Virus record (IMG/VR): IMGVR_UViG_3300002835_000485
Coordinates: 1 to 37,832 of that record
Direction: 5' to 3' (one strand)
Length of the DNA stretch: 37,832 nt
Source of the DNA: a virus
In this document: positions 1 to 37,832 of the stretch, piece by piece
How the letters are laid out: the number at the start of each line of letters is the position of its first letter
Numbering within the stretch: the stretch's first letter is position 1
Program-made: the position numbers and the translations under genes
The notes under the pieces: generated by a model
The model's input: only the letters and a program-made list of their open reading frames with translations
The model's database searches: none
Told to the model about the DNA's origin: nothing

Positions 1-1271
1 TCAGGGTTGTAAGTCGTTGCCGAAGCGGTGTCAGCAGGGCCACCACTTTCTTTCTTCTCTTCCAACTCAACACGGAAGTGTCTCTCCAACCATTCTTTCT
101 TCGGCGTGAAACCAGATTGAATAAGCAGAGAAACGTCCGGCATCGTAAGAGTTGATTCCTCGATTCGGAACTCCCGAGTAAGAACGGGAGCAGCGACGTC
201 AGTTCCGAAGTTCAGGTCAACGATCCACCGAATGAGAGTTTGCGTAAGATTCTGTGAAATGATCTCAGAAAGTTCTGACGCCTTCACGACTCGAACAACA
301 TTCGCAACCTGGGAGGAAGCACGGGAACCAGCCTCAGCTTGCCCCGCTTCGTTCTCTCCGCAAATTAACACGCTAATTTCTTTGTCGATGTAGTCAATCA
401 GGTTTTTGAACACATCGGGGCTTCCAGACGGCGTTACGAACTCTAACTCGTAACCCTCCGGGAGGATCATTGCCGTCTCCTGGCTCAAGTTGGAAAGATG
501 GTCGTACAACGTGTCGATTTCTTTCGTACTTGCGCTCAAAGGGGCTTTCGCAACGGCTGTCGGCGTGGCGTAGCGGTCGCCGTAAAGCACGTAGGACTCA
601 ATCGCCCTGCGACGGAACTTGACGAGCGGGTACAAGATTCGGCCCAAGGATGAACCGTAAGGGTCACCATTGTGAGAAACCCAGTACCGATTGACAATGA
701 ATTTGCGCGTCGGAAGCTCAACACCTTCGAACATTCGGTTGAATGTCAGGCAGCGCATTGTGAAACCCGTCTGGGCATCTTCCTTTTCCTGGAAAACGAA
801 ACGACGTTGGTCACGCATCCGCACATCAAACGGAATAACGCCTCTTTTCGTTTTCTTCCACATCACTTCTCCGACGGAGAACCCTGTGATGATTGCTTCC
901 GCAAGTCCCTTATAAATATCATCAAGAGGAATTTCTTCAAGCACTTCGCTTACGAAATCCCTTACAGCTACATCGCCGGGTTTGTCACTATATTGCTCAA
1001 CGTACCACGGACGGGAGGTAATTTCTTGAACAAGTTTGGCAAAACAGCCTTGAACTTGCTCGTCGTAAAGAAGGCGCTGGTATACAACTAGCGCACGGTT
1101 CCCGCCTTTTTGAATGAGGAGATCATCGTTAGGTCTGACAATCGTATTACCTTGACCAGTGAACGGGCTGCTAGACCCGAACATGTAGATCGAAGATAGA
1201 TTATAGGGGTCAGAAGTATAACGAGCTACCTCTCCCGATGGCACTGGGGCTGTCTTAAATCTCTGAGCCAT
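1..1271 (-). CDS. Portal protein, Mu gp29-like (DUF935), 3' end cut by window
   Basis: This is the N-terminal 423 residues of a portal protein; the frame stays open to the window edge. The portal forms the dodecameric ring at the capsid vertex through which DNA is packaged. The translation has the usual order of the DUF935/Mu gp29 family: a start with paired polar loops, a segment reading DIYKGLAEAIITGFSVGEVMW at about residues 130-150, a basic RDQRRFVF strand, and the helical stem-like segment rich in ENEAGQAEAGSRASSQ at about 330-345. The ATG at 1271 is preceded by AGAGG at SD distance. It is the last gene of a run after the sheath and gp25 genes. A GGGTAAAA element lies about 35 bp upstream, so it may have its own promoter. 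Family call from memory of the fold family; the portal role is fairly sure. Confidence 0.8.
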   Translation of the reverse strand, partial: MAQRFKTAPVPSGEVARYTSDPYNLSSIYMFGSSSPFTGQGNTIVRPNDDLLIQKGGNRALVVYQRLLYDEQVQGCFAKLVQEITSRPWYVEQYSDKPGDVAVRDFVSEVLEEIPLDDIYKGLAEAIITGFSVGEVMWKKTKRGVIPFDVRMRDQRRFVFQEKEDAQTGFTMRCLTFNRMFEGVELPTRKFIVNRYWVSHNGDPYGSSLGRILYPLVKFRRRAIESYVLYGDRYATPTAVAKAPLSASTKEIDTLYDHLSNLSQETAMILPEGYELEFVTPSGSPDVFKNLIDYIDKEISVLICGENEAGQAEAGSRASSQVANVVRVVKASELSEIISQNLTQTLIRWIVDLNFGTDVAAPVLTREFRIEESTLTMPDVSLLIQSGFTPKKEWLERHFRVELEEKKESGGPADTASATTYNP

Positions 1272-1298
1272 CCAATCCTCTGGTAGTTCTAGTCCTTA

Positions 1299-1316
1299 TG
1301 TCAAGTTTTACCCTCG
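1299..1316 (-). promoter_or_regulatory. GGGTAAAA element upstream of portal, candidate late promoter
   Basis: The minus strand reads CGAGGGTAAAACTTGACA here, and exactly the same 18 bases occur at 7801-7818 upstream of the tail chaperone gene. Here the TAA is the stop codon of the small upstream gene. At the other site the same bases are ordinary sense codons, so the conservation is at DNA level. Promoter function is inferred. Confidence 0.4.
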
Positions 1317-1469
1317 AGGCAGCTCGGGGAAGTTTTGCGAGATATAGTTTTCAAGTTTAGCCAGGATTCTCGAGTATTCGTCGTAGATTTTCTCGCTTGA
1401 TGTTTGGCTCATGTAGTACCGACAAGCTGAGATTAGTCGGTAGATGTCTTTTTCTTGTAGAGAGTACAT
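1308..1469 (-). CDS. Small hypothetical protein, 53 aa
   Basis: A short gene between gp25 and portal, starting MYSLQEKDIYRLISACRYYM. Its ATG overlaps the gp25 stop codon as TGATG, which supports translational coupling and chooses the start. It is predicted mainly helical, with no membrane segment and no recognised motif. The final codons lie inside the repeated GGGTAAAA element. Function unknown; the position suggests a head-tail or baseplate accessory. Confidence 0.6.
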   Translation of the reverse strand: MYSLQEKDIYRLISACRYYMSQTSSEKIYDEYSRILAKLENYISQNFPELPRG

Positions 1470-1846
1470 CAGTTTGCCAGAGTAAACTGCATCGGTGGCT
1501 GGGGAACTCCGTTTACAGCGTACTGGATGAAAACGTGGTACACCCCGTCATCGCCCTGTGATTTCCAGTCCCCTGTTACGCTCAGGTCAGACAACCCTGA
1601 AACGTTTGCAGAAATTGATGCCTGCAGTTCGGAGTTGATTTGACCCGGATCCAGGACGTTCAGAACCTGATCTGCTATCCCGTAGTTTGCTCTCATAACC
1701 CGCTCGTAGTAACGGGTTTCAACTACGCTCCGAATTTGCTGCGTTATCAAAGCGTAGTCTACACTTGTCGCTAAATTCCCGTTGACGATAGTCAAAGGGT
1801 AAGCCAATCCTCGAATACTCGCTGCTAAAGGCTCGGTTACGCTCAT
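1469..1846 (-). CDS. Baseplate wedge protein, gp25/GpW family
   Basis: 125 residues, the usual length for the T4 gp25 / P2 gpW lysozyme-like baseplate family. This protein joins the tube-sheath initiation complex to the baseplate wedges. The hallmark segment is ITQQIRSVVETRYYERVMRANYG (about residues 34-56): a helix followed by T-x-x-x-ERVM-x-x-x-YG. The C-terminal half has the alternating strands of the family (GVYHVFIQYAVNG). The start overlaps the stop of the upstream gene as ATGA. Its place after the sheath gene fits a contractile tail operon. Confidence 0.87.
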   Translation of the reverse strand: MSVTEPLAASIRGLAYPLTIVNGNLATSVDYALITQQIRSVVETRYYERVMRANYGIADQVLNVLDPGQINSELQASISANVSGLSDLSVTGDWKSQGDDGVYHVFIQYAVNGVPQPPMQFTLAN

Positions 1847-2121
1847 CGGTATCTACGGGAAATTTCAAATTCCAGGTTGTTCAACCTTCTGCGAATTTCT
1901 TCGGACGGAAGGGAACTCTCAATGACTTTGTTCACCTCTTGCCGCATTCCGGTGTGGCTCAAGGATCGATAGTAGGAAGGATCAACCAGATCCTCTTCTT
2001 GTTTTACACCGGAAAGAAGGGAGAGGCAAAGGGTTTCAACTGAAACCCCTTGCTCTCTGGCCCTTAGTTCAAGCTGTAGTAGAAGAGAGTCAGGAATCAG
2101 TAACGTTAATTCCTTGTTCAT
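1843..2121 (-). CDS. Hypothetical protein with ribbon-helix-helix-like N terminus
   Basis: 92 residues from the ATG at 2121 (MNKELTLLIPDSLLLQL); another in-frame ATG lies four codons upstream at 2133. The first 45 residues read like a ribbon-helix-helix fold: a beta strand (LTLLIP), then a helix (SLLLQLELRAREQG), then VSVETLCLSLL. The C-terminal half is charged and helical. It sits between sheath and gp25 and is coupled to gp25 by ATGA. It may be a small regulator or a tail accessory; I cannot tell which. Confidence 0.6.
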   Translation of the reverse strand: MNKELTLLIPDSLLLQLELRAREQGVSVETLCLSLLSGVKQEEDLVDPSYYRSLSHTGMRQEVNKVIESSLPSEEIRRRLNNLEFEISRRYR

Positions 2122-2138
2122 TATGACTCTCATTTAGT

Positions 2139-5100
2139 TTAGAAACCGGTGTTGTTAGTTCCCAGTCCTTGAGCGTTCAGCTCGTTCTGCATTTGACCAA
2201 CGGCAACGCGGATCAGATCGATCTGAATTCTTTCCAGAGTCGGGACAGGAGTCACAAACACCTTGGCGTTAATGATTCCGTTCTCGAGTGAGGCAGGAGG
2301 GTTGATTCGAGCATCACAGATAACTTGGAAAGCGTCGCTTGGGCGAGCGCCGAACAGAGCACCACGAGAGTACAGCTGGTTCAGAACGCTATTGCCAACC
2401 GAAATGATCTGGTTGAACGCCACACCGAATCCGTCGATAACGTTGAAGATCTGGCTATCGAAGGCATTTCTCAGCGAACCGTAAACAACGTTCAGAATGA
2501 CGCGAGTGTTTACGAACTGGTACAGACGCTGTTGAGCGTCAGCAGTGTTAACGCGAGTTCTTCCGCCCCAGACAAACACCGCGCTGGTTGGGTAACCAGG
2601 CAGGGTACGGATTGCGTTGCAACCGTCAGGGTTGAGAAGGTTTTGCTGAGCCGAGTTGATCGGAATCTGAGCTGCCACTGCGTCGGCAAGTTGATACTTG
2701 ACACCAGCAGGCGGGAACTGATATCCCTCAGCGCGGTAACGACGCAGAGCAATTCCGGTCACGTAAGGTGAAGGAGGAATCCACTGACCCGAAGCGTTCT
2801 CGATGTAAGGACCGTAGTAAGCAATGAAACCGAAAGGTTGGAAGTACCTTTGGCTATCGTTGTACAGACGGTTGACATTGTCAACGCCAGCCTCAATGAA
2901 CTCAGCCTGGGGAACACCGTTGAACCCAACGCCACGGATCGCATCGCTGATGATTTCGGTGGAGGTGATTGGGTCAAAGCGCCAGAGAGCACTCGGAGGA
3001 GTTGCCTCAGGGGTGAAGTTCAGACCAACTTGTGAGCCGTAGCAAGGTTGACCAGCAACACTCAAGTCGCCACCATCAGGGATAACCACCCAGTCGTAAG
3101 CGGTTCCGTTGTAAGTCACGGCGATCCGATCATTAACTGCAACCTCAGTTACTCCGTCAGGGCCAACGGCGCCAGCAGGAGCCACAGTAACGTTGAAGTA
3201 AACCCCGACGAGTTTAGCAACAGCATCTTGAATGTCAACCCCAGTGTCTGACACGGCGAGGCCGGTCGAAGTAACGTAGGGAGTCGCAGTGTCCAGGACA
3301 CCTAACGTGGCAGAGGTAGCGGCCTCGTAGTCACCGCCTGCAATCGGATCGATTGAAGGAACCAGGAATGCTTGTGAAGCAAAGTTCTGGTCAACGGTTG
3401 GGGTGCAGTACCAGTTCTCAAGAGTTGTGGAAGGAGAGCCGGGGGCCGAAAGAGTAAGCTCAGGCAGCCAACCTGCAGTAGAATTCTCACCGAAAGGTGA
3501 AATCAAACCAACACCAAGAGCGGTCAAGCTGTTGTTGAAGAAGATCGAGACTTCAGGGTTGCTCGCGGAAGGAGCAGGAGCTGCAGCCGAATCAGCTGCT
3601 TCTGAAGCGATCAGGCCGCTATTCAGACCGTACTTCCGAGCACGAACAAACGGAATAACCGACAGCTCAGCCAGAGTGGCCGAAGTTGCCTCACCGCCAA
3701 GAACCTTCGTGTAGAAGATTGTGGGGCTAGAGACAAAAGAGGTTGTACCGCTCGGAATCGTTACGAAAGAAGAAGCCGTGTAAGAGGTTAAGCTCTCAGC
3801 CAGGCAGAAGGTGTCTGCGTCGATCACCTGAACGTAGTAAAGCGCCTCAGAAACTTTAGTCGTTGCGCGGAAAAGGTTTACTCCGGCGTTGGTCTTCACC
3901 GATTGAGTGAAGTACAGTTTCTGACCGCTCGTCAAGCCGTGAGCGACACAAGTAACCCGAGCCGTGCCAGTGTAAGCTCCTGTGGAACCAGCCACGGAAG
4001 TGTCGGGGTCCAGGATTGTACGGGATACGAAGTTCAGACGGTAGTTAGCGGTAGCATCCTGAAGGCTAGCAGGAAGGTGCAGTGTGTTGACATACTGAGC
4101 GGCCCCAGTAATGTTCTGCAGAAGGTTTGAAGTCTGACCGTTAATTGTCTGAGGCAGGCTGTAGAAAGGAACAACGTATGTGAAGTCGCAGGTTCCAGTG
4201 GCTCCGCCAAAGTTGATCGCATTGGCAGGGGTTGTCAGGTTAATTGAACCACCAGCAGCAATGACTTCATCCAGAACGGACACAGCGTTAGGCGCGTCGT
4301 AGGCGAAGAACACGTTATTAAACGAGTAATCACCGGTTGCCTCCAGATCATACGGAGGAGCAATAACGAAGATCGTTCCGTCTTCCCCGATCGTGCTCAG
4401 AATGTCACCAGTGGCGTTACTGAAGGTAACTTCCTGAATCTGGTAAGACACAGGCCAGTAATTTGCCACGTTGAGGACGAGCATTGTGTCGTCGACGGTT
4501 GAATCAACCTCGAATGTGGCTGAATCCAGCAGGCCAACTTTCTCACCAGCGGCGACAGGAGTTGCACTCCGAGACTGAGAGATAGCGGTTTCTGCCGTGG
4601 GAGAAGCAATCAGAGCTTGGTAGGTGAGCTTATCGTAGGATACGTCAGCACCAACCCACTCGTACATGGCATTGTCTACCAGGTACTTATTTCCGGTGAC
4701 CAGGTCAGCAGCAGGCTCGTGAGGTGTGAATGCGCTGTACTTGTTGATGTCGGTCACAAGGAAAGGACCGGGATCGGCAAGAGCCAGCCACTTGTAGTTG
4801 TTGTTGGCGCAATGATCGGCAGCAGCAGCTCCGACAGCAGAACGGCCATCAGCATCAAACTGAGCGTACGCAGTTGGAGTAATCAAGTAGCCTTGATCTT
4901 GCTGACCGTCGAAAGCGGTCTCGATGCACTGAATGTAATCCTGGGGAACTCGCTCCAGGTTCTGCTGTTGGCCAACGATGTTCTGAATGTCATAAACATT
5001 CTGCATCATGACGTACTGAGCACCGACTGGCAGAACCAGCGGAACAACGCTCACGTTAGCGTCAAACGTAGCGGCAGCAATGCTTACGAAAGCATTCTCA

Positions 5101-5771
5101 GAGTTTGAGAGAGGGTCGATCGAAGTTACAAGACCGAAATCACGAACGTAGACGGAGCTACGAACACTCGGGTTGCTCTCAATCGCCTCTGCGATCGCAA
5201 TTGCGATAGCGGAAGAAATTCTGCGGTTGTTAACTTCGTCGCCAGGGATGTAGTCTACGGGAATTGTAACTGGAACACCCAGCCACTCTCCGTCGTTGGT
5301 GTAACCTGTGGATCCATCGCCTGCTACGAGGCGATTTCCGTTGATTACAAGTTGTGCGTAAACAACGTCTCCAGCCTCGAAGTTCGAGGGAAGACCTGCG
5401 TTGCTCTGCTTGGTTCCGTTAGGAAGAATCTCAATCTCTACGATCTGATCAGGAGTGCCAACGCGAACAACGCGTAGATCACCAATCTGAGCATTCTGGA
5501 AAAACTCGTTAACGCAGTTGTAGCTCAGCAAGGGAATCCGGGCCTCAGGAACGCTTCCACCAACGAGGGCGAAATAGTCGTTCAGCGAAGTGATCGGAGT
5601 AGGTGTGTTATAAGGGAAAACTGTAACCGGCACTGTTTCTTCGGTTTCCACCAGCATGTAAACAGTGCTAAAATTAGCAACGTCAGCGTTTGCGACAACA
5701 CCGGCACGCTCATTGATGTATACACCAGGAGCTCCGGGGGTTGTTCCACCGCCAAGAGAAAATGTGGCCAT
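2139..5771 (-). CDS. Contractile tail sheath protein, unusually large (1210 aa)
   Basis: The N terminus from ATG 5771, MATFSLGGGTTPGAPGVYIN, is the typical sheath opening. The C terminus carries the conserved sheath core: LRRYRAEGYQFPPAGVKYQL, a VWGGRT segment, NTRVILNVVYGSLRNAF, and the final strand-helix hand (VTPVPTLERIQIDLIRV). Upstream in-frame TTG at 5816 is less likely. T4 gp18 is 659 residues, so this protein is nearly twice as long. The extra length is Thr/Ser/Ala/Val-rich beta-type sequence in the middle (about residues 200-950), which probably forms domains on the outside of the tail. A GGGTAAAA element lies about 100 bp upstream of the start. Confidence 0.93.
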   Translation of the reverse strand: MATFSLGGGTTPGAPGVYINERAGVVANADVANFSTVYMLVETEETVPVTVFPYNTPTPITSLNDYFALVGGSVPEARIPLLSYNCVNEFFQNAQIGDLRVVRVGTPDQIVEIEILPNGTKQSNAGLPSNFEAGDVVYAQLVINGNRLVAGDGSTGYTNDGEWLGVPVTIPVDYIPGDEVNNRRISSAIAIAIAEAIESNPSVRSSVYVRDFGLVTSIDPLSNSENAFVSIAAATFDANVSVVPLVLPVGAQYVMMQNVYDIQNIVGQQQNLERVPQDYIQCIETAFDGQQDQGYLITPTAYAQFDADGRSAVGAAAADHCANNNYKWLALADPGPFLVTDINKYSAFTPHEPAADLVTGNKYLVDNAMYEWVGADVSYDKLTYQALIASPTAETAISQSRSATPVAAGEKVGLLDSATFEVDSTVDDTMLVLNVANYWPVSYQIQEVTFSNATGDILSTIGEDGTIFVIAPPYDLEATGDYSFNNVFFAYDAPNAVSVLDEVIAAGGSINLTTPANAINFGGATGTCDFTYVVPFYSLPQTINGQTSNLLQNITGAAQYVNTLHLPASLQDATANYRLNFVSRTILDPDTSVAGSTGAYTGTARVTCVAHGLTSGQKLYFTQSVKTNAGVNLFRATTKVSEALYYVQVIDADTFCLAESLTSYTASSFVTIPSGTTSFVSSPTIFYTKVLGGEATSATLAELSVIPFVRARKYGLNSGLIASEAADSAAAPAPSASNPEVSIFFNNSLTALGVGLISPFGENSTAGWLPELTLSAPGSPSTTLENWYCTPTVDQNFASQAFLVPSIDPIAGGDYEAATSATLGVLDTATPYVTSTGLAVSDTGVDIQDAVAKLVGVYFNVTVAPAGAVGPDGVTEVAVNDRIAVTYNGTAYDWVVIPDGGDLSVAGQPCYGSQVGLNFTPEATPPSALWRFDPITSTEIISDAIRGVGFNGVPQAEFIEAGVDNVNRLYNDSQRYFQPFGFIAYYGPYIENASGQWIPPSPYVTGIALRRYRAEGYQFPPAGVKYQLADAVAAQIPINSAQQNLLNPDGCNAIRTLPGYPTSAVFVWGGRTRVNTADAQQRLYQFVNTRVILNVVYGSLRNAFDSQIFNVIDGFGVAFNQIISVGNSVLNQLYSRGALFGARPSDAFQVICDARINPPASLENGIINAKVFVTPVPTLERIQIDLIRVAVGQMQNELNAQGLGTNNTGF

Positions 5772-5873
5772 GTTTTTAAGAGGGTGTTCCTTCTTTCCCT
5801 TCAGCAGTGCAGGCAAGGATGACTCCTACGTGGTCTCCGTAGAGCTACTGTTGGGACACAAATGTGTACTAAC

Positions 5874-5882
5874 TTTTACCCT
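5874..5882 (-). promoter_or_regulatory. GGGTAAAA element upstream of sheath gene
   Basis: The minus strand reads TAGGGTAAAAG, overlapping the stop codon of the LysM-like gene. It lies about 103 bp before the sheath ATG, and the leader between them contains AAGGGAAAGAAGGA. Same element as at 1306, 7806 and 11932; promoter role inferred. Confidence 0.35.
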
Positions 5883-6243
5883 ACTGAACACCTGTAATCG
5901 CAGGCAGGCTATCAAACGATAGCCCGTTGAGAGACTCTCGCAAGACAACGCCTTGCAGAGTATATTTGTTCAATGACGAAACATACTCAGACTCTGAGTC
6001 AAACGGAAAGATCTCGTCTGCCTGTGCCCCTTCAACGGTTCCAGACACAAAAGAAGCTTGTTGCAAACTTCCGGAAGGACTCTCAGGGTTGGGTAGAAGG
6101 AGTTGAGCACCAATCGGGGGAAGTTCAGTAACGTCCCACTGAGGATTCAACTCAAGCACCGCCCGGTACTCAAGAGAATTGGTGTAGTACTGGTACCCGA
6201 GTTTCCTCCAGGTGAACTGGGGCTGGAAGGGCAGAGTAATCAT
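5881..6243 (-). CDS. LysM-like tail protein
   Basis: 120 residues. The N-terminal half matches the LysM-like fold of phage tail/baseplate hub proteins (P2 gpX type): a strand (FTWRKLGYQYYTNSLEYRAVLELNPQ, about residues 10-35), then PPIGAQLLLPNP ending the small beta-alpha-alpha-beta unit. The C-terminal half is acidic with no clear fold. It follows the tail chaperone and virion morphogenesis genes and precedes the sheath gene, a fitting place for a tail-tube or hub connector. LysM domains bind peptidoglycan or act as structural adapters; the latter is likelier here. Confidence 0.65.
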   Translation of the reverse strand: MITLPFQPQFTWRKLGYQYYTNSLEYRAVLELNPQWDVTELPPIGAQLLLPNPESPSGSLQQASFVSGTVEGAQADEIFPFDSESEYVSSLNKYTLQGVVLRESLNGLSFDSLPAITGVQ

Positions 6244-6245
6244 TT

Positions 6246-6620
6246 TCAGACCATCTTACGAGAGCGAGCCAAAAGACGAGCGCCAATCGATGTTCCACGA
6301 TTCAGTTCAAAGCCTTCTTCTTCGGCCACTTTCTTAGCCGCAGCTTCAAGAACGGCGGGGCTGGTTGGAACGAAAATATCTTCTTCTTGAGTGCGACTCT
6401 GCAGTTTCGTGCGAACGTCAGTCTCAATCTGCTCTTTTTCTACAGCAGGCGCGGCTGGAACTGGCTCTTCAGTCAACATTTGAACTTCAATCTTCGCGGG
6501 TTCCGGTTGTGCCTCTGCTTTCACCTCTTCAGCTTGCTCGTAAGCCTCGTTGACTTGCGGAGTCGAAGTGTCGTCGGCGGTGAAAGTTCCGTCTTCGTTG
6601 TGAGCTCTTTTTCTGGCCAT
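6246..6620 (-). CDS. Acidic, disordered hypothetical structural-operon protein
   Basis: 124 residues from ATG 6620 (MARKRAHNEDGTF), two bases past the stop of the preceding gene; this is why I prefer it to the TTG 33 bases upstream. The middle is low-complexity, rich in Glu, Ala, Pro and Val (EEVKAEAQPEPAKIEV), and likely disordered. The C-terminal 40 residues look ordered and basic (GTSIGARLLARSRKMV). No family recognised. Its position among tail genes suggests a structural or assembly role. Confidence 0.65.
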   Translation of the reverse strand: MARKRAHNEDGTFTADDTSTPQVNEAYEQAEEVKAEAQPEPAKIEVQMLTEEPVPAAPAVEKEQIETDVRTKLQSRTQEEDIFVPTSPAVLEAAAKKVAEEEGFELNRGTSIGARLLARSRKMV

Positions 6621-6622
6621 GA

Positions 6623-7036
6623 TTAACGTTTTTGTGTGAGAATGTTTTTCCAAGCGATCGGAACAATCTGCTTGAGAGACTTATCCGGAACACCCATCCA
6701 CGGCCTCGCAGCCATCTTTGAAGTTCCGAACTGGTGATATACGCCATACGGGGCGGCCTTCACCTCGAAGCCTTCTCCTTTCGGTAAAATCTGGGCTTCG
6801 TTTTGCATGAACCCTGTTGCCCGTAGAATCGGTTGACCAGGGTATTTGCGAAGTTTCGCAATCGCGTATTTTGGTGTAAGGGAAGCCCAAGGTCTTCCCG
6901 TAGTGGGATCAGATTCCTGGCGCCAAGGAACGGCATGATCTTTCAAGAGAATGGGCGCCCACTCTTTCTGAGTAGGCTTCCACCAGTCTAGGTTAAACTG
7001 AAGGAAACCGCCCTTCTTAACTTGAAAACTGATCAT
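6623..7036 (-). CDS. Virion morphogenesis / tail completion protein, P2 gpS-like
   Basis: 137 residues. It has the features of the phage virion morphogenesis family (P2 gpS, Mu gpG type): a W-x-x-LTPKYAxxK segment (about residues 50-60), a central LRATGFMQNEA turn, then APYGVYHQFGTSKMAARPWMG (about 95-115), where Y-x-x-x-HQFG and ARPWMG are the usual signatures. These proteins finish the tail end so it can join the head. The ATG overlaps the stop of the chaperone reading frame (ATGA). Confidence 0.78.
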   Translation of the reverse strand: MISFQVKKGGFLQFNLDWWKPTQKEWAPILLKDHAVPWRQESDPTTGRPWASLTPKYAIAKLRKYPGQPILRATGFMQNEAQILPKGEGFEVKAAPYGVYHQFGTSKMAARPWMGVPDKSLKQIVPIAWKNILTQKR

Positions 7037-7461
7037 CTTTGCCTTGAGCTCTTTTTGATCGCTTGCTCTTGCTTTTCCGCAAAATCTTCAACAATGTTGA
7101 TCATTGCAAGAATTTTGCTCATCGGTTGTTTCTCTAACCAGTCTACAGTGCTATCCCAACGTTGTTTGCACAAGTGGAAAGAAACCTCAAGCCAGTTTTC
7201 GACCGTTAAGACTTTTTCGTTGATGATCTCTTCCCCAATCCACTTGAAAACTTTTTCCGTTTGAGGAAGGGTGAAATACGCTAAGTCGTCGTGATTCTGA
7301 ATGAGCCGGGAGATCAAAGGGACCATCCCGGTTTCTTTGTTTCGCAAGAGTTGCGCAAAATAAAAGTCTTTCGGGCAAAGCTCTCGAACGTGAAGGGAAA
7401 CACCCTTACCGAAACTTAGCAGATAAGTGAAATCTTCAAGGTCTTCAACGATTAGTTTGGG
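7033..7461 (-). CDS. Tail assembly chaperone, C-terminal part read by -1 frameshift
   Basis: This frame is open from the slippery site at 7461-7455 to a stop at 7033. No good ATG or SD exists near its beginning; the first usable codon (TTG 7347) would remove 38 residues of plausible protein sequence (KLIVEDLEDFTYLLSFGKGV and following). Read by -1 frameshift from the gene upstream it adds about 140 residues, giving a fusion of about 249 residues. The segment is helical and ends in a charged tail. This is the lambda gpG-GT or P2 E-E' arrangement, in which the short and fused proteins coat the tape measure during tail assembly. Confidence 0.75.
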   Translation of the reverse strand, partial: PKLIVEDLEDFTYLLSFGKGVSLHVRELCPKDFYFAQLLRNKETGMVPLISRLIQNHDDLAYFTLPQTEKVFKWIGEEIINEKVLTVENWLEVSFHLCKQRWDSTVDWLEKQPMSKILAMINIVEDFAEKQEQAIKKSSRQR

Positions 7462-7781
7462 TCGGCGTCTTCCTCATCGGACCCGCTTGCCTTGGCAACG
7501 AGGTCGCTGAGTTTCTTGAAGTCTCTCACGCCGAGGTCAAGAATTTCGTCGTAAGTGATCTTGTCGGAGCCTACAATCAGGCGCTCGATGATCTTCATAC
7601 CTCGCTCAACGTCACCGGCTTTGCCAAGTTCTTTCTCCATATACAGGAGATCGCGGCCAGTCATTTCGCGGATTTGAATCTCTCGACCGTCTGAAATCTT
7701 GGTAGAGAATGTTTCGAGCTGCTTTTGTTTTTTGTCCGCTGCCGGAGTTGGTTGTCCAGCATCTGTTGAAATGGTTCGCAT
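7452..7781 (-). CDS. Tail assembly chaperone, short form
   Basis: 109 residues. The protein resembles Mu gp41/P2 gpE-type tail assembly chaperones: a strand-rich start (ISDGREIQIREMTGRDLLYMEKELG, about residues 30-54), a helical middle, and GVRDFKKLSDLVAKASGSDEED near the end. The last two sense codons are CCA AAC before TAA. With the preceding C they form the heptamer CCCAAAC, which fits the X XXY YYZ slippery pattern. The start at 7781 follows a GGGTAAAA element by about 25 bp. Its position upstream of tail completion and sheath genes agrees with the role. Confidence 0.78.
   Translation of the reverse strand: MRTISTDAGQPTPAADKKQKQLETFSTKISDGREIQIREMTGRDLLYMEKELGKAGDVERGMKIIERLIVGSDKITYDEILDLGVRDFKKLSDLVAKASGSDEEDADPN
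7455..7461 (-). other. Slippery heptamer CCCAAAC, candidate -1 frameshift site
   Basis: In the zero frame the bases read C CCA AAC, followed at once by TAA. A one-base backward slip gives CCC AAA and enters the long open frame down to 7033. Slip sites in tail chaperone genes usually sit at the end of the first gene, as here. I did not identify a clear downstream pseudoknot. Confidence 0.7.
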
Positions 7782-7789
7782 AGTAATTG

Positions 7790-8014
7790 CTAAGTGAATC
7801 TGTCAAGTTTTACCCTCGCGTCAACAAGCTGCTTTTCAATCGACTCGGAACCCTCGCCAGGCGGCAGAGACAAGTAAATTTCCTGAGCAGTTTTCCAACT
7901 CTGTTTTGCGCCTTCAAGATCTTCCAGCTTCAGTCGATCCTCGATATCGCATATCCACATGAAGACTATCTCTTTTCGAAAGTAAGGGTCAATTGGAAGG
8001 GGGAACGGCGTCAT
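7790..8014 (-). CDS. Hypothetical protein, 74 aa
   Basis: Starts MTPFPLPIDPYFRKEI at ATG 8014, chosen because it overlaps the stop of the gene before it as ATGA; a longer in-frame start at 8074 would run through that gene. It contains a tetratricopeptide-like helical pair (IEDRLKLEDLEGAKQSWKTA, then SIEKQLVDARVKL). Its last codons carry the 18-base element repeated at 1299-1316. Function unknown. Confidence 0.65.
   Translation of the reverse strand: MTPFPLPIDPYFRKEIVFMWICDIEDRLKLEDLEGAKQSWKTAQEIYLSLPPGEGSESIEKQLVDARVKLDRFT
7801..7818 (-). promoter_or_regulatory. GGGTAAAA element upstream of tail chaperone gene
   Basis: CGAGGGTAAAACTTGACA on the minus strand, identical to the copy at 1299-1316. 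Here it is read through as sense codons near the end of a gene (ARVKLD), so the identity is not explained by a shared stop codon. It ends about 20 bases before the chaperone ATG. Confidence 0.4.
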
Positions 8015-8199
8015 AGGGCGCGAGAGATCGTGAATGCTTGTTGAGGAGAAAAGTACTCGGAGTTGTAAGCGCAATGGACCGAGGAGGGAATTTCTCGTCC
8101 CTTTTTATCATAGGGTGTGACCAGATAGTAAACTCCAGCAATACCAACCATGGTTTCCAGTGAAGCTGATGCGACACGTGACTTGCGTGACTTTTTCAT
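8011..8199 (-). CDS. Small hypothetical protein, 62 aa
   Basis: Starts MKKSRKSRVASASLETMVGI at ATG 8199, overlapping the polymerase stop codon as ATGA, and ends overlapping the next start as ATGA. These overlaps are the main support. It has a basic N terminus and a short hydrophobic stretch (VGIAGVYYLV) too short and mixed to call a membrane segment. No family recognised; it is co-translated with the DNA polymerase. Confidence 0.6.
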   Translation of the reverse strand: MKKSRKSRVASASLETMVGIAGVYYLVTPYDKKGREIPSSVHCAYNSEYFSPQQAFTISRAL

Positions 8200-10991
8200 T
8201 TGATGAGACCTTTCTTGATTGCGTTGAAACGAGTTGTCAGTTTATCGATGGCCCCGATCTCACTCAGCTCTTTCATCGAGTGCTCCAAGCCAGATGGCTC
8301 TTTGTCGCCGCCAGGGTTGGAAGGAGTGACAGTCTTTTCCTTTGGCGACTTACGAATCCGGTTGTCGATTGCAACACTGGAGAAGTAAGCTCGTGACAGC
8401 GGCAGTTCAGGGATGCCAACCGCAGAATGAAAAAGGGACCAGGTGTACATGTGAGCGATTTGAAACAGAACAGCAAACTGCTCGGCGTATCGCTCGGGGG
8501 TCATGAACCAAATCTCGTCATGAATGCTCAGAATGAATCGCGATGGAATCTTGTACTCCTTGGCAAGCCAGTGGATCGAAGTGAGGAAGATTGAAAGGAT
8601 TTCCGCACCCGAAGATTGAATCGTCCAGTTCACTCGGCCAGTCTTGAAGTCGGACCCGACAGCAGCAGGTCGCATCGCAGTCGAGATCTTTGTACCCAGA
8701 CACGGGAGTTGAGGAACACGAGTTCGCATTGCGATCTCTTCCATATAGTTGAAGCAACCGGAGTCGGAACCACCTTCATACAAACCGGAGCGAAGTTTCC
8801 CCTTTTTTCCTTCGAGCATTCGGTAAGCAAAGTTCTTCACTTCCGTAGGAGACTTCTCCGGATATTTGCGACGAATGTAAGTTTGAACGGCACGAACTCC
8901 TGCTCCGTACAGAATGGAAAATCCGGCAATCTTGGCCGTATCCCGATCCACCCCTGCCAGCTTTGCCAGAGCACTGTGTGGGTCCGTGCCTGCCTCCTTC
9001 GATCCACTCAGAACGTTGTAACCGAACGGTGAACAACCGATGTGACCACCTTCCCACTTATCGCTGTAGATTGAAGCAATCTGCATTTCCTGACCGTCAA
9101 AGTCAGCGCCCACAATCTTCCAACCATCTGGAGCTTGAACTCGGGTCTTGAGTTCAGTGCCGATGCGCCAGTTCTTCGTGGAGCACATCGTAACCATGAG
9201 CGATTCCACGGTTCTACGAGTTACCGTGCCGTGGCAAAGGATCTCAGGCAGAGTTACCAGCGAGTCTTCGCCGTGCGGATTGTTGGCCCGCAGGAAGATG
9301 CGGTCCATCACACGCTTTCGCACGGAAGTCCAGTAGGACACGGAGTTGGCAATCTCGAGTGCGCGTTTGGCTTCAGGAAGGTCGCTGCTGAGGCGACCAA
9401 CCGCCATATCTTCAACGAAATCTTTACTCAGCACCCCGCCAACGTTATCGTCATTGCCTTTCGGGTGTGGGATCTTTGTGAGATTACCGTCTTCGTCGTG
9501 GTAGCACCACCCGTCATTCTTGGTGAAGATCATCGGGCTACCTTCATACTTGAGCTTCAGCATCAGGTGAGCCAGGTTGGATTTCACACCGATATGCTGA
9601 TTCTCGTCCTTAATGAAAGGGCGAACCCAGTTTGGGATGTGAGCATACTTGCCTTTCGCAGACTTGACCTCCCAATCGAGTTGTGAAACCCACGGATCTT
9701 TGCGCACCCACTGCTGAGCTTTGATGGGATCGTTGAGGTAAAGAACGCGCCAGTCTTCGTAAGTTTTCCACACCAGATCCTTACAGATCTGCGTCATTTC
9801 GTCGTTGTATTCTTTGTAAACACGCTCAACATCCTCAATCCACTCGGACCAGTTGTCGACGAGCGGAATGATCGACCCATTCAAATGGTAGTGACCGCAG
9901 AGAGCAACCATCGAGGGAGTGCTATCCAGGTACTTTGGCCACAGCGCCTGAAAGAGTTCAGCAGTGTAGTAAGCATCCTTCAGGGCGTAATCAAGAGCTT
10001 CGGTCAGAACTTGACGAATCTGCGAGAGATGAGTCGCATCTACGAAGATATCACGAACTTTTTTATCCACTGCGCCCAGTTCTTTTACGTCCTCACCGAA
10101 ATACTTTCGGACGGCTGCCACGTGAAAGTTGTAGCACTGCACAAGGCTGTTCGTAGCGCCTTTGTCAAGCCACTTCGGAGCATAACGCAACTTGCGCTTC
10201 TCCTCTGGCGTCAGACTCTCCGGGTCTTTTCCTGCAAGAACGTACAGCCAGCGTTGACCACTGGCCAATCCTGACACACCGATGTGAGCGGATAGCGTGT
10301 CGAAGTAAAAGTTTTCGGGCGCAGTCTGATCGAGAGTGTAACCCTCGCGAGCACGAACACGGTCGTAGCTGATGTTGTGACCCGGAATGAAACGGTTGGT
10401 ACCAATCGGAATCAGTTCGTGTTGATCCCACTGGCTTTCGGGGATGGTTGGATCAATCAGTTCAGAAGCTAGCCAAACATATGCAGCTTTCGCGCTCAGA
10501 GCGGTGCCAATGATCGGAAACGCACCGCCGTGAACGTAAGTCTCGGTATCGAACGTGAACGCTTCCTCTTCGGGGAACTCTACTTTCTCGATGTACCAAC
10601 CACCAGCAGCATCATTCTCAACCCACTCGTACCGGGTCCAGCCGGATTCAAACCGGAACTCTTCAGGCGGCGGTAGAGGGGGAAGTTTGCACCGGGAGAA
10701 TTGATCACCGAGCTCTTTGTAGCGGCCGACTTGGTCGCTGGCGATCTTTTCGAAATGATCACGCAAAAAATCACCCTTCAAGTCTGGAAGCGGCAAAGGG
10801 CCATCATACAGACCTGCAGGGTGATCTACAGGAACAGAAATATCAAATTCTTTCAGCAGGTTTTCTGCTTTCTGAATGGACAGACGAGACATTTTCTGTG
10901 GCTTTTCTGTGCCAAAGATTTTGTCGTGCAGGTCGTCTGACAGAACAGGGTATCCAAGTTGAGTTTTCTTCACGGACGTTAGGTTTTTCAT
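8196..10991 (-). CDS. Family A DNA polymerase, mitochondrial Pol gamma-like
   Basis: 931 residues with a 3'-5' exonuclease and a family A polymerase domain. Exo I is FDTE (D148, E150), Exo II GHNISYDR (D210), Exo III YALKD (Y335, D339). Polymerase motif A is VGADFDGQE (D630), motif B is R683-x3-K687 through YG (695-696), motif C is HDE (824-826). The segments around motifs A and B (CSPFGYNVLSG, GTDPHSALAKLAGV, ILYGAG) and the exonuclease region (SGLASGQRWL) match Pol gamma rather than E. coli Pol I or T7 Pol. It has no 5' nuclease domain; a separate 5'-3' exonuclease lies at 33386-34267. It is presumably the replicative polymerase. Such polymerases are known, as I recall, from cyanophage S-TIM5. 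Confidence 0.93.
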   Translation of the reverse strand: MKNLTSVKKTQLGYPVLSDDLHDKIFGTEKPQKMSRLSIQKAENLLKEFDISVPVDHPAGLYDGPLPLPDLKGDFLRDHFEKIASDQVGRYKELGDQFSRCKLPPLPPPEEFRFESGWTRYEWVENDAAGGWYIEKVEFPEEEAFTFDTETYVHGGAFPIIGTALSAKAAYVWLASELIDPTIPESQWDQHELIPIGTNRFIPGHNISYDRVRAREGYTLDQTAPENFYFDTLSAHIGVSGLASGQRWLYVLAGKDPESLTPEEKRKLRYAPKWLDKGATNSLVQCYNFHVAAVRKYFGEDVKELGAVDKKVRDIFVDATHLSQIRQVLTEALDYALKDAYYTAELFQALWPKYLDSTPSMVALCGHYHLNGSIIPLVDNWSEWIEDVERVYKEYNDEMTQICKDLVWKTYEDWRVLYLNDPIKAQQWVRKDPWVSQLDWEVKSAKGKYAHIPNWVRPFIKDENQHIGVKSNLAHLMLKLKYEGSPMIFTKNDGWCYHDEDGNLTKIPHPKGNDDNVGGVLSKDFVEDMAVGRLSSDLPEAKRALEIANSVSYWTSVRKRVMDRIFLRANNPHGEDSLVTLPEILCHGTVTRRTVESLMVTMCSTKNWRIGTELKTRVQAPDGWKIVGADFDGQEMQIASIYSDKWEGGHIGCSPFGYNVLSGSKEAGTDPHSALAKLAGVDRDTAKIAGFSILYGAGVRAVQTYIRRKYPEKSPTEVKNFAYRMLEGKKGKLRSGLYEGGSDSGCFNYMEEIAMRTRVPQLPCLGTKISTAMRPAAVGSDFKTGRVNWTIQSSGAEILSIFLTSIHWLAKEYKIPSRFILSIHDEIWFMTPERYAEQFAVLFQIAHMYTWSLFHSAVGIPELPLSRAYFSSVAIDNRIRKSPKEKTVTPSNPGGDKEPSGLEHSMKELSEIGAIDKLTTRFNAIKKGLIK

Positions 10992-11067
10992 GACTTATTC
11001 TAGCTTGTTTGGCTCGCGGTAAACTTCAAAAGTCTCTTTGTTGTCACTTTTTAGTGGGTTAAGCTAC

Positions 11068-11481
11068 TTAGGGAGTTGCGACCGCAAAAGACTGTAAACT
11101 TGTGCAGTTCCGCCAGGTGGCCTCGAAGTTGGTTACAGCGGGAGTGGGCGAGGAGTCGTTTACTCCGCAATAAATAATTGCTGAAATTGGTTTCGTAGGC
11201 TGAAAACCTCCTTCTTCGGTCCACCATATGTTGGAAGGTCTGACAGGGAACCATCTATACCGGTAAGCTCCTGTATCTGTGTAAGAATAGACGCAGGGCT
11301 GAGCAGCAAACGGAGTGCCAGGGTCAACTTGTATATTTTCAGGGAAGGTGAAATAATTCACGCTATTGTTGGTCCACCCGCGTAAGAAGGGGGCCAAAAT
11401 GTTACCTAACAGGCCAGTGTTGATAGACCCTGAATTGTATTCGGCGATGGCTTTCGCCATCTGAACAGCACGGGGGTTCAT
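11068..11481 (-). CDS. Hypothetical protein, tandem paralogue A
   Basis: 137 residues starting MNPRAVQMAKAIAEYNSG. It is clearly related to the next gene upstream (11555-11908): both share the N terminus MNPRAVQMAKA, a central segment LLGN-I/V-x-APF-x-RGWTNNS-x-NY, a Q-P-x-VY-x-Y strand and the YRWFP-x-RP segment. The first third looks helical, the rest beta-rich with many Pro, Tyr and Trp. This copy has a longer C terminus. Separate start signals and a short gap suggest a local gene duplication. It could be a small virion protein; no family recognised. Confidence 0.7.
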   Translation of the reverse strand: MNPRAVQMAKAIAEYNSGSINTGLLGNILAPFLRGWTNNSVNYFTFPENIQVDPGTPFAAQPCVYSYTDTGAYRYRWFPVRPSNIWWTEEGGFQPTKPISAIIYCGVNDSSPTPAVTNFEATWRNCTSLQSFAVATP

Positions 11482-11554
11482 AAATTTACACCTGAAGTTG
11501 AACAGCGACTAATCTAGAAACTAATAGGTGTTTAGGTCGTTTCACCTAGCAAAG

Positions 11555-11908
11555 TTAGGGGAAATAGGGGGTTAAGTTTCCAATCGGGGGAGGAAAAGGT
11601 GAGGCACTAAAACTGCTAGGAGTGATTGCATCCGGCAAAGAACTCGAGAAAAAACCAAAAACCTGCGGTCTAATTGGAAACCAGCGGTATAAAGCTCCTC
11701 CTGAAAAATCGTAAGTATAAACCGTGGGTTGACCCATAAAAGGAGACCCAGGGTTCCAGTAGGCAGGGGAGACTGAATTCGTGTAGTAGTTCGCGCTATT
11801 GTTTGTCCACCCACGCATAAACGGGGCAATCACATTTCCCAGAAGTTCGACATCAACCAAACCGGAGTCAACAACGGCTTTTGCCATCTGAACAGCACGG
11901 GGATTCAT
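11555..11908 (-). CDS. Hypothetical protein, tandem paralogue B
   Basis: 117 residues starting MNPRAVQMAKAVVDSGLVDV, the partner of the gene at 11068-11481. The C terminus is rich in Ser, Pro and Phe and unlike that of its paralogue, so the two have diverged mostly in their tails. A GGGTAAAA element lies 24 bases upstream of the ATG, suggesting that the pair is expressed together. Function unknown. Confidence 0.7.
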   Translation of the reverse strand: MNPRAVQMAKAVVDSGLVDVELLGNVIAPFMRGWTNNSANYYTNSVSPAYWNPGSPFMGQPTVYTYDFSGGALYRWFPIRPQVFGFFSSSLPDAITPSSFSASPFPPPIGNLTPYFP

Positions 11909-11931
11909 ACACTTTCATCACAGTTGAACAA

Positions 11932-11940
11932 TTTTACCCT
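11932..11940 (-). promoter_or_regulatory. GGGTAAAA element upstream of paralogue pair
   Basis: Minus strand reads CTAGGGTAAAATTG, overlapping the TAG stop of the upstream gene and ending 24 bases before ATG 11908. It belongs to the same set as the elements at 1306, 5874 and 7806. Confidence 0.35.
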
Positions 11941-12196
11941 AGAACACACAGTCCCAGCAGAGCTTACCTGGTTCCTCATCATAAAGCCCAAGATTTCTTG
12001 CCTCGTTGATTGAATCGAGAGTTTCTCGATCATTCTTGAGACGGCGATGCAACCGCAAACGCCAGAGGACGTACTCCCTCGCATTGCGTTCGGAGGGATC
12101 TTCGAGGTACTTCTGATATTTCGTTTCGACCGTCTGAACGATACCGATACCAACCTTTTCAATAAGGTGGTCAACTTTCTGAAGAGCTCTTGCCAT
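11939..12196 (-). CDS. Hypothetical basic helical protein, 85 aa
   Basis: Starts MARALQKVDHLIEKVGIGIV; almost wholly helical with a basic middle (NAREYVLWRLRLHRRLKNDR) and a C-terminal CWDC pair. Its ATG overlaps the stop of the 268-residue gene upstream as TAATG. No family recognised. The basic stretch could contact nucleic acid, but nothing else supports this. Confidence 0.65.
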   Translation of the reverse strand: MARALQKVDHLIEKVGIGIVQTVETKYQKYLEDPSERNAREYVLWRLRLHRRLKNDRETLDSINEARNLGLYDEEPGKLCWDCVF

Positions 12197-13002
12197 TAGT
12201 TTGCGGAATTGAAGGAGAACATCTTGAGCTCAAAGTTTCGAACACCGGAGCTTTCGTAAACGTTATCTTTGTTCTTCTTGTAGATCTCGTAGGCGTCGAA
12301 CACCGAGGAGAAGTGCAGCGGGCGATCAGCGGGGCTGCTTCGCCAAAGGAGCATTTCCTGAAGGGACAACGGAACGTCGATATCCCACTGCTCGTCTCGC
12401 GAAGAGTACAGGAGGGGAAGGGCGTCATTCCGCCACCAGTCGCAGATCTGCGGGCTGTATTCATCCCAGGCCAGAGGATCCGTAAGGTGGGTGTCGCAAG
12501 TTTCGCGAATCCAGTTCACGTACTGGCGACCACGCTCAACAACAAGTTTGGCACTCGCCGGAACTTCTTCCAGGAAGTAAGCTTCCTCGTCACCACGAAC
12601 GACCCGCTCAATAACCGAGGGGAACAAGAAGGACTCGGAGATAAGGCGGAAGTCCTCAGCACCTTCGCTAACCAAACGCAGAACAACCTCAAGGATCGAC
12701 ATAGTAGTCGCAATCTGAAGCTCTTCACCCGAAGCAGCAACTTTTGGTTTCTCGTTCGACAAACCTTTTCGCAGGAGGCTCAACTCACGCTCAAGGCGAC
12801 GAACCTCTCGACCCATTTCTCTCTCGAGTTTGTTCTTGTAAATCTCTGACTGGGTTACCAGATTGTCGAATTTGTTGTCGAGTTTCTCCAGCTCGACGTC
12901 CAGCTGCTCCACGGATATCTTCAAGTTGGATAATTTTTTCTTGAGAGAAGTTACCGAAGAGCGTATTGAGTTGGTTGCAAAAATTAGGTTGTCAGCAGTC
13001 AT
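12196..13002 (-). CDS. Hypothetical protein with N-terminal coiled coil, 268 aa
   Basis: Residues about 10-80 form a strong heptad-type coiled coil (KKKLSNLKISVEQLDVELEK and following, to LRKGLSNEK). The rest is a Trp- and acid-rich helical domain with no motif I know. It overlaps both neighbours by one to a few bases (TGATG at the start, TAATG at the end), so the 184-, 268- and 85-residue proteins form one operon. They could be virion or scaffolding components, but no sequence feature proves this. Confidence 0.7.
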   Translation of the reverse strand: MTADNLIFATNSIRSSVTSLKKKLSNLKISVEQLDVELEKLDNKFDNLVTQSEIYKNKLEREMGREVRRLERELSLLRKGLSNEKPKVAASGEELQIATTMSILEVVLRLVSEGAEDFRLISESFLFPSVIERVVRGDEEAYFLEEVPASAKLVVERGRQYVNWIRETCDTHLTDPLAWDEYSPQICDWWRNDALPLLYSSRDEQWDIDVPLSLQEMLLWRSSPADRPLHFSSVFDAYEIYKKNKDNVYESSGVRNFELKMFSFNSAN

Positions 13003-13556
13003 CAGATTGGGCGAATCGTTGCTCTTAGTTGGTCAGTGTTGACGTCGATGACCTCAACGTTAAACGAGTATAGGCTCTCAGGGTCGCTGAGTAAGTGAAA
13101 ACTTCCCTCGAAGCGGTCACCATCCCGAGAACGCAAGTAAAAGTTACCAGGCGTGGGTGGCGAGCAGAGTGCAATGTCGCCTGCGAATTCAGGGTTGGAC
13201 TCTTCAATCGCCGTTACAAGCCTCTGGTAGATTGCAGAAGCCGCTGCCATCTCACTGTCGTTTGAAAACTGCGCTCTGAGTTCGCCTTCAATCGCTTCCA
13301 GACTTGCCGCGATCCCCGTGTCAAGAACAATCTCGAAAGTTTCGCCTTCGCCCCGAGTCAGGAAACAAACTTCTTCTGAGTCAAAGTTGCATTCCTCAGG
13401 GTTATCAAATGCTTGGAAGCCATGCTCCAGAAGCTCGTAAAAGGTTTCTTTGATTGTTTCAGCGTCAGGGCCACCCAAGTAGTTGGCGATGGCGTGAAAA
13501 ATACGAGGGTTGGCGAGCAAACGCGCCACCGGGTAAATCAGCTGTTGTTCGTCCAT
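13002..13556 (-). CDS. Hypothetical acidic protein, 184 aa
   Basis: Starts MDEQQLIYPVARLLANPRIF. The N-terminal half is helical with a YLGGPDAETI loop; the C-terminal half is beta-rich (GNFYLRSRDGDRFEGSFHLL). No membrane segment, signal peptide or catalytic motif is seen. It is the first gene of the operon with the coiled-coil protein. Upstream lie a GGGTAAAA element (about 60 bases before) and a TATACT box closer in. Confidence 0.68.
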   Translation of the reverse strand: MDEQQLIYPVARLLANPRIFHAIANYLGGPDAETIKETFYELLEHGFQAFDNPEECNFDSEEVCFLTRGEGETFEIVLDTGIAASLEAIEGELRAQFSNDSEMAAASAIYQRLVTAIEESNPEFAGDIALCSPPTPGNFYLRSRDGDRFEGSFHLLSDPESLYSFNVEVIDVNTDQLRATIRPI

Positions 13557-13614
13557 TACAGTGCTCCGCCGAAGCAGTATAGCGATCTCGTCGTTTGGTA
13601 ATCGTTTAACATGG

Positions 13615-13622
13615 TTTTACCC
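13615..13622 (-). promoter_or_regulatory. GGGTAAAA element in the topoisomerase/184-aa gene gap
   Basis: Minus strand CCGGGTAAAACCATG lies just past the topoisomerase stop and about 59 bases before ATG 13556. A separate TATACT hexamer at about 13577-13582 could be a -10 box. Role inferred. Confidence 0.3.
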
Positions 13623-13627
13623 GGCGC

Positions 13628-15622
13628 TCACAGTTGGACTTCTTCAAGGTTGGCCACCTTGATTCCTTTCGCCCCAGGGCGGCCTTGCTTCACAGTGCTG
13701 AGGCTAAGCTCCACCTTCTTCTTGCGTGTCGAAACCCAAGGAACAGAGTAAGAGCCTTCACCAAGGTACACAAACTCAGCCTCGGCGGGTAGCCAGAGTT
13801 TGCCTTTGCTGGTTGCTTTGCAGAGGTCTTCGCCACTCAGCACCAAAGCCTTGAGTTGACCCTCAAGTTTGAAGACACACAGGTACTTCCGCTGAGAAAC
13901 TTCAGCTTCGCGTTTCGCGAGAGCCACAGGGCCATAGCCCGTGGAGATTGGACCCTTGAAAGTTGCTCCAACCTTCTTCAAGAAGCCATCCTGGGTCATT
14001 AAAACCACTTTTTCCTTCGCGTCGACGACCATAGCACCCCTTGGCCCCTTGGCCTGTTCAACCATGCCTTTTTTCAAATCAATCTTAAGAAACCGGGGCT
14101 TGGGCGGGGCTGGGGGCCTCTTCTCCCCGGTCCTCGGGCTGACGGCCAGGCTTCCGGCCGGAGGCTCCACCAGGGCGCTCCTGCGGGCCTCTCCGTGGCG
14201 TTTGGCGAGCTCAGTGATCTGTGTGTACACCCAGTTGTGGCGCACCTCTTTGTTCTTTACCAGCTCGTCTAGAGTTTTCAGGCGTTCCTCAAGGGCTTCC
14301 TTCTCGGCTTCCAGTTCAGCCTGGTCAAGACCAGTAAGTTGACGAAGACGCATCTCGAGGATTGCTTCGGCTTGGTCTCGTGTAAACTTGAATGGGCGAT
14401 CGACAAGGGCAACGAGTGCCTCTTTCTTTGAAGCCGACTCCTTAATCTTCTTGATGATTGCGTCAATCTTGTCGATGGCCTTGATGAAGCCCATCACGAT
14501 CTCAAGGCGCTGCTCGGTGAGGTCTAGCTCTTGGGAGAACTTTCGCTCCAGGCGAGCCATTCGCCACGAGAACCATTTCTGACAAATTTCAACTGGGCTG
14601 AGCTCAACGGGTCGCGTACCGTCAATAACCAGCGTTTTTGCTGAATAGCGAGTGTCGAGATCGGTGTATGCGTAGAGTTGCTCAACCAGCTGCTCAGTTC
14701 CGACATTGGGCTTCGCAACAATCGTGACACGGTCTCCGGAGAGATCAGATTCGTCGATAACTTCTGCGATTCCATCGAGTTTTCCTTTCTCTAGAGCGTC
14801 ACGAACTTGTTCACCGAGTTTCTCAGGGTTGACCCCAGGCGGGAAATTCGTGAATGTAAGTGTGCCACGATCTTTTGCCTTGCCACTTCGTTTCTGTACG
14901 CCTGACTCGTACTTAGCGCGGCAGCGAATGTTGCCAGAGCCTGTTTCCTTGTACCTCTTGAGTTCTTCGTCATTAACAATGTCGCATCCAGTTGGAAAGT
15001 CGGGAATTAGGAGTTCGCGTGCTTTCGCCTCCTTCGGAGCTTTGAACTCGCACGCAAGTTTGGTGGCCTCTACAACTGCCCGCAGAGAATGGGGTGCCAG
15101 CTTCGTTGCGAATCCGACGGCAATACCTGTGTCGCCATTCAGCAACACCGAAGGGACCGCAGTGTTAAACCGTTCTGCCTCTTGGCGAGATCCGTCGTAG
15201 TTGGGCCTGGTTTCCCAGGTGGCTTTGTCCTGTAGAAGCAGTTCAACAGCTGAGGGTCGCAGTTTGCACTCGGTGTAGCGAGCTGCAGCGGGGCCATCAA
15301 CGGTGCTGCCGAAGTTACCGTGGCCGTCAACCCAGGGGACGTTGTTGTTCCAGGTTGTGGCCATATTGACCAGAGTGCCGTAGCAATCGCCGTGCGGGTG
15401 GTAGTAACCCATCGCAAGGCCAGTTACGCGGGCGCACTTCACATAACGTTTGTCAGGCATCAACCCTTCCTCAAACATCGTCTGAAGAACGCGGCGCTGG
15501 GCTGGTTTCAACCCGTCATACATGTCTGGGATGGCTCGCCCAAGAAGGACGGCCATCGAGTAAGCCATGTAATCCTCCTTCATCTGGGAGGTTAGGTTGG
15601 TCGTTGTAAGGTTTTCTGTCAT
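13628..15622 (-). CDS. Type IIA DNA topoisomerase, A subunit (GyrA/ParC-like)
   Basis: 664 residues from ATG 15622, which overlaps the upstream stop as ATGA; the longer in-frame start at 15682 is rejected. The breakage-reunion domain begins YMAYSMAVLLGRAIPDMYDG and KPAQRRVL, with YYHPHGD at about 73-79. The catalytic tyrosine is Y116 in AARYTE, preceded by the usual arginine. A long coiled-coil arm follows (AELEAEKEALEERLKTLDEL), then a shortened C-terminal domain (ending near VANLEEVQL) that could be a partial beta-pinwheel. The enzyme passes one duplex through another to relieve supercoils or decatenate replicated phage DNA. The ATPase B subunit is not in this window. Confidence 0.93.
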   Translation of the reverse strand: MTENLTTTNLTSQMKEDYMAYSMAVLLGRAIPDMYDGLKPAQRRVLQTMFEEGLMPDKRYVKCARVTGLAMGYYHPHGDCYGTLVNMATTWNNNVPWVDGHGNFGSTVDGPAAARYTECKLRPSAVELLLQDKATWETRPNYDGSRQEAERFNTAVPSVLLNGDTGIAVGFATKLAPHSLRAVVEATKLACEFKAPKEAKARELLIPDFPTGCDIVNDEELKRYKETGSGNIRCRAKYESGVQKRSGKAKDRGTLTFTNFPPGVNPEKLGEQVRDALEKGKLDGIAEVIDESDLSGDRVTIVAKPNVGTEQLVEQLYAYTDLDTRYSAKTLVIDGTRPVELSPVEICQKWFSWRMARLERKFSQELDLTEQRLEIVMGFIKAIDKIDAIIKKIKESASKKEALVALVDRPFKFTRDQAEAILEMRLRQLTGLDQAELEAEKEALEERLKTLDELVKNKEVRHNWVYTQITELAKRHGEARRSALVEPPAGSLAVSPRTGEKRPPAPPKPRFLKIDLKKGMVEQAKGPRGAMVVDAKEKVVLMTQDGFLKKVGATFKGPISTGYGPVALAKREAEVSQRKYLCVFKLEGQLKALVLSGEDLCKATSKGKLWLPAEAEFVYLGEGSYSVPWVSTRKKKVELSLSTVKQGRPGAKGIKVANLEEVQL

Positions 15623-15888
15623 TCGGCTTTGGGCAGAGAGCGAATTCGCTCGATCAAGGCGTCTACAGCGTCCACTGTGCAAAACCGAATCACATCGTCG
15701 GTGATCTCAGTTTCGTACGTCAGGTGCGCGTGCTTGCCCTCATTATGGCTCAGGACAGCCACTTCGTAAAGCGCACCCTCACCAACTTCGTATTCAGGAA
15801 TAACAGAGATTCCGTAACCGTTGTCAAACAATTCTTTATGCTGGAACCCAAGGGGATGGGGGAAGAGTTTAAGATCTTCGAGCTTCAT
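15619..15888 (-). CDS. Hypothetical protein, 89 aa
   Basis: Starts MKLEDLKLFPHPLGFQHKEL. A compact alpha/beta pattern with alternating strands (GISVIPEYEV, LYEVAVLSH) and a C-terminal helix (DAVDALIERIRSL). Co-translated with the topoisomerase subunit by an ATGA overlap. No family recognised. Confidence 0.68.
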   Translation of the reverse strand: MKLEDLKLFPHPLGFQHKELFDNGYGISVIPEYEVGEGALYEVAVLSHNEGKHAHLTYETEITDDVIRFCTVDAVDALIERIRSLPKAE

Positions 15889-16094
15889 TCTTCGAAAAGT
15901 TGTGCGTATTCTTCTTCGGTGGTATTGTCTTCGATCTCACCGATTAGTTCCTCGTCGGTGTAACTGCCGATGTAATCCAGTTGGATATCAACGAAGAACC
16001 GCTCAAGGTCGCGAGTGGTCATTCCGTCAAGATAACGCTCAACAAGCCATTCTACGAGAGCGGAACGCTTCTCAGGGGTCAAACTGGTCATCAT
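15885..16094 (-). CDS. Hypothetical acidic helical protein, 69 aa
   Basis: Starts MMTSLTPEKRSALVEWLVER, joined to the next gene by ATGA. Helical and acidic, with the tail reading EEEYAQLFEE. It resembles many small phage accessory proteins but carries no known signature. Confidence 0.62.
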   Translation of the reverse strand: MMTSLTPEKRSALVEWLVERYLDGMTTRDLERFFVDIQLDYIGSYTDEELIGEIEDNTTEEEYAQLFEE

Positions 16095-16111
16095 TAGTAG
16101 TAGTAGCGGGG

Positions 16112-16291
16112 TCAGGCCAGAACGGTTTCGATAACGTTCTCAGAGATGCCGAAGTATTCGCAGATAGCAATCTCTTTTCCCGTCTCGAAGGAGACTTCAA
16201 AGGCGATATCTCGAACCTGGTCGAGATTGGTGTATTCTTCGCCATCGACGAGGCAGCCGTTCTCGGAGAACATGAGAGAGTAGGTAAGCAT
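16112..16291 (-). CDS. Hypothetical protein, 59 aa
   Basis: Starts MLTYSLMFSENGCLVDGEEY at ATG 16291; the TTG four codons upstream is less likely. Two short strands followed by a helix (TNLDQVRDIAFEVSFETG), then a TVLA end. It has no recognised family. It sits directly after the 111-residue gene, in the same operon. Confidence 0.58.
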   Translation of the reverse strand: MLTYSLMFSENGCLVDGEEYTNLDQVRDIAFEVSFETGKEIAICEYFGISENVIETVLA

Positions 16292-16299
16292 AAAGTTAA

Positions 16300-16635
16300 T
16301 CAAGCGATAATGTCAAGAACAAGGCGGTCAGCCGAGGTGCCAACGCGGAAAGAGCCATTCCAAAGGTAAGCACCCCAGAAGTAGGGATCCTTATCGGAAA
16401 CATTCTGGAACTCGGCGGTAATCGAGCCGTACTGCTCTTGGCGATCAGCCTCAAACTCCAGGTCACGCAGGTTGCGAGCGCCGAAGAACTCTTTCAGATC
16501 TTTCAGTTTGCTGAAGTAGAGATCGCCGACTTTGAACCCGACGAAACGGTTGGCATCGGTCATGTCCGCACCTTTGCGAACGTATCCGGCTTTGATGACT
16601 TGGCCAGCGACAAGGTTGGAAACGGTTTTCTTCAT
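16300..16635 (-). CDS. Hypothetical protein, 111 aa, first gene after a promoter cassette
   Basis: Starts MKKTVSNLVAGQVIKAGYVR. A mixed alpha/beta protein with GYVRKGADM and FVGFKVGDLYF strands. Its ATG stands 6 bases from the TATAGT box of the terminator/promoter cassette at 16642-16707, so it opens the small operon that runs on to the topoisomerase. No family recognised. Confidence 0.65.
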   Translation of the reverse strand: MKKTVSNLVAGQVIKAGYVRKGADMTDANRFVGFKVGDLYFSKLKDLKEFFGARNLRDLEFEADRQEQYGSITAEFQNVSDKDPYFWGAYLWNGSFRVGTSADRLVLDIIA

Positions 16636-16641
16636 GTAATT

Positions 16642-16707
16642 ACTATAGCGCCTTTTGCCCGTTTTCGAAAGGGGGCAAACCGCCCTCCAAGGTACGGGAA
16701 ACCGTAC
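16642..16707 (-). promoter_or_regulatory. Terminator/promoter cassette, copy 1
   Basis: On the minus strand, the hairpin GGTACGGTTTCCCGTACC is followed by GGGCGGTTTGCCCCCTTT, a GC stem with a T run that fits a Rho-independent terminator. A promoter then follows: -35 TTTCGA (16665-16670), 17-base spacer, -10 TATAGT (16642-16647). The TTTGCCC/GGGCAAA pair across the spacer can also fold. This is the type copy of a family of nine. Confidence 0.7.
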
Positions 16708-17175
16708 CTACTCGGATTTTGAAGCGGGGCGGCCCCAGCGGGCCAGGGCTTCCGCAACAGCGTTTTCAAAGCCAACCTGTGAACCTTCGCCCATGTGGCG
16801 ATAGAACAGTTCAGTTACGTCGCTTTCCGTCGGCCCCTGCGGCTCGGGCCGGGCCAACAGGTCGCAATGCTCGGCCTCGGCGCACTCCGCATCATTTTTC
16901 AGTGCAGCCACCTCCTTATCGGTGGGCGGCTCGGGCTGGGCGCGGCCACACACAGCGCATGGGGAGTTGCTTGCCACTGGTGTTCCCTCGCAGCCGGGGC
17001 AGTCTTTCCCCTCCGGCTCGGGCTGGGCTAGGGCGGCGCGGGTGCGGGCGATGACCGAAGGCTCGGGTGATGAACACCCCACTTCATCGGCCACTGCTCG
17101 CCGCAAAGCCTGAATTTCGCTTACCAGCTCAGCGCACAGCGCACGGAAGTCAGTCCTGGTTTCGTTCGTTTTCAT
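16708..17175 (-). CDS. Hypothetical zinc-ribbon protein, GC-rich
   Basis: 155 residues. An N-terminal helix (RALCAELVSEIQALRRAVAD) is followed by Pro/Glu repeats (ALAQPEPEG, RAQPEPP, ARPEPQGP) and two CxxC pairs, CPGC and CAVC, that can bind one zinc. The C-terminal helix is FENAVAEALARWGRPA. The gene is visibly richer in G and C than its neighbours. Proteins built of PEPEGP-type repeats are, as I recall, common in marine Synechococcus phages. Both ends are bounded by promoter cassettes, so it is a single-gene unit. Function unknown. Confidence 0.68.
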   Translation of the reverse strand: MKTNETRTDFRALCAELVSEIQALRRAVADEVGCSSPEPSVIARTRAALAQPEPEGKDCPGCEGTPVASNSPCAVCGRAQPEPPTDKEVAALKNDAECAEAEHCDLLARPEPQGPTESDVTELFYRHMGEGSQVGFENAVAEALARWGRPASKSE

Positions 17176-17181
17176 GTTTTA

Positions 17182-17249
17182 ATCATAGCTCATTTTCGCC
17201 CCAGCGAAAAAGGGGGCAAACCGCCCTCCGAGGTACGGTTTCCCGTACC
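17182..17249 (-). promoter_or_regulatory. Terminator/promoter cassette, copy 2
   Basis: Same layout as the copy at 16642: hairpin GGTACGGGAAACCGTACC on the minus strand, GC terminator stem, then -10 TATGAT at 17182-17187 with a weak TTTTCG -35. It ends the HNH gene operon and starts the zinc-ribbon gene. Confidence 0.65.
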
Positions 17250-17262
17250 TGCTTGGACTTTA

Positions 17263-17742
17263 TTACGTGAAGAGATATTCTTTCCACTCGGGGACAATAC
17301 TGCTGTTCAACGTTAGGAGAAAACGACTGAACGGCGCGTGGGGTCTTCTGTTCAAAGGAACTCCCCACTCTTCTGGCGTTCTGTTGTCCTTTACGTTGTT
17401 GCAGGTGTAGCAGCACGCTACCATGTTTTCCCAAGTGTCTCCACCTCCTCGCGACTGCGGCAAAACGTGGTCAATCGTAAGGTCACGATCAGAACCGCAA
17501 TACTGACAAGTGAAACCGTCACGCTTCAGAATGAGGCTACGAGAAGGTTTCTTTGCGTTGATGCGCCGAATCGGAAGCCGCACGTATGTAAGCAAGCGAA
17601 TGACTTGCTCGGAAAGAATCTGTGCTTTTTTCTTCAGCACGAGCACAATGGCACGTCGCCAGGAGCAGACGTTGAGAGGCTCATAGCTGGCGTTAAGTAC
17701 GAGAATACTTCTGTCGATGGCTAGAGTAGTAGGCGATGACAT
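17263..17742 (-). CDS. HNH endonuclease, cyanobacterial type
   Basis: 159 residues. The N-terminal half (RSILVLNASYEPLNVCSWRR) is typical of an HNH protein widespread in cyanobacteria and actinobacteria. The HNH core covers about residues 78-118: CQYC zinc pair, LTIDHVLPQSRGG with the catalytic histidine, WENMVACCYTCNNVK with the second cysteine pair. It could be a free-standing homing nuclease or act in DNA packaging or repair. The similarity to a host-type gene suggests uptake from a cyanobacterium. Confidence 0.87.
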   Translation of the reverse strand: MSSPTTLAIDRSILVLNASYEPLNVCSWRRAIVLVLKKKAQILSEQVIRLLTYVRLPIRRINAKKPSRSLILKRDGFTCQYCGSDRDLTIDHVLPQSRGGGDTWENMVACCYTCNNVKDNRTPEEWGVPLNRRPHAPFSRFLLTLNSSIVPEWKEYLFT

Positions 17743-17745
17743 AGT

Positions 17746-18219
17746 TTAACAATCCCCGGTGTAGCAGCCGTCGTAAGGGTCGAAGCCTTGCTCAAGATCC
17801 AAGTCCCCTTCCTCCTCGTAGCTAGGATCCGTATCAATCATAACGTGGCCCAGGTAAATCACTCCGTTCTCGTAGCTGCACTCGAACTCCTGAAGTTCTG
17901 CGGGGAGCTCCAGTATGTGACCCAGGCCCCTTTCCACGACTTCAGAAAAGTCGGGGTCGCGAATGTCGTCGACGCGAATCGCACCGATGGTGCCGGAATC
18001 CACCGAGTATTCATTTCCAAACGAATCCTCGTAAACACCGTCGCCGTAGGCGGTTCCAAACATGAAGAACTTACGACCGTCGGCCAGAATAAACTCGTGC
18101 GAGGAGTTGTCGAAAGGAACTAGGCTGCAGACTTCGTCCCATGCGTCGTTCATCACGTAGCACAGATCGCCAATATAGTAACGGACGGGCAGAGTGTTGC
18201 TCGTTTCGGTTTCGTTCAT
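17746..18219 (-). CDS. Hypothetical acidic protein, 157 aa
   Basis: Starts MNETETSNTLPVRYYIGDLC. The pattern YYIGDLCYVMND ... GRKFFMFGTAYGDGVYED ... GTIGAIRVDDI is beta-rich and resembles a family of small acidic proteins with alternating strands found in phages and bacteria (I recall similar GDGVY sequences but no named function). The C terminus is very acidic (EEEGDLDLEQGFDPYDG). Preceded by a TATAAT box at 18226. Confidence 0.65.
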   Translation of the reverse strand: MNETETSNTLPVRYYIGDLCYVMNDAWDEVCSLVPFDNSSHEFILADGRKFFMFGTAYGDGVYEDSFGNEYSVDSGTIGAIRVDDIRDPDFSEVVERGLGHILELPAELQEFECSYENGVIYLGHVMIDTDPSYEEEGDLDLEQGFDPYDGCYTGDC

Positions 18220-18225
18220 GTAAGT

Positions 18226-18280
18226 ATTATAGGTCAGCTTGGGAGCCAGCGGTCAGAAAGGTAGGCGGTTTGAGAACCGG
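18226..18280 (-). promoter_or_regulatory. Promoter/terminator cassette, variant form V1
   Basis: -10 TATAAT at 18226-18231 just before ATG 18219. The upstream bases are nearly the same, over about 49 positions, as those at 25350-25398, and differ from the nine-member cassette family. They include a CCGGTTCTCAAACCG inverted repeat that may terminate upstream transcription. Confidence 0.55.
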
Positions 18281-18281
18281 T

Positions 18282-18494
18282 CTACTCGGCGGCCAACCAG
18301 GCGTTAATGGCCTGCTCGGCGATCTCCTCGTCGGTCATCTGAGCAGCGTAGTAAGGCTGGTCGAGAATGCAACGCACTTCCTGCTCAGCCTTATACCGAC
18401 CCCACCAGGGTGAGGGGAAGGCGGCGGCGGTGTCGGCCCACTCGAGGACGACGATGGCCATGATAGCGTCGAAGCGGGGAGGGGTGTTGCTCAT
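18282..18494 (-). CDS. Small hypothetical protein, paralogue of 18543-18731
   Basis: 70 residues starting MSNTPPRFDAIMAIVVLEWA. It shares with the gene upstream the frame RF-x-x-IMAIV, a shared charged middle, and the ending DE-x-IAE-x-AI-x-AWL-x-AE. A TATACT box stands at 18501. Two diverged copies side by side point to duplication. Function unknown. Confidence 0.62.
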   Translation of the reverse strand: MSNTPPRFDAIMAIVVLEWADTAAAFPSPWWGRYKAEQEVRCILDQPYYAAQMTDEEIAEQAINAWLAAE

Positions 18495-18500
18495 GAGACT

Positions 18501-18545
18501 AGTATACTTCGGGGGGCTTTGGTGGACGGTCGGCCGATCGGCCTA
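18501..18545 (-). promoter_or_regulatory. Promoter/terminator, divergent form V3
   Basis: TATACT (18501-18506) stands 7 bases before ATG 18494. The upstream bases include the inverted repeat GGCCGATCGGCC, a potential hairpin at the end of the paralogue gene. No shared sequence with the nine-member cassette family beyond the layout. Confidence 0.45.
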
Positions 18546-18731
18546 CTCGGCGATCAGCCAGGCGTCGATGGCGGACTCGGCGATCCGCTCGTCGGTCCAG
18601 CCTTCGAACTCCTCGTTGCCCAGGATGAAAACCACCTCGGCCTCGGCCTCTGCCCTGCAGTCCCAGCCGGCACCGTGCTCGGCCCAGGCGTCGACAATAG
18701 CCATGATCAGTTCGAATCGGTTCATTTCCAT
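18543..18731 (-). CDS. Small hypothetical protein, paralogue of 18282-18494
   Basis: 62 residues from ATG 18731 (MEMNRFELIMAIVDAWAEHG); the ATG at 18725 is equally possible. Earlier in-frame codons fall inside the promoter cassette. Helical and acidic, ending DERIAESAIDAWLIAE. See the paralogue next to it. It is read from the cassette at 18738-18803. Confidence 0.62.
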   Translation of the reverse strand: MEMNRFELIMAIVDAWAEHGAGWDCRAEAEAEVVFILGNEEFEGWTDERIAESAIDAWLIAE

Positions 18732-18737
18732 GCTATA

Positions 18738-18803
18738 AGCATAGCTCACTTTGCCGGTTTTCGAAAGGGGGCAGGCCGAACTACACGGTTCGGGTATCCG
18801 AAC
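18738..18803 (-). promoter_or_regulatory. Terminator/promoter cassette, copy 3
   Basis: Hairpin GTTCGGATACCCGAAC on the minus strand, then CCCCCTTT and a promoter: -35 TTTCGA (18761-18766), 17-base spacer, -10 TATGCT (18738-18743). The terminator stem differs from other copies (GGCCTGCCCCC). It separates the hypermodification island from the genes that follow. Confidence 0.6.
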
Positions 18804-18806
18804 TCC

Positions 18807-19286
18807 TCACTCGTTAACCAGCACAGCGTGCTTGTATTTATTGCGCAGGTTCAGTATGCGTGTTGCCATACCTTTTTGCCACGATTCACTTTGTGCTTCT
18901 CCTCTGCCAGCGTGACGTTTTGCCAACTCTTTCTCACTCACAGTGACAGCAATCAACTCCATGTCGCCGTATTCAAACATCGCGTCCAGGTTGGGGTTGT
19001 TACTCAAGCGTTCACCTTCTCCTAGTATAGTCCAGTCCTGGTGAGACTGCGACATTGAGGCCAACCACTCTCTGAATTTTGGACCCACACCTTTGCTCCA
19101 CCGGTCCGTGCCGCTGAAGACTTGTTCATCATATATGCCTAGCACGATTGTCTTCGATGTTTCAAATTTGTGGTAAACCACCAAACCTTCTTTCACCAAG
19201 GTTGACTCACCTAGAGTTTTCATGCGCTCACGCATCAAGGTGCTTTTTCCAACACCAGGGCGTCCAATGTAATACTGAATTTTCAT
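18807..19286 (-). CDS. P-loop kinase, resembles 5-hydroxymethyluracil DNA kinase
   Basis: 159 residues from ATG 19286, which overlaps the upstream stop as ATGA. The Walker A motif is GRPGVGKST (residues 8-16). The segment VFSGTDRWSKGV (56-67), the GEGERLSN turn (89-96) and the C-terminal RGEAQSESWQKGMATRI are, as I recall, shared with phage kinases that phosphorylate 5-hydroxymethyluracil in DNA (HMUDK) and leave an activated base for later substitution. The context agrees: a TET/JBP-like dioxygenase and a probable amino acid:DNA transferase lie upstream. It could instead be a general nucleotide or polynucleotide kinase, so the substrate is inferred. Confidence 0.65.
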   Translation of the reverse strand: MKIQYYIGRPGVGKSTLMRERMKTLGESTLVKEGLVVYHKFETSKTIVLGIYDEQVFSGTDRWSKGVGPKFREWLASMSQSHQDWTILGEGERLSNNPNLDAMFEYGDMELIAVTVSEKELAKRHAGRGEAQSESWQKGMATRILNLRNKYKHAVLVNE

Positions 19287-19663
19287 GAACATTCTCCTTG
19301 TTTGAGATAAAGAATTACGCGCTCTAGAGCTGAAACTGTGTCGCCAAGTAGTCCGATACCCTTATTACAACTGTTGCAGATCCACCCCCTATGCTTCAAA
19401 GAATCATGACAATGATCAAAAAGCAATTGCTGGTCAGTGCGCTCACAAATTTGACAGGGAGTCCCCAACACGGGATTAGGAACAGCAACAATTCGCTTGC
19501 GGGCTTCACGCCGTTCCTTTGATACCCGGTTGGCGCACTTCTTGCACTCTGGTCTCCAGTACTGTTTAGTGCCGTCACCGTTAGTTTGGTTGCGGTGAAA
19601 AAACTCAACCGTCAACGGCAGTTTTTGAAAACATTTGGAGCACTTTCGGGTCTCGACAGTCAC
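19283..19663 (-). CDS. Recombination endonuclease VII-like protein
   Basis: 126 residues. An N-terminal CSKC zinc pair with the CxxC partner CKKC (residues about 8-43) is followed by the endonuclease VII core: CQICERTDQQLLFDHCHD (H-x-H region), RGWICNSCNKGIGLLGD. T4 endonuclease VII resolves branched DNA before packaging. Related free-standing genes are frequent in phages and some are homing enzymes. It is the first gene after the promoter at 19687-19715 and is co-translated with the kinase. Confidence 0.82.
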   Translation of the reverse strand: MTVETRKCSKCFQKLPLTVEFFHRNQTNGDGTKQYWRPECKKCANRVSKERREARKRIVAVPNPVLGTPCQICERTDQQLLFDHCHDSLKHRGWICNSCNKGIGLLGDTVSALERVILYLKQGECS

Positions 19664-19686
19664 AAAACGACTACGACTACATTGAT

Positions 19687-19715
19687 AGTATAGTTCGCTT
19701 CAGACCTCATGTAAA
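19687..19715 (-). promoter_or_regulatory. Promoter of the endonuclease VII/kinase operon
   Basis: Minus strand -35 TTTACA (19710-19715), 17-base spacer, -10 TATACT (19687-19692), 24 bases before ATG 19663. It lies just after the stop of the transferase-like gene and has no cassette hairpins except a short GGTAACC inverted repeat. Confidence 0.6.
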
Positions 19716-19722
19716 GGTCGGG

Positions 19723-20778
19723 TTACCGAACAGGGTAGTGAAAAGTGCCGTGATCGTGAAACAGAAACATTTTCTGTTTGGTTACTATAGCCCCTCGCGG
19801 AGCCAGTAAATCTCCAATTACCTCTTTTCGTGCCTGGTGCAAGACCTCCCAATCAATCCCTTGCCAACCATCTCTCTCTGCCTGGGAAATTTCTTCTGAT
19901 TGTCGATCAAGGTAGTACCCCATGTACCGACCTTTCTTGACCCGGAACAGCTTTTTATAGGAGCATAAGCTGGTTTCTAGTGAGAAATTGTCCATCTGGT
20001 TTGCCAAGTGAGGGTACAGTTCCTTGCTATTTTGAAGCACACCAGCTCCAAATCCCTCCAACCAATCGTACTCAGCTGCGGTAAGTTTTTGGTTCACCCA
20101 GTCATCCTTACCAGCTGCGAAACACAAACCGTTTCGATGACTTTTACTCCCTGAGTAGTCAGCGAGGAAGAGTGTGGGGCACTCCAAAGGTATGTTACAA
20201 GTGTGCTTTAGAGTTTGCAGATAAAAGAACGTCGTATACCTTCCAAACTTGTACCAACTTCCTTTGACAATGTCCCAGAGTTTGGAGAAATTCTCTTGGG
20301 GGGATCCTGAACAAATGGCGTTAAACTTGCTATACTGACTGCGACCTCGAAGCCAATCTTGGTAGGAATCGTACATGGCAGGCAGGTGCCCCTTACTCCA
20401 CTTCGTGTCGACTTGGTATCGAAGACGAGGGTAGTTTTCGTTGTTCCACTCTGTAAATCTCTCGACAGAGGCCAACTCTTCATCGGGGAACTCTTGCTTA
20501 TACACCCACGCTGTGGGTAAGTTGTATGTGTGATACAGCCAAGCGAACCACAATTTCTCTTCGACGTTGTGCTCGTACCGCTGGTTAAGATAGTTCATCA
20601 ACCATAACGCAGGGTCGCAGTCTCCATTGGCAACCGACCAAGCGTACCACCGAATGAAACCTTCCCGCCTGTTCCCTAACTCACGGTAATCATGACCAAC
20701 GTTCTCTTCATCTGCACGGGTAACATCAACCGCAGCGCCTCTGCTCACGTTATTCTCGAGGCCCATAGTTCTGCTCAT
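19723..20778 (-). CDS. Probable amino acid:DNA transferase-like protein
   Basis: 351 residues from ATG 20778; starts at ATG 20766 or GTG 20748 are also possible. The recognisable domain starts near REGFIRWYAW and reads SVANGDCDPALWLMNYLNQR, LWFAWLYHTYNLPTAW, KQEFPDEELASVERFTEWN, then FQ/YQVDTKWSKG and FGRYTTFFYLQ. From memory this order fits the ADDT/alpha-glutamyl-putrescinyl thymine pyrophosphorylase clade, helical proteins of DNA-glycosylase type that replace an activated hydroxymethyluracil group with an amino acid. All usable starts overlap the plus-strand phosphatase gene by 57-87 bases. The recognisable domain itself starts about 40 bases beyond that gene. Family call moderate; catalytic residues not identified. 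Confidence 0.6.
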   Translation of the reverse strand: MSRTMGLENNVSRGAAVDVTRADEENVGHDYRELGNRREGFIRWYAWSVANGDCDPALWLMNYLNQRYEHNVEEKLWFAWLYHTYNLPTAWVYKQEFPDEELASVERFTEWNNENYPRLRYQVDTKWSKGHLPAMYDSYQDWLRGRSQYSKFNAICSGSPQENFSKLWDIVKGSWYKFGRYTTFFYLQTLKHTCNIPLECPTLFLADYSGSKSHRNGLCFAAGKDDWVNQKLTAAEYDWLEGFGAGVLQNSKELYPHLANQMDNFSLETSLCSYKKLFRVKKGRYMGYYLDRQSEEISQAERDGWQGIDWEVLHQARKEVIGDLLAPRGAIVTKQKMFLFHDHGTFHYPVR

Positions 20779-21099
20779 AAAGTTCAATCATGTGGTACAG
20801 GTAAGGTGGCTCCTTTGCATCGTAAGATCCCGAGAAAAATGCGAGAAGTTTTGGAGAATCTTGGATATTGTCCGCACAACCATCGTTCCCAAGGCATATC
20901 GGCAGATTTGCTGGATTGGGCGGACGTCATCGTCTGCATGGGCAATGTTCACGAAAAGTATGTCACTGTGCACTACCCGCAGCATTGTCACAAAGTGACA
21001 AATTGGCTTGTAGATGACCCTCATTTTGCTGTTGGCACAGAAAAGCATTACTCCGTTGCCAACCAGATCCAAGAGTTTGTTCTCAGCCGATTTTGTTGA
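20692..21099 (+). CDS. Low-molecular-weight protein tyrosine phosphatase-like; only plus-strand gene
   Basis: 135 residues. The N terminus is the LMW-PTP P-loop: VLFICTGNINRSAS, with nucleophile C8 and R14 in CX5RS. Then VQSCGTGK, HRSQGI, a WADVIVCMGNVHEKY helix-strand, and LVDDPHF (D108/D109) as the general-acid loop. All expected landmarks are in order, so the gene looks intact, slightly shorter than the usual 150. It overlaps the transferase gene head to head and the amidoligase gene tail to tail (17 bases), and no good SD precedes it. The substrate could be phosphotyrosine, another phosphomonoester, or arsenate. Its position inside the modification island is notable, but a role there is only inference. 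Confidence 0.85.
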   Translation: MTNVLFICTGNINRSASAHVILEAHSSAHKVQSCGTGKVAPLHRKIPRKMREVLENLGYCPHNHRSQGISADLLDWADVIVCMGNVHEKYVTVHYPQHCHKVTNWLVDDPHFAVGTEKHYSVANQIQEFVLSRFC

Positions 21100-22021
21100 T
21101 CCACTCTTCAACTTGCTTTGCAGAGCATTGCTCCAGGTTCAAGTCTTTTCTCATGTTGTTCAACCGTTCTGTAACAACTTTGCGCGAGTTTTTGTCGAAA
21201 TTGGTGTACTGATAACCAACCTCCATGCTGTGGTTGTAAGGCAAAAATGCCGGAAATTGGTAATTGTATGCATTCACTATCTCACTAGGGGGCGGGTTAT
21301 CCCAGACTCGAGTCATAAACTCAAACACCCAAACAAAACAAGAAGTGACTTCAAAAAAGTCAAGGGTGTTGGTAAAGTGACGGAATTCCACCGTGTCTGT
21401 TTCCTTCAACTGCAGCAAATTGATACCTGCCCGTGTCGTCAGACCCCAGGCAGGTTCGCCATGCTTGTCTTGGGGAGCGTGTGCAGCCAGGAACTCCTCT
21501 ACCGATCCCGCGTTCAAAGCTCGCTCAACCCTGTCTCGGGGTACAGCATACTGGTGTGAAACTTTGCGGCGGCGGTAACGTTTCATCGCACCTTGGTACT
21601 CCTCTTTTGTTTCAAACTGTTCAAGGCAGGGGACCGGAATCGGCTCAATTGCTTCATAAATTGCGTTCTGATTTTCATCAACATACCGCAGCAAAGTTTT
21701 TAACGCTTTCAGGTCTTCGGACAACCCTGGAACACGAACATGCAAATGCAGGTTAGTACGGTAATTCAGCTGTGGACCTATGCCTGCAGCCATCAAAGCG
21801 TCAAAGAAGTCGACTTGCTCTGCAATTGTTTCCGTCGGTCGTGAGTTAATTTCACCCCCCTTTGTGTACAGCAACCCTTTGGGGTCGTTTGCGATGCCCG
21901 TCGAACTCACGATCGAGTAATCTTTCTTGTTCCAACTTAGACCATCGGGCAGCTTTGCTTTGCGGTTGATGTCACCGTACTCGTATTCTGCACCGAACGT
22001 AATTTTCTTGGGATCAATCAC
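21083..22021 (-). CDS. Amidoligase (COOH-NH2 ligase) family protein
   Basis: 312 residues. The landmarks of the amidoligase family (ATP-dependent, glutamine synthetase-like fold) are in order: FGAEYEYGD with E12/E14, KGGEINSRP with E57, NLHLHVRV with H92/H94, a basic stretch RYRRRKVSHQY, and TVEFRHFTNT near residue 215. Such enzymes join a carboxylate to an amine, using ATP. The ATG overlaps the stop of the glutamine amidotransferase gene (ATGA), so the two are co-translated and the amidotransferase probably supplies ammonia. The substrate could be an amino acid or a modified DNA base; not shown by sequence. Confidence 0.8.
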   Translation of the reverse strand: MIDPKKITFGAEYEYGDINRKAKLPDGLSWNKKDYSIVSSTGIANDPKGLLYTKGGEINSRPTETIAEQVDFFDALMAAGIGPQLNYRTNLHLHVRVPGLSEDLKALKTLLRYVDENQNAIYEAIEPIPVPCLEQFETKEEYQGAMKRYRRRKVSHQYAVPRDRVERALNAGSVEEFLAAHAPQDKHGEPAWGLTTRAGINLLQLKETDTVEFRHFTNTLDFFEVTSCFVWVFEFMTRVWDNPPPSEIVNAYNYQFPAFLPYNHSMEVGYQYTNFDKNSRKVVTERLNNMRKDLNLEQCSAKQVEEWINKIG

Positions 22022-22680
22022 GGCACAAGCTCCTTAACCTCAGTAATTTTATGCAAAGAGTGGGGCCGATAAACGATGCCTGGCGTACACCGCTCTGCCT
22101 CCTTCAGACCGGCCCTAAGGGCGATGTCGGCGGTGCTGCAAACAAACCACCCATTGGGCACCTTAGCGTGGTAGAGGGGCCTCTTACCGTTGCGATACCA
22201 GGCCATACCACCCAGAAGCCTAAGCTCACATACTGCCATGCTTGCTTCCGGGAACTCTTCCAAGGGTTCCTTACCGGAGTGGGCACAGTGATAAAGCAAT
22301 TCACTATCGTTAGAGGTAGAAAGCTGATAACCGTACTCGCCCCAGTAGGAGGGTGGGCGCTGGTCAATCACCCCGTTGTGCGCAATCGCAAAGTCAGCGT
22401 GAATTTGAATCGGTTGGTTGTACCGCAGATCGGAAGTGCTGTACCGGGTGTGACCAATCAAGCGCAGCTCATAATCTCCGGGCTGAATGTCATCGAAGTA
22501 GTTTTCGACAAACAGTTCGGCTGATAAAGGAGCGTTGCGAGTTACTAACTCACCTTGAACAAATGTAGAATACCCTGTTGCATGTTTGCCTCTGACTCGA
22601 GACTCCACGAAAAGCTTTTTCAGAGTGTCGATTTGTTGTTGTGTAGGGCCTTCCAAGTAGGCCCCCATGATACCGCACAT
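22018..22680 (-). CDS. Class II glutamine amidotransferase
   Basis: 220 residues. The enzyme begins MCGIMGAYLEG, so C2 becomes the N-terminal nucleophile after Met removal. Further GATase II landmarks are RGKHATGYS, GHTRYSTSD (about 77-85), AHNGVI (about 103-108) and TSNDSELLYH. It releases ammonia from glutamine. There is no synthetase domain, so the partner must be a separate protein; the amidoligase it is co-translated with is the obvious candidate. It follows the TET/JBP-like gene with a TAATG overlap. Length matches the isolated glutaminase domain. Confidence 0.9.
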   Translation of the reverse strand: MCGIMGAYLEGPTQQQIDTLKKLFVESRVRGKHATGYSTFVQGELVTRNAPLSAELFVENYFDDIQPGDYELRLIGHTRYSTSDLRYNQPIQIHADFAIAHNGVIDQRPPSYWGEYGYQLSTSNDSELLYHCAHSGKEPLEEFPEASMAVCELRLLGGMAWYRNGKRPLYHAKVPNGWFVCSTADIALRAGLKEAERCTPGIVYRPHSLHKITEVKELVP

Positions 22681-24104
22681 TAGTTTTCGGTGTACCAGTA
22701 GTTTGTTCGAGAAGCCTGTGGGCAGTGCTTGGCTCGGTACTCATCCCACTCGTTACTCACCCACATGGAAGGAAAAACACCGCTAAACTTGCCACCATCG
22801 TTTTTACGGTAGCGGTCTTCATATTGCTCTTGAGAGTAAGCAATAAACTCTTTACGGCAACACTCAGCTTGATAATCGTCGAGCTTAGCCATGCCATCGC
22901 GGGCGTAGAACACCAGTACAACGCTTTCAGCAGTTCCGGTTTTGTCCACGAACTCGGTCTGTCCGTGCACTCGGTTGCAATTGTCACCTACAAAGAAATC
23001 GCCATGTCGGAGGTTGAAAGCCAGGCGAAACTCTCCCATCACAAAATACTGACCGTCATACTTTTCGCCATCGTGTTTTTCGTTGGTGATGCTTGTTAGA
23101 ACAGCAACACCACGCGGGTTGTTCTTACCGTCCAGGTGCCAGAAGGTAGAAAAGTTATGGTTGATTGTGATAGTCGAGAAAGTTTTAGTTCCTAGGAGAG
23201 TATAACGATCATCCTTGCAATCTTTCATCACATTGTGAATGTAATCCCACTCCTCAGGCATTGTCTCCTTGTACAAGTCAGACGCTTGCTGGTACAACGC
23301 TTGATGAGCAACAAAATCGTCATAACGTTTCTGTGTGGTAGCAGACAAGCGCCCGAAAGGGTTGCGAGCAGAGCGGTCCATGAACCCCAGGATGTTGCTG
23401 TAAACTTTGTTCGCCCTCGTTTGAATGCTCACGAAGTTTTTATAGGAAGTGGCTGCATAAGCGACCTGATCCCCAGCGATTGCCCACGACTCCAACCAAT
23501 TGTCAAACCACTCTTGACGCAGCTGATCACGTTCTGCCAAGACTGCTTCTTTCTCGGTCAGAGGTGTTTTCTTCTTGCGGGCGATGGACTCCAGCTCCAG
23601 GATTCGGTCTTTGTTCACCAACCCTGAATCCAGAATCTTTTTAACATATAGCGAGAACCGTGCAAAGCCGGTGTGCTTGGAGACAAGGTCTTGAGCCTCC
23701 TGCAGCGTCGTGATCTTCCCTTTGGCTGCTTCTCGGAAGAAAGCCACTTGGCCATTCGTCAGGCGGGCAGAGGTGTCTGTAGTGAGCTCTTTACCACCCA
23801 CCAGGCCCCGTTGGTCAGAGTAGAGATCTTTACTGACCCATTTCCAGAAATTATAGCTTTCCGAGTTTGCTTCGATTTTAGTGACTTCGGAAAGAGCACC
23901 TTTCAAGAAGACAATCGCCCTCTTACCGTTCAGGTACACAATTGTGTTCCCGTCGATCACTCGATCGTAATCTTCTTCGGTGGGGCGGTCTCCGAGGCGA
24001 TCTTTCTCGAAGGGGAACATTTCATCAAATTCAATAACCTCGCACTCGTACTTTCCAGTGCAAGTTTCAAGGATTTCTGTCCTGGACGTGGTGGCCGTGG
24101 TCAT
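22680..24104 (-). CDS. TET/JBP-like 2-oxoglutarate Fe(II) dioxygenase
   Basis: 474 residues. The catalytic core lies at about 300-405: FSTITINHNFSTFWHLDGKN carries the HxD pair (H323, D325), then a GVAVLTSI strand, GEFRLAFNLRHGDFFVGD, NRVHGQTE with distal H380, and ESVVLVFYAR. This order (TINxNF, HxD, GDxxxGDxxxxxHG) matches the JBP/TET branch that hydroxylates thymine or 5-methylcytosine within DNA. The 2-oxoglutarate arginine usually sits about 15 residues after the distal His; here the nearest candidate is R402, 22 later, which is unusual. Residues 1-300 are mostly helical and unrecognised and may bind DNA. It heads the operon with the amidotransferase and amidoligase. Confidence 0.78.
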   Translation of the reverse strand: MTTATTSRTEILETCTGKYECEVIEFDEMFPFEKDRLGDRPTEEDYDRVIDGNTIVYLNGKRAIVFLKGALSEVTKIEANSESYNFWKWVSKDLYSDQRGLVGGKELTTDTSARLTNGQVAFFREAAKGKITTLQEAQDLVSKHTGFARFSLYVKKILDSGLVNKDRILELESIARKKKTPLTEKEAVLAERDQLRQEWFDNWLESWAIAGDQVAYAATSYKNFVSIQTRANKVYSNILGFMDRSARNPFGRLSATTQKRYDDFVAHQALYQQASDLYKETMPEEWDYIHNVMKDCKDDRYTLLGTKTFSTITINHNFSTFWHLDGKNNPRGVAVLTSITNEKHDGEKYDGQYFVMGEFRLAFNLRHGDFFVGDNCNRVHGQTEFVDKTGTAESVVLVFYARDGMAKLDDYQAECCRKEFIAYSQEQYEDRYRKNDGGKFSGVFPSMWVSNEWDEYRAKHCPQASRTNYWYTEN

Positions 24105-24168
24105 AGATTGCCTCGTTTTTGTAAGTATAGTCGAAGTGCCCGAGGTGTAAACTCAAGGGTTGTGATAA

Positions 24169-24771
24169 CTACTGGTGGTATTCATACTTGGTGTCGAACG
24201 CAGCTCGAATTATGGACTGAAGCCTCCGGGCCACGTCCAAGTCCTTACCGCAGTAGATTGTGGTCTTGAGCAGGTCGCTGTACACCTCAGGCTCTTCTTT
24301 TGTGATGGCCACATCGTAGAAATTGATGCGATAGGCCACACCCAGGTCTGCACACTGGGTGTTGATTCGGTTTGCTTCAGCGATGAAGTTGGGGCCATGA
24401 CCTTTAACTCCGTCGTCACGGTTCTTCATGTCGAGATAGGCGTGAAGCATCTCGTGAAGCAAGGTGCTGCGAACTTGCAGGGGATCTTTCGCAGCGTGGC
24501 GGGCGAGTTTGATTTCCCCAGTTCCTCCGTTATTTGGCTTGTAAGTCCCCCATTTAGTTCTGTAACGACCTTCCCACTTGAGACGCGGATACGAGTTCCA
24601 GGTCTCTCCGTTTTCGTCGGTGCGAGAGACAACCTTGGGGACCGGGAGTTCTCCGTTGAAATACTTCGCATTGAACTCGGCGTACAACTCGCCAAGGTCA
24701 TAAATCGCGCAAGGGTTGGGGCAGAACCGTTCAAGAAACGAGTTTGAAACTACCGTTTTGAATTCCGTCAT
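24169..24771 (-). CDS. SprT-like zinc metalloprotease
   Basis: 200 residues from ATG 24771, overlapping the stop of the gene before it (TGATG); the longer in-frame start is rejected. The SprT-like core begins LYAEFNAKYFNGELP and has HEMLHAYL (H106, E107, H110) with the third zinc ligand H125 in GHGPNF, the exact arrangement of SprT/Spartan proteases. Spartan-type enzymes cut proteins crosslinked to DNA. The C-terminal part lacks an obvious zinc ribbon of the long forms. It lies directly upstream of the dioxygenase gene, separated by 64 bases, so it may serve the modification island or general DNA repair. Confidence 0.83.
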   Translation of the reverse strand: MTEFKTVVSNSFLERFCPNPCAIYDLGELYAEFNAKYFNGELPVPKVVSRTDENGETWNSYPRLKWEGRYRTKWGTYKPNNGGTGEIKLARHAAKDPLQVRSTLLHEMLHAYLDMKNRDDGVKGHGPNFIAEANRINTQCADLGVAYRINFYDVAITKEEPEVYSDLLKTTIYCGKDLDVARRLQSIIRAAFDTKYEYHQ

Positions 24772-25013
24772 CAGTCGCGAGCGGAGTGGATGGAGTCGTT
24801 GATCTTCGCGGCGTAGGCCGTGGGGCTCATGCCGGTGACGGCGGACCTCCACTCCAGGAAGGCCACCTCGGCCCGGTCGCAGAGGTCTTCGTACTTGGCG
24901 ATGGCATGCGGTGCCCAGGGGCTGGCCATGGCACCCTGCTTGTGGTAGAAGGCCAGCTTGGCCTGGGTGGCTTGATCGTAGAGGGCTTTGAGTTGGGTCT
25001 GAACGTCTTTCAT
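24771..25013 (-). CDS. Hypothetical helical protein, 80 aa
   Basis: Starts MKDVQTQLKALYDQATQAKL. Two long helices, with Ala and charged residues, a Pro-Trp loop (ASPWAPHA) and LCDRAEVAFLEWRSAVTG. It is coupled to the SprT-like gene and read from the cassette at 25020. It is GC-rich compared with its neighbours. No known family. Confidence 0.65.
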   Translation of the reverse strand: MKDVQTQLKALYDQATQAKLAFYHKQGAMASPWAPHAIAKYEDLCDRAEVAFLEWRSAVTGMSPTAYAAKINDSIHSARD

Positions 25014-25019
25014 GCTTTA

Positions 25020-25085
25020 ATTATGGCTCATTTTGTCGCGTTTGTAAAGGGGGCAAACCGCCCCTCCCAGGTATGGTTAACCGCC
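25020..25085 (-). promoter_or_regulatory. Terminator/promoter cassette, copy 4
   Basis: -35 TTTACA (25043-25048), 17-base spacer, -10 CATAAT (25020-25025), 6 bases before ATG 25013. The upstream stem GGGGCGGTTTGCCCC plus T run is a terminator for the 83-residue gene. The TTTACA box is the best -35 match of the family. Confidence 0.7.
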
Positions 25086-25086
25086 C

Positions 25087-25338
25087 TCACATCCACCAGC
25101 CGATCTCGCGATCGCCATTCATTTGCTCAAACTGGTAGTCGTGAAACGTTTCGCAAACGTATTTAACAGTAGCGTCATCTGGCAGTTCGTCGCGGCAGAT
25201 CACGTACACTTCGTTGTAAAGATTGTCAAAGGCTTCTTTGTCACCATCGTAACCGGCGTAGCAGCAATCGTTGAGAAGCTCCTTGTGAAGCTGAAAGCTG
25301 GCGGCGAGGGCTTTCTGGGAGAGGTCGGTTTTCTTCAT
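25087..25338 (-). CDS. Hypothetical protein, 83 aa
   Basis: Starts MKKTDLSQKALAASFQLHKE. Helical, acidic, with DELPDDATVKYVCETFHDYQ and a Trp-Trp-Met end. Bounded on both sides by promoter cassettes, so it is a single-gene unit. Not recognised. Confidence 0.62.
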   Translation of the reverse strand: MKKTDLSQKALAASFQLHKELLNDCCYAGYDGDKEAFDNLYNEVYVICRDELPDDATVKYVCETFHDYQFEQMNGDREIGWWM

Positions 25339-25342
25339 GTAA

Positions 25343-25400
25343 CTACTATAGGTCAGCTTGGGGGCCAGCGGTCAGAAAGGTAGGCGGTTTAAGAACCGGC
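25343..25400 (-). promoter_or_regulatory. Promoter/terminator cassette, variant form V2
   Basis: -10 TATAGT just before ATG 25338; the following 49 bases are almost identical to those at 18232-18280 (two or so differences). The inverted repeat CCGGTTCTTAAACCG covers the stop codon of the 50-residue gene. Confidence 0.55.
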
Positions 25401-25541
25401 TGCATACAGCACCTCCAACTCGGTGCGCAGGGCGCTCAAGCGTTTCTCGCTTGCGCCCGTGGCCGTCAGAATGCGGATCAGGGCTTCCAGTTCTTCGGTG
25501 GCAGATCGCGAGCGGTGGAACCCGGCGGTTTCGTTTTTCAT
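25389..25541 (-). CDS. Small hypothetical protein, 50 aa
   Basis: Starts MKNETAGFHRSRSATEELEA at ATG 25541, seven bases from the CATAAT box of a cassette, and stops inside the next cassette. One long amphipathic helix pair (LEALIRILTATG, RLSALRTELEVLYAAG). No family known. The placement between a promoter and a terminator is the main support. Confidence 0.6.
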   Translation of the reverse strand: MKNETAGFHRSRSATEELEALIRILTATGASEKRLSALRTELEVLYAAGS

Positions 25542-25547
25542 ACCTTT

Positions 25548-25613
25548 ATTATGCCTCATTTTGGCCGAGAAGCAAAGGGGGCAAACCGCCCTCCCAGGTA
25601 CGGGAAACCGCCC
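25548..25613 (-). promoter_or_regulatory. Terminator/promoter cassette, copy 5
   Basis: -35 TTTGCT (25571-25576), 17-base spacer, -10 CATAAT (25548-25553). Upstream stem GGGCGGTTTGCCC with T run, and GGCGGTTTCCCGTACC beside the stop of the 75-residue gene. Confidence 0.68.
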
Positions 25614-25840
25614 TAGTCCAGCTTGGATTCAGGTTCGTTGAACTGGTCGAGCAATTCGGGGGCGTAATCTTCAGCCAGATCCCACAGATCCGTCCAGTCT
25701 TGCCAAACTGTTTGCTCGTAGTGCAGATCCCAAACAATCTGGCGAAGCTGCTCTAACGTTAACTGGGAGACCAATCCGTCTACGATCGCGGAAACAACCT
25801 CTTCGCGATCTTCTTCAATCCACTCAGTAGGACGATTCAT
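25613..25840 (-). CDS. Hypothetical acidic protein, 75 aa
   Basis: Starts MNRPTEWIEEDREEVVSAIV. Helical and Trp-rich in the middle (WDLHYEQTVWQDWTDLWDLA). It is coupled to the Nmad1 gene by an ATGA overlap (25840/25837), suggesting joint expression. Function unknown. Confidence 0.64.
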   Translation of the reverse strand: MNRPTEWIEEDREEVVSAIVDGLVSQLTLEQLRQIVWDLHYEQTVWQDWTDLWDLAEDYAPELLDQFNEPESKLD

Positions 25841-26124
25841 ACCACTCCGTAGTCAACACGAGATTGTTGCATCAGGGCAACTTTGTACAGAATCAGGTAC
25901 CCGATCAGGTCTGAAGTTACATCCTCGTCTTCATCCTCTTGGGCGTTTCTCAGCCGGGAAAGTTTATCATCTAGACGAACTTTGATCTGCTCAAGGGTGC
26001 TTGCTTTGCTGAAGACTCGGACCGGGCGCAAAGCCGAGTCCCCGTATTTACGGTTCTTTTCAAGAAGCAACTCACGTATTTCATCGCAAACTTGGGCAAT
26101 GTCTTGTTGAGACTGAGTGATCAT
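25837..26124 (-). CDS. Nucleotide modification associated domain 1 protein (Nmad1, DUF1599-like)
   Basis: 95 residues. The conserved run EKNRKYGDSALRPVRVFSK (about 23-41), IKVRLDDKLSRLRN (about 46-59) and EDEDVTSDLIGYLILYKVAL (about 61-80) matches the Nmad1/DUF1599 family, an all-alpha MazG-like fold. The acidic residues (E, E/D, D in EDEDVTSDL) are where MazG-like enzymes bind metal and nucleotide. The family was named because it occurs beside phage DNA-modification genes. It lies only 1.7 kb from the modification island. It may hydrolyse unmodified or competing nucleotides; that is inference. Confidence 0.78.
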   Translation of the reverse strand: MITQSQQDIAQVCDEIRELLLEKNRKYGDSALRPVRVFSKASTLEQIKVRLDDKLSRLRNAQEDEDEDVTSDLIGYLILYKVALMQQSRVDYGVV

Positions 26125-26261
26125 GATTGGGGCAGAATTGAACGGTAGTACGCTTGGTAGCGGGCGAATCTGTGTACGGAGGGTTCAAACCCGAGCGACC
26201 AGCAACATTCACAGTACGAGAGAAACTCAAACCACGGAGTTGTCGGGTCGAGGGCAGGCAT
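26121..26261 (-). CDS. Small hypothetical protein, 46 aa
   Basis: Starts MPALDPTTPWFEFLSYCECC. It joins both neighbours: ATG overlaps the stop of the 70-residue gene (TGATG), and its stop overlaps the Nmad1 start (ATGA). These overlaps support it strongly for its size. Aromatic and Cys-rich; no family. Confidence 0.6.
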   Translation of the reverse strand: MPALDPTTPWFEFLSYCECCWSLGFEPSVHRFARYQAYYRSILPQS

Positions 26262-26473
26262 CACAGTTTTCCACCAACCACGCTATCATAGCTTTTGCTA
26301 CTGTCGGGAAAACCGTCTTGCTCAGCTTTGAGGTACCACCGTGTTGCTTCAACGCACTGTTCCTCAGTCAGGGAAGTTAGGAGCTCTCTTCCGCTTTTGT
26401 GCATGGACACGAAAGTGCCCCAGCGTTGTTTCTTGATGTAGAAACAATCGTCAATCAGTGTTTGCTCAATCAT
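26261..26473 (-). CDS. Hypothetical protein, 70 aa
   Basis: Starts MIEQTLIDDCFYIKKQRWGT. Pattern of strand-strand-helix: DDCFYIKKQRWGTFVSMHKSG, then LTSLTEEQCVEATRWYLKAE. It resembles many small phage proteins with the phrase T-x-EQ-C-x-EATRWYL but has no named function. Overlaps the next upstream gene by 8 bases. Confidence 0.62.
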   Translation of the reverse strand: MIEQTLIDDCFYIKKQRWGTFVSMHKSGRELLTSLTEEQCVEATRWYLKAEQDGFPDSSKSYDSVVGGKL

Positions 26474-26783
26474 GCTGTAACCAATCGTTTTCTTTGTCTT
26501 GTCGGAACCATTCGGCCAAGTCCACCGGGTTTTGCGGCCCGATAAGGTGGTTGGAAGGGTCGGGGTCGCCCAAATCCATTACATCAAGAAGTTCGTCAAG
26601 GGAGCCTTTCTCGGGCTCGCCGTTGATTGCTCGGCGCCGTGCTCTCCTCAGAATTTCAGCAGCCGAGCGGTTCGCATTCGCCCACTTCTGGGCAAATTGC
26701 ATTTCTTCGAAGGAAACGCTCAAGCCACCCGAAATTCGAGCGGCAATGTCTTCAAGGCGAATCCGTGTTTGAGTTGAGAGCAT
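26466..26783 (-). CDS. Hypothetical helical protein, 105 aa
   Basis: Starts MLSTQTRIRLEDIAARISGG. Helical, with a basic segment AEILRRARRRAING at about residues 42-55 and an acidic C terminus. No family recognised. A GGTAAAA element lies 21 bases before the start. Confidence 0.64.
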   Translation of the reverse strand: MLSTQTRIRLEDIAARISGGLSVSFEEMQFAQKWANANRSAAEILRRARRRAINGEPEKGSLDELLDVMDLGDPDPSNHLIGPQNPVDLAEWFRQDKENDWLQHD

Positions 26784-26803
26784 TTTACTTTTCCCGTTGG
26801 ATA

Positions 26804-26811
26804 ATTTTACC
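26804..26811 (-). promoter_or_regulatory. GGTAAAA element, weaker match to the late-type motif
   Basis: Minus strand GAGGTAAAATTATCC between the thioredoxin-like gene stop and ATG 26783. It has one G fewer than the other copies, so its membership in the set is less certain. Confidence 0.25.
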
Positions 26812-27084
26812 TCACCTGCCGTGTTTGTTGATCGTGTCCCTCCAGAAATCGGATGTCATTTCCTGAGAGCCTGTCATTTTGGCAACGGGCACGCCATCAA
26901 CCAGCGCGATAAGAGTTGGAGTCGCTTCAACTTCGCACTGTTTTGCAAACTCGGACCACTCTCCGTTCTCTTTGGCGGTGGTAATAGTAACGACACTTTC
27001 CCAGTTGGGAACCTTCTTCAGTTGTGTTTCGGCGTACATACAGGGTCGGCACCCTTCCTGTACGAATAGGTGGATTTCAGTCAT
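26812..27084 (-). CDS. Thioredoxin-like protein
   Basis: 90 residues. The active-site pair is CRPC (residues 12-15) after the strand IHLFVQEG, and the cis-proline motif is EATPTLIALVDG (about 53-64). This is a short thioredoxin/glutaredoxin fold. Such phage proteins reduce ribonucleotide reductase or other disulphides. No reductase or nucleotide reductase is in this window. The sequence CxPC with a following Met-Tyr-Ala helix (CMYAETQLKK) is nearer to thioredoxin-like phage proteins than to dithiol glutaredoxins. Confidence 0.83.
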   Translation of the reverse strand: MTEIHLFVQEGCRPCMYAETQLKKVPNWESVVTITTAKENGEWSEFAKQCEVEATPTLIALVDGVPVAKMTGSQEMTSDFWRDTINKHGR

Positions 27085-27280
27085 TTTCGGTCCACCAGGG
27101 GAACCTGTAAGAAATTGAGCCGTCTTCCTTCCTGTATAGTTTGCCGAAGGGTATCAGGAACCAAGCAGGAATCATAGCCAAAAGCACAAACGTCACAAGA
27201 AACACTGACAGAACCGGCCATACAAGCATGAGACCGGCTTTAGCGGCCCAGTTGGCCGAACGTGGTATTGAGTTGGTCAT
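27077..27280 (-). CDS. Small membrane protein, 67 aa
   Basis: Starts MTNSIPRSANWAAKAGLMLV at ATG 27280, chosen over a TTG four codons upstream. One strong transmembrane stretch of about 25 residues (VWPVLSVFLVTFVLLAMIPA) follows. The C terminus is polar and Trp-rich. Perhaps an inner-membrane protein used during infection; no family recognised. Confidence 0.66.
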   Translation of the reverse strand: MTNSIPRSANWAAKAGLMLVWPVLSVFLVTFVLLAMIPAWFLIPFGKLYRKEDGSISYRFPWWTEND

Positions 27281-27281
27281 A

Positions 27282-27482
27282 TCAACCTCCAACGTCTCCG
27301 CTCACAACAACAGGTTCCACATCGCCACAGAGGATCTCGACATCAATTCGGATCATGATATTCATCACTTGGTCTCTCACTCGCTCTCTTGTTTCCTTTG
27401 TGAATCCTTCGTAGTTGGAAATCTTCAAACTCTTGTTGAGCGTGTCAGCGATCACCATCAAGTCACCTGCGGATAGTTTCAT
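27282..27482 (-). CDS. Hypothetical protein, 66 aa
   Basis: Starts MKLSAGDLMVIADTLNKSLK. A helix-turn-helix-like N terminus and an RVRDQVMNIMIRIDVEIL helix, then a Val/Gly-rich end. Short phage proteins with this start (M-KLSAGDL-x-VIADTL) are common, but no function is known. Confidence 0.64.
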   Translation of the reverse strand: MKLSAGDLMVIADTLNKSLKISNYEGFTKETRERVRDQVMNIMIRIDVEILCGDVEPVVVSGDVGG

Positions 27483-27484
27483 TG

Positions 27485-27739
27485 TTACTCCTCCCTCACA
27501 ACTACAAAGTGGCGCTGCGCGTGGGGGTGCAATTGGTCGTAAACTTTCTGCTCGTCACGCAAGGATTTGTTCCACGCTTGCACCATCAGCAGGTACATGC
27601 AGAGGGAGAGTTCGTAGGTGGTGATATCAGGTTTGGGGCGATACTTGAAACTTCGCCCATCCTCAAGCGCCTCCTGCAGGGACGTATCCCCAAAGAAATG
27701 GGCGAAGAAGTTGGCTGTGGCACGGTCGGTGTCAGTCAT
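27485..27739 (-). CDS. Hypothetical protein, 84 aa
   Basis: Starts MTDTDRATANFFAHFFGDTS. Helical, with the phrase TYELSLCMYLLMVQAWNKSL and a basic end. It overlaps its upstream neighbour by 8 bases. No family recognised. Confidence 0.62.
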   Translation of the reverse strand: MTDTDRATANFFAHFFGDTSLQEALEDGRSFKYRPKPDITTYELSLCMYLLMVQAWNKSLRDEQKVYDQLHPHAQRHFVVVREE

Positions 27740-27896
27740 TGCTATCAGTGTGAAGACGCCAGTTTACATCACGAGCGGTCGGAATCTTAAGAGCCATCCG
27801 CAGCGTGTTATTTTCGTGAATCAGCAGCTTGACCATATCAAGAGTGGTAACCTCACACTCGGGAAACTGCTTGCCCACTTCGTGAGCTATTCGCAT
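27732..27896 (-). CDS. Small hypothetical protein, 54 aa
   Basis: Starts MRIAHEVGKQFPECEVTTLD at ATG 27896. The frame is open further upstream to a TAA near 27915, but no better start is seen. One helix holding VKLLIHENNTLRMALKI may form a short coiled coil. It overlaps the next gene by 8 bases, like many neighbours. No function known. Confidence 0.52.
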   Translation of the reverse strand: MRIAHEVGKQFPECEVTTLDMVKLLIHENNTLRMALKIPTARDVNWRLHTDSND

Positions 27897-27925
27897 GTAT
27901 TCGGTTTTGTAGTCAAGTTAATTCA

Positions 27926-28300
27926 TTAAGGTAGCGCCTCCAGTGCGCGGCGGATGGTGTCCCAATCAGAATCTTCTTGATAACTGCAGGGGAATTCATC
28001 TTTAGAAAGCCTTTGCAAGATTCCCAGCGCCTGCTCCTTCAAACTCGGCGGCTTGGGGCGGCGTTGAGCCCTAAGGCTGGCCACTGTAATCCCATCGAAA
28101 TACCGATCCCCTTCTGGAAGTGCGGATCCGCCTGCCAACTCAATGATGGCCTCCAGTTCCTGGTCTGCGCCCCATTGGGCGGCGCGAGCGGCGATGTGTT
28201 CGTCGCTCAATGCAACTCGAACCGGGGTTCCTTCGTGCCAGATTTCGGCCACCCACTGCTGCACCAGCTCCGGCGGCGGTGTAAGTTTGGGTTCAGTCAT
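27926..28300 (-). CDS. Hypothetical protein, TPPPELVQQW family, copy 1
   Basis: 124 residues from ATG 28300 (MTEPKLTPPPELVQQWVAEI). A second family member lies at 32608-32937. Both share TPPPELVQQW, AAQWGADQELEA, RRPKP, and the ending DTIRRALEALP. From memory this family is recurrent in marine Synechococcus phages and in cyanobacterial genomes. Helical, with no catalytic motif. Function unknown. Confidence 0.7.
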   Translation of the reverse strand: MTEPKLTPPPELVQQWVAEIWHEGTPVRVALSDEHIAARAAQWGADQELEAIIELAGGSALPEGDRYFDGITVASLRAQRRPKPPSLKEQALGILQRLSKDEFPCSYQEDSDWDTIRRALEALP

Positions 28301-28484
28301 TGCATGCCTCCTCTCGAAGTTCAGTCGTAATCCAATCAATCTGAGGACCAAACTCCTCCTCCAACCATATTGCCACCTCGCGGATCGCGGCGCGGGCTTC
28401 CGGTTGGCCAGTAGTTTTTGAACGTGCGTATTCAACGTAGATTGCGTGTTGAACCCGATTCACTAACGAGTCGTAGTCACTCAT
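28293..28484 (-). CDS. Small hypothetical protein, 63 aa
   Basis: Starts MSDYDSLVNRVQHAIYVEYA at ATG 28484, which overlaps the upstream stop (ATGA); an in-frame start at 28517 lies inside that gene. Helical, ending in ITTELREEACND. No family known. Confidence 0.6.
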   Translation of the reverse strand: MSDYDSLVNRVQHAIYVEYARSKTTGQPEARAAIREVAIWLEEEFGPQIDWITTELREEACND

Positions 28485-29095
28485 TGCTCGGCACCTTGAC
28501 CCTGTTTTCTGGGCCATGTTAGACCTGCTTCAAAGGCATCTCGAAAAATAACCCACTTCTCATCGTCGTCAGGAATGGCACCATGTATGGCAATGTACGA
28601 CTTCATTGCCGGTGCCAACGTGTATTTCACGCAATAGTCGTCGTACAAGTCAAAGACTTTGTTGATAGCGGTCTCGCAGGGCTCGTCTAGTTCGTACTCT
28701 TCGTGTTCTTCCACAAACCCCAGCATATCCTTAAGAGCCGCAATTTCGTCTTCGCTAAAACTGCAAGAAATCTCACCTTGCTCGTAACTCGGGATCAGTT
28801 CCGCCTCCAGCGCCTCGTCAGTCATGATTGGTTGCATATTTGCAAACAGGTGTTTAGCTACTTCTTTGCTTTGCTCTTTGATGTTTGCCTGGGCTCTTGC
28901 CAACGCGATTCCTTTGGCGAGGTAACCCCAGTCGCGCACTTCGGTGACGGGTTTCGTTTCACCACAAACCTCGCATCGCCCTTCATAGGTGCTTGAGCAC
29001 CCGACAGAATACTTGCCGTATGCTTGACCGCAATCTTTGCACACAACGTCGGCTTGGGTCAGCCTTGTAACTAGGTTTTCACTCAAGGGTTTCAT
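28481..29095 (-). CDS. Hypothetical protein with N-terminal zinc ribbon, 204 aa
   Basis: Residues 19-44 hold two CxxC pairs, CKDC and CEVC (VVCKDCGQAYG ... YEGRCEVCGETKP), a four-Cys zinc ribbon. The remaining 150 residues are acidic and helical, with DMLGFVEEHEEYELDEP and CETAINKVFDLYDDYC. The ribbon is a general nucleic-acid or protein contact and does not tell the function. Joined to the next gene upstream by ATGA. Confidence 0.66.
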   Translation of the reverse strand: MKPLSENLVTRLTQADVVCKDCGQAYGKYSVGCSSTYEGRCEVCGETKPVTEVRDWGYLAKGIALARAQANIKEQSKEVAKHLFANMQPIMTDEALEAELIPSYEQGEISCSFSEDEIAALKDMLGFVEEHEEYELDEPCETAINKVFDLYDDYCVKYTLAPAMKSYIAIHGAIPDDDEKWVIFRDAFEAGLTWPRKQGQGAEQ

Positions 29096-29286
29096 CTGCC
29101 TTGCTCCTGGTTTTGATTGTAATAGTAAGGAAAGAGTTCTCTCAGAATTGTGTCAACAGCGTTGTAGGTTTTACCTCCAATCTTGCAACTCTCAAGCTGG
29201 TAACGGCGAAGGAGTTGGTAAAGGGTGCGGTACTCAGAGGGTGTCATAGTCTCTTTGTACAGCGCACAGAAATTGGGCTCAGTCAT
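29092..29286 (-). CDS. Small hypothetical protein, 64 aa
   Basis: Starts MTEPNFCALYKETMTPSEYR. Aromatic, helical, with TLYQLLRRYQLESCKIGGKT and a Tyr-rich end (FPYYYNQNQ). Coupled to both neighbours by ATGA. No family known. Confidence 0.62.
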   Translation of the reverse strand: MTEPNFCALYKETMTPSEYRTLYQLLRRYQLESCKIGGKTYNAVDTILRELFPYYYNQNQEQGR

Positions 29287-29495
29287 TTCTTCTCCTTAAG
29301 TTTCAGGTAATTATACTCAGTGGCACATTGTTTGGGTTGCTCGGTGCAGTAGATGATTCCGGCGTTTTTGCCAAGTTCGATGTTACCTTTCGCTGACAGA
29401 GTTGCGCCGATAGCAATTAACATTCCCGAAACCACAAGGACGATAAGGCATGTCATAAATCCGACAAACATTGATTCTTCTTCTGTTCTTATCAT
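29283..29495 (-). CDS. Small membrane protein, 70 aa
   Basis: Starts MIRTEEESMFVGFMTCLIVL; the ATG overlaps the stop of the next gene (ATGA), which chooses 29495 over the inner Met at 29471. One transmembrane segment (GFMTCLIVLVVSGMLIAIGA) follows a charged start. A Cys pair (CTEQPKQC) in the C-terminal part could form a disulphide. Function unknown. Confidence 0.66.
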   Translation of the reverse strand: MIRTEEESMFVGFMTCLIVLVVSGMLIAIGATLSAKGNIELGKNAGIIYCTEQPKQCATEYNYLKLKEKK

Positions 29496-29695
29496 TCCCC
29501 ACCCTCCAGCTCCTCGGCGATCAGGCGGATCTGGGAGGAATCCACAGCGCGGACACCAAGAACGTCGTAACCAAGTTGCTCGTCAAGGGCACGCAGTGCG
29601 GCGGCAAGAGCTTTGCGATCGGTTTTCCACGAAGGCTCATTGTAAAGGCCAATTCGGTTGAAGGCAGTGTAAACTGCAAGAGCTTGAGAAGTCAT
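29492..29695 (-). CDS. Small hypothetical protein, ALRAL family
   Basis: 67 residues starting MTSQALAVYTAFNRIGLYNE. Shares the phrases AALRALDEQ, QIRLIAEELEG with the genes at 29895-30143 and 32227-32433 (AALRAAADQVV, ELLAIAAELEG). The three look like diverged copies of one small helical family. No function known. Confidence 0.64.
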   Translation of the reverse strand: MTSQALAVYTAFNRIGLYNEPSWKTDRKALAAALRALDEQLGYDVLGVRAVDSSQIRLIAEELEGGE

Positions 29696-29895
29696 TCGGG
29701 CAAAATAAAGTCAATGTCGGAGGCGATTGCGTTGAGAATCGCGGTCTCTTCCCACAGCAGAGTGCCGTAGTCGCGGGAACCCTTCTCGCAGGCACGATTG
29801 CACTCATGGGTCAGATTGTGCGCCTCGTTGCGAAGGGCTTGAATCACACGCTCCCAATCGGCGCGGCAGAGGGTGAAGGTGTACAAAGGTTCCAT
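29692..29895 (-). CDS. Small hypothetical protein, 67 aa
   Basis: Starts MEPLYTFTLCRADWERVIQA. Helical with two Cys/His-containing parts (LTHECNRACEKG). Coupled to neighbours on both sides. No family recognised. Confidence 0.6.
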   Translation of the reverse strand: MEPLYTFTLCRADWERVIQALRNEAHNLTHECNRACEKGSRDYGTLLWEETAILNAIASDIDFILPE

Positions 29896-30143
29896 CAGTT
29901 AGCACCCTCCAGCTCAGCGGCGATGGCGAGGAGTTTGTGGCGAACGTCTTGGATCGTTTCACTGTAAATGTCGTCGTCGTCATGAGCAAACTCCGGCACC
30001 ACCTGATCCGCAGCAGCTCGCAGGGCGGCGGCGACTCCGTTGAGTTCAACAGGTGTCACTTCCCATTCCGAGTGTTCAAGAAATGCGTTCCACGTAGCGA
30101 GCGCGGCGGGGGAGAGAGTGGTCATAGCGGTTTCGTTTTCCAT
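29895..30143 (-). CDS. Small hypothetical protein, AALRAAADQVV family, copy 2
   Basis: 82 residues starting MENETAMTTLSPAALATWNA. The core (LNGVAAALRAAADQVVPEF) and end (KLLAIAAELEGAN) match 32227-32433 closely. The spread of this family across the accessory region points to duplication. First gene after cassette copy 6. Function unknown. Confidence 0.66.
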   Translation of the reverse strand: MENETAMTTLSPAALATWNAFLEHSEWEVTPVELNGVAAALRAAADQVVPEFAHDDDDIYSETIQDVRHKLLAIAAELEGAN

Positions 30144-30149
30144 GAATTA

Positions 30150-30212
30150 ACTATAGCGCCTTTTGCCCCAAAAGCAAAGGGGGCAAACCGCCCCATCAGG
30201 TAGGGGAAACCG
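30150..30212 (-). promoter_or_regulatory. Terminator/promoter cassette, copy 6
   Basis: -35 TTTGCT (30173-30178), 17-base spacer, -10 TATAGT (30150-30155). Upstream GGGGCGGTTTGCCCC with T run. The stop codon of the 54-residue gene lies inside the cassette, so the terminator begins within that coding sequence. Confidence 0.7.
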
Positions 30213-30360
30213 TTCCTCGGATGGGACCGTCGCCTTTGCCTTCCAGAGACTTTACAAGCAGCTCCGTGAACTTCTCCTGAGCCTCGGAATCGTACGCCAT
30301 CATATTGCCGTTCAACTCTCGAAGAAGCTCGGTCAGATCTTTCCACTCTTCTTGTTCCAC
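30196..30360 (-). CDS. Small hypothetical protein, GTG start, 54 aa
   Basis: Reads MEQEEWKDLTELLRELNGNM from a GTG at 30360, preceded by TGAGGTGA, a fair SD. The only other starts are two ATG codons further in. Helical, acidic, ending in RGTVSPT inside the cassette. Small, but the open frame fills the gap between the 92-residue gene and the cassette. Confidence 0.55.
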   Translation of the reverse strand: MEQEEWKDLTELLRELNGNMMAYDSEAQEKFTELLVKSLEGKGDGPIRGTVSPT

Positions 30361-30373
30361 GGTTCACCTCAAA

Positions 30374-30652
30374 TCAAAAAACATCGTTAGGTTGGAAGAC
30401 AGCATTCTCTCTTTGTGCCCATTCAATCAGTCTGTCGCCCAAATCAAGAGCCATCTCAGGGGTGAGAAGAATCTCCTCGAAGTCGCCCCATTGTGAGCGC
30501 CGACCGAGCAGATAACCGACTGCGTTACGAAGGCGATTCCAGAGAGGTAGCGGTGAGAGGTGAATTTCAAGGAAGGCATCATTTTCATCCGCCGAAACTA
30601 CGAAACTATGCTCAATGCTTCCGCAGGGGCAAATGAATAGAGTGCGCTTCAT
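30374..30652 (-). CDS. Hypothetical protein, 92 aa
   Basis: Starts MKRTLFICPCGSIEHSFVVS; a CPC pair near the start and a histidine suggest a possible metal site. A strand-rich N terminus, then helices (LLTPEMALDLGDRLIEWAQR). ATGA overlap with the HAD phosphatase gene upstream. From memory similar small proteins occur in T4-like cyanophages, without known function. Confidence 0.64.
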   Translation of the reverse strand: MKRTLFICPCGSIEHSFVVSADENDAFLEIHLSPLPLWNRLRNAVGYLLGRRSQWGDFEEILLTPEMALDLGDRLIEWAQRENAVFQPNDVF

Positions 30653-31041
30653 TGTTTCACGTGAATTACGGGAACATTATTCCTCTGGAGCATTTCGATA
30701 TTCCCTGCGTTATCGTCAGCCCACACAAGCGGATCGCCGTAGAAAGAACGAATCCTGTTTAGGTGATCTTCCTTGATTACGTGGTCCGGAACTCCCTCTT
30801 GGTCGTCTGGACGCATGAAGATTTGAATCGGAAGAAGTCCGTGCATCTTCAACCACTCGGTTGTTTGCGGACGCAGGCGCTCAGGGCGAGCGGTAGAGAT
30901 TAGCAGCGGACGTTCAGCCTGGAGTGCGATTGCCACAAGAAGCATCGCGGCATTCTCTCTCAGGGTTAGGAGGTTGTTCTCGTCGTAATGCTCCGAGGTA
31001 AGGGTGCCATCAATGTCAAAGACAACAGGTTGTTTTCTCAT
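30649..31041 (-). CDS. HAD-superfamily phosphatase, polynucleotide 3'-phosphatase-like
   Basis: 130 residues from ATG 31041; the longer in-frame start would overlap the upstream gene by far. HAD motif I is FDIDGTLTSEH (D9 and D11), motif II is LISTARPERLR, and motif III/IV is ADDNAGN at about 105-111 with K in between (HVIKEDHLNRI). The phrase TTEWLKMHGL ... MRPDDQ resembles the 3'-phosphatase domain of T4 polynucleotide kinase. The kinase domain is not fused; a separate P-loop kinase lies at 34956-35414. Likely heals DNA or RNA 3' ends, or acts on a nucleotide. Confidence 0.82.
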   Translation of the reverse strand: MRKQPVVFDIDGTLTSEHYDENNLLTLRENAAMLLVAIALQAERPLLISTARPERLRPQTTEWLKMHGLLPIQIFMRPDDQEGVPDHVIKEDHLNRIRSFYGDPLVWADDNAGNIEMLQRNNVPVIHVKQ

Positions 31042-31295
31042 ACCAATTTTGCTTGCAGTTTGTCCAGGGTCTGAAGAAGGTTGTTCATTCGGTTTGCCTC
31101 TTGCTGAGCCTCGTCCAGTTGCCCCCTCGTAACGTAGGTGGCGATTGTTTTCGAGCGTCCCGCCCGATAAGTTTCTGCGTAGGCGTCGGCGCATAGCGCC
31201 AGAATCGCCCACTGTTCGTTGGTCAGGGTTACCGAGCGACTAATTTCGTTCTCAGGCTCCCCTGCGAAAACAACTAGCTCTGTGTCAGTCAACAT
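31038..31295 (-). CDS. Hypothetical protein, 85 aa
   Basis: Starts MLTDTELVVFAGEPENEISR at ATG 31295. Pattern: acidic start, a helix NEQWAILALCADAYAETYRAG, then QLDEAQQEANRMNNLLQTLDK, a likely coiled coil. ATGA overlap with the HAD gene. No function known. Confidence 0.62.
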   Translation of the reverse strand: MLTDTELVVFAGEPENEISRSVTLTNEQWAILALCADAYAETYRAGRSKTIATYVTRGQLDEAQQEANRMNNLLQTLDKLQAKLV

Positions 31296-31524
31296 TTTCT
31301 CTCTCTTTGAAGAATTCCGCTGCGATTCTGTCCGCATTTCGCTTTATTTCGTAGCGCACCCAGGGGCTGTCCGGGTGATAGCGAACCTTGAACCAGAAAC
31401 GTTGAAGCTCGATGCGGAGGAGCTTGGATTGCAACACTAACCAGTCATACACGTTGCTATCTTGAACAACAACGTAAACGAGGCAAGCGCCAATCGTGAA
31501 CCAAGTTAGTGTGGCGACGTTCAT
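31285..31524 (-). CDS. Small membrane protein, 79 aa
   Basis: Starts MNVATLTWFTIGACLVYVVV; this first stretch (TLTWFTIGACLVYVVV) is a likely transmembrane or signal-anchor segment. The rest is basic and Trp/Tyr-rich (RIELQRFWFKVRYHPDSPWV). Overlaps its downstream neighbour by 11 bases. Function unknown. Confidence 0.64.
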   Translation of the reverse strand: MNVATLTWFTIGACLVYVVVQDSNVYDWLVLQSKLLRIELQRFWFKVRYHPDSPWVRYEIKRNADRIAAEFFKERENVD

Positions 31525-31706
31525 GCTAAGTCTGCCGAGTCAACTACTACCAGAGTTGAATCGATAGCAATCAGCCACGTGTTCAACAGTCTTTTCAGTT
31601 TATCATTATCAACGTTCTCACCGTTGATGTTTAGGTTGAGGTCAGTGTCGTGATCGCCGTTGTAAGACCGGTAGGAAAAGTCAACGGTGTTCTTTTCAGA
31701 GCTCAT
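31521..31706 (-). CDS. Small hypothetical protein, 61 aa
   Basis: Starts MSSEKNTVDFSYRSYNGDHD at ATG 31706; the longer in-frame start is rejected because it would overlap its neighbour by 70 bases. Strands with an Asn/Asp-rich turn (DTDLNLNINGENVDNDKLKR). ATGA overlap with the next gene. No family known. Confidence 0.6.
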   Translation of the reverse strand: MSSEKNTVDFSYRSYNGDHDTDLNLNINGENVDNDKLKRLLNTWLIAIDSTLVVVDSADLA

Positions 31707-31968
31707 TTTGTTTCTTGATGTTGAGTAGGAGAAGGAAGCCTTCGTATTTTGAGAAGGTGGCAATAGGCTGCCAGTGGTTCAGATAAGAGGTCGAAAGATA
31801 CCACTCGTCGTCTTTTTTGTAGACGCGAGCGACAGGAACACCCTCATAACTAGCAGCGTAAATCACCTCCGCTTCCGAGGAGGAGACGATCCACAATGGT
31901 GACTGATAGTCCAAGGGTTTACCGTACTCGACGAATGTTCTCCCAGTAAGGAGAGTCTGGACGTTCAT
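31696..31968 (-). CDS. Hypothetical protein, 90 aa
   Basis: Starts MNVQTLLTGRTFVEYGKPLD. Beta-rich: WIVSSSEAEVIYAASYEGVP, VARVYKKDDEWYLSTSYLNH. Its first 50 bases overlap the end of the next gene in another frame, both in the same direction. No family recognised. Confidence 0.6.
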   Translation of the reverse strand: MNVQTLLTGRTFVEYGKPLDYQSPLWIVSSSEAEVIYAASYEGVPVARVYKKDDEWYLSTSYLNHWQPIATFSKYEGFLLLLNIKKQNEL

Positions 31969-32227
31969 TGGGTTGCACCTTGATTGGAGTGAGAGTTGCT
32001 TTGCGACGCTTGAGAATTTCCCAGAGTCCCGCCTTGAGGCGAGGGTCGGTAGTAGTATTATAGGCAGTCACGAGTTTCGTAAATGCCTCGTCGCGCTCGG
32101 GAATGCGAAGGTTTTCTCGCGAGAGAATGTTTTTCGTGAGGTCAAGATCGCCAGGTTTGCCTTGAACTTTTGCCCTGCCGAAATTGCCGGTGTGAACGCC
32201 AGTAGTGCGTAGACCGTGATTTGCCAT
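31919..32227 (-). CDS. Hypothetical basic protein, 102 aa
   Basis: Starts MANHGLRTTGVHTGNFGRAK; a basic, Gly-rich start, then a helix (EAFTKLVTAYNTTTDPRLKA) and basic RRKATLT. Could bind nucleic acid; that is only from charge. The end overlaps the next gene by 50 bases, an unusually long overlap for this window. Confidence 0.62.
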   Translation of the reverse strand: MANHGLRTTGVHTGNFGRAKVQGKPGDLDLTKNILSRENLRIPERDEAFTKLVTAYNTTTDPRLKAGLWEILKRRKATLTPIKVQPNERPDSPYWENIRRVR

Positions 32228-32433
32228 CAGTTGAAACCCCCCAGCTCGGCGGCGATGGCGAGGAGTTCGGCGCGGATCTCGTTGTTCTTGCGGGATCCAT
32301 TTGCCGGCACCACCTGATCCGCAGCAGCACGAAGGGCGGCGGCGATTAAGTGCTGCGTGTCACAGTCGGGTTCAGTGTTATCACAAACGGCATCCAGCAC
32401 CGCCTGCGCGGCGGGGGAGAGAAGTTCAGTCAT
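32227..32433 (-). CDS. Small hypothetical protein, AALRAAADQVV family, copy 3
   Basis: 68 residues from ATG 32433 (MTELLSPAAQAVLDAVCDNT). The core LIAAALRAAADQVVPANGSR and the end RAELLAIAAELGGFN match 29895-30143. An in-frame start 84 bases upstream lies inside the previous gene and is rejected. Function unknown. Confidence 0.66.
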   Translation of the reverse strand: MTELLSPAAQAVLDAVCDNTEPDCDTQHLIAAALRAAADQVVPANGSRKNNEIRAELLAIAAELGGFN

Positions 32434-32611
32434 CGTAGTGTGGGTAACAAAAGAGTTTTTCAATACGTCCAACCTCAATCTCAAATTGTTCAGCCATATC
32501 AAACGGCTGGCAATCATGAGTTTCGGCTAGTTCGCTTAACTGGAGACACGTCACCTCGCGGAGTTTCTCAAGAAGAAAGCAACGGAGAGCCCGTTTATGC
32601 GCTGGCTTCAT
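32426..32611 (-). CDS. Small hypothetical protein, 61 aa
   Basis: Starts MKPAHKRALRCFLLEKLREV. Helical with a helix-turn-helix-like part (LQLSELAETHDCQPFDMAEQ). ATGA overlap with the TPPPELVQQW gene upstream. No family known. Confidence 0.6.
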   Translation of the reverse strand: MKPAHKRALRCFLLEKLREVTCLQLSELAETHDCQPFDMAEQFEIEVGRIEKLFCYPHYDD

Positions 32612-32937
32612 TCGGGTAGCGCCTCCAGTGCGCGACGGATTGTATCGGTGATCTCTGGAACCACGACATCCATTTTTTCAATCGTTCCCAGCATTTCCAA
32701 CGCAATGCTGTTTAGTGTCTGCGGCTTGGGGCGCCTGGCGGCTCCGAGATCATGCGCAGAATCGAAGTAACCATTTCGGTCAAGCCATCCGACGCACGCC
32801 TCCAGCTCCTGGTCGGCACCCCATTGGGCGGCACAGTTGGGAATGTAGATAAGAAATGGTTCCTGCAATTTGCGGCACTGGTCATGCCACTGCTGCACCA
32901 GCTCGGGCGGTGGGGTAATCGGGTGTTGATTAGTCAT
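32608..32937 (-). CDS. Hypothetical protein, TPPPELVQQW family, copy 2
   Basis: 109 residues from ATG 32937 (MTNQHPITPPPELVQQWHDQ). Same landmarks as 27926-28300, with CAAQWGADQELEACVGWLDR and AARRPKPQTL, ending RRALEALPE. The earlier start at 33003 overlaps the gene upstream and is rejected. Function unknown. Confidence 0.7.
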   Translation of the reverse strand: MTNQHPITPPPELVQQWHDQCRKLQEPFLIYIPNCAAQWGADQELEACVGWLDRNGYFDSAHDLGAARRPKPQTLNSIALEMLGTIEKMDVVVPEITDTIRRALEALPE

Positions 32938-32947
32938 GTTGGTTAAT

Positions 32948-33184
32948 TCAGTTGCCAGGAAAGGTGATCGTGAGCTCATCACTCCAGAGAGCAGAACTTT
33001 CACAGCGAGACAGGTGCATCACGCAGCCTCCTCCAACCATTGTGAAGTCAGGGTCAAGTCGAACTAGGAAAGGTTGGTTGGAGTATTCAACTCGGCAGCA
33101 AAGGTAGTGACCCGGTGCGGTAGGTCTGTTGCGAGGCTTAAGGGTTAGGTTCGTTGTGAGGGGCACGGGGTCGTTTTCGTTCAT
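32948..33184 (-). CDS. Hypothetical protein, 78 aa
   Basis: Starts MNENDPVPLTTNLTLKPRNR. Beta-rich: GHYLCCRVEYSNQPFLVRLD, with the GHYLC/R-V pattern common in phage proteins that begin P-x-x-PG-x-YL. Single-gene unit or first gene after cassette copy 7. No function known. Confidence 0.62.
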   Translation of the reverse strand: MNENDPVPLTTNLTLKPRNRPTAPGHYLCCRVEYSNQPFLVRLDPDFTMVGGGCVMHLSRCESSALWSDELTITFPGN

Positions 33185-33190
33185 GAATTA

Positions 33191-33257
33191 ACTATAGCGC
33201 CTTTTGCCCGTTTTCGAAAGGGGGCAAACCGCCCTCCGAGGTACGGTTAACCGCCCT
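33191..33257 (-). promoter_or_regulatory. Terminator/promoter cassette, copy 7
   Basis: -35 TTTCGA (33214-33219), 17-base spacer, -10 TATAGT (33191-33196), with TTTGCCC/GGGCAAA able to pair across the spacer. Upstream GGGCGGTTAACCGTACC just after the stop of the 42-residue gene. The -35 to -10 region is identical to copy 1. Confidence 0.7.
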
Positions 33258-33384
33258 ACTCGTGATAACCGATAATCACGTATCCTTGCTTCCTCAGGTC
33301 GTCCAAAGCGTGTTTCCCCCAGGGAACCCACCGCCACTCAGTTTTTCCACCTGCAAGAAGCAAGTGAACGCACATGTACCTCAT
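33256..33384 (-). CDS. Small hypothetical protein, 42 aa
   Basis: Starts MRYMCVHLLLAGGKTEWRWV at ATG 33384, one base after the exonuclease stop codon, and stops at the edge of cassette copy 7. Strand-helix with WVPWGKHALDDLRKQGYVII. Small but neatly placed; no family. Confidence 0.55.
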   Translation of the reverse strand: MRYMCVHLLLAGGKTEWRWVPWGKHALDDLRKQGYVIIGYHE

Positions 33385-33385
33385 C

Positions 33386-34267
33386 TCAGCACCCAAGTGT
33401 CTGCAGGATTTTACCTTTGCGCTTCAACATCTGCTTGAACTCAAGCGCCTCGAAGAGCGCCTCGACGTGAAGGGGAATGGGCGGACTCGACGCAAACCAG
33501 ATCAGATCAGGAACGTCGTGCTCCAGCGTTACCAAACGCAGGTTGGCGAGGAAAGTCCCGGCATTGTCTTTCACCTTCGGGTGAAGGCAAATTCGGTCGG
33601 CACCGGTGAGTCCCGAGAAAACGTCCTCCTTGGGGCGGCTTTCCTTGATAATTTTGACGGCAGTCTTCGGACCGATCTTAGGAATCCCTGCCACGTTATC
33701 GCTGGAGTCACCGCTGAGCGCCTTGAAGTATTTGACCTCTGCCGGGAACACACCGAAGTGATTAAGCACGCCGTCAATATCAACAAGCTCGATCTTCTTC
33801 GTCGAGCTAAACAGCAGGACCTTCACCCTGTTGCTAACTAACTGAAGCAAATCTTTGTCACAAGTTAGGATGTGAACTTCTTCGTAAGCCGTTGAATGAC
33901 GTGAAATATGCGCGATTACGTCGTCAGCCTCGTAGCCTGGTGCCTTCGCGATCGTCATGCCCAGCGTGGGCAAAACTTCCTCCAGCAGCAGGCTTTGATC
34001 GGCGTAGTGGGCAATGTCGCCACCCTCACGATTGGCCTTGTAGGCAGTTGACTCTTTCTTGCGCCAGTTGTTTCCACCTTCGGCGCAGGGAATCACGCAG
34101 CTGTACTCTTCCTTCGCCATGATGGCAAAGAGTGCGTTTAGGAACCCCATTGTCCCGGTAACGGGAATTCCAGCCGAAGTTGTGAGCTCACCGCAGGTGC
34201 GTGTGAGTGCAGATCGCGAGCGGTGGAACAGGGCGGAGCAGTCGATTAGCAGCAGGCGGTTCTTCAT
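33386..34267 (-). CDS. 5'-3' exonuclease, FEN/PolI N-terminal family
   Basis: 293 residues. Metal-binding landmarks of the flap nuclease family are in order: LLIDCSALFHR (D9), TGTMGFLNAL, YKANREG, GYEADDVIAHI (about 111-121), LTCDKDLLQLV (about 134-144), LSGDSSDNVAGIPKIGPKTA (about 184-203, the helix-hairpin-helix). The position expected for an acidic metal ligand in the DxxP/FR region reads PCAEGGNNWRK, less usual. It removes RNA primers or flaps and complements the polymerase, which lacks such a domain. ATGA overlap with the metallophosphatase. Confidence 0.88.
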   Translation of the reverse strand: MKNRLLLIDCSALFHRSRSALTRTCGELTTSAGIPVTGTMGFLNALFAIMAKEEYSCVIPCAEGGNNWRKKESTAYKANREGGDIAHYADQSLLLEEVLPTLGMTIAKAPGYEADDVIAHISRHSTAYEEVHILTCDKDLLQLVSNRVKVLLFSSTKKIELVDIDGVLNHFGVFPAEVKYFKALSGDSSDNVAGIPKIGPKTAVKIIKESRPKEDVFSGLTGADRICLHPKVKDNAGTFLANLRLVTLEHDVPDLIWFASSPPIPLHVEALFEALEFKQMLKRKGKILQTLGC

Positions 34268-34956
34268 TGAGGGTCGGTTTCGATCTGAAAGAAGGTGTCT
34301 TGGGTGGCGTTGTAAGCAGTTAGCACTCCGGTTTTGTACGCAAGAGTGTCAATGCAAATACCGTTCGGAATTCGGTAGGGCAATGCGCCTTTCGGAGTGT
34401 GACCGAAGACAACTTTCTTGAGGTGCGGAGTCCACTTTTCAAATTGCGGCCCATCGTCCAGAAAGGGTCTCCGCATCCATAGAAATTGCTCTCGAAGGTA
34501 GTGCGTCCCCATCATCGTTTGGGGATCCTCACCAGGCGGGCAGCCTGCGTGTGTAAACAGTGTGTCACCGATTACAGTGTAGTACGGCAGCTCGCGAAGC
34601 CATTCGGCGTGTTTCCTTAGTTTTTCGAAATCTTCCCAGTTTCCACCATTCATAACCCAGTCTTCCCACCCGCAACCCGCGTCAGCGTTGAGAAACATTT
34701 GCTCGTGATTGCCACGAATCACGGTGAATGCCTCAAGACCGTTGCGAGTGGGATCCTCGAGAAGGCAGCGAGTGAGTTCCAGGACGACCAAGTCCTCCCC
34801 GCCACGATCAATCAAGTCGCCAAGAAGAATGACATGGGCTCCGCTGTCGCGAACCCAGTCAAGAAACATTAAGTAAGGTTCTGCAGTTGCGTGAATGTCA
34901 CCAACGGCGATCACGTCGCCGGGATTGATAACATCGCAGAAATTAAAAATATCCAT
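34264..34956 (-). CDS. Metallophosphatase, bis(5'-nucleosyl)/serine-threonine phosphatase type
   Basis: 230 residues from ATG 34956, which overlaps the kinase stop (TGATG). The calcineurin-like metal motifs are complete: VGDIHATAEP (D20/H22), LLGDLIDRGGED (D48, D52), IRGNHEQMF (N83, H84), a histidine in THAGCPPGED and VVFGHTPKGAL with the last ligand. This layout is that of lambda phosphatase and PrpE/ApaH-like enzymes. With the kinase and 5' nuclease it forms a nucleic-acid end-processing module. Substrate not determinable; residue numbers approximate. Confidence 0.88.
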   Translation of the reverse strand: MDIFNFCDVINPGDVIAVGDIHATAEPYLMFLDWVRDSGAHVILLGDLIDRGGEDLVVLELTRCLLEDPTRNGLEAFTVIRGNHEQMFLNADAGCGWEDWVMNGGNWEDFEKLRKHAEWLRELPYYTVIGDTLFTHAGCPPGEDPQTMMGTHYLREQFLWMRRPFLDDGPQFEKWTPHLKKVVFGHTPKGALPYRIPNGICIDTLAYKTGVLTAYNATQDTFFQIETDPQ

Positions 34957-35414
34957 CAAAAGATAAAGTTGATTCGATCAAAGGATTCGTTATAGATGTT
35001 CTTCAGAGAAGCGTTCAGCTTCTGGTGCATGGTGCGAATCACATGCTCGGGAACTTTGCGAGTCCGAGAAGCGTTGCGCTTCAGGCAGGTTTCAACAGTC
35101 GGGTTGACGACCACGGCTTCAATCTTGGTGTAACCGTAAGACTTCAGAAGAGCGATAGCCTCCTTCCGATAAGACGCTCGATAATGAGTACCGTCCAGAA
35201 TAACAGGCATACCGCAAGCTTCAGAAACCAGCTCCTCAATTCGGTCCTGGATTTCCACCCAGTTGCCCTGGATGTCAGCGGAACCGTAGAGTTCAGCGCG
35301 AATGTCGTCACCGGAGATAACAAAAGCATTCTCAGACTCTGCCAGTTCGGAAGCAAAGGTGGATTTGCCGGAGCCAGGAGCTCCGACCATCACGTAAGCA
35401 CGGAATTCGTTCAT
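34956..35414 (-). CDS. Polynucleotide kinase-like P-loop kinase
   Basis: 152 residues. Walker A is GAPGSGKST (11-19); the DD pair of SGDDIRAELYGS (35-46) matches the T4 PNK 5'-kinase active site; ILDGTHYRASYRKEAI and a basic lid RNASRTRKVPEHVIRTMHQK follow. The T4 enzyme joins this domain to a 3'-phosphatase; here the phosphatase-like HAD gene is separate at 30649. It is the first gene after cassette copy 8 and leads the operon with the metallophosphatase and exonuclease. Likely phosphorylates 5'-hydroxyl ends. Confidence 0.83.
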   Translation of the reverse strand: MNEFRAYVMVGAPGSGKSTFASELAESENAFVISGDDIRAELYGSADIQGNWVEIQDRIEELVSEACGMPVILDGTHYRASYRKEAIALLKSYGYTKIEAVVVNPTVETCLKRNASRTRKVPEHVIRTMHQKLNASLKNIYNESFDRINFIF

Positions 35415-35420
35415 GATATA

Positions 35421-35485
35421 ACTATAGCGTTTTTTGGCCGAAAGGTAAAGGGGGTAAACCGCCCCCTAAGGTACGGTTAACCGCC
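35421..35485 (-). promoter_or_regulatory. Terminator/promoter cassette, copy 8
   Basis: -35 TTTACC (35444-35449), 17-base spacer, -10 TATAGT (35421-35426), before the kinase operon. GGGGGCGGTTTACCCCC with T run is the terminator stem; the middle base change (GTAAACC for GCAAACC) keeps the pairing less perfect than in other copies. Confidence 0.7.
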
Positions 35486-35701
35486 CTTTCGAGAAGCTTC
35501 GTAGAACCGCCAACGATCGAGCCACTCCTTCCAAGGATTGGAATCGTCGATTACTCCTTGGTCAAGGTTCACAAAGTCTTGGACGATTCGCGCAGCGTCC
35601 TGAAGATCTTCGTCACTCCATGGTTCTTGCGGGAAGATGTTCTGGTTAGGAGTTGCGAGTAGGAGGTTACGCAGCTTGGACTTTAGAATTTCTGTTGTCA
35701 C
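35477..35701 (-). CDS. Hypothetical protein, 74 aa
   Basis: Starts MTTEILKSKLRNLLLATPNQ. Helical and acidic, with FPQEPWSDEDLQDAARIVQD and WKEWLDRWRFYEAS. Its start lies 35 bases inside the adenylyltransferase-like gene. No function recognised. Confidence 0.6.
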   Translation of the reverse strand: MTTEILKSKLRNLLLATPNQNIFPQEPWSDEDLQDAARIVQDFVNLDQGVIDDSNPWKEWLDRWRFYEASRKGG

Positions 35702-36203
35702 GGTGAAGCTCCTCTTTACGAAGGATCATAGCCAAGGCAGTCGCGTATTCATCTCCACCGTACAGACCGATAAGATCCTGGAGGAAATCCTCCGCATCGA
35801 TGAAGAATCGCATTTGCGTCGAAGAGTTGGTTCGGCGGTTGATGATTGTCGGACAGTCATAAACTTCTCCGAGTTTTCTCGCCATTTCCTGCTGATCGGA
35901 ACCGAGAACAATCGCGGCTTCCTTCCAGTAGGAAGATTCTACAGCTTTTGAGACTGCTTCGTACGGGCTCTTGGCTTTGTTAAAGTATACCCGATTCATG
36001 TCCAGTTTCGCTTCTCGGCACAGGTGCGTTAGAAGAAGCACACGAAGGTCCCAATCGTTGTTGTTCACTCCGTCGGACACGTAAACGTGGGCTTCATCGC
36101 CGTGCTCCAACATCATTGCGATCAGCTGAACGTGACCGCTGTGGGCGATGTTGAAACGGCCGAAGGTAACAGCGTGCTCGTAACGGATAGGCTCAGTTTT
36201 CAT
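35667..36203 (-). CDS. NMN adenylyltransferase-like nucleotidyltransferase
   Basis: 178 residues from ATG 36203; an in-frame start at 36236 is less likely because it lies inside the upstream gene. The nucleotidyltransferase signature GRFNIAHSGH (15-24) has the HxGH pair (H21, H24). Further in, IVLGSDQQEMARKLGEVYD and the RRTNSSTQMRFFI part replace the usual ISSTxxR; the second motif is thus divergent. Phage NMN adenylyltransferases make NAD, often with a NadV partner, which is absent from this window. A cytidylyltransferase is an alternative. The order with PNK-like genes suggests nucleotide and end-repair metabolism. Confidence 0.75.
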   Translation of the reverse strand: MKTEPIRYEHAVTFGRFNIAHSGHVQLIAMMLEHGDEAHVYVSDGVNNNDWDLRVLLLTHLCREAKLDMNRVYFNKAKSPYEAVSKAVESSYWKEAAIVLGSDQQEMARKLGEVYDCPTIINRRTNSSTQMRFFIDAEDFLQDLIGLYGGDEYATALAMILRKEELHRDNRNSKVQAA

Positions 36204-36360
36204 TGATGTTGTTGCAGAAGATGACGTAAAAAACAAGCATTCCGACGAAACCGGTCACCATGAGGACAGTTTGACCCGTAACCAGGGCGCCCAAAAACAT
36301 TCCGACGAAACCGGAGGTGAGCCGGGAACTGAGCCGACGCGAGGGGAGTCTGAATTTCAT
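36193..36360 (-). CDS. Small membrane protein with internal repeat, 55 aa
   Basis: Starts MKFRLPSRRLSSRLTSGFVG. A basic start, then one or two membrane stretches (VGMFLGALVTGQTVLMV, GMLVFYVIF). The phrase TSGFVGM/VTGFVGM is coded by a 17-base direct repeat on the DNA. Its stop overlaps the start of the adenylyltransferase-like gene by 11 bases. First gene after cassette copy 9. Confidence 0.6.
   Translation of the reverse strand: MKFRLPSRRLSSRLTSGFVGMFLGALVTGQTVLMVTGFVGMLVFYVIFCNNINEN
36238..36313 (-). repeat. 17-bp direct repeat within small membrane gene
   Basis: CATTCCGACGAAACCGG on the plus strand occurs at about 36238-36254 and again at 36297-36313. Both copies code for GFVGM in the same frame, so the gene grew by an internal duplication or the repeat is selected for the protein motif. 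Confidence 0.7.
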
Positions 36361-36366
36361 ACTTTA

Positions 36367-36432
36367 ACTATAGCGCCTTTTCGCCGCAGACGAAAGGGGG
36401 CAAACCGCCCTGTCAGGTACGGTTAACCGCCC
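36367..36432 (-). promoter_or_regulatory. Terminator/promoter cassette, copy 9
   Basis: -35 TTTCGT (36390-36395), 17-base spacer, -10 TATAGT (36367-36372), before ATG 36360. Terminator stem GGGCGGTTTGCCC with T run, and GGCGGTTAACCGTACC at the upstream edge. Confidence 0.7.
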
Positions 36433-36605
36433 TCCTCACTATCAAACGTGAAATACTCGTAGATTTCGCTCATAACGCATTGCTCGATGTGCGCTATGAT
36501 TGACCCTTCGTTCGGATTTTCCACGTGTTTGTGAGCTCGTGCGTATCCCCGTCTCACACCCTGTTCAATCGCCATTTCCAGGATGACTCTAGTCTTCGGT
36601 TTCAT
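36423..36605 (-). CDS. Small hypothetical protein, 60 aa
   Basis: Starts MKPKTRVILEMAIEQGVRRG. Helical, with a basic start and acidic C terminus (FTFDSEEGG). Its first six codons recur at 36981 as the start of a truncated copy. Overlaps its upstream neighbour by 17 bases. Confidence 0.62.
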   Translation of the reverse strand: MKPKTRVILEMAIEQGVRRGYARAHKHVENPNEGSIIAHIEQCVMSEIYEYFTFDSEEGG

Positions 36606-36768
36606 CGTCGTCTCCCCACCTTATAACAAGGTGATCATAGGTGCCTACGAAGTAGTGGTAAAGTTGCCTGGCGTAAATCTCGTACGGCTCGCCTTGCCCT
36701 TCGATGGCGGAAGTTACCGCCACTTGCCAAAAGATTCGAAGGTGGTCTTTTTCAGGAAGTGGTTTCAT
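36589..36768 (-). CDS. Small hypothetical protein, 59 aa
   Basis: Starts MKPLPEKDHLRIFWQVAVTS at ATG 36768, overlapping the stop of the gene before it (ATGA). Aromatic, strand-helix, with YEIYARQLYHYFVGTYDHLV. No family recognised. Confidence 0.58.
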   Translation of the reverse strand: MKPLPEKDHLRIFWQVAVTSAIEGQGEPYEIYARQLYHYFVGTYDHLVIRWGDDDETED

Positions 36769-36935
36769 CGTACCCCACTATCAAAGATTTTCTTGAGTTC
36801 GTAATGAACTGTTCGCAGTTCATCGTACCCACTATTAATAGTCAATAAATCTTTATTGTGCCCCAAAAGACTGAAGAGTTGTCGCAGTTGCTCTTCTGAG
36901 AGTGTGAGTTTGTAGTTCGTTTGGATTTCAATCAT
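36765..36935 (-). CDS. Small hypothetical protein, 56 aa
   Basis: Starts MIEIQTNYKLTLSEEQLRQL at ATG 36935, behind a perfect SD (AGGAGG, 7 bases away). Strand then helix (LTLSEEQLRQLFSLLGHNKD). Lower in G and C than the centre of the window, like the genes to its right. Function unknown. Confidence 0.6.
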   Translation of the reverse strand: MIEIQTNYKLTLSEEQLRQLFSLLGHNKDLLTINSGYDELRTVHYELKKIFDSGVR

Positions 36936-36936
36936 T

Positions 36937-36981
36937 TTAGTTGCCTCCTGTTGCTTGGATGATTCTAGTCTTCGGTTTCAT
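36937..36981 (-). pseudogene. 14-codon remnant copy of the start of 36423-36605
   Basis: Reads MKPKTRIIQATGGN and then stops. The first six residues and the DNA around them (CTAGTCTTCGGTTTCAT on the plus strand) repeat the start of the gene at 36605. Its ATG overlaps the stop of the upstream gene (ATGA), so it is probably translated as a leader or is simply debris. It also holds the SD of the next gene. Confidence 0.45.
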
Positions 36982-37199
36982 TTTGCCTCCCAATATTGAG
37001 CGTCCCAGCCACAGTCATAGGCAGGTGTGTAGTCTCTTTCAAGAGAGCAGGGTTTGTAACCTACTTTCCCGGTAACCATATCCTTGCTCAGCCCTGGACG
37101 CACGCATTTCTGTTCCTCATTGGCAATAAGGCGTCCCAGCAAATTGCGACGATACCATATGCAGTCTTTACAAAGTTTCATGTGATCTTGTTCAATCAT
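36978..37199 (-). CDS. Cysteine-rich small protein, 73 aa
   Basis: From ATG 37199 (MIEQDHMKLCKDCIWYRRNL), which overlaps the stop of the upstream gene (TGA/ATG). Cysteines at CKDC, KCVRP, PCSLERDY and CGWDAQYWE fit a small zinc-bound or disulphide fold; the ending CGxxAxYWE is a recurring phrase in small phage proteins. The in-frame start 63 bases upstream is rejected. No function known. Confidence 0.64.
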   Translation of the reverse strand: MIEQDHMKLCKDCIWYRRNLLGRLIANEEQKCVRPGLSKDMVTGKVGYKPCSLERDYTPAYDCGWDAQYWEAK

Positions 37200-37408
37200 T
37201 GTGGGTCTCCTACAAGTCCAGTTGGATAAGTTGAACTTTCTGCTATACCGCGATCTTCCCAACCCCCATCATGTCCCTTATCATAGCCTTCTTCGTAGAT
37301 TGCTCGGGCAAACTTCAAGAGTTCGTCTTTCCAACAAATACAGATTTTGTATTTATTAACACCAATCCCATAGGTTTCAGCAAGTTCAAGGATTTGTTCG
37401 TCAGTCAT
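37196..37408 (-). CDS. Small hypothetical protein, 70 aa
   Basis: Starts MTDEQILELAETYGIGVNKY. The opening (M-x-x-E-x-ILELAE-x-x-G) and FARAIYEEGYDKGHDGG part are common in Caudoviricetes accessory proteins. No function known. Confidence 0.64.
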   Translation of the reverse strand: MTDEQILELAETYGIGVNKYKICICWKDELLKFARAIYEEGYDKGHDGGWEDRGIAESSTYPTGLVGDPQ

Positions 37409-37411
37409 TCT

Positions 37412-37642
37412 TCACTCTCCACAAAGTTTAAGTGCTGGAACTTTTTCGTGAGTTGTATTTTCGGTCCTCCACAAACGTGCCTCTTCGTGTTTTCCATAAT
37501 ACCAAGCATCATAGTAGTCCAGTAAGATTTCAAGTTCTTCAAAATGACTAACATCATTTACTCCCATCTCATAACCACGAACAACCACTCTCAAATCTTG
37601 TGGATACTCTTTCAGTTTTTCAATCAATTCTGCAATAGTCAT
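37412..37642 (-). CDS. Small hypothetical protein, 76 aa
   Basis: Starts MTIAELIEKLKEYPQDLRVV, a widespread phage phrase (LIEKLKEYPQD-x-x-V); a small alpha/beta fold with VRGYEMGVNDVSHFEELEI. Coupled to the next gene by ATGA. Function unknown. Confidence 0.66.
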   Translation of the reverse strand: MTIAELIEKLKEYPQDLRVVVRGYEMGVNDVSHFEELEILLDYYDAWYYGKHEEARLWRTENTTHEKVPALKLCGE

Positions 37643-37830
37643 AGTGCCTCAAGTTCATTAATAAGAGTCAAAAGTTCATCCACATAAATCACACTATCTC
37701 CTCCATACATTCTAGCATAAAACTCGTCCATATTGGGGTCTGGTGGAAGAGAAGATGAGTATTGATTGATGATTTCTTTGATTGTATGAATAAGAAGTTT
37801 GGGTTGAGACAAATCTTTTTCCTTATCCAT
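37639..37830 (-). CDS. Small hypothetical protein, 63 aa
   Basis: Starts MDKEKDLSQPKLLIHTIKEI at ATG 37830, so close to the window edge that an earlier start cannot be excluded. Helical and acidic, with VDELLTLINELEAL at the end. Visibly more A+T-rich than genes left of 36.6 kb. No function known. Confidence 0.55.
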   Translation of the reverse strand: MDKEKDLSQPKLLIHTIKEIINQYSSSLPPDPNMDEFYARMYGGDSVIYVDELLTLINELEAL

Positions 37831-37832
37831 AT

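Follow-up and report, generated by a model that had tools for sequence, protein, structure and literature searches.

A TET-containing phage operon predicted to build amidated amino-acid thymines on finished DNA

We analysed a 37,832-nucleotide stretch of viral DNA (IMG/VR record IMGVR_UViG_3300002835_000485, hereafter the window) and found an operon encoding a TET/JBP-family oxidase, a class II glutaminase, a probable amidoligase, a phosphatase, an amino acid:DNA transferase (ADDT) and a P-loop kinase (Table 1). With a probability of roughly two in three, we read this operon as a system that hypermodifies thymine in phage DNA after replication: it probably oxidises ordinary thymines once the DNA is finished, then adds an amino acid and amidates it. 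In the proposed pathway, the TET protein would hydroxylate the thymine methyl group to give 5-hydroxymethyluracil, the kinase would phosphorylate the resulting hydroxyl, and ADDT would let an amino acid displace that phosphate. The amidoligase would activate the amino acid carboxylate and join to it ammonia from the glutaminase, or another amine. The phosphatase may act at or next to this amidation step, for example by stripping a phosphate that arrives with the amine or stays behind on an intermediate. The features observed directly are gene content, protein families, conserved order, catalytic residues, the exchange between TET and dUMP-type enzymes, and selection; from them we infer every reaction of this scheme, the use of thymine and of an amino acid, and the part played by the phosphatase.

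Table 1. Genes of the predicted modification island and its neighbour in the window
Feature	Coordinates	Strand	Profile evidence
TET/JBP-family DNA base oxidase, 474 aa	22680..24104	-	Tet_JBP 9.3e-15
Class II glutaminase domain, N-terminal Cys2	22018..22680	-	GATase_6 3.1e-07
Probable amidoligase (carboxylate-amine ligase), GTG start	21083..22021	-	Amidoligase_2 matches in relatives
Low-molecular-weight phosphatase	20692..21099	+	LMWPc 2.8e-15
Amino acid:DNA transferase (ADDT, aGPT-Pplase2 type)	19723..20787	-	PF18724 1.1e-20
P-loop nucleotide kinase 3	18807..19286	-	PF18751 (Ploopntkinase3) 1.2e-10
Endonuclease VII-like nuclease, within cluster	19283..19663	-	PF02945 (Endonuclease_7) 4.5e-14
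SprT-like metalloprotease, adjoins TET	24169..24771	-	PF10263 1.6e-12

Window proteins were assigned to families by Pfam profile search with curated cut-offs. The original prediction had proposed a chain of six minus-strand genes, and all six reading frames are present at the positions it gave. Pfam profiles confirm the TET/JBP, ADDT, kinase and glutaminase families directly and support that of the amidoligase through its relatives; the kinase and the 351-residue protein, for which a profile check had been proposed, fall into Ploopntkinase3 and ADDT. All the family assignments and the hypermodification pathway are supported, but the endonuclease VII, which had been counted in the chain yet given no step, drops out of it. 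This gene is not conserved: where the window has it, the related contigs G002 and G003 have kinase and ADDT separated by a 110-base gap and overlapping by 4 bases, respectively. It is probably a later insertion outside the pathway. Neighbouring minus-strand genes overlap by 1-4 bases (at 22680, 22018-22021 and 19283-19286), and ADDT starts either with TTG at 20787 or with ATG at 20778. The phosphatase gene is a core member of the island that the original prediction lacked; in the window clade it lies on the strand opposite to the other core genes. The SprT-like gene accompanies TET in the window clade only, being syntenic in G002, G004, G006, G007 and S-CBWM1.

The clustering is far beyond chance, since an identical gene order recurs in many other contigs. 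At least 39 loci in IMG/VR have the order TET-glutaminase-amidoligase-phosphatase-ADDT-kinase, the version with amidoligase and phosphatase is carried by dozens of uncultured phages, and some loci contain TET, ADDT and kinase without the amidoligase. A sister operon, found in phage Simon and in IMG/VR contigs, is ordered ADDT-FAD oxidoreductase-amidoligase-phosphatase-HMUDK-TS-like. It matches HMUDK_HMUD1 (2.5e-05, just below the curated cut-off) and HMUDK_hel (3.8e-42), and it encodes a Thymidylat_synt-family protein which has the dUMP-type Asn in every sufficiently complete copy. This Asn has been described as the rule marking dUMP-type thymidylate-synthase-like enzymes (PMC8670742). Among 50 contigs, TET occurs on 37, PF00303 on 8 and both on none (Fisher p 2.4e-6, a value that overstates independence because the TS-type amidoligases form one clade). 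The swap of the entry enzyme in the amidoligase lineage may accordingly be a single event. A counter-example is Caulobacter phage Cr30, which carries TET together with a canonical-looking TS.

The original prediction had found neither a dUMP hydroxymethylase nor a C5-methyltransferase in the window, which our searches confirm; relatives of 54.8 and 65.7 kb lack both as well. The window and most of the compared contigs are genome fragments; PF00303 is missing from the window and from relatives G001-G009, which are such fragments, and the window kinase belongs to Ploopntkinase3 instead of the HMUDK family. The C5-methyltransferase profile PF00145 had no match in the first 19 records; Kozie, S-CBWM1, C48C1 and DLP_6, whose genomes are complete, lack it. 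Kozie, a complete 53-kb phage, contains TET, ADDT, FAD oxidoreductase and kinase without PF00303 as well. In a second set, PF00145 is present on three of the 37 TET contigs and absent from 34. From the mutual exclusion of TET and PF00303, together with these 34 contigs, we take it as probable that TET converts thymine in DNA to 5-hydroxymethyluracil, in place of dUMP hydroxymethylation. An entry step by oxidation of the polymerised base, as originally proposed, gains support in that TET stands in for the thymidylate-synthase-like enzyme of the sister operon. That proposal had left the starting base as thymine or 5-methylcytosine; thymine is now favoured, and 5-methylcytosine less so.

The window TET protein scores 54.7 bits against a curated cut-off of 34.9 for PF12851. 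Its AlphaFold2 model (pLDDT 85) has the double-stranded beta-helix fold, with CcTet, NgTET1, CMD1 and TET2 as top Foldseek matches. The Fe ligands H323, D325 and H380 (HxD...H) are invariant in 99 of 99 sequences. By sequence, the protein is a member of the TET/JBP family, its 2-oxoglutarate dependence is putative, and its predicted activity is probably DNA 5-methylpyrimidine oxidation. The window clade has lost the 2-oxoglutarate-binding Arg, a loss that the original prediction did not note: Ser394 occupies the position that is Arg in 94 of 99 relatives, the aligned counterparts being R1896 in TET2 and R385 in CcTet, and Ser319 stands in for another common Arg. CcTet is killed by the alanine mutant of that arginine, R385A (PMC11040006). 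Arg378, beside the distal Fe ligand, was considered as a relocated 2-oxoglutarate Arg and rejected as a general substitute because relative L147 carries Ser394 without it. Strong purifying selection acts on the window TET (dN/dS 0.032), and values of 0.03-0.06 across TET, kinase, amidoligase and ADDT likewise correspond to purifying selection.

ADDT scores 74.8 bits (PF18724 cut-off 26.2) and matches 376 phage records, mostly of Ackermannviridae type. The kinase scores 41.7 bits (PF18751 cut-off 27); its Walker A residues G8, G13, K14 and T16 are invariant in 10 relatives, as are G50, Y52, D61, E90 and R124, and against solved structures its profile recovers only generic P-loop matches. We predict that it is a 5-hydroxymethyluracil-in-DNA kinase. 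The glutaminase keeps Cys2, Arg79, Asn102-Gly103 and Asp125 in all 7 relatives, its profile matches the PurF and GlmS structures, and it is the probable ammonia donor. The window amidoligase alone has no match to PF12224 (Amidoligase_2) in Pfam; the profile is matched by 18 of 22 aligned relatives (best 6e-08), and E12, E14, H92, H94, R197, E212 and R214 are invariant. A sequence search of the amidoligase against solved structures found nothing useful. The 50 best structural matches listed for its model (pLDDT 94) are glutamine synthetase, gamma-glutamylcysteine synthetase (gamma-GCS) or YbdK, all of them weak (E ~0.01, low TM-scores). A scan of genome contigs also found glutaminase and amidoligase side by side on one actinomycete MAG fragment.

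The phosphatase adjoins the amidoligase in about 80 loci. Its catalytic C8, R14 and D109, as well as S15 and P110, are invariant in 7 relatives and correspond to a CX5R(S/T) loop with a general acid Asp-Pro. Its best profile match is the arginine phosphatase YwlE; an arginine phosphatase reading was dropped because an Ile occupies what we take to be the Thr position of the YwlE pocket.

Modification of cytosine, in which TET would oxidise 5-methylcytosine supplied by the host or by a methyltransferase encoded beyond the fragment and the other enzymes would decorate 5-hydroxymethylcytosine, seems rather unlikely to us. Among solved structures the TET model comes closest to 5mC oxidases, a C5-methyltransferase does occur on the three contigs mentioned, and a phage TET is reportedly active in cytosine hypermodification (Burke et al. 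2021). The residue with which NgTet1 contacts N4 of 5mC is Asp in most operon TETs, in two thirds of related TETs overall, and Asn in the window, as in TET2; with this mixture the pocket does not settle the case for thymine. Against cytosine stand the absence of PF00145 from the window, its 54.8 and 65.7 kb relatives, the four complete genomes and 34 of the 37 further TET contigs, and the sister operon, where the same core is combined with a dUMP-type enzyme and 5-hmdU kinase domains. It is similarly improbable that the window clade TET uses another co-substrate and places a different group on the base, as CMD1 does with vitamin C, or has a non-oxidising role. Ser394 and Ser319 replace common arginines while the Fe ligands are kept under a dN/dS of 0.03, and CMD1, which has no basic residue for the C5 carboxyl of 2-oxoglutarate, is among the fold matches (PMC7854593). 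Yet the downstream kinase and ADDT expect a hydroxyl, as in the relatives whose TET keeps the Arg, and the new Arg378 could substitute in the window, though not in L147.

The amidoligase, glutaminase and phosphatase might instead be simple neighbours of TET-ADDT-kinase that have nothing to do with DNA and modify a metabolite or the cell wall, as in superinfection exclusion. Such a role is proposed for phage amidoligase-GATase pairs (PMC10580990, citing Iyer 2009), and fits the loci devoid of the amidoligase. We consider it decidedly unlikely: the amidoligase-glutaminase pair sits between TET and ADDT, with overlapping genes, in the 39 or more loci, and amidoligase and phosphatase also occur inside the operon with the 5-hmdU kinase. 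Finally, the 159-residue P-loop protein might be a terminase small subunit or an adenylate kinase-like protein and not a DNA base kinase. PHROG 800, its best phage family, carries the terminase small subunit label, and actinophage homologues bear either name. This is very unlikely, given that the kinase comes after ADDT in nearly all these operons, that no terminase gene is among the window genes scanned, and that Pfam assigns it to Ploopntkinase3.

Thymine hypermodification on finished DNA remains our reading, and parts of it have precedents. In the 5-hmdU-derived thymidine hypermodification of phages ViI, M6, phi W-14 and SP10, a thymidylate-synthase-like enzyme reportedly supplies the hydroxymethyl-dUTP with which the pathway begins (Lee et al., 2018 and 2021). 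They resemble the window in the ADDT family and in the logic of kinase followed by amino acid transfer; compared with the ViI/M6 type, the window has the TET entry, another kinase family, and the added amidoligase, glutaminase and phosphatase. The sister operon of phage Simon shares with the window a homologous ADDT, an amidoligase (40% identity) and an adjacent phosphatase; it differs in the TS-like entry, the HMUDK-type kinase, the FAD oxidoreductase and the lack of any glutaminase found. The central claim of the original prediction, a new starting principle, is not new because a 2025 paper (PMC11955845) predicts that Rhodococcus phage Tonitrus hypermodifies thymine with a Tet-like protein, aGPT-Pplase2 and 5-hmU DNA kinase. 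What Tonitrus and Microbacterium phage Kozie have in common with the window is a grouping of TET/JBP, ADDT (aGPT-Pplase2) and a kinase from one and the same family. Unlike the window, the gene regions viewed in these phages show no apparent amidoligase, glutaminase or phosphatase, whereas a ParB-like gene is present in addition in Tonitrus and an FAD oxidoreductase in Kozie. Formation of an amide bond on carboxymethylcytosine in phage DNA has been assayed for CmoY of Synechococcus phage S-B43 (PMC12783734). CmoX/CmoY is like the proposed pathway in placing an amide on a modified base of phage DNA, but employs an asparagine-synthetase-like ligase and carboxymethylcytosine made via a methyltransferase homologue, with neither TET nor ADDT. 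The algal, vitamin C-dependent CMD1 shares the TET fold and the missing basic residue with the window TET; it acts on 5mC and adds a glyceryl group, and its aligned Arg points away where the window clade has Ser (PMC7854593). Our literature search found no description of an amidoligase together with hydroxymethyluracil, and a TET set with an amide-forming ligase, glutaminase and phosphatase appears to be undescribed before.

The furthest-reaching combination is that a widespread phage class builds amidated amino-acid thymines on finished DNA, with TET and dUMP hydroxymethylation as interchangeable entries and a dedicated amidation-coupled phosphatase, and that the window clade TET has shifted from 2-oxoglutarate to another co-substrate and thereby yields a kind of base unseen before; taken jointly, this is unlikely. 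The chemistry of the operon would disguise phage DNA from host enzymes. If the reading is true, it provides a compact recipe for a carboxamide or substituted amide on thymine of intact DNA with the nucleotide pool unengineered, and TET and dUMP hydroxymethylase would be exchangeable as entry steps. Amidoligase and phosphatase would join the known DNA-base tailoring enzymes, and phage TETs would act on thymine, as the JBP enzymes of kinetoplastids do. The arginine-less TET is a direct test case for co-substrate change in the TET family.

The window, a 37.8 kb virus fragment that fills its entire database record and also encodes a Mu-type portal, a tail sheath, a family A polymerase and a topoisomerase, contains six minus-strand ORFs that the original prediction assigned to a DNA base hypermodification island, and all six are real in its sequence. 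The proposed families stand as well: Tet_JBP (TET), the amino acid:DNA transferase ADDT, Ploopntkinase3 and GATase_6 each score above the Pfam cut-off, and the amidoligase is supported via its relatives, PF12224 matching 18 of 22. Membership of the endonuclease VII-like gene was not supported: the close relatives G002 and G003 have no counterpart between the corresponding genes, and it is most plausibly an insertion. We rate base modification of phage DNA by the island at about 90% probability, and consider amino acid addition by ADDT likely.

Coordinates of the candidate hypermodification genes and other window features
Feature	Position	Strand	Remark
Tail sheath	2139-5816		1225 aa; sheath match confined to C-terminal 220-250 residues
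HNH endonuclease	17263-17742		close match to PHROG 16726, 6.8e-51
Kinase	18807-19286	-	Ploopntkinase3
Endonuclease VII-like	19283-19663		between kinase and ADDT
ADDT	19723-20787	-	aGPT-Pplase2 type
Low-molecular-weight phosphatase	20692-21099	+	PF01451, 2.8e-15; between amidoligase and ADDT
Amidoligase	21083-22021	-	
Glutaminase	22018-22680	-	GATase_6
TET	22680-24104	-	Tet_JBP
Polynucleotide kinase-phosphatase HAD domain match	30649-31212		separate gene
Polynucleotide kinase-like ATPase match	34956-35414		separate gene

Genes for a 5'-3' exonuclease and a metallophosphoesterase lie near the two polynucleotide kinase-type genes.

Searching with alignments of the amidoligase and the kinase, and then surveying the ORFs with HMMs made for this analysis, yielded 148 loci, not all independent since some share one contig; amidoligase and kinase frequencies are meaningless because the loci were collected by these genes. 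The order TET-glutaminase-amidoligase-phosphatase-ADDT-kinase occurs in 39 loci, the full set with the phosphatase on the opposite strand, the arrangement of the window, in four more, and two further loci of the operon carry two TETs. Shorter sets comprise TET-ADDT-kinase (16 loci) and TET-glutaminase-ADDT-kinase (11). Three related records (G004, G006, G007; loci L057, L058, L059) have tandem TET genes; G004 and G006 have two amidoligases as well, and the second TET of G006 is broken into two ORFs. Synechococcus phage S-CBWM1, which also has a homologue of the window HNH endonuclease, carries, at 3729-8000 of locus L013, a full-length TET relative followed by a phosphatase gene and a sugar-nucleotide gene, perhaps indicating a glycosylated base. 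This relative is labelled an SNF2 DNA repair protein, as are those in Cr30, DLP_6 and HTVC112P.

The phosphatase, whose catalytic Cys, Arg and Asp are conserved in seven relatives, is present in 80 of the 86 loci with the main amidoligase clade and in none of the 62 surveyed loci without it. In most of the six exceptions the amidoligase reaches the contig end (two contigs stop just past it, three are cut at their start); the sixth, L145, has the other amidoligase clade. In 64 cases the phosphatase starts no more than 50 bases upstream of the amidoligase end. This co-occurrence and close placement link the phosphatase to amidation, not to the kinase or ADDT; a role at that step is our guess. 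The phosphatase and ADDT starts overlap head to head on opposite strands by ~90 bases (20692-20787), and G002, G003 and G004 show comparable overlaps.

The amidoligase residues E12/E14, H92/H94 and E212/R214 are invariant in the alignment of relatives, and the structure model (pLDDT 94) weakly resembles glutamine synthetase and gamma-glutamylcysteine synthetase. For amidoligase-GATase pairs of phages, the cell wall or metabolites had earlier been suggested as targets (PMC10580990); we somewhat favour amide formation on DNA. An actinomycete MAG contig of 3.6 kb (L217), probably a phage fragment, carries glutaminase, amidoligase, acetyltransferase-like and ParB-like ORFs in a row.

Roles of phage TETs in complex base modification were reportedly predicted by Iyer et al. 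(2013), and 5-hmdU pathways are said to have been elucidated by Lee et al. (2018, 2021); ADDT is a name already used in Pfam. The new starting principle claimed originally has already been described, as a prediction, for phage Tonitrus, whose Tet-like protein, aGPT-Pplase2 and 5-hmU DNA kinase together form a predicted thymine hypermodification system (PMC11955845). Within the part of the literature that was searched, no report links an amidoligase and a phosphatase with ADDT as seen here.

The Fe ligands of TET are invariant in 99 relatives. The 2-oxoglutarate-binding Arg, present in 94 of the 99, is Ser in the window, G001-G003 and locus L147. Ser also stands in place of another common Arg, located four residues ahead of the first His. 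The R385A mutant of CcTet is inactive (PMC11040006); yet the dN/dS of 0.032 between the window and G002 shows that the gene is maintained. One of the structural matches to the window TET is CMD1, a TET that lacks a basic residue at the 2-oxoglutarate carboxylate and uses vitamin C (PMC7854593). A co-substrate change in the arginine-less TETs is, for now, no more than a lead.

A sister operon is present in phage Simon and in roughly twelve contigs; in it ADDT, an FAD oxidoreductase, amidoligase and phosphatase accompany HMUDK_HMUD1 (24.3 bits, below the cut-off of 27), HMUDK_hel (145 bits, well over its cut-off of 25) and, instead of TET, a Thymidylat_synt-family (PF00303) protein. Every copy spanning the site has the Asn that marks dUMP-type enzymes (PMC8670742). 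Among 50 whole contigs scanned, mostly fragments, Tet_JBP is on 37, PF00303 on eight and both on none; a C5-methyltransferase (PF00145) is on three of the 37 and, in the set of 19 records scanned first, on none. In the complete genome of phage Kozie, TET is accompanied by ADDT, FAD oxidoreductase and kinase, while PF00303 and PF00145 are both absent. Cr30 has TET and a canonical-looking thymidylate synthase together. The base pocket residues identified by alignment to CcTet and TET2 (Tyr400, Arg402, Asn328) do not separate thymine from 5-methylcytosine. Of these two polymerised bases, both originally proposed as the starting point, the mutual exclusion of TET and PF00303 and the rarity of C5-methyltransferases point to thymine, which is the probable substrate. 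On the most economical interpretation, TET takes the place of dUMP hydroxymethylation, working on thymine in DNA. Since the amidoligases of the thymidylate-synthase type form one clade, this exchange of entry enzymes may have been a single event for the amidoligase gene.

Follow-up and report, generated by a model that had tools for sequence, protein, structure and literature searches.

A predicted amino acid:DNA transferase gene in a phage operon of thymine-hypermodification type, with a start region antisense to a phosphatase gene that was probably inverted

The virus record IMGVR_UViG_3300002835_000485 was analyzed over positions 1-37,832; this whole stretch is referred to as the window, and all coordinates relate to it. 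Contigs and loci of relatives that were compared with the window are labelled L001, L002, L003 etc. The genes considered here follow one another on the minus strand in the order SprT-like metalloprotease, TET/JBP dioxygenase, class II glutaminase, amidoligase, amino acid:DNA transferase-type (ADDT) gene, endonuclease VII-like gene and P-loop kinase, with a phosphatase gene on the plus strand inserted between the amidoligase and ADDT genes. The features are as follows.

24169-24852, minus strand: SprT-like metalloprotease gene upstream of TET (PF10263, E=1.6e-12), found near the operon in several relatives.
22680-24104, minus strand: TET/JBP dioxygenase gene (PF12851, E=9.3e-15, 54.7 bits against a cut-off of 34.9), with the HxD motif present as HLD.
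22018-22680, minus strand: gene with a class II glutamine amidotransferase (glutaminase) domain (PF13522, E=3.1e-7; N-terminal MCGIMG), a predicted ammonia source.
21083-22021, minus strand: amidoligase gene, glutamine synthetase/YbdK fold (PF12224 in relatives; model with pLDDT 89.8 and Z about 10 to YbdK and to its homologue 1tt4).
20692-21099, plus strand: low-molecular-weight (LMW) phosphatase gene (LMWPc; PF01451, E=2.7e-15, 57.3 bits; phrog_12429; P-loop CTGNINRS and DP motif).
20692-20766, no strand assigned: region in which the ADDT leader and the 5' end of the phosphatase gene overlap head to head, from ORF coordinates; the leader is non-conserved and is disordered in the model.
19723-20766, minus strand: ADDT gene counted from the conserved ATG 20766 (PF18724, phrog_3271, structural model).
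19283-19663, minus strand: endonuclease VII-like HNH gene between the ADDT and kinase genes (PF02945, E=2.4e-13).
18807-19292, minus strand: P-loop kinase gene (Ploopntkinase3; PF18751, E=8.2e-11), predicted 5-hmdU DNA kinase.

The initial annotation had recognized the ADDT domain, and the profile search it proposed was run. The protein matches PF18724 with 74.8 bits (cut-off 26.2; E=1.1e-20) over residues 63-282 of 354, corresponding to profile positions 9-229 of 232, and phrog_3271 with E=3e-58. In IMG/VR 465 relatives were confirmed; the nearest named phages belong to the Ackermannviridae, at about 30% identity. An AlphaFold2 model was built from 29 sequences and has a mean pLDDT of 88. Its best match in VIA-align is the gp46/PUGT enzyme of Pseudomonas phage PaMx11, a 5-phosphomethyl-2'-deoxyuridine glycinyltransferase (8z2n), with Z 18.0, rmsd 3.6 and 12% identity across 252 residues; the next best match reaches Z 9.2, and 8-oxoguanine DNA glycosylases come next at Z 8-9. 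Foldseek alone yielded no match to the model below E=0.001, and a search of PDB sequences with the ADDT profile yielded none. The predicted product is an ADDT/PUGT-family transferase acting on DNA bases, whose helical fold also resembles that of 8-oxoguanine DNA glycosylases. The Pfam match, the structural match to 8z2n and the hypermodification-type neighbours, which in one operon include a source of 5-hydroxymethyl-dU (5hmdU; TET, PF12851) and a 5-hmdU-type kinase (PF18751), thus bear out the assignment.

Conservation of the operon extends to relatives with about 60% ADDT identity and further, and in nearly all relatives the P-loop kinase gene lies closely downstream of the ADDT gene. The endonuclease VII-like gene is probably an insertion, since it is confined to the window and L001 (1 locus of 83). 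In many relatives the kinase gene is followed by a gene that matches zincin/SprT-like families weakly (49 loci downstream of ADDT, e.g. L030:7468-8157); a link of the SprT-like genes to DNA-protein crosslinks arising from modified bases is conceivable. PF12224 is matched by 11 of the 17 relatives that were aligned (best E=6.2e-9) but not by the window amidoligase itself, and the top structural matches of its model are YbdK-type enzymes, glutamate-cysteine ligases, glutamine synthetases and PafA, with Z 8-10. Its gene overlaps the phosphatase gene by 17 nt, 3' end to 3' end.

Among the plus-strand genes tested in the window, the phosphatase gene is the only one with family support; none of the other long plus-strand ORFs searched matched a family. 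The loop C8-TGNIN-R14-S15 of the phosphatase fits CX5R(S/T), and C8, R14, S15 and D109-P110 are invariant in its clade. Matches in the PDB include YwlE. Specificity of the YwlE type is set by an Ile/Thr loop residue; the phosphatase has Ile where YwlE has Thr. An arginine-phosphatase identity is only a lead.

The longest ADDT ORF extends on the minus strand from 20787 to 19723 (354 amino acids counted from TTG 20787). The in-frame start codons that preserve the whole domain are TTG 20787, ATG 20778, ATG 20766 and GTG 20748. All four fall within the phosphatase ORF, as the initial annotation had claimed, and they create overlaps of 96, 87, 75 and 57 nt, respectively; the earlier range of 57-87 bases is correct for the last three. 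Both overlapping frames encode recognized families, PF18724 on one strand and PF01451 on the other with the E-values given above. The overlap was also found in L001, which is nearly identical and stems from another metagenome, in L002, a 91% relative, and in the more diverged L131, L003 and L011. Recurrence of the same arrangement argues against an assembly error; the overlap is genuine and common to several lineages.

Alignment of the relatives revealed conservation of ADDT from Asp33 (20691-20689) onward and none before this residue. The Asp33 codon adjoins the phosphatase ATG (20692-20694), which is read as CAT (His32) on the ADDT strand. The first 23 residues of the model, up to ORF residue 30, are disordered, and the structure is well ordered shortly thereafter. 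The overlap with the phosphatase gene thus takes in no more than a disordered leader of 19-25 residues, the fold itself starting a single codon beyond the ATG of the phosphatase.

As to the start codon, two candidates are retained in the window, L001, L002, L131, L003 and L011: an ATG corresponding to 20766, which faces the His25 codon of the phosphatase, and a GTG or ATG corresponding to 20748, which faces the His19 codon. ATG 20778, the start preferred in the initial annotation, is replaced by ATA in L131, and no start codon stands at this position in L003 or L011. From this conservation in relatives, ATG 20766 and GTG 20748 are most likely the best candidates. The strength of the Shine-Dalgarno sequence does not decide between them (-3.0 kcal/mol for GTG 20748, -2.5 kcal/mol for ATG 20766), and many genes of the phage lack a clear ribosome-binding site; the L003 counterpart of GTG 20748 is preceded by a good one (-5.8). 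Between the window and L002, 0 of 32 codons in the overlap are changed as compared with 12 of 97 (p=0.04), which is suggestive for this one pair. Synonymous-site constraint was considered as proof of translation of the leader and was dropped, as it is not seen consistently in pairs other than window/L002; likewise, the open antisense frame was discarded as evidence, since several non-overlapping phosphatase genes are open in the same register. From the conserved starts, the leader would be translated.

In most relatives the leader is absent. A start codon stands directly before Asp33 in 76 of 87 motif matches (70 ATG, 4 GTG, 2 TTG), and the 11 exceptions consist of the clade with the inverted phosphatase (8 loci), two loci with an ATG one codon earlier and one second-site match in L034. 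The absence of the leader elsewhere would agree with the other option of the initial annotation, in which a rare codon near 20640-20690 serves as the ADDT start and the overlap is avoided altogether. Arguing against this option is the lack of any ATG, GTG, TTG or classical near-cognate start among codons 33-44. The sole classical near-cognate, ATT at codon 45 (20655-20653), sits within the first helix of the model and past the invariant residues N39, R40, G43 and F44, so that a start there would cut the helix and delete these residues. A rare start is therefore very improbable, and of the two options that had been left open the tolerated overlap is the favoured one.

How such an overlap may have arisen is indicated by the relatives. 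In many of them a phosphatase gene occupies the same place, between the amidoligase and ADDT genes, in forward orientation, which is the commoner one, and in 26 of 26 testable loci of this kind the phosphatase gene contains the ADDT start codon within its final 16-17 nt. Reversal of the phosphatase gene removes this start together with the region upstream of it. Where the old start would stand, the window has the complement of the phosphatase ATG; the ancestral ADDT start has been displaced. We propose that the LMW phosphatase gene was originally co-oriented with its neighbours and contained the ADDT start in its last 16-17 bases, that it became inverted in one clade and carried off that start, and that ADDT then recruited a codon on the opposite strand of that gene, ATG 20766 (facing His25) or GTG 20748 (facing His19), whereby the protein would have gained its short disordered leader. 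Altogether, that the gene encodes a transferase in a thymine-hypermodifying operon, and that the overlap stems from phosphatase inversion and a new antisense start, is given a probability of roughly 0.75. It would provide a concrete account of the origin of a head-to-head overlap, in which a neighbour that carries a start codon becomes inverted.

The inverted phosphatases cluster together in the phosphatase tree and in the ADDT tree. In the phosphatase tree the inverted and forward forms fall into different clades, and in L012/L013, the sister lineage by ADDT, a GNAT gene fills the phosphatase slot. Both observations are compatible with independent acquisition of a phosphatase gene in reverse orientation, with no inversion in place. 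We regard such an acquisition as a serious possibility, somewhat short of an even chance; it is countered by the unchanged slot of the inverted gene, still next to its partner amidoligase, and the latter belongs to the phosphatase-linked type. Inversion in place is the course we prefer. The phosphatase and ADDT genes do not overlap in L006/L007, where a gap of 49 nt separates them, or in L005, where they are about 0.7 kb apart.

A gene of opposite direction embedded in an operon, as seen in the gene order of the window and its relatives, recalls the noncontiguous operons of Staphylococcus aureus, menE-menC-MW1733, and of phage 80alpha, tha/ith (PMC7154746, PMC11087260). The antisense gene of the window differs from those in that it encodes a predicted pathway enzyme and that the start region of the gene downstream comes from its 5' end. 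By analogy, mutual repression of sense and antisense transcripts might turn modification on or off. The antisense gene lies within a co-directional operon, overlaps its neighbours and was retained in every member of the clade that was sampled, and in S. aureus as well as its phages, operons of this type have a function in gene regulation (PMC11087260, PMC7154746). However, promoter-like sites of the phosphatase gene were no better than chance (2 found, 1.9 expected), the promoter and terminator scan gave no excess over shuffled sequence, and forward orientation of the phosphatase is the commoner one. A regulatory role of the inverted phosphatase is possible, and an explanation of the arrangement as a noncontiguous operon is doubtful.

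Module counts were obtained from 149 unique contigs. These were selected for their resemblance to a small number of queries and share ancestry, and the counts therefore do not represent independent trials. In these contigs the slot before ADDT is occupied by a GNAT acetyltransferase gene in 58 and by a phosphatase gene in 80, never by both, and 79 of the 80 phosphatase genes are accompanied by an amidoligase gene. When the search was seeded with the phosphatase-linked amidoligase, the phosphatase was detected in 76 of 80 loci, and two of the remaining four (L179, L187) end inside the amidoligase gene. The amidoligase and phosphatase genes form a near-obligate pair. Clusters with a 5-hmdU DNA kinase, a kinase helical domain and an FAD oxidoreductase contain this pair as well, in L190 and L192 together with a Pfam-supported ADDT; the distant contig L190 contains in addition a PF00303 gene. 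The tight linkage of the phosphatase to the amidoligase, and not to ADDT, suggests the ligated group or the donor of that group as its substrate. In L003:5880-7705, L005:5075-6900 and L011:800-2619 two amidoligase types are adjacent, a short form, otherwise found with GNAT, and the long phosphatase-linked form.

A glutaminase gene without an FAD enzyme gene was present in 118 of the 149 contigs and the reverse in 9; none contained both and 22 neither. That the glutaminase and the FAD lyase never occur together suggests two routes to 5-aminomethyl-dU, either glycine transfer followed by a lyase or direct use of glutamine-derived ammonia. The glutaminase was also considered as the ammonia source of the amidoligase, which is disfavoured as each is found without the other. 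The near-obligate pair and the mutually exclusive glutaminase and FAD-lyase modules define a widespread operon of uncultured phages, and the module patterns lead to specific chemical predictions for new DNA bases, which could yield DNA-labelling tools.

Judged from the protein families, the operon is predicted to specify a TET-initiated thymidine-hypermodification pathway. The TET/JBP enzyme would oxidize T to 5hmdU in DNA, as its family and the finding of no other 5hmdU source suggest; the P-loop kinase would then form 5-phosphomethyl-dU; ADDT, like 8z2n, would put an amine nucleophile in place of the phosphate; and the amine would be acylated by the amidoligase, or by GNAT in its stead. This order of the enzymes and their substrates is the one we infer. 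Wen et al. in 2024 reportedly assigned glycine transfer and conversion to 5-NmdU to gp46 and gp47 of PaMx11.

In ten relative contigs of 40-201 kb, some possibly incomplete, neither a PF00145 C5-methyltransferase gene nor a gene of the PF00303 thymidylate-synthase/dUMP-hydroxymethylase family was found, which makes T a likelier TET substrate than 5-methylcytosine (5mC). Phage TET enzymes that act on 5mC are known, reportedly from work of Burke et al. in 2021, and a host methylase could provide the 5mC. If the TET enzyme of the operon did the same, ADDT would decorate cytosine and not thymine. Apart from the missing methyltransferase, the nearest characterized fold, that of a 5-phosphomethyl-dU transferase, and the occurrence of the amidoligase/phosphatase pair beside 5-hmdU kinases, in L190 together with the PF00303 gene, speak against cytosine, which we consider unlikely as the modified base.

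With thymine as the base, a further and tentative proposal is that the operon makes a thymine base not described before, in that ADDT uses ammonia from the glutaminase, the amidoligase and its phosphatase partner acylate the resulting amine, and the flipped phosphatase gene lies antisense and supplies the ADDT start. If so, ADDT would convert 5-phosphomethyl-dU directly to 5-aminomethyl-dU and replace the route via glycine and the FAD lyase. The amidoligase could, for example, attach a phosphorylated acid from which the phosphatase later strips the phosphate.

Comparison with characterized phages reveals parts of this gene set. PUGT of PaMx11, which acts in thymidine hypermodification, shares the overall fold with the window ADDT at the low sequence identity given above; in contrast to the PaMx11 system, the predicted 5hmdU source of the window is the TET enzyme, and a glutaminase gene stands where related clusters have the FAD lyase gene. 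ADDT of Salmonella phage Det7 (gp175, PF18724) is about 30% identical over 90% of its length, and its gene, like that of the window, is near a 5-hmdU DNA kinase gene (kinase 2); unlike in the window, no TET, amidoligase, glutaminase or LMW phosphatase is annotated in the 13 kb around gp175. In Ackermannviridae such as Det7, 5-NeOmdU replaces about 40% of thymidine (PMC11721090). A TET-like enzyme, aGPT-Pplase2 and a kinase are the reported thymidine-hypermodification set of Rhodococcus phage Tonitrus (PMC11955845), and Mycobacterium phage Mudslide carries the trio of TET, ADDT and PF18751 kinase. Both phages resemble the window in the adjacency of the TET-like oxygenase, ADDT and kinase genes and differ from it in that no glutaminase, amidoligase or phosphatase was reported or detected beside the trio. 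As in Tonitrus, 5hmdU in the window would derive from TET/JBP rather than from a PF00303-family dUMP hydroxymethylase.

Some observations concern the annotation of these phages and further genes. For Mudslide gp3 (L009:1768-2826) the annotated start is 1852, but similarity to ADDT reaches 84 bases further upstream, to 1768; from this similarity, the annotation probably places the start too far downstream. A gene of Caulobacter phage Cr30 annotated as "putative SNF2 DNA repair protein" (L010:4894-6222) matches the window TET/JBP (30% identity, E=5.9e-27) and is followed about 1.7 kb downstream by an ADDT gene. L006:1877-4800 contains two TET/JBP genes in tandem, and L003 and L005 likewise have more than one TET match near the operon.

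Elsewhere in the window, 8196-10991 encodes a family A DNA polymerase whose exonuclease domain matches the mitochondrial-type PF18136 (E=3.4e-60), and 13628-15682 a GyrA/ParC-like topoisomerase subunit (PF00521), which is also found near the operon in L001, L002 and L006. Two small neighbouring minus-strand ORFs, 18282-18494 and 18543-18749, encode similar proteins and look like tandem paralogues. The separate genes 27926-28435 and 32608-33003 both match phrog_32006, a PHROG of unassigned function. A PNKP-like HAD phosphatase, a NinI-like metallophosphatase and a P-loop kinase are encoded at 30649-31212 and 34264-35414, so that the window contains several other phosphate-handling enzymes.
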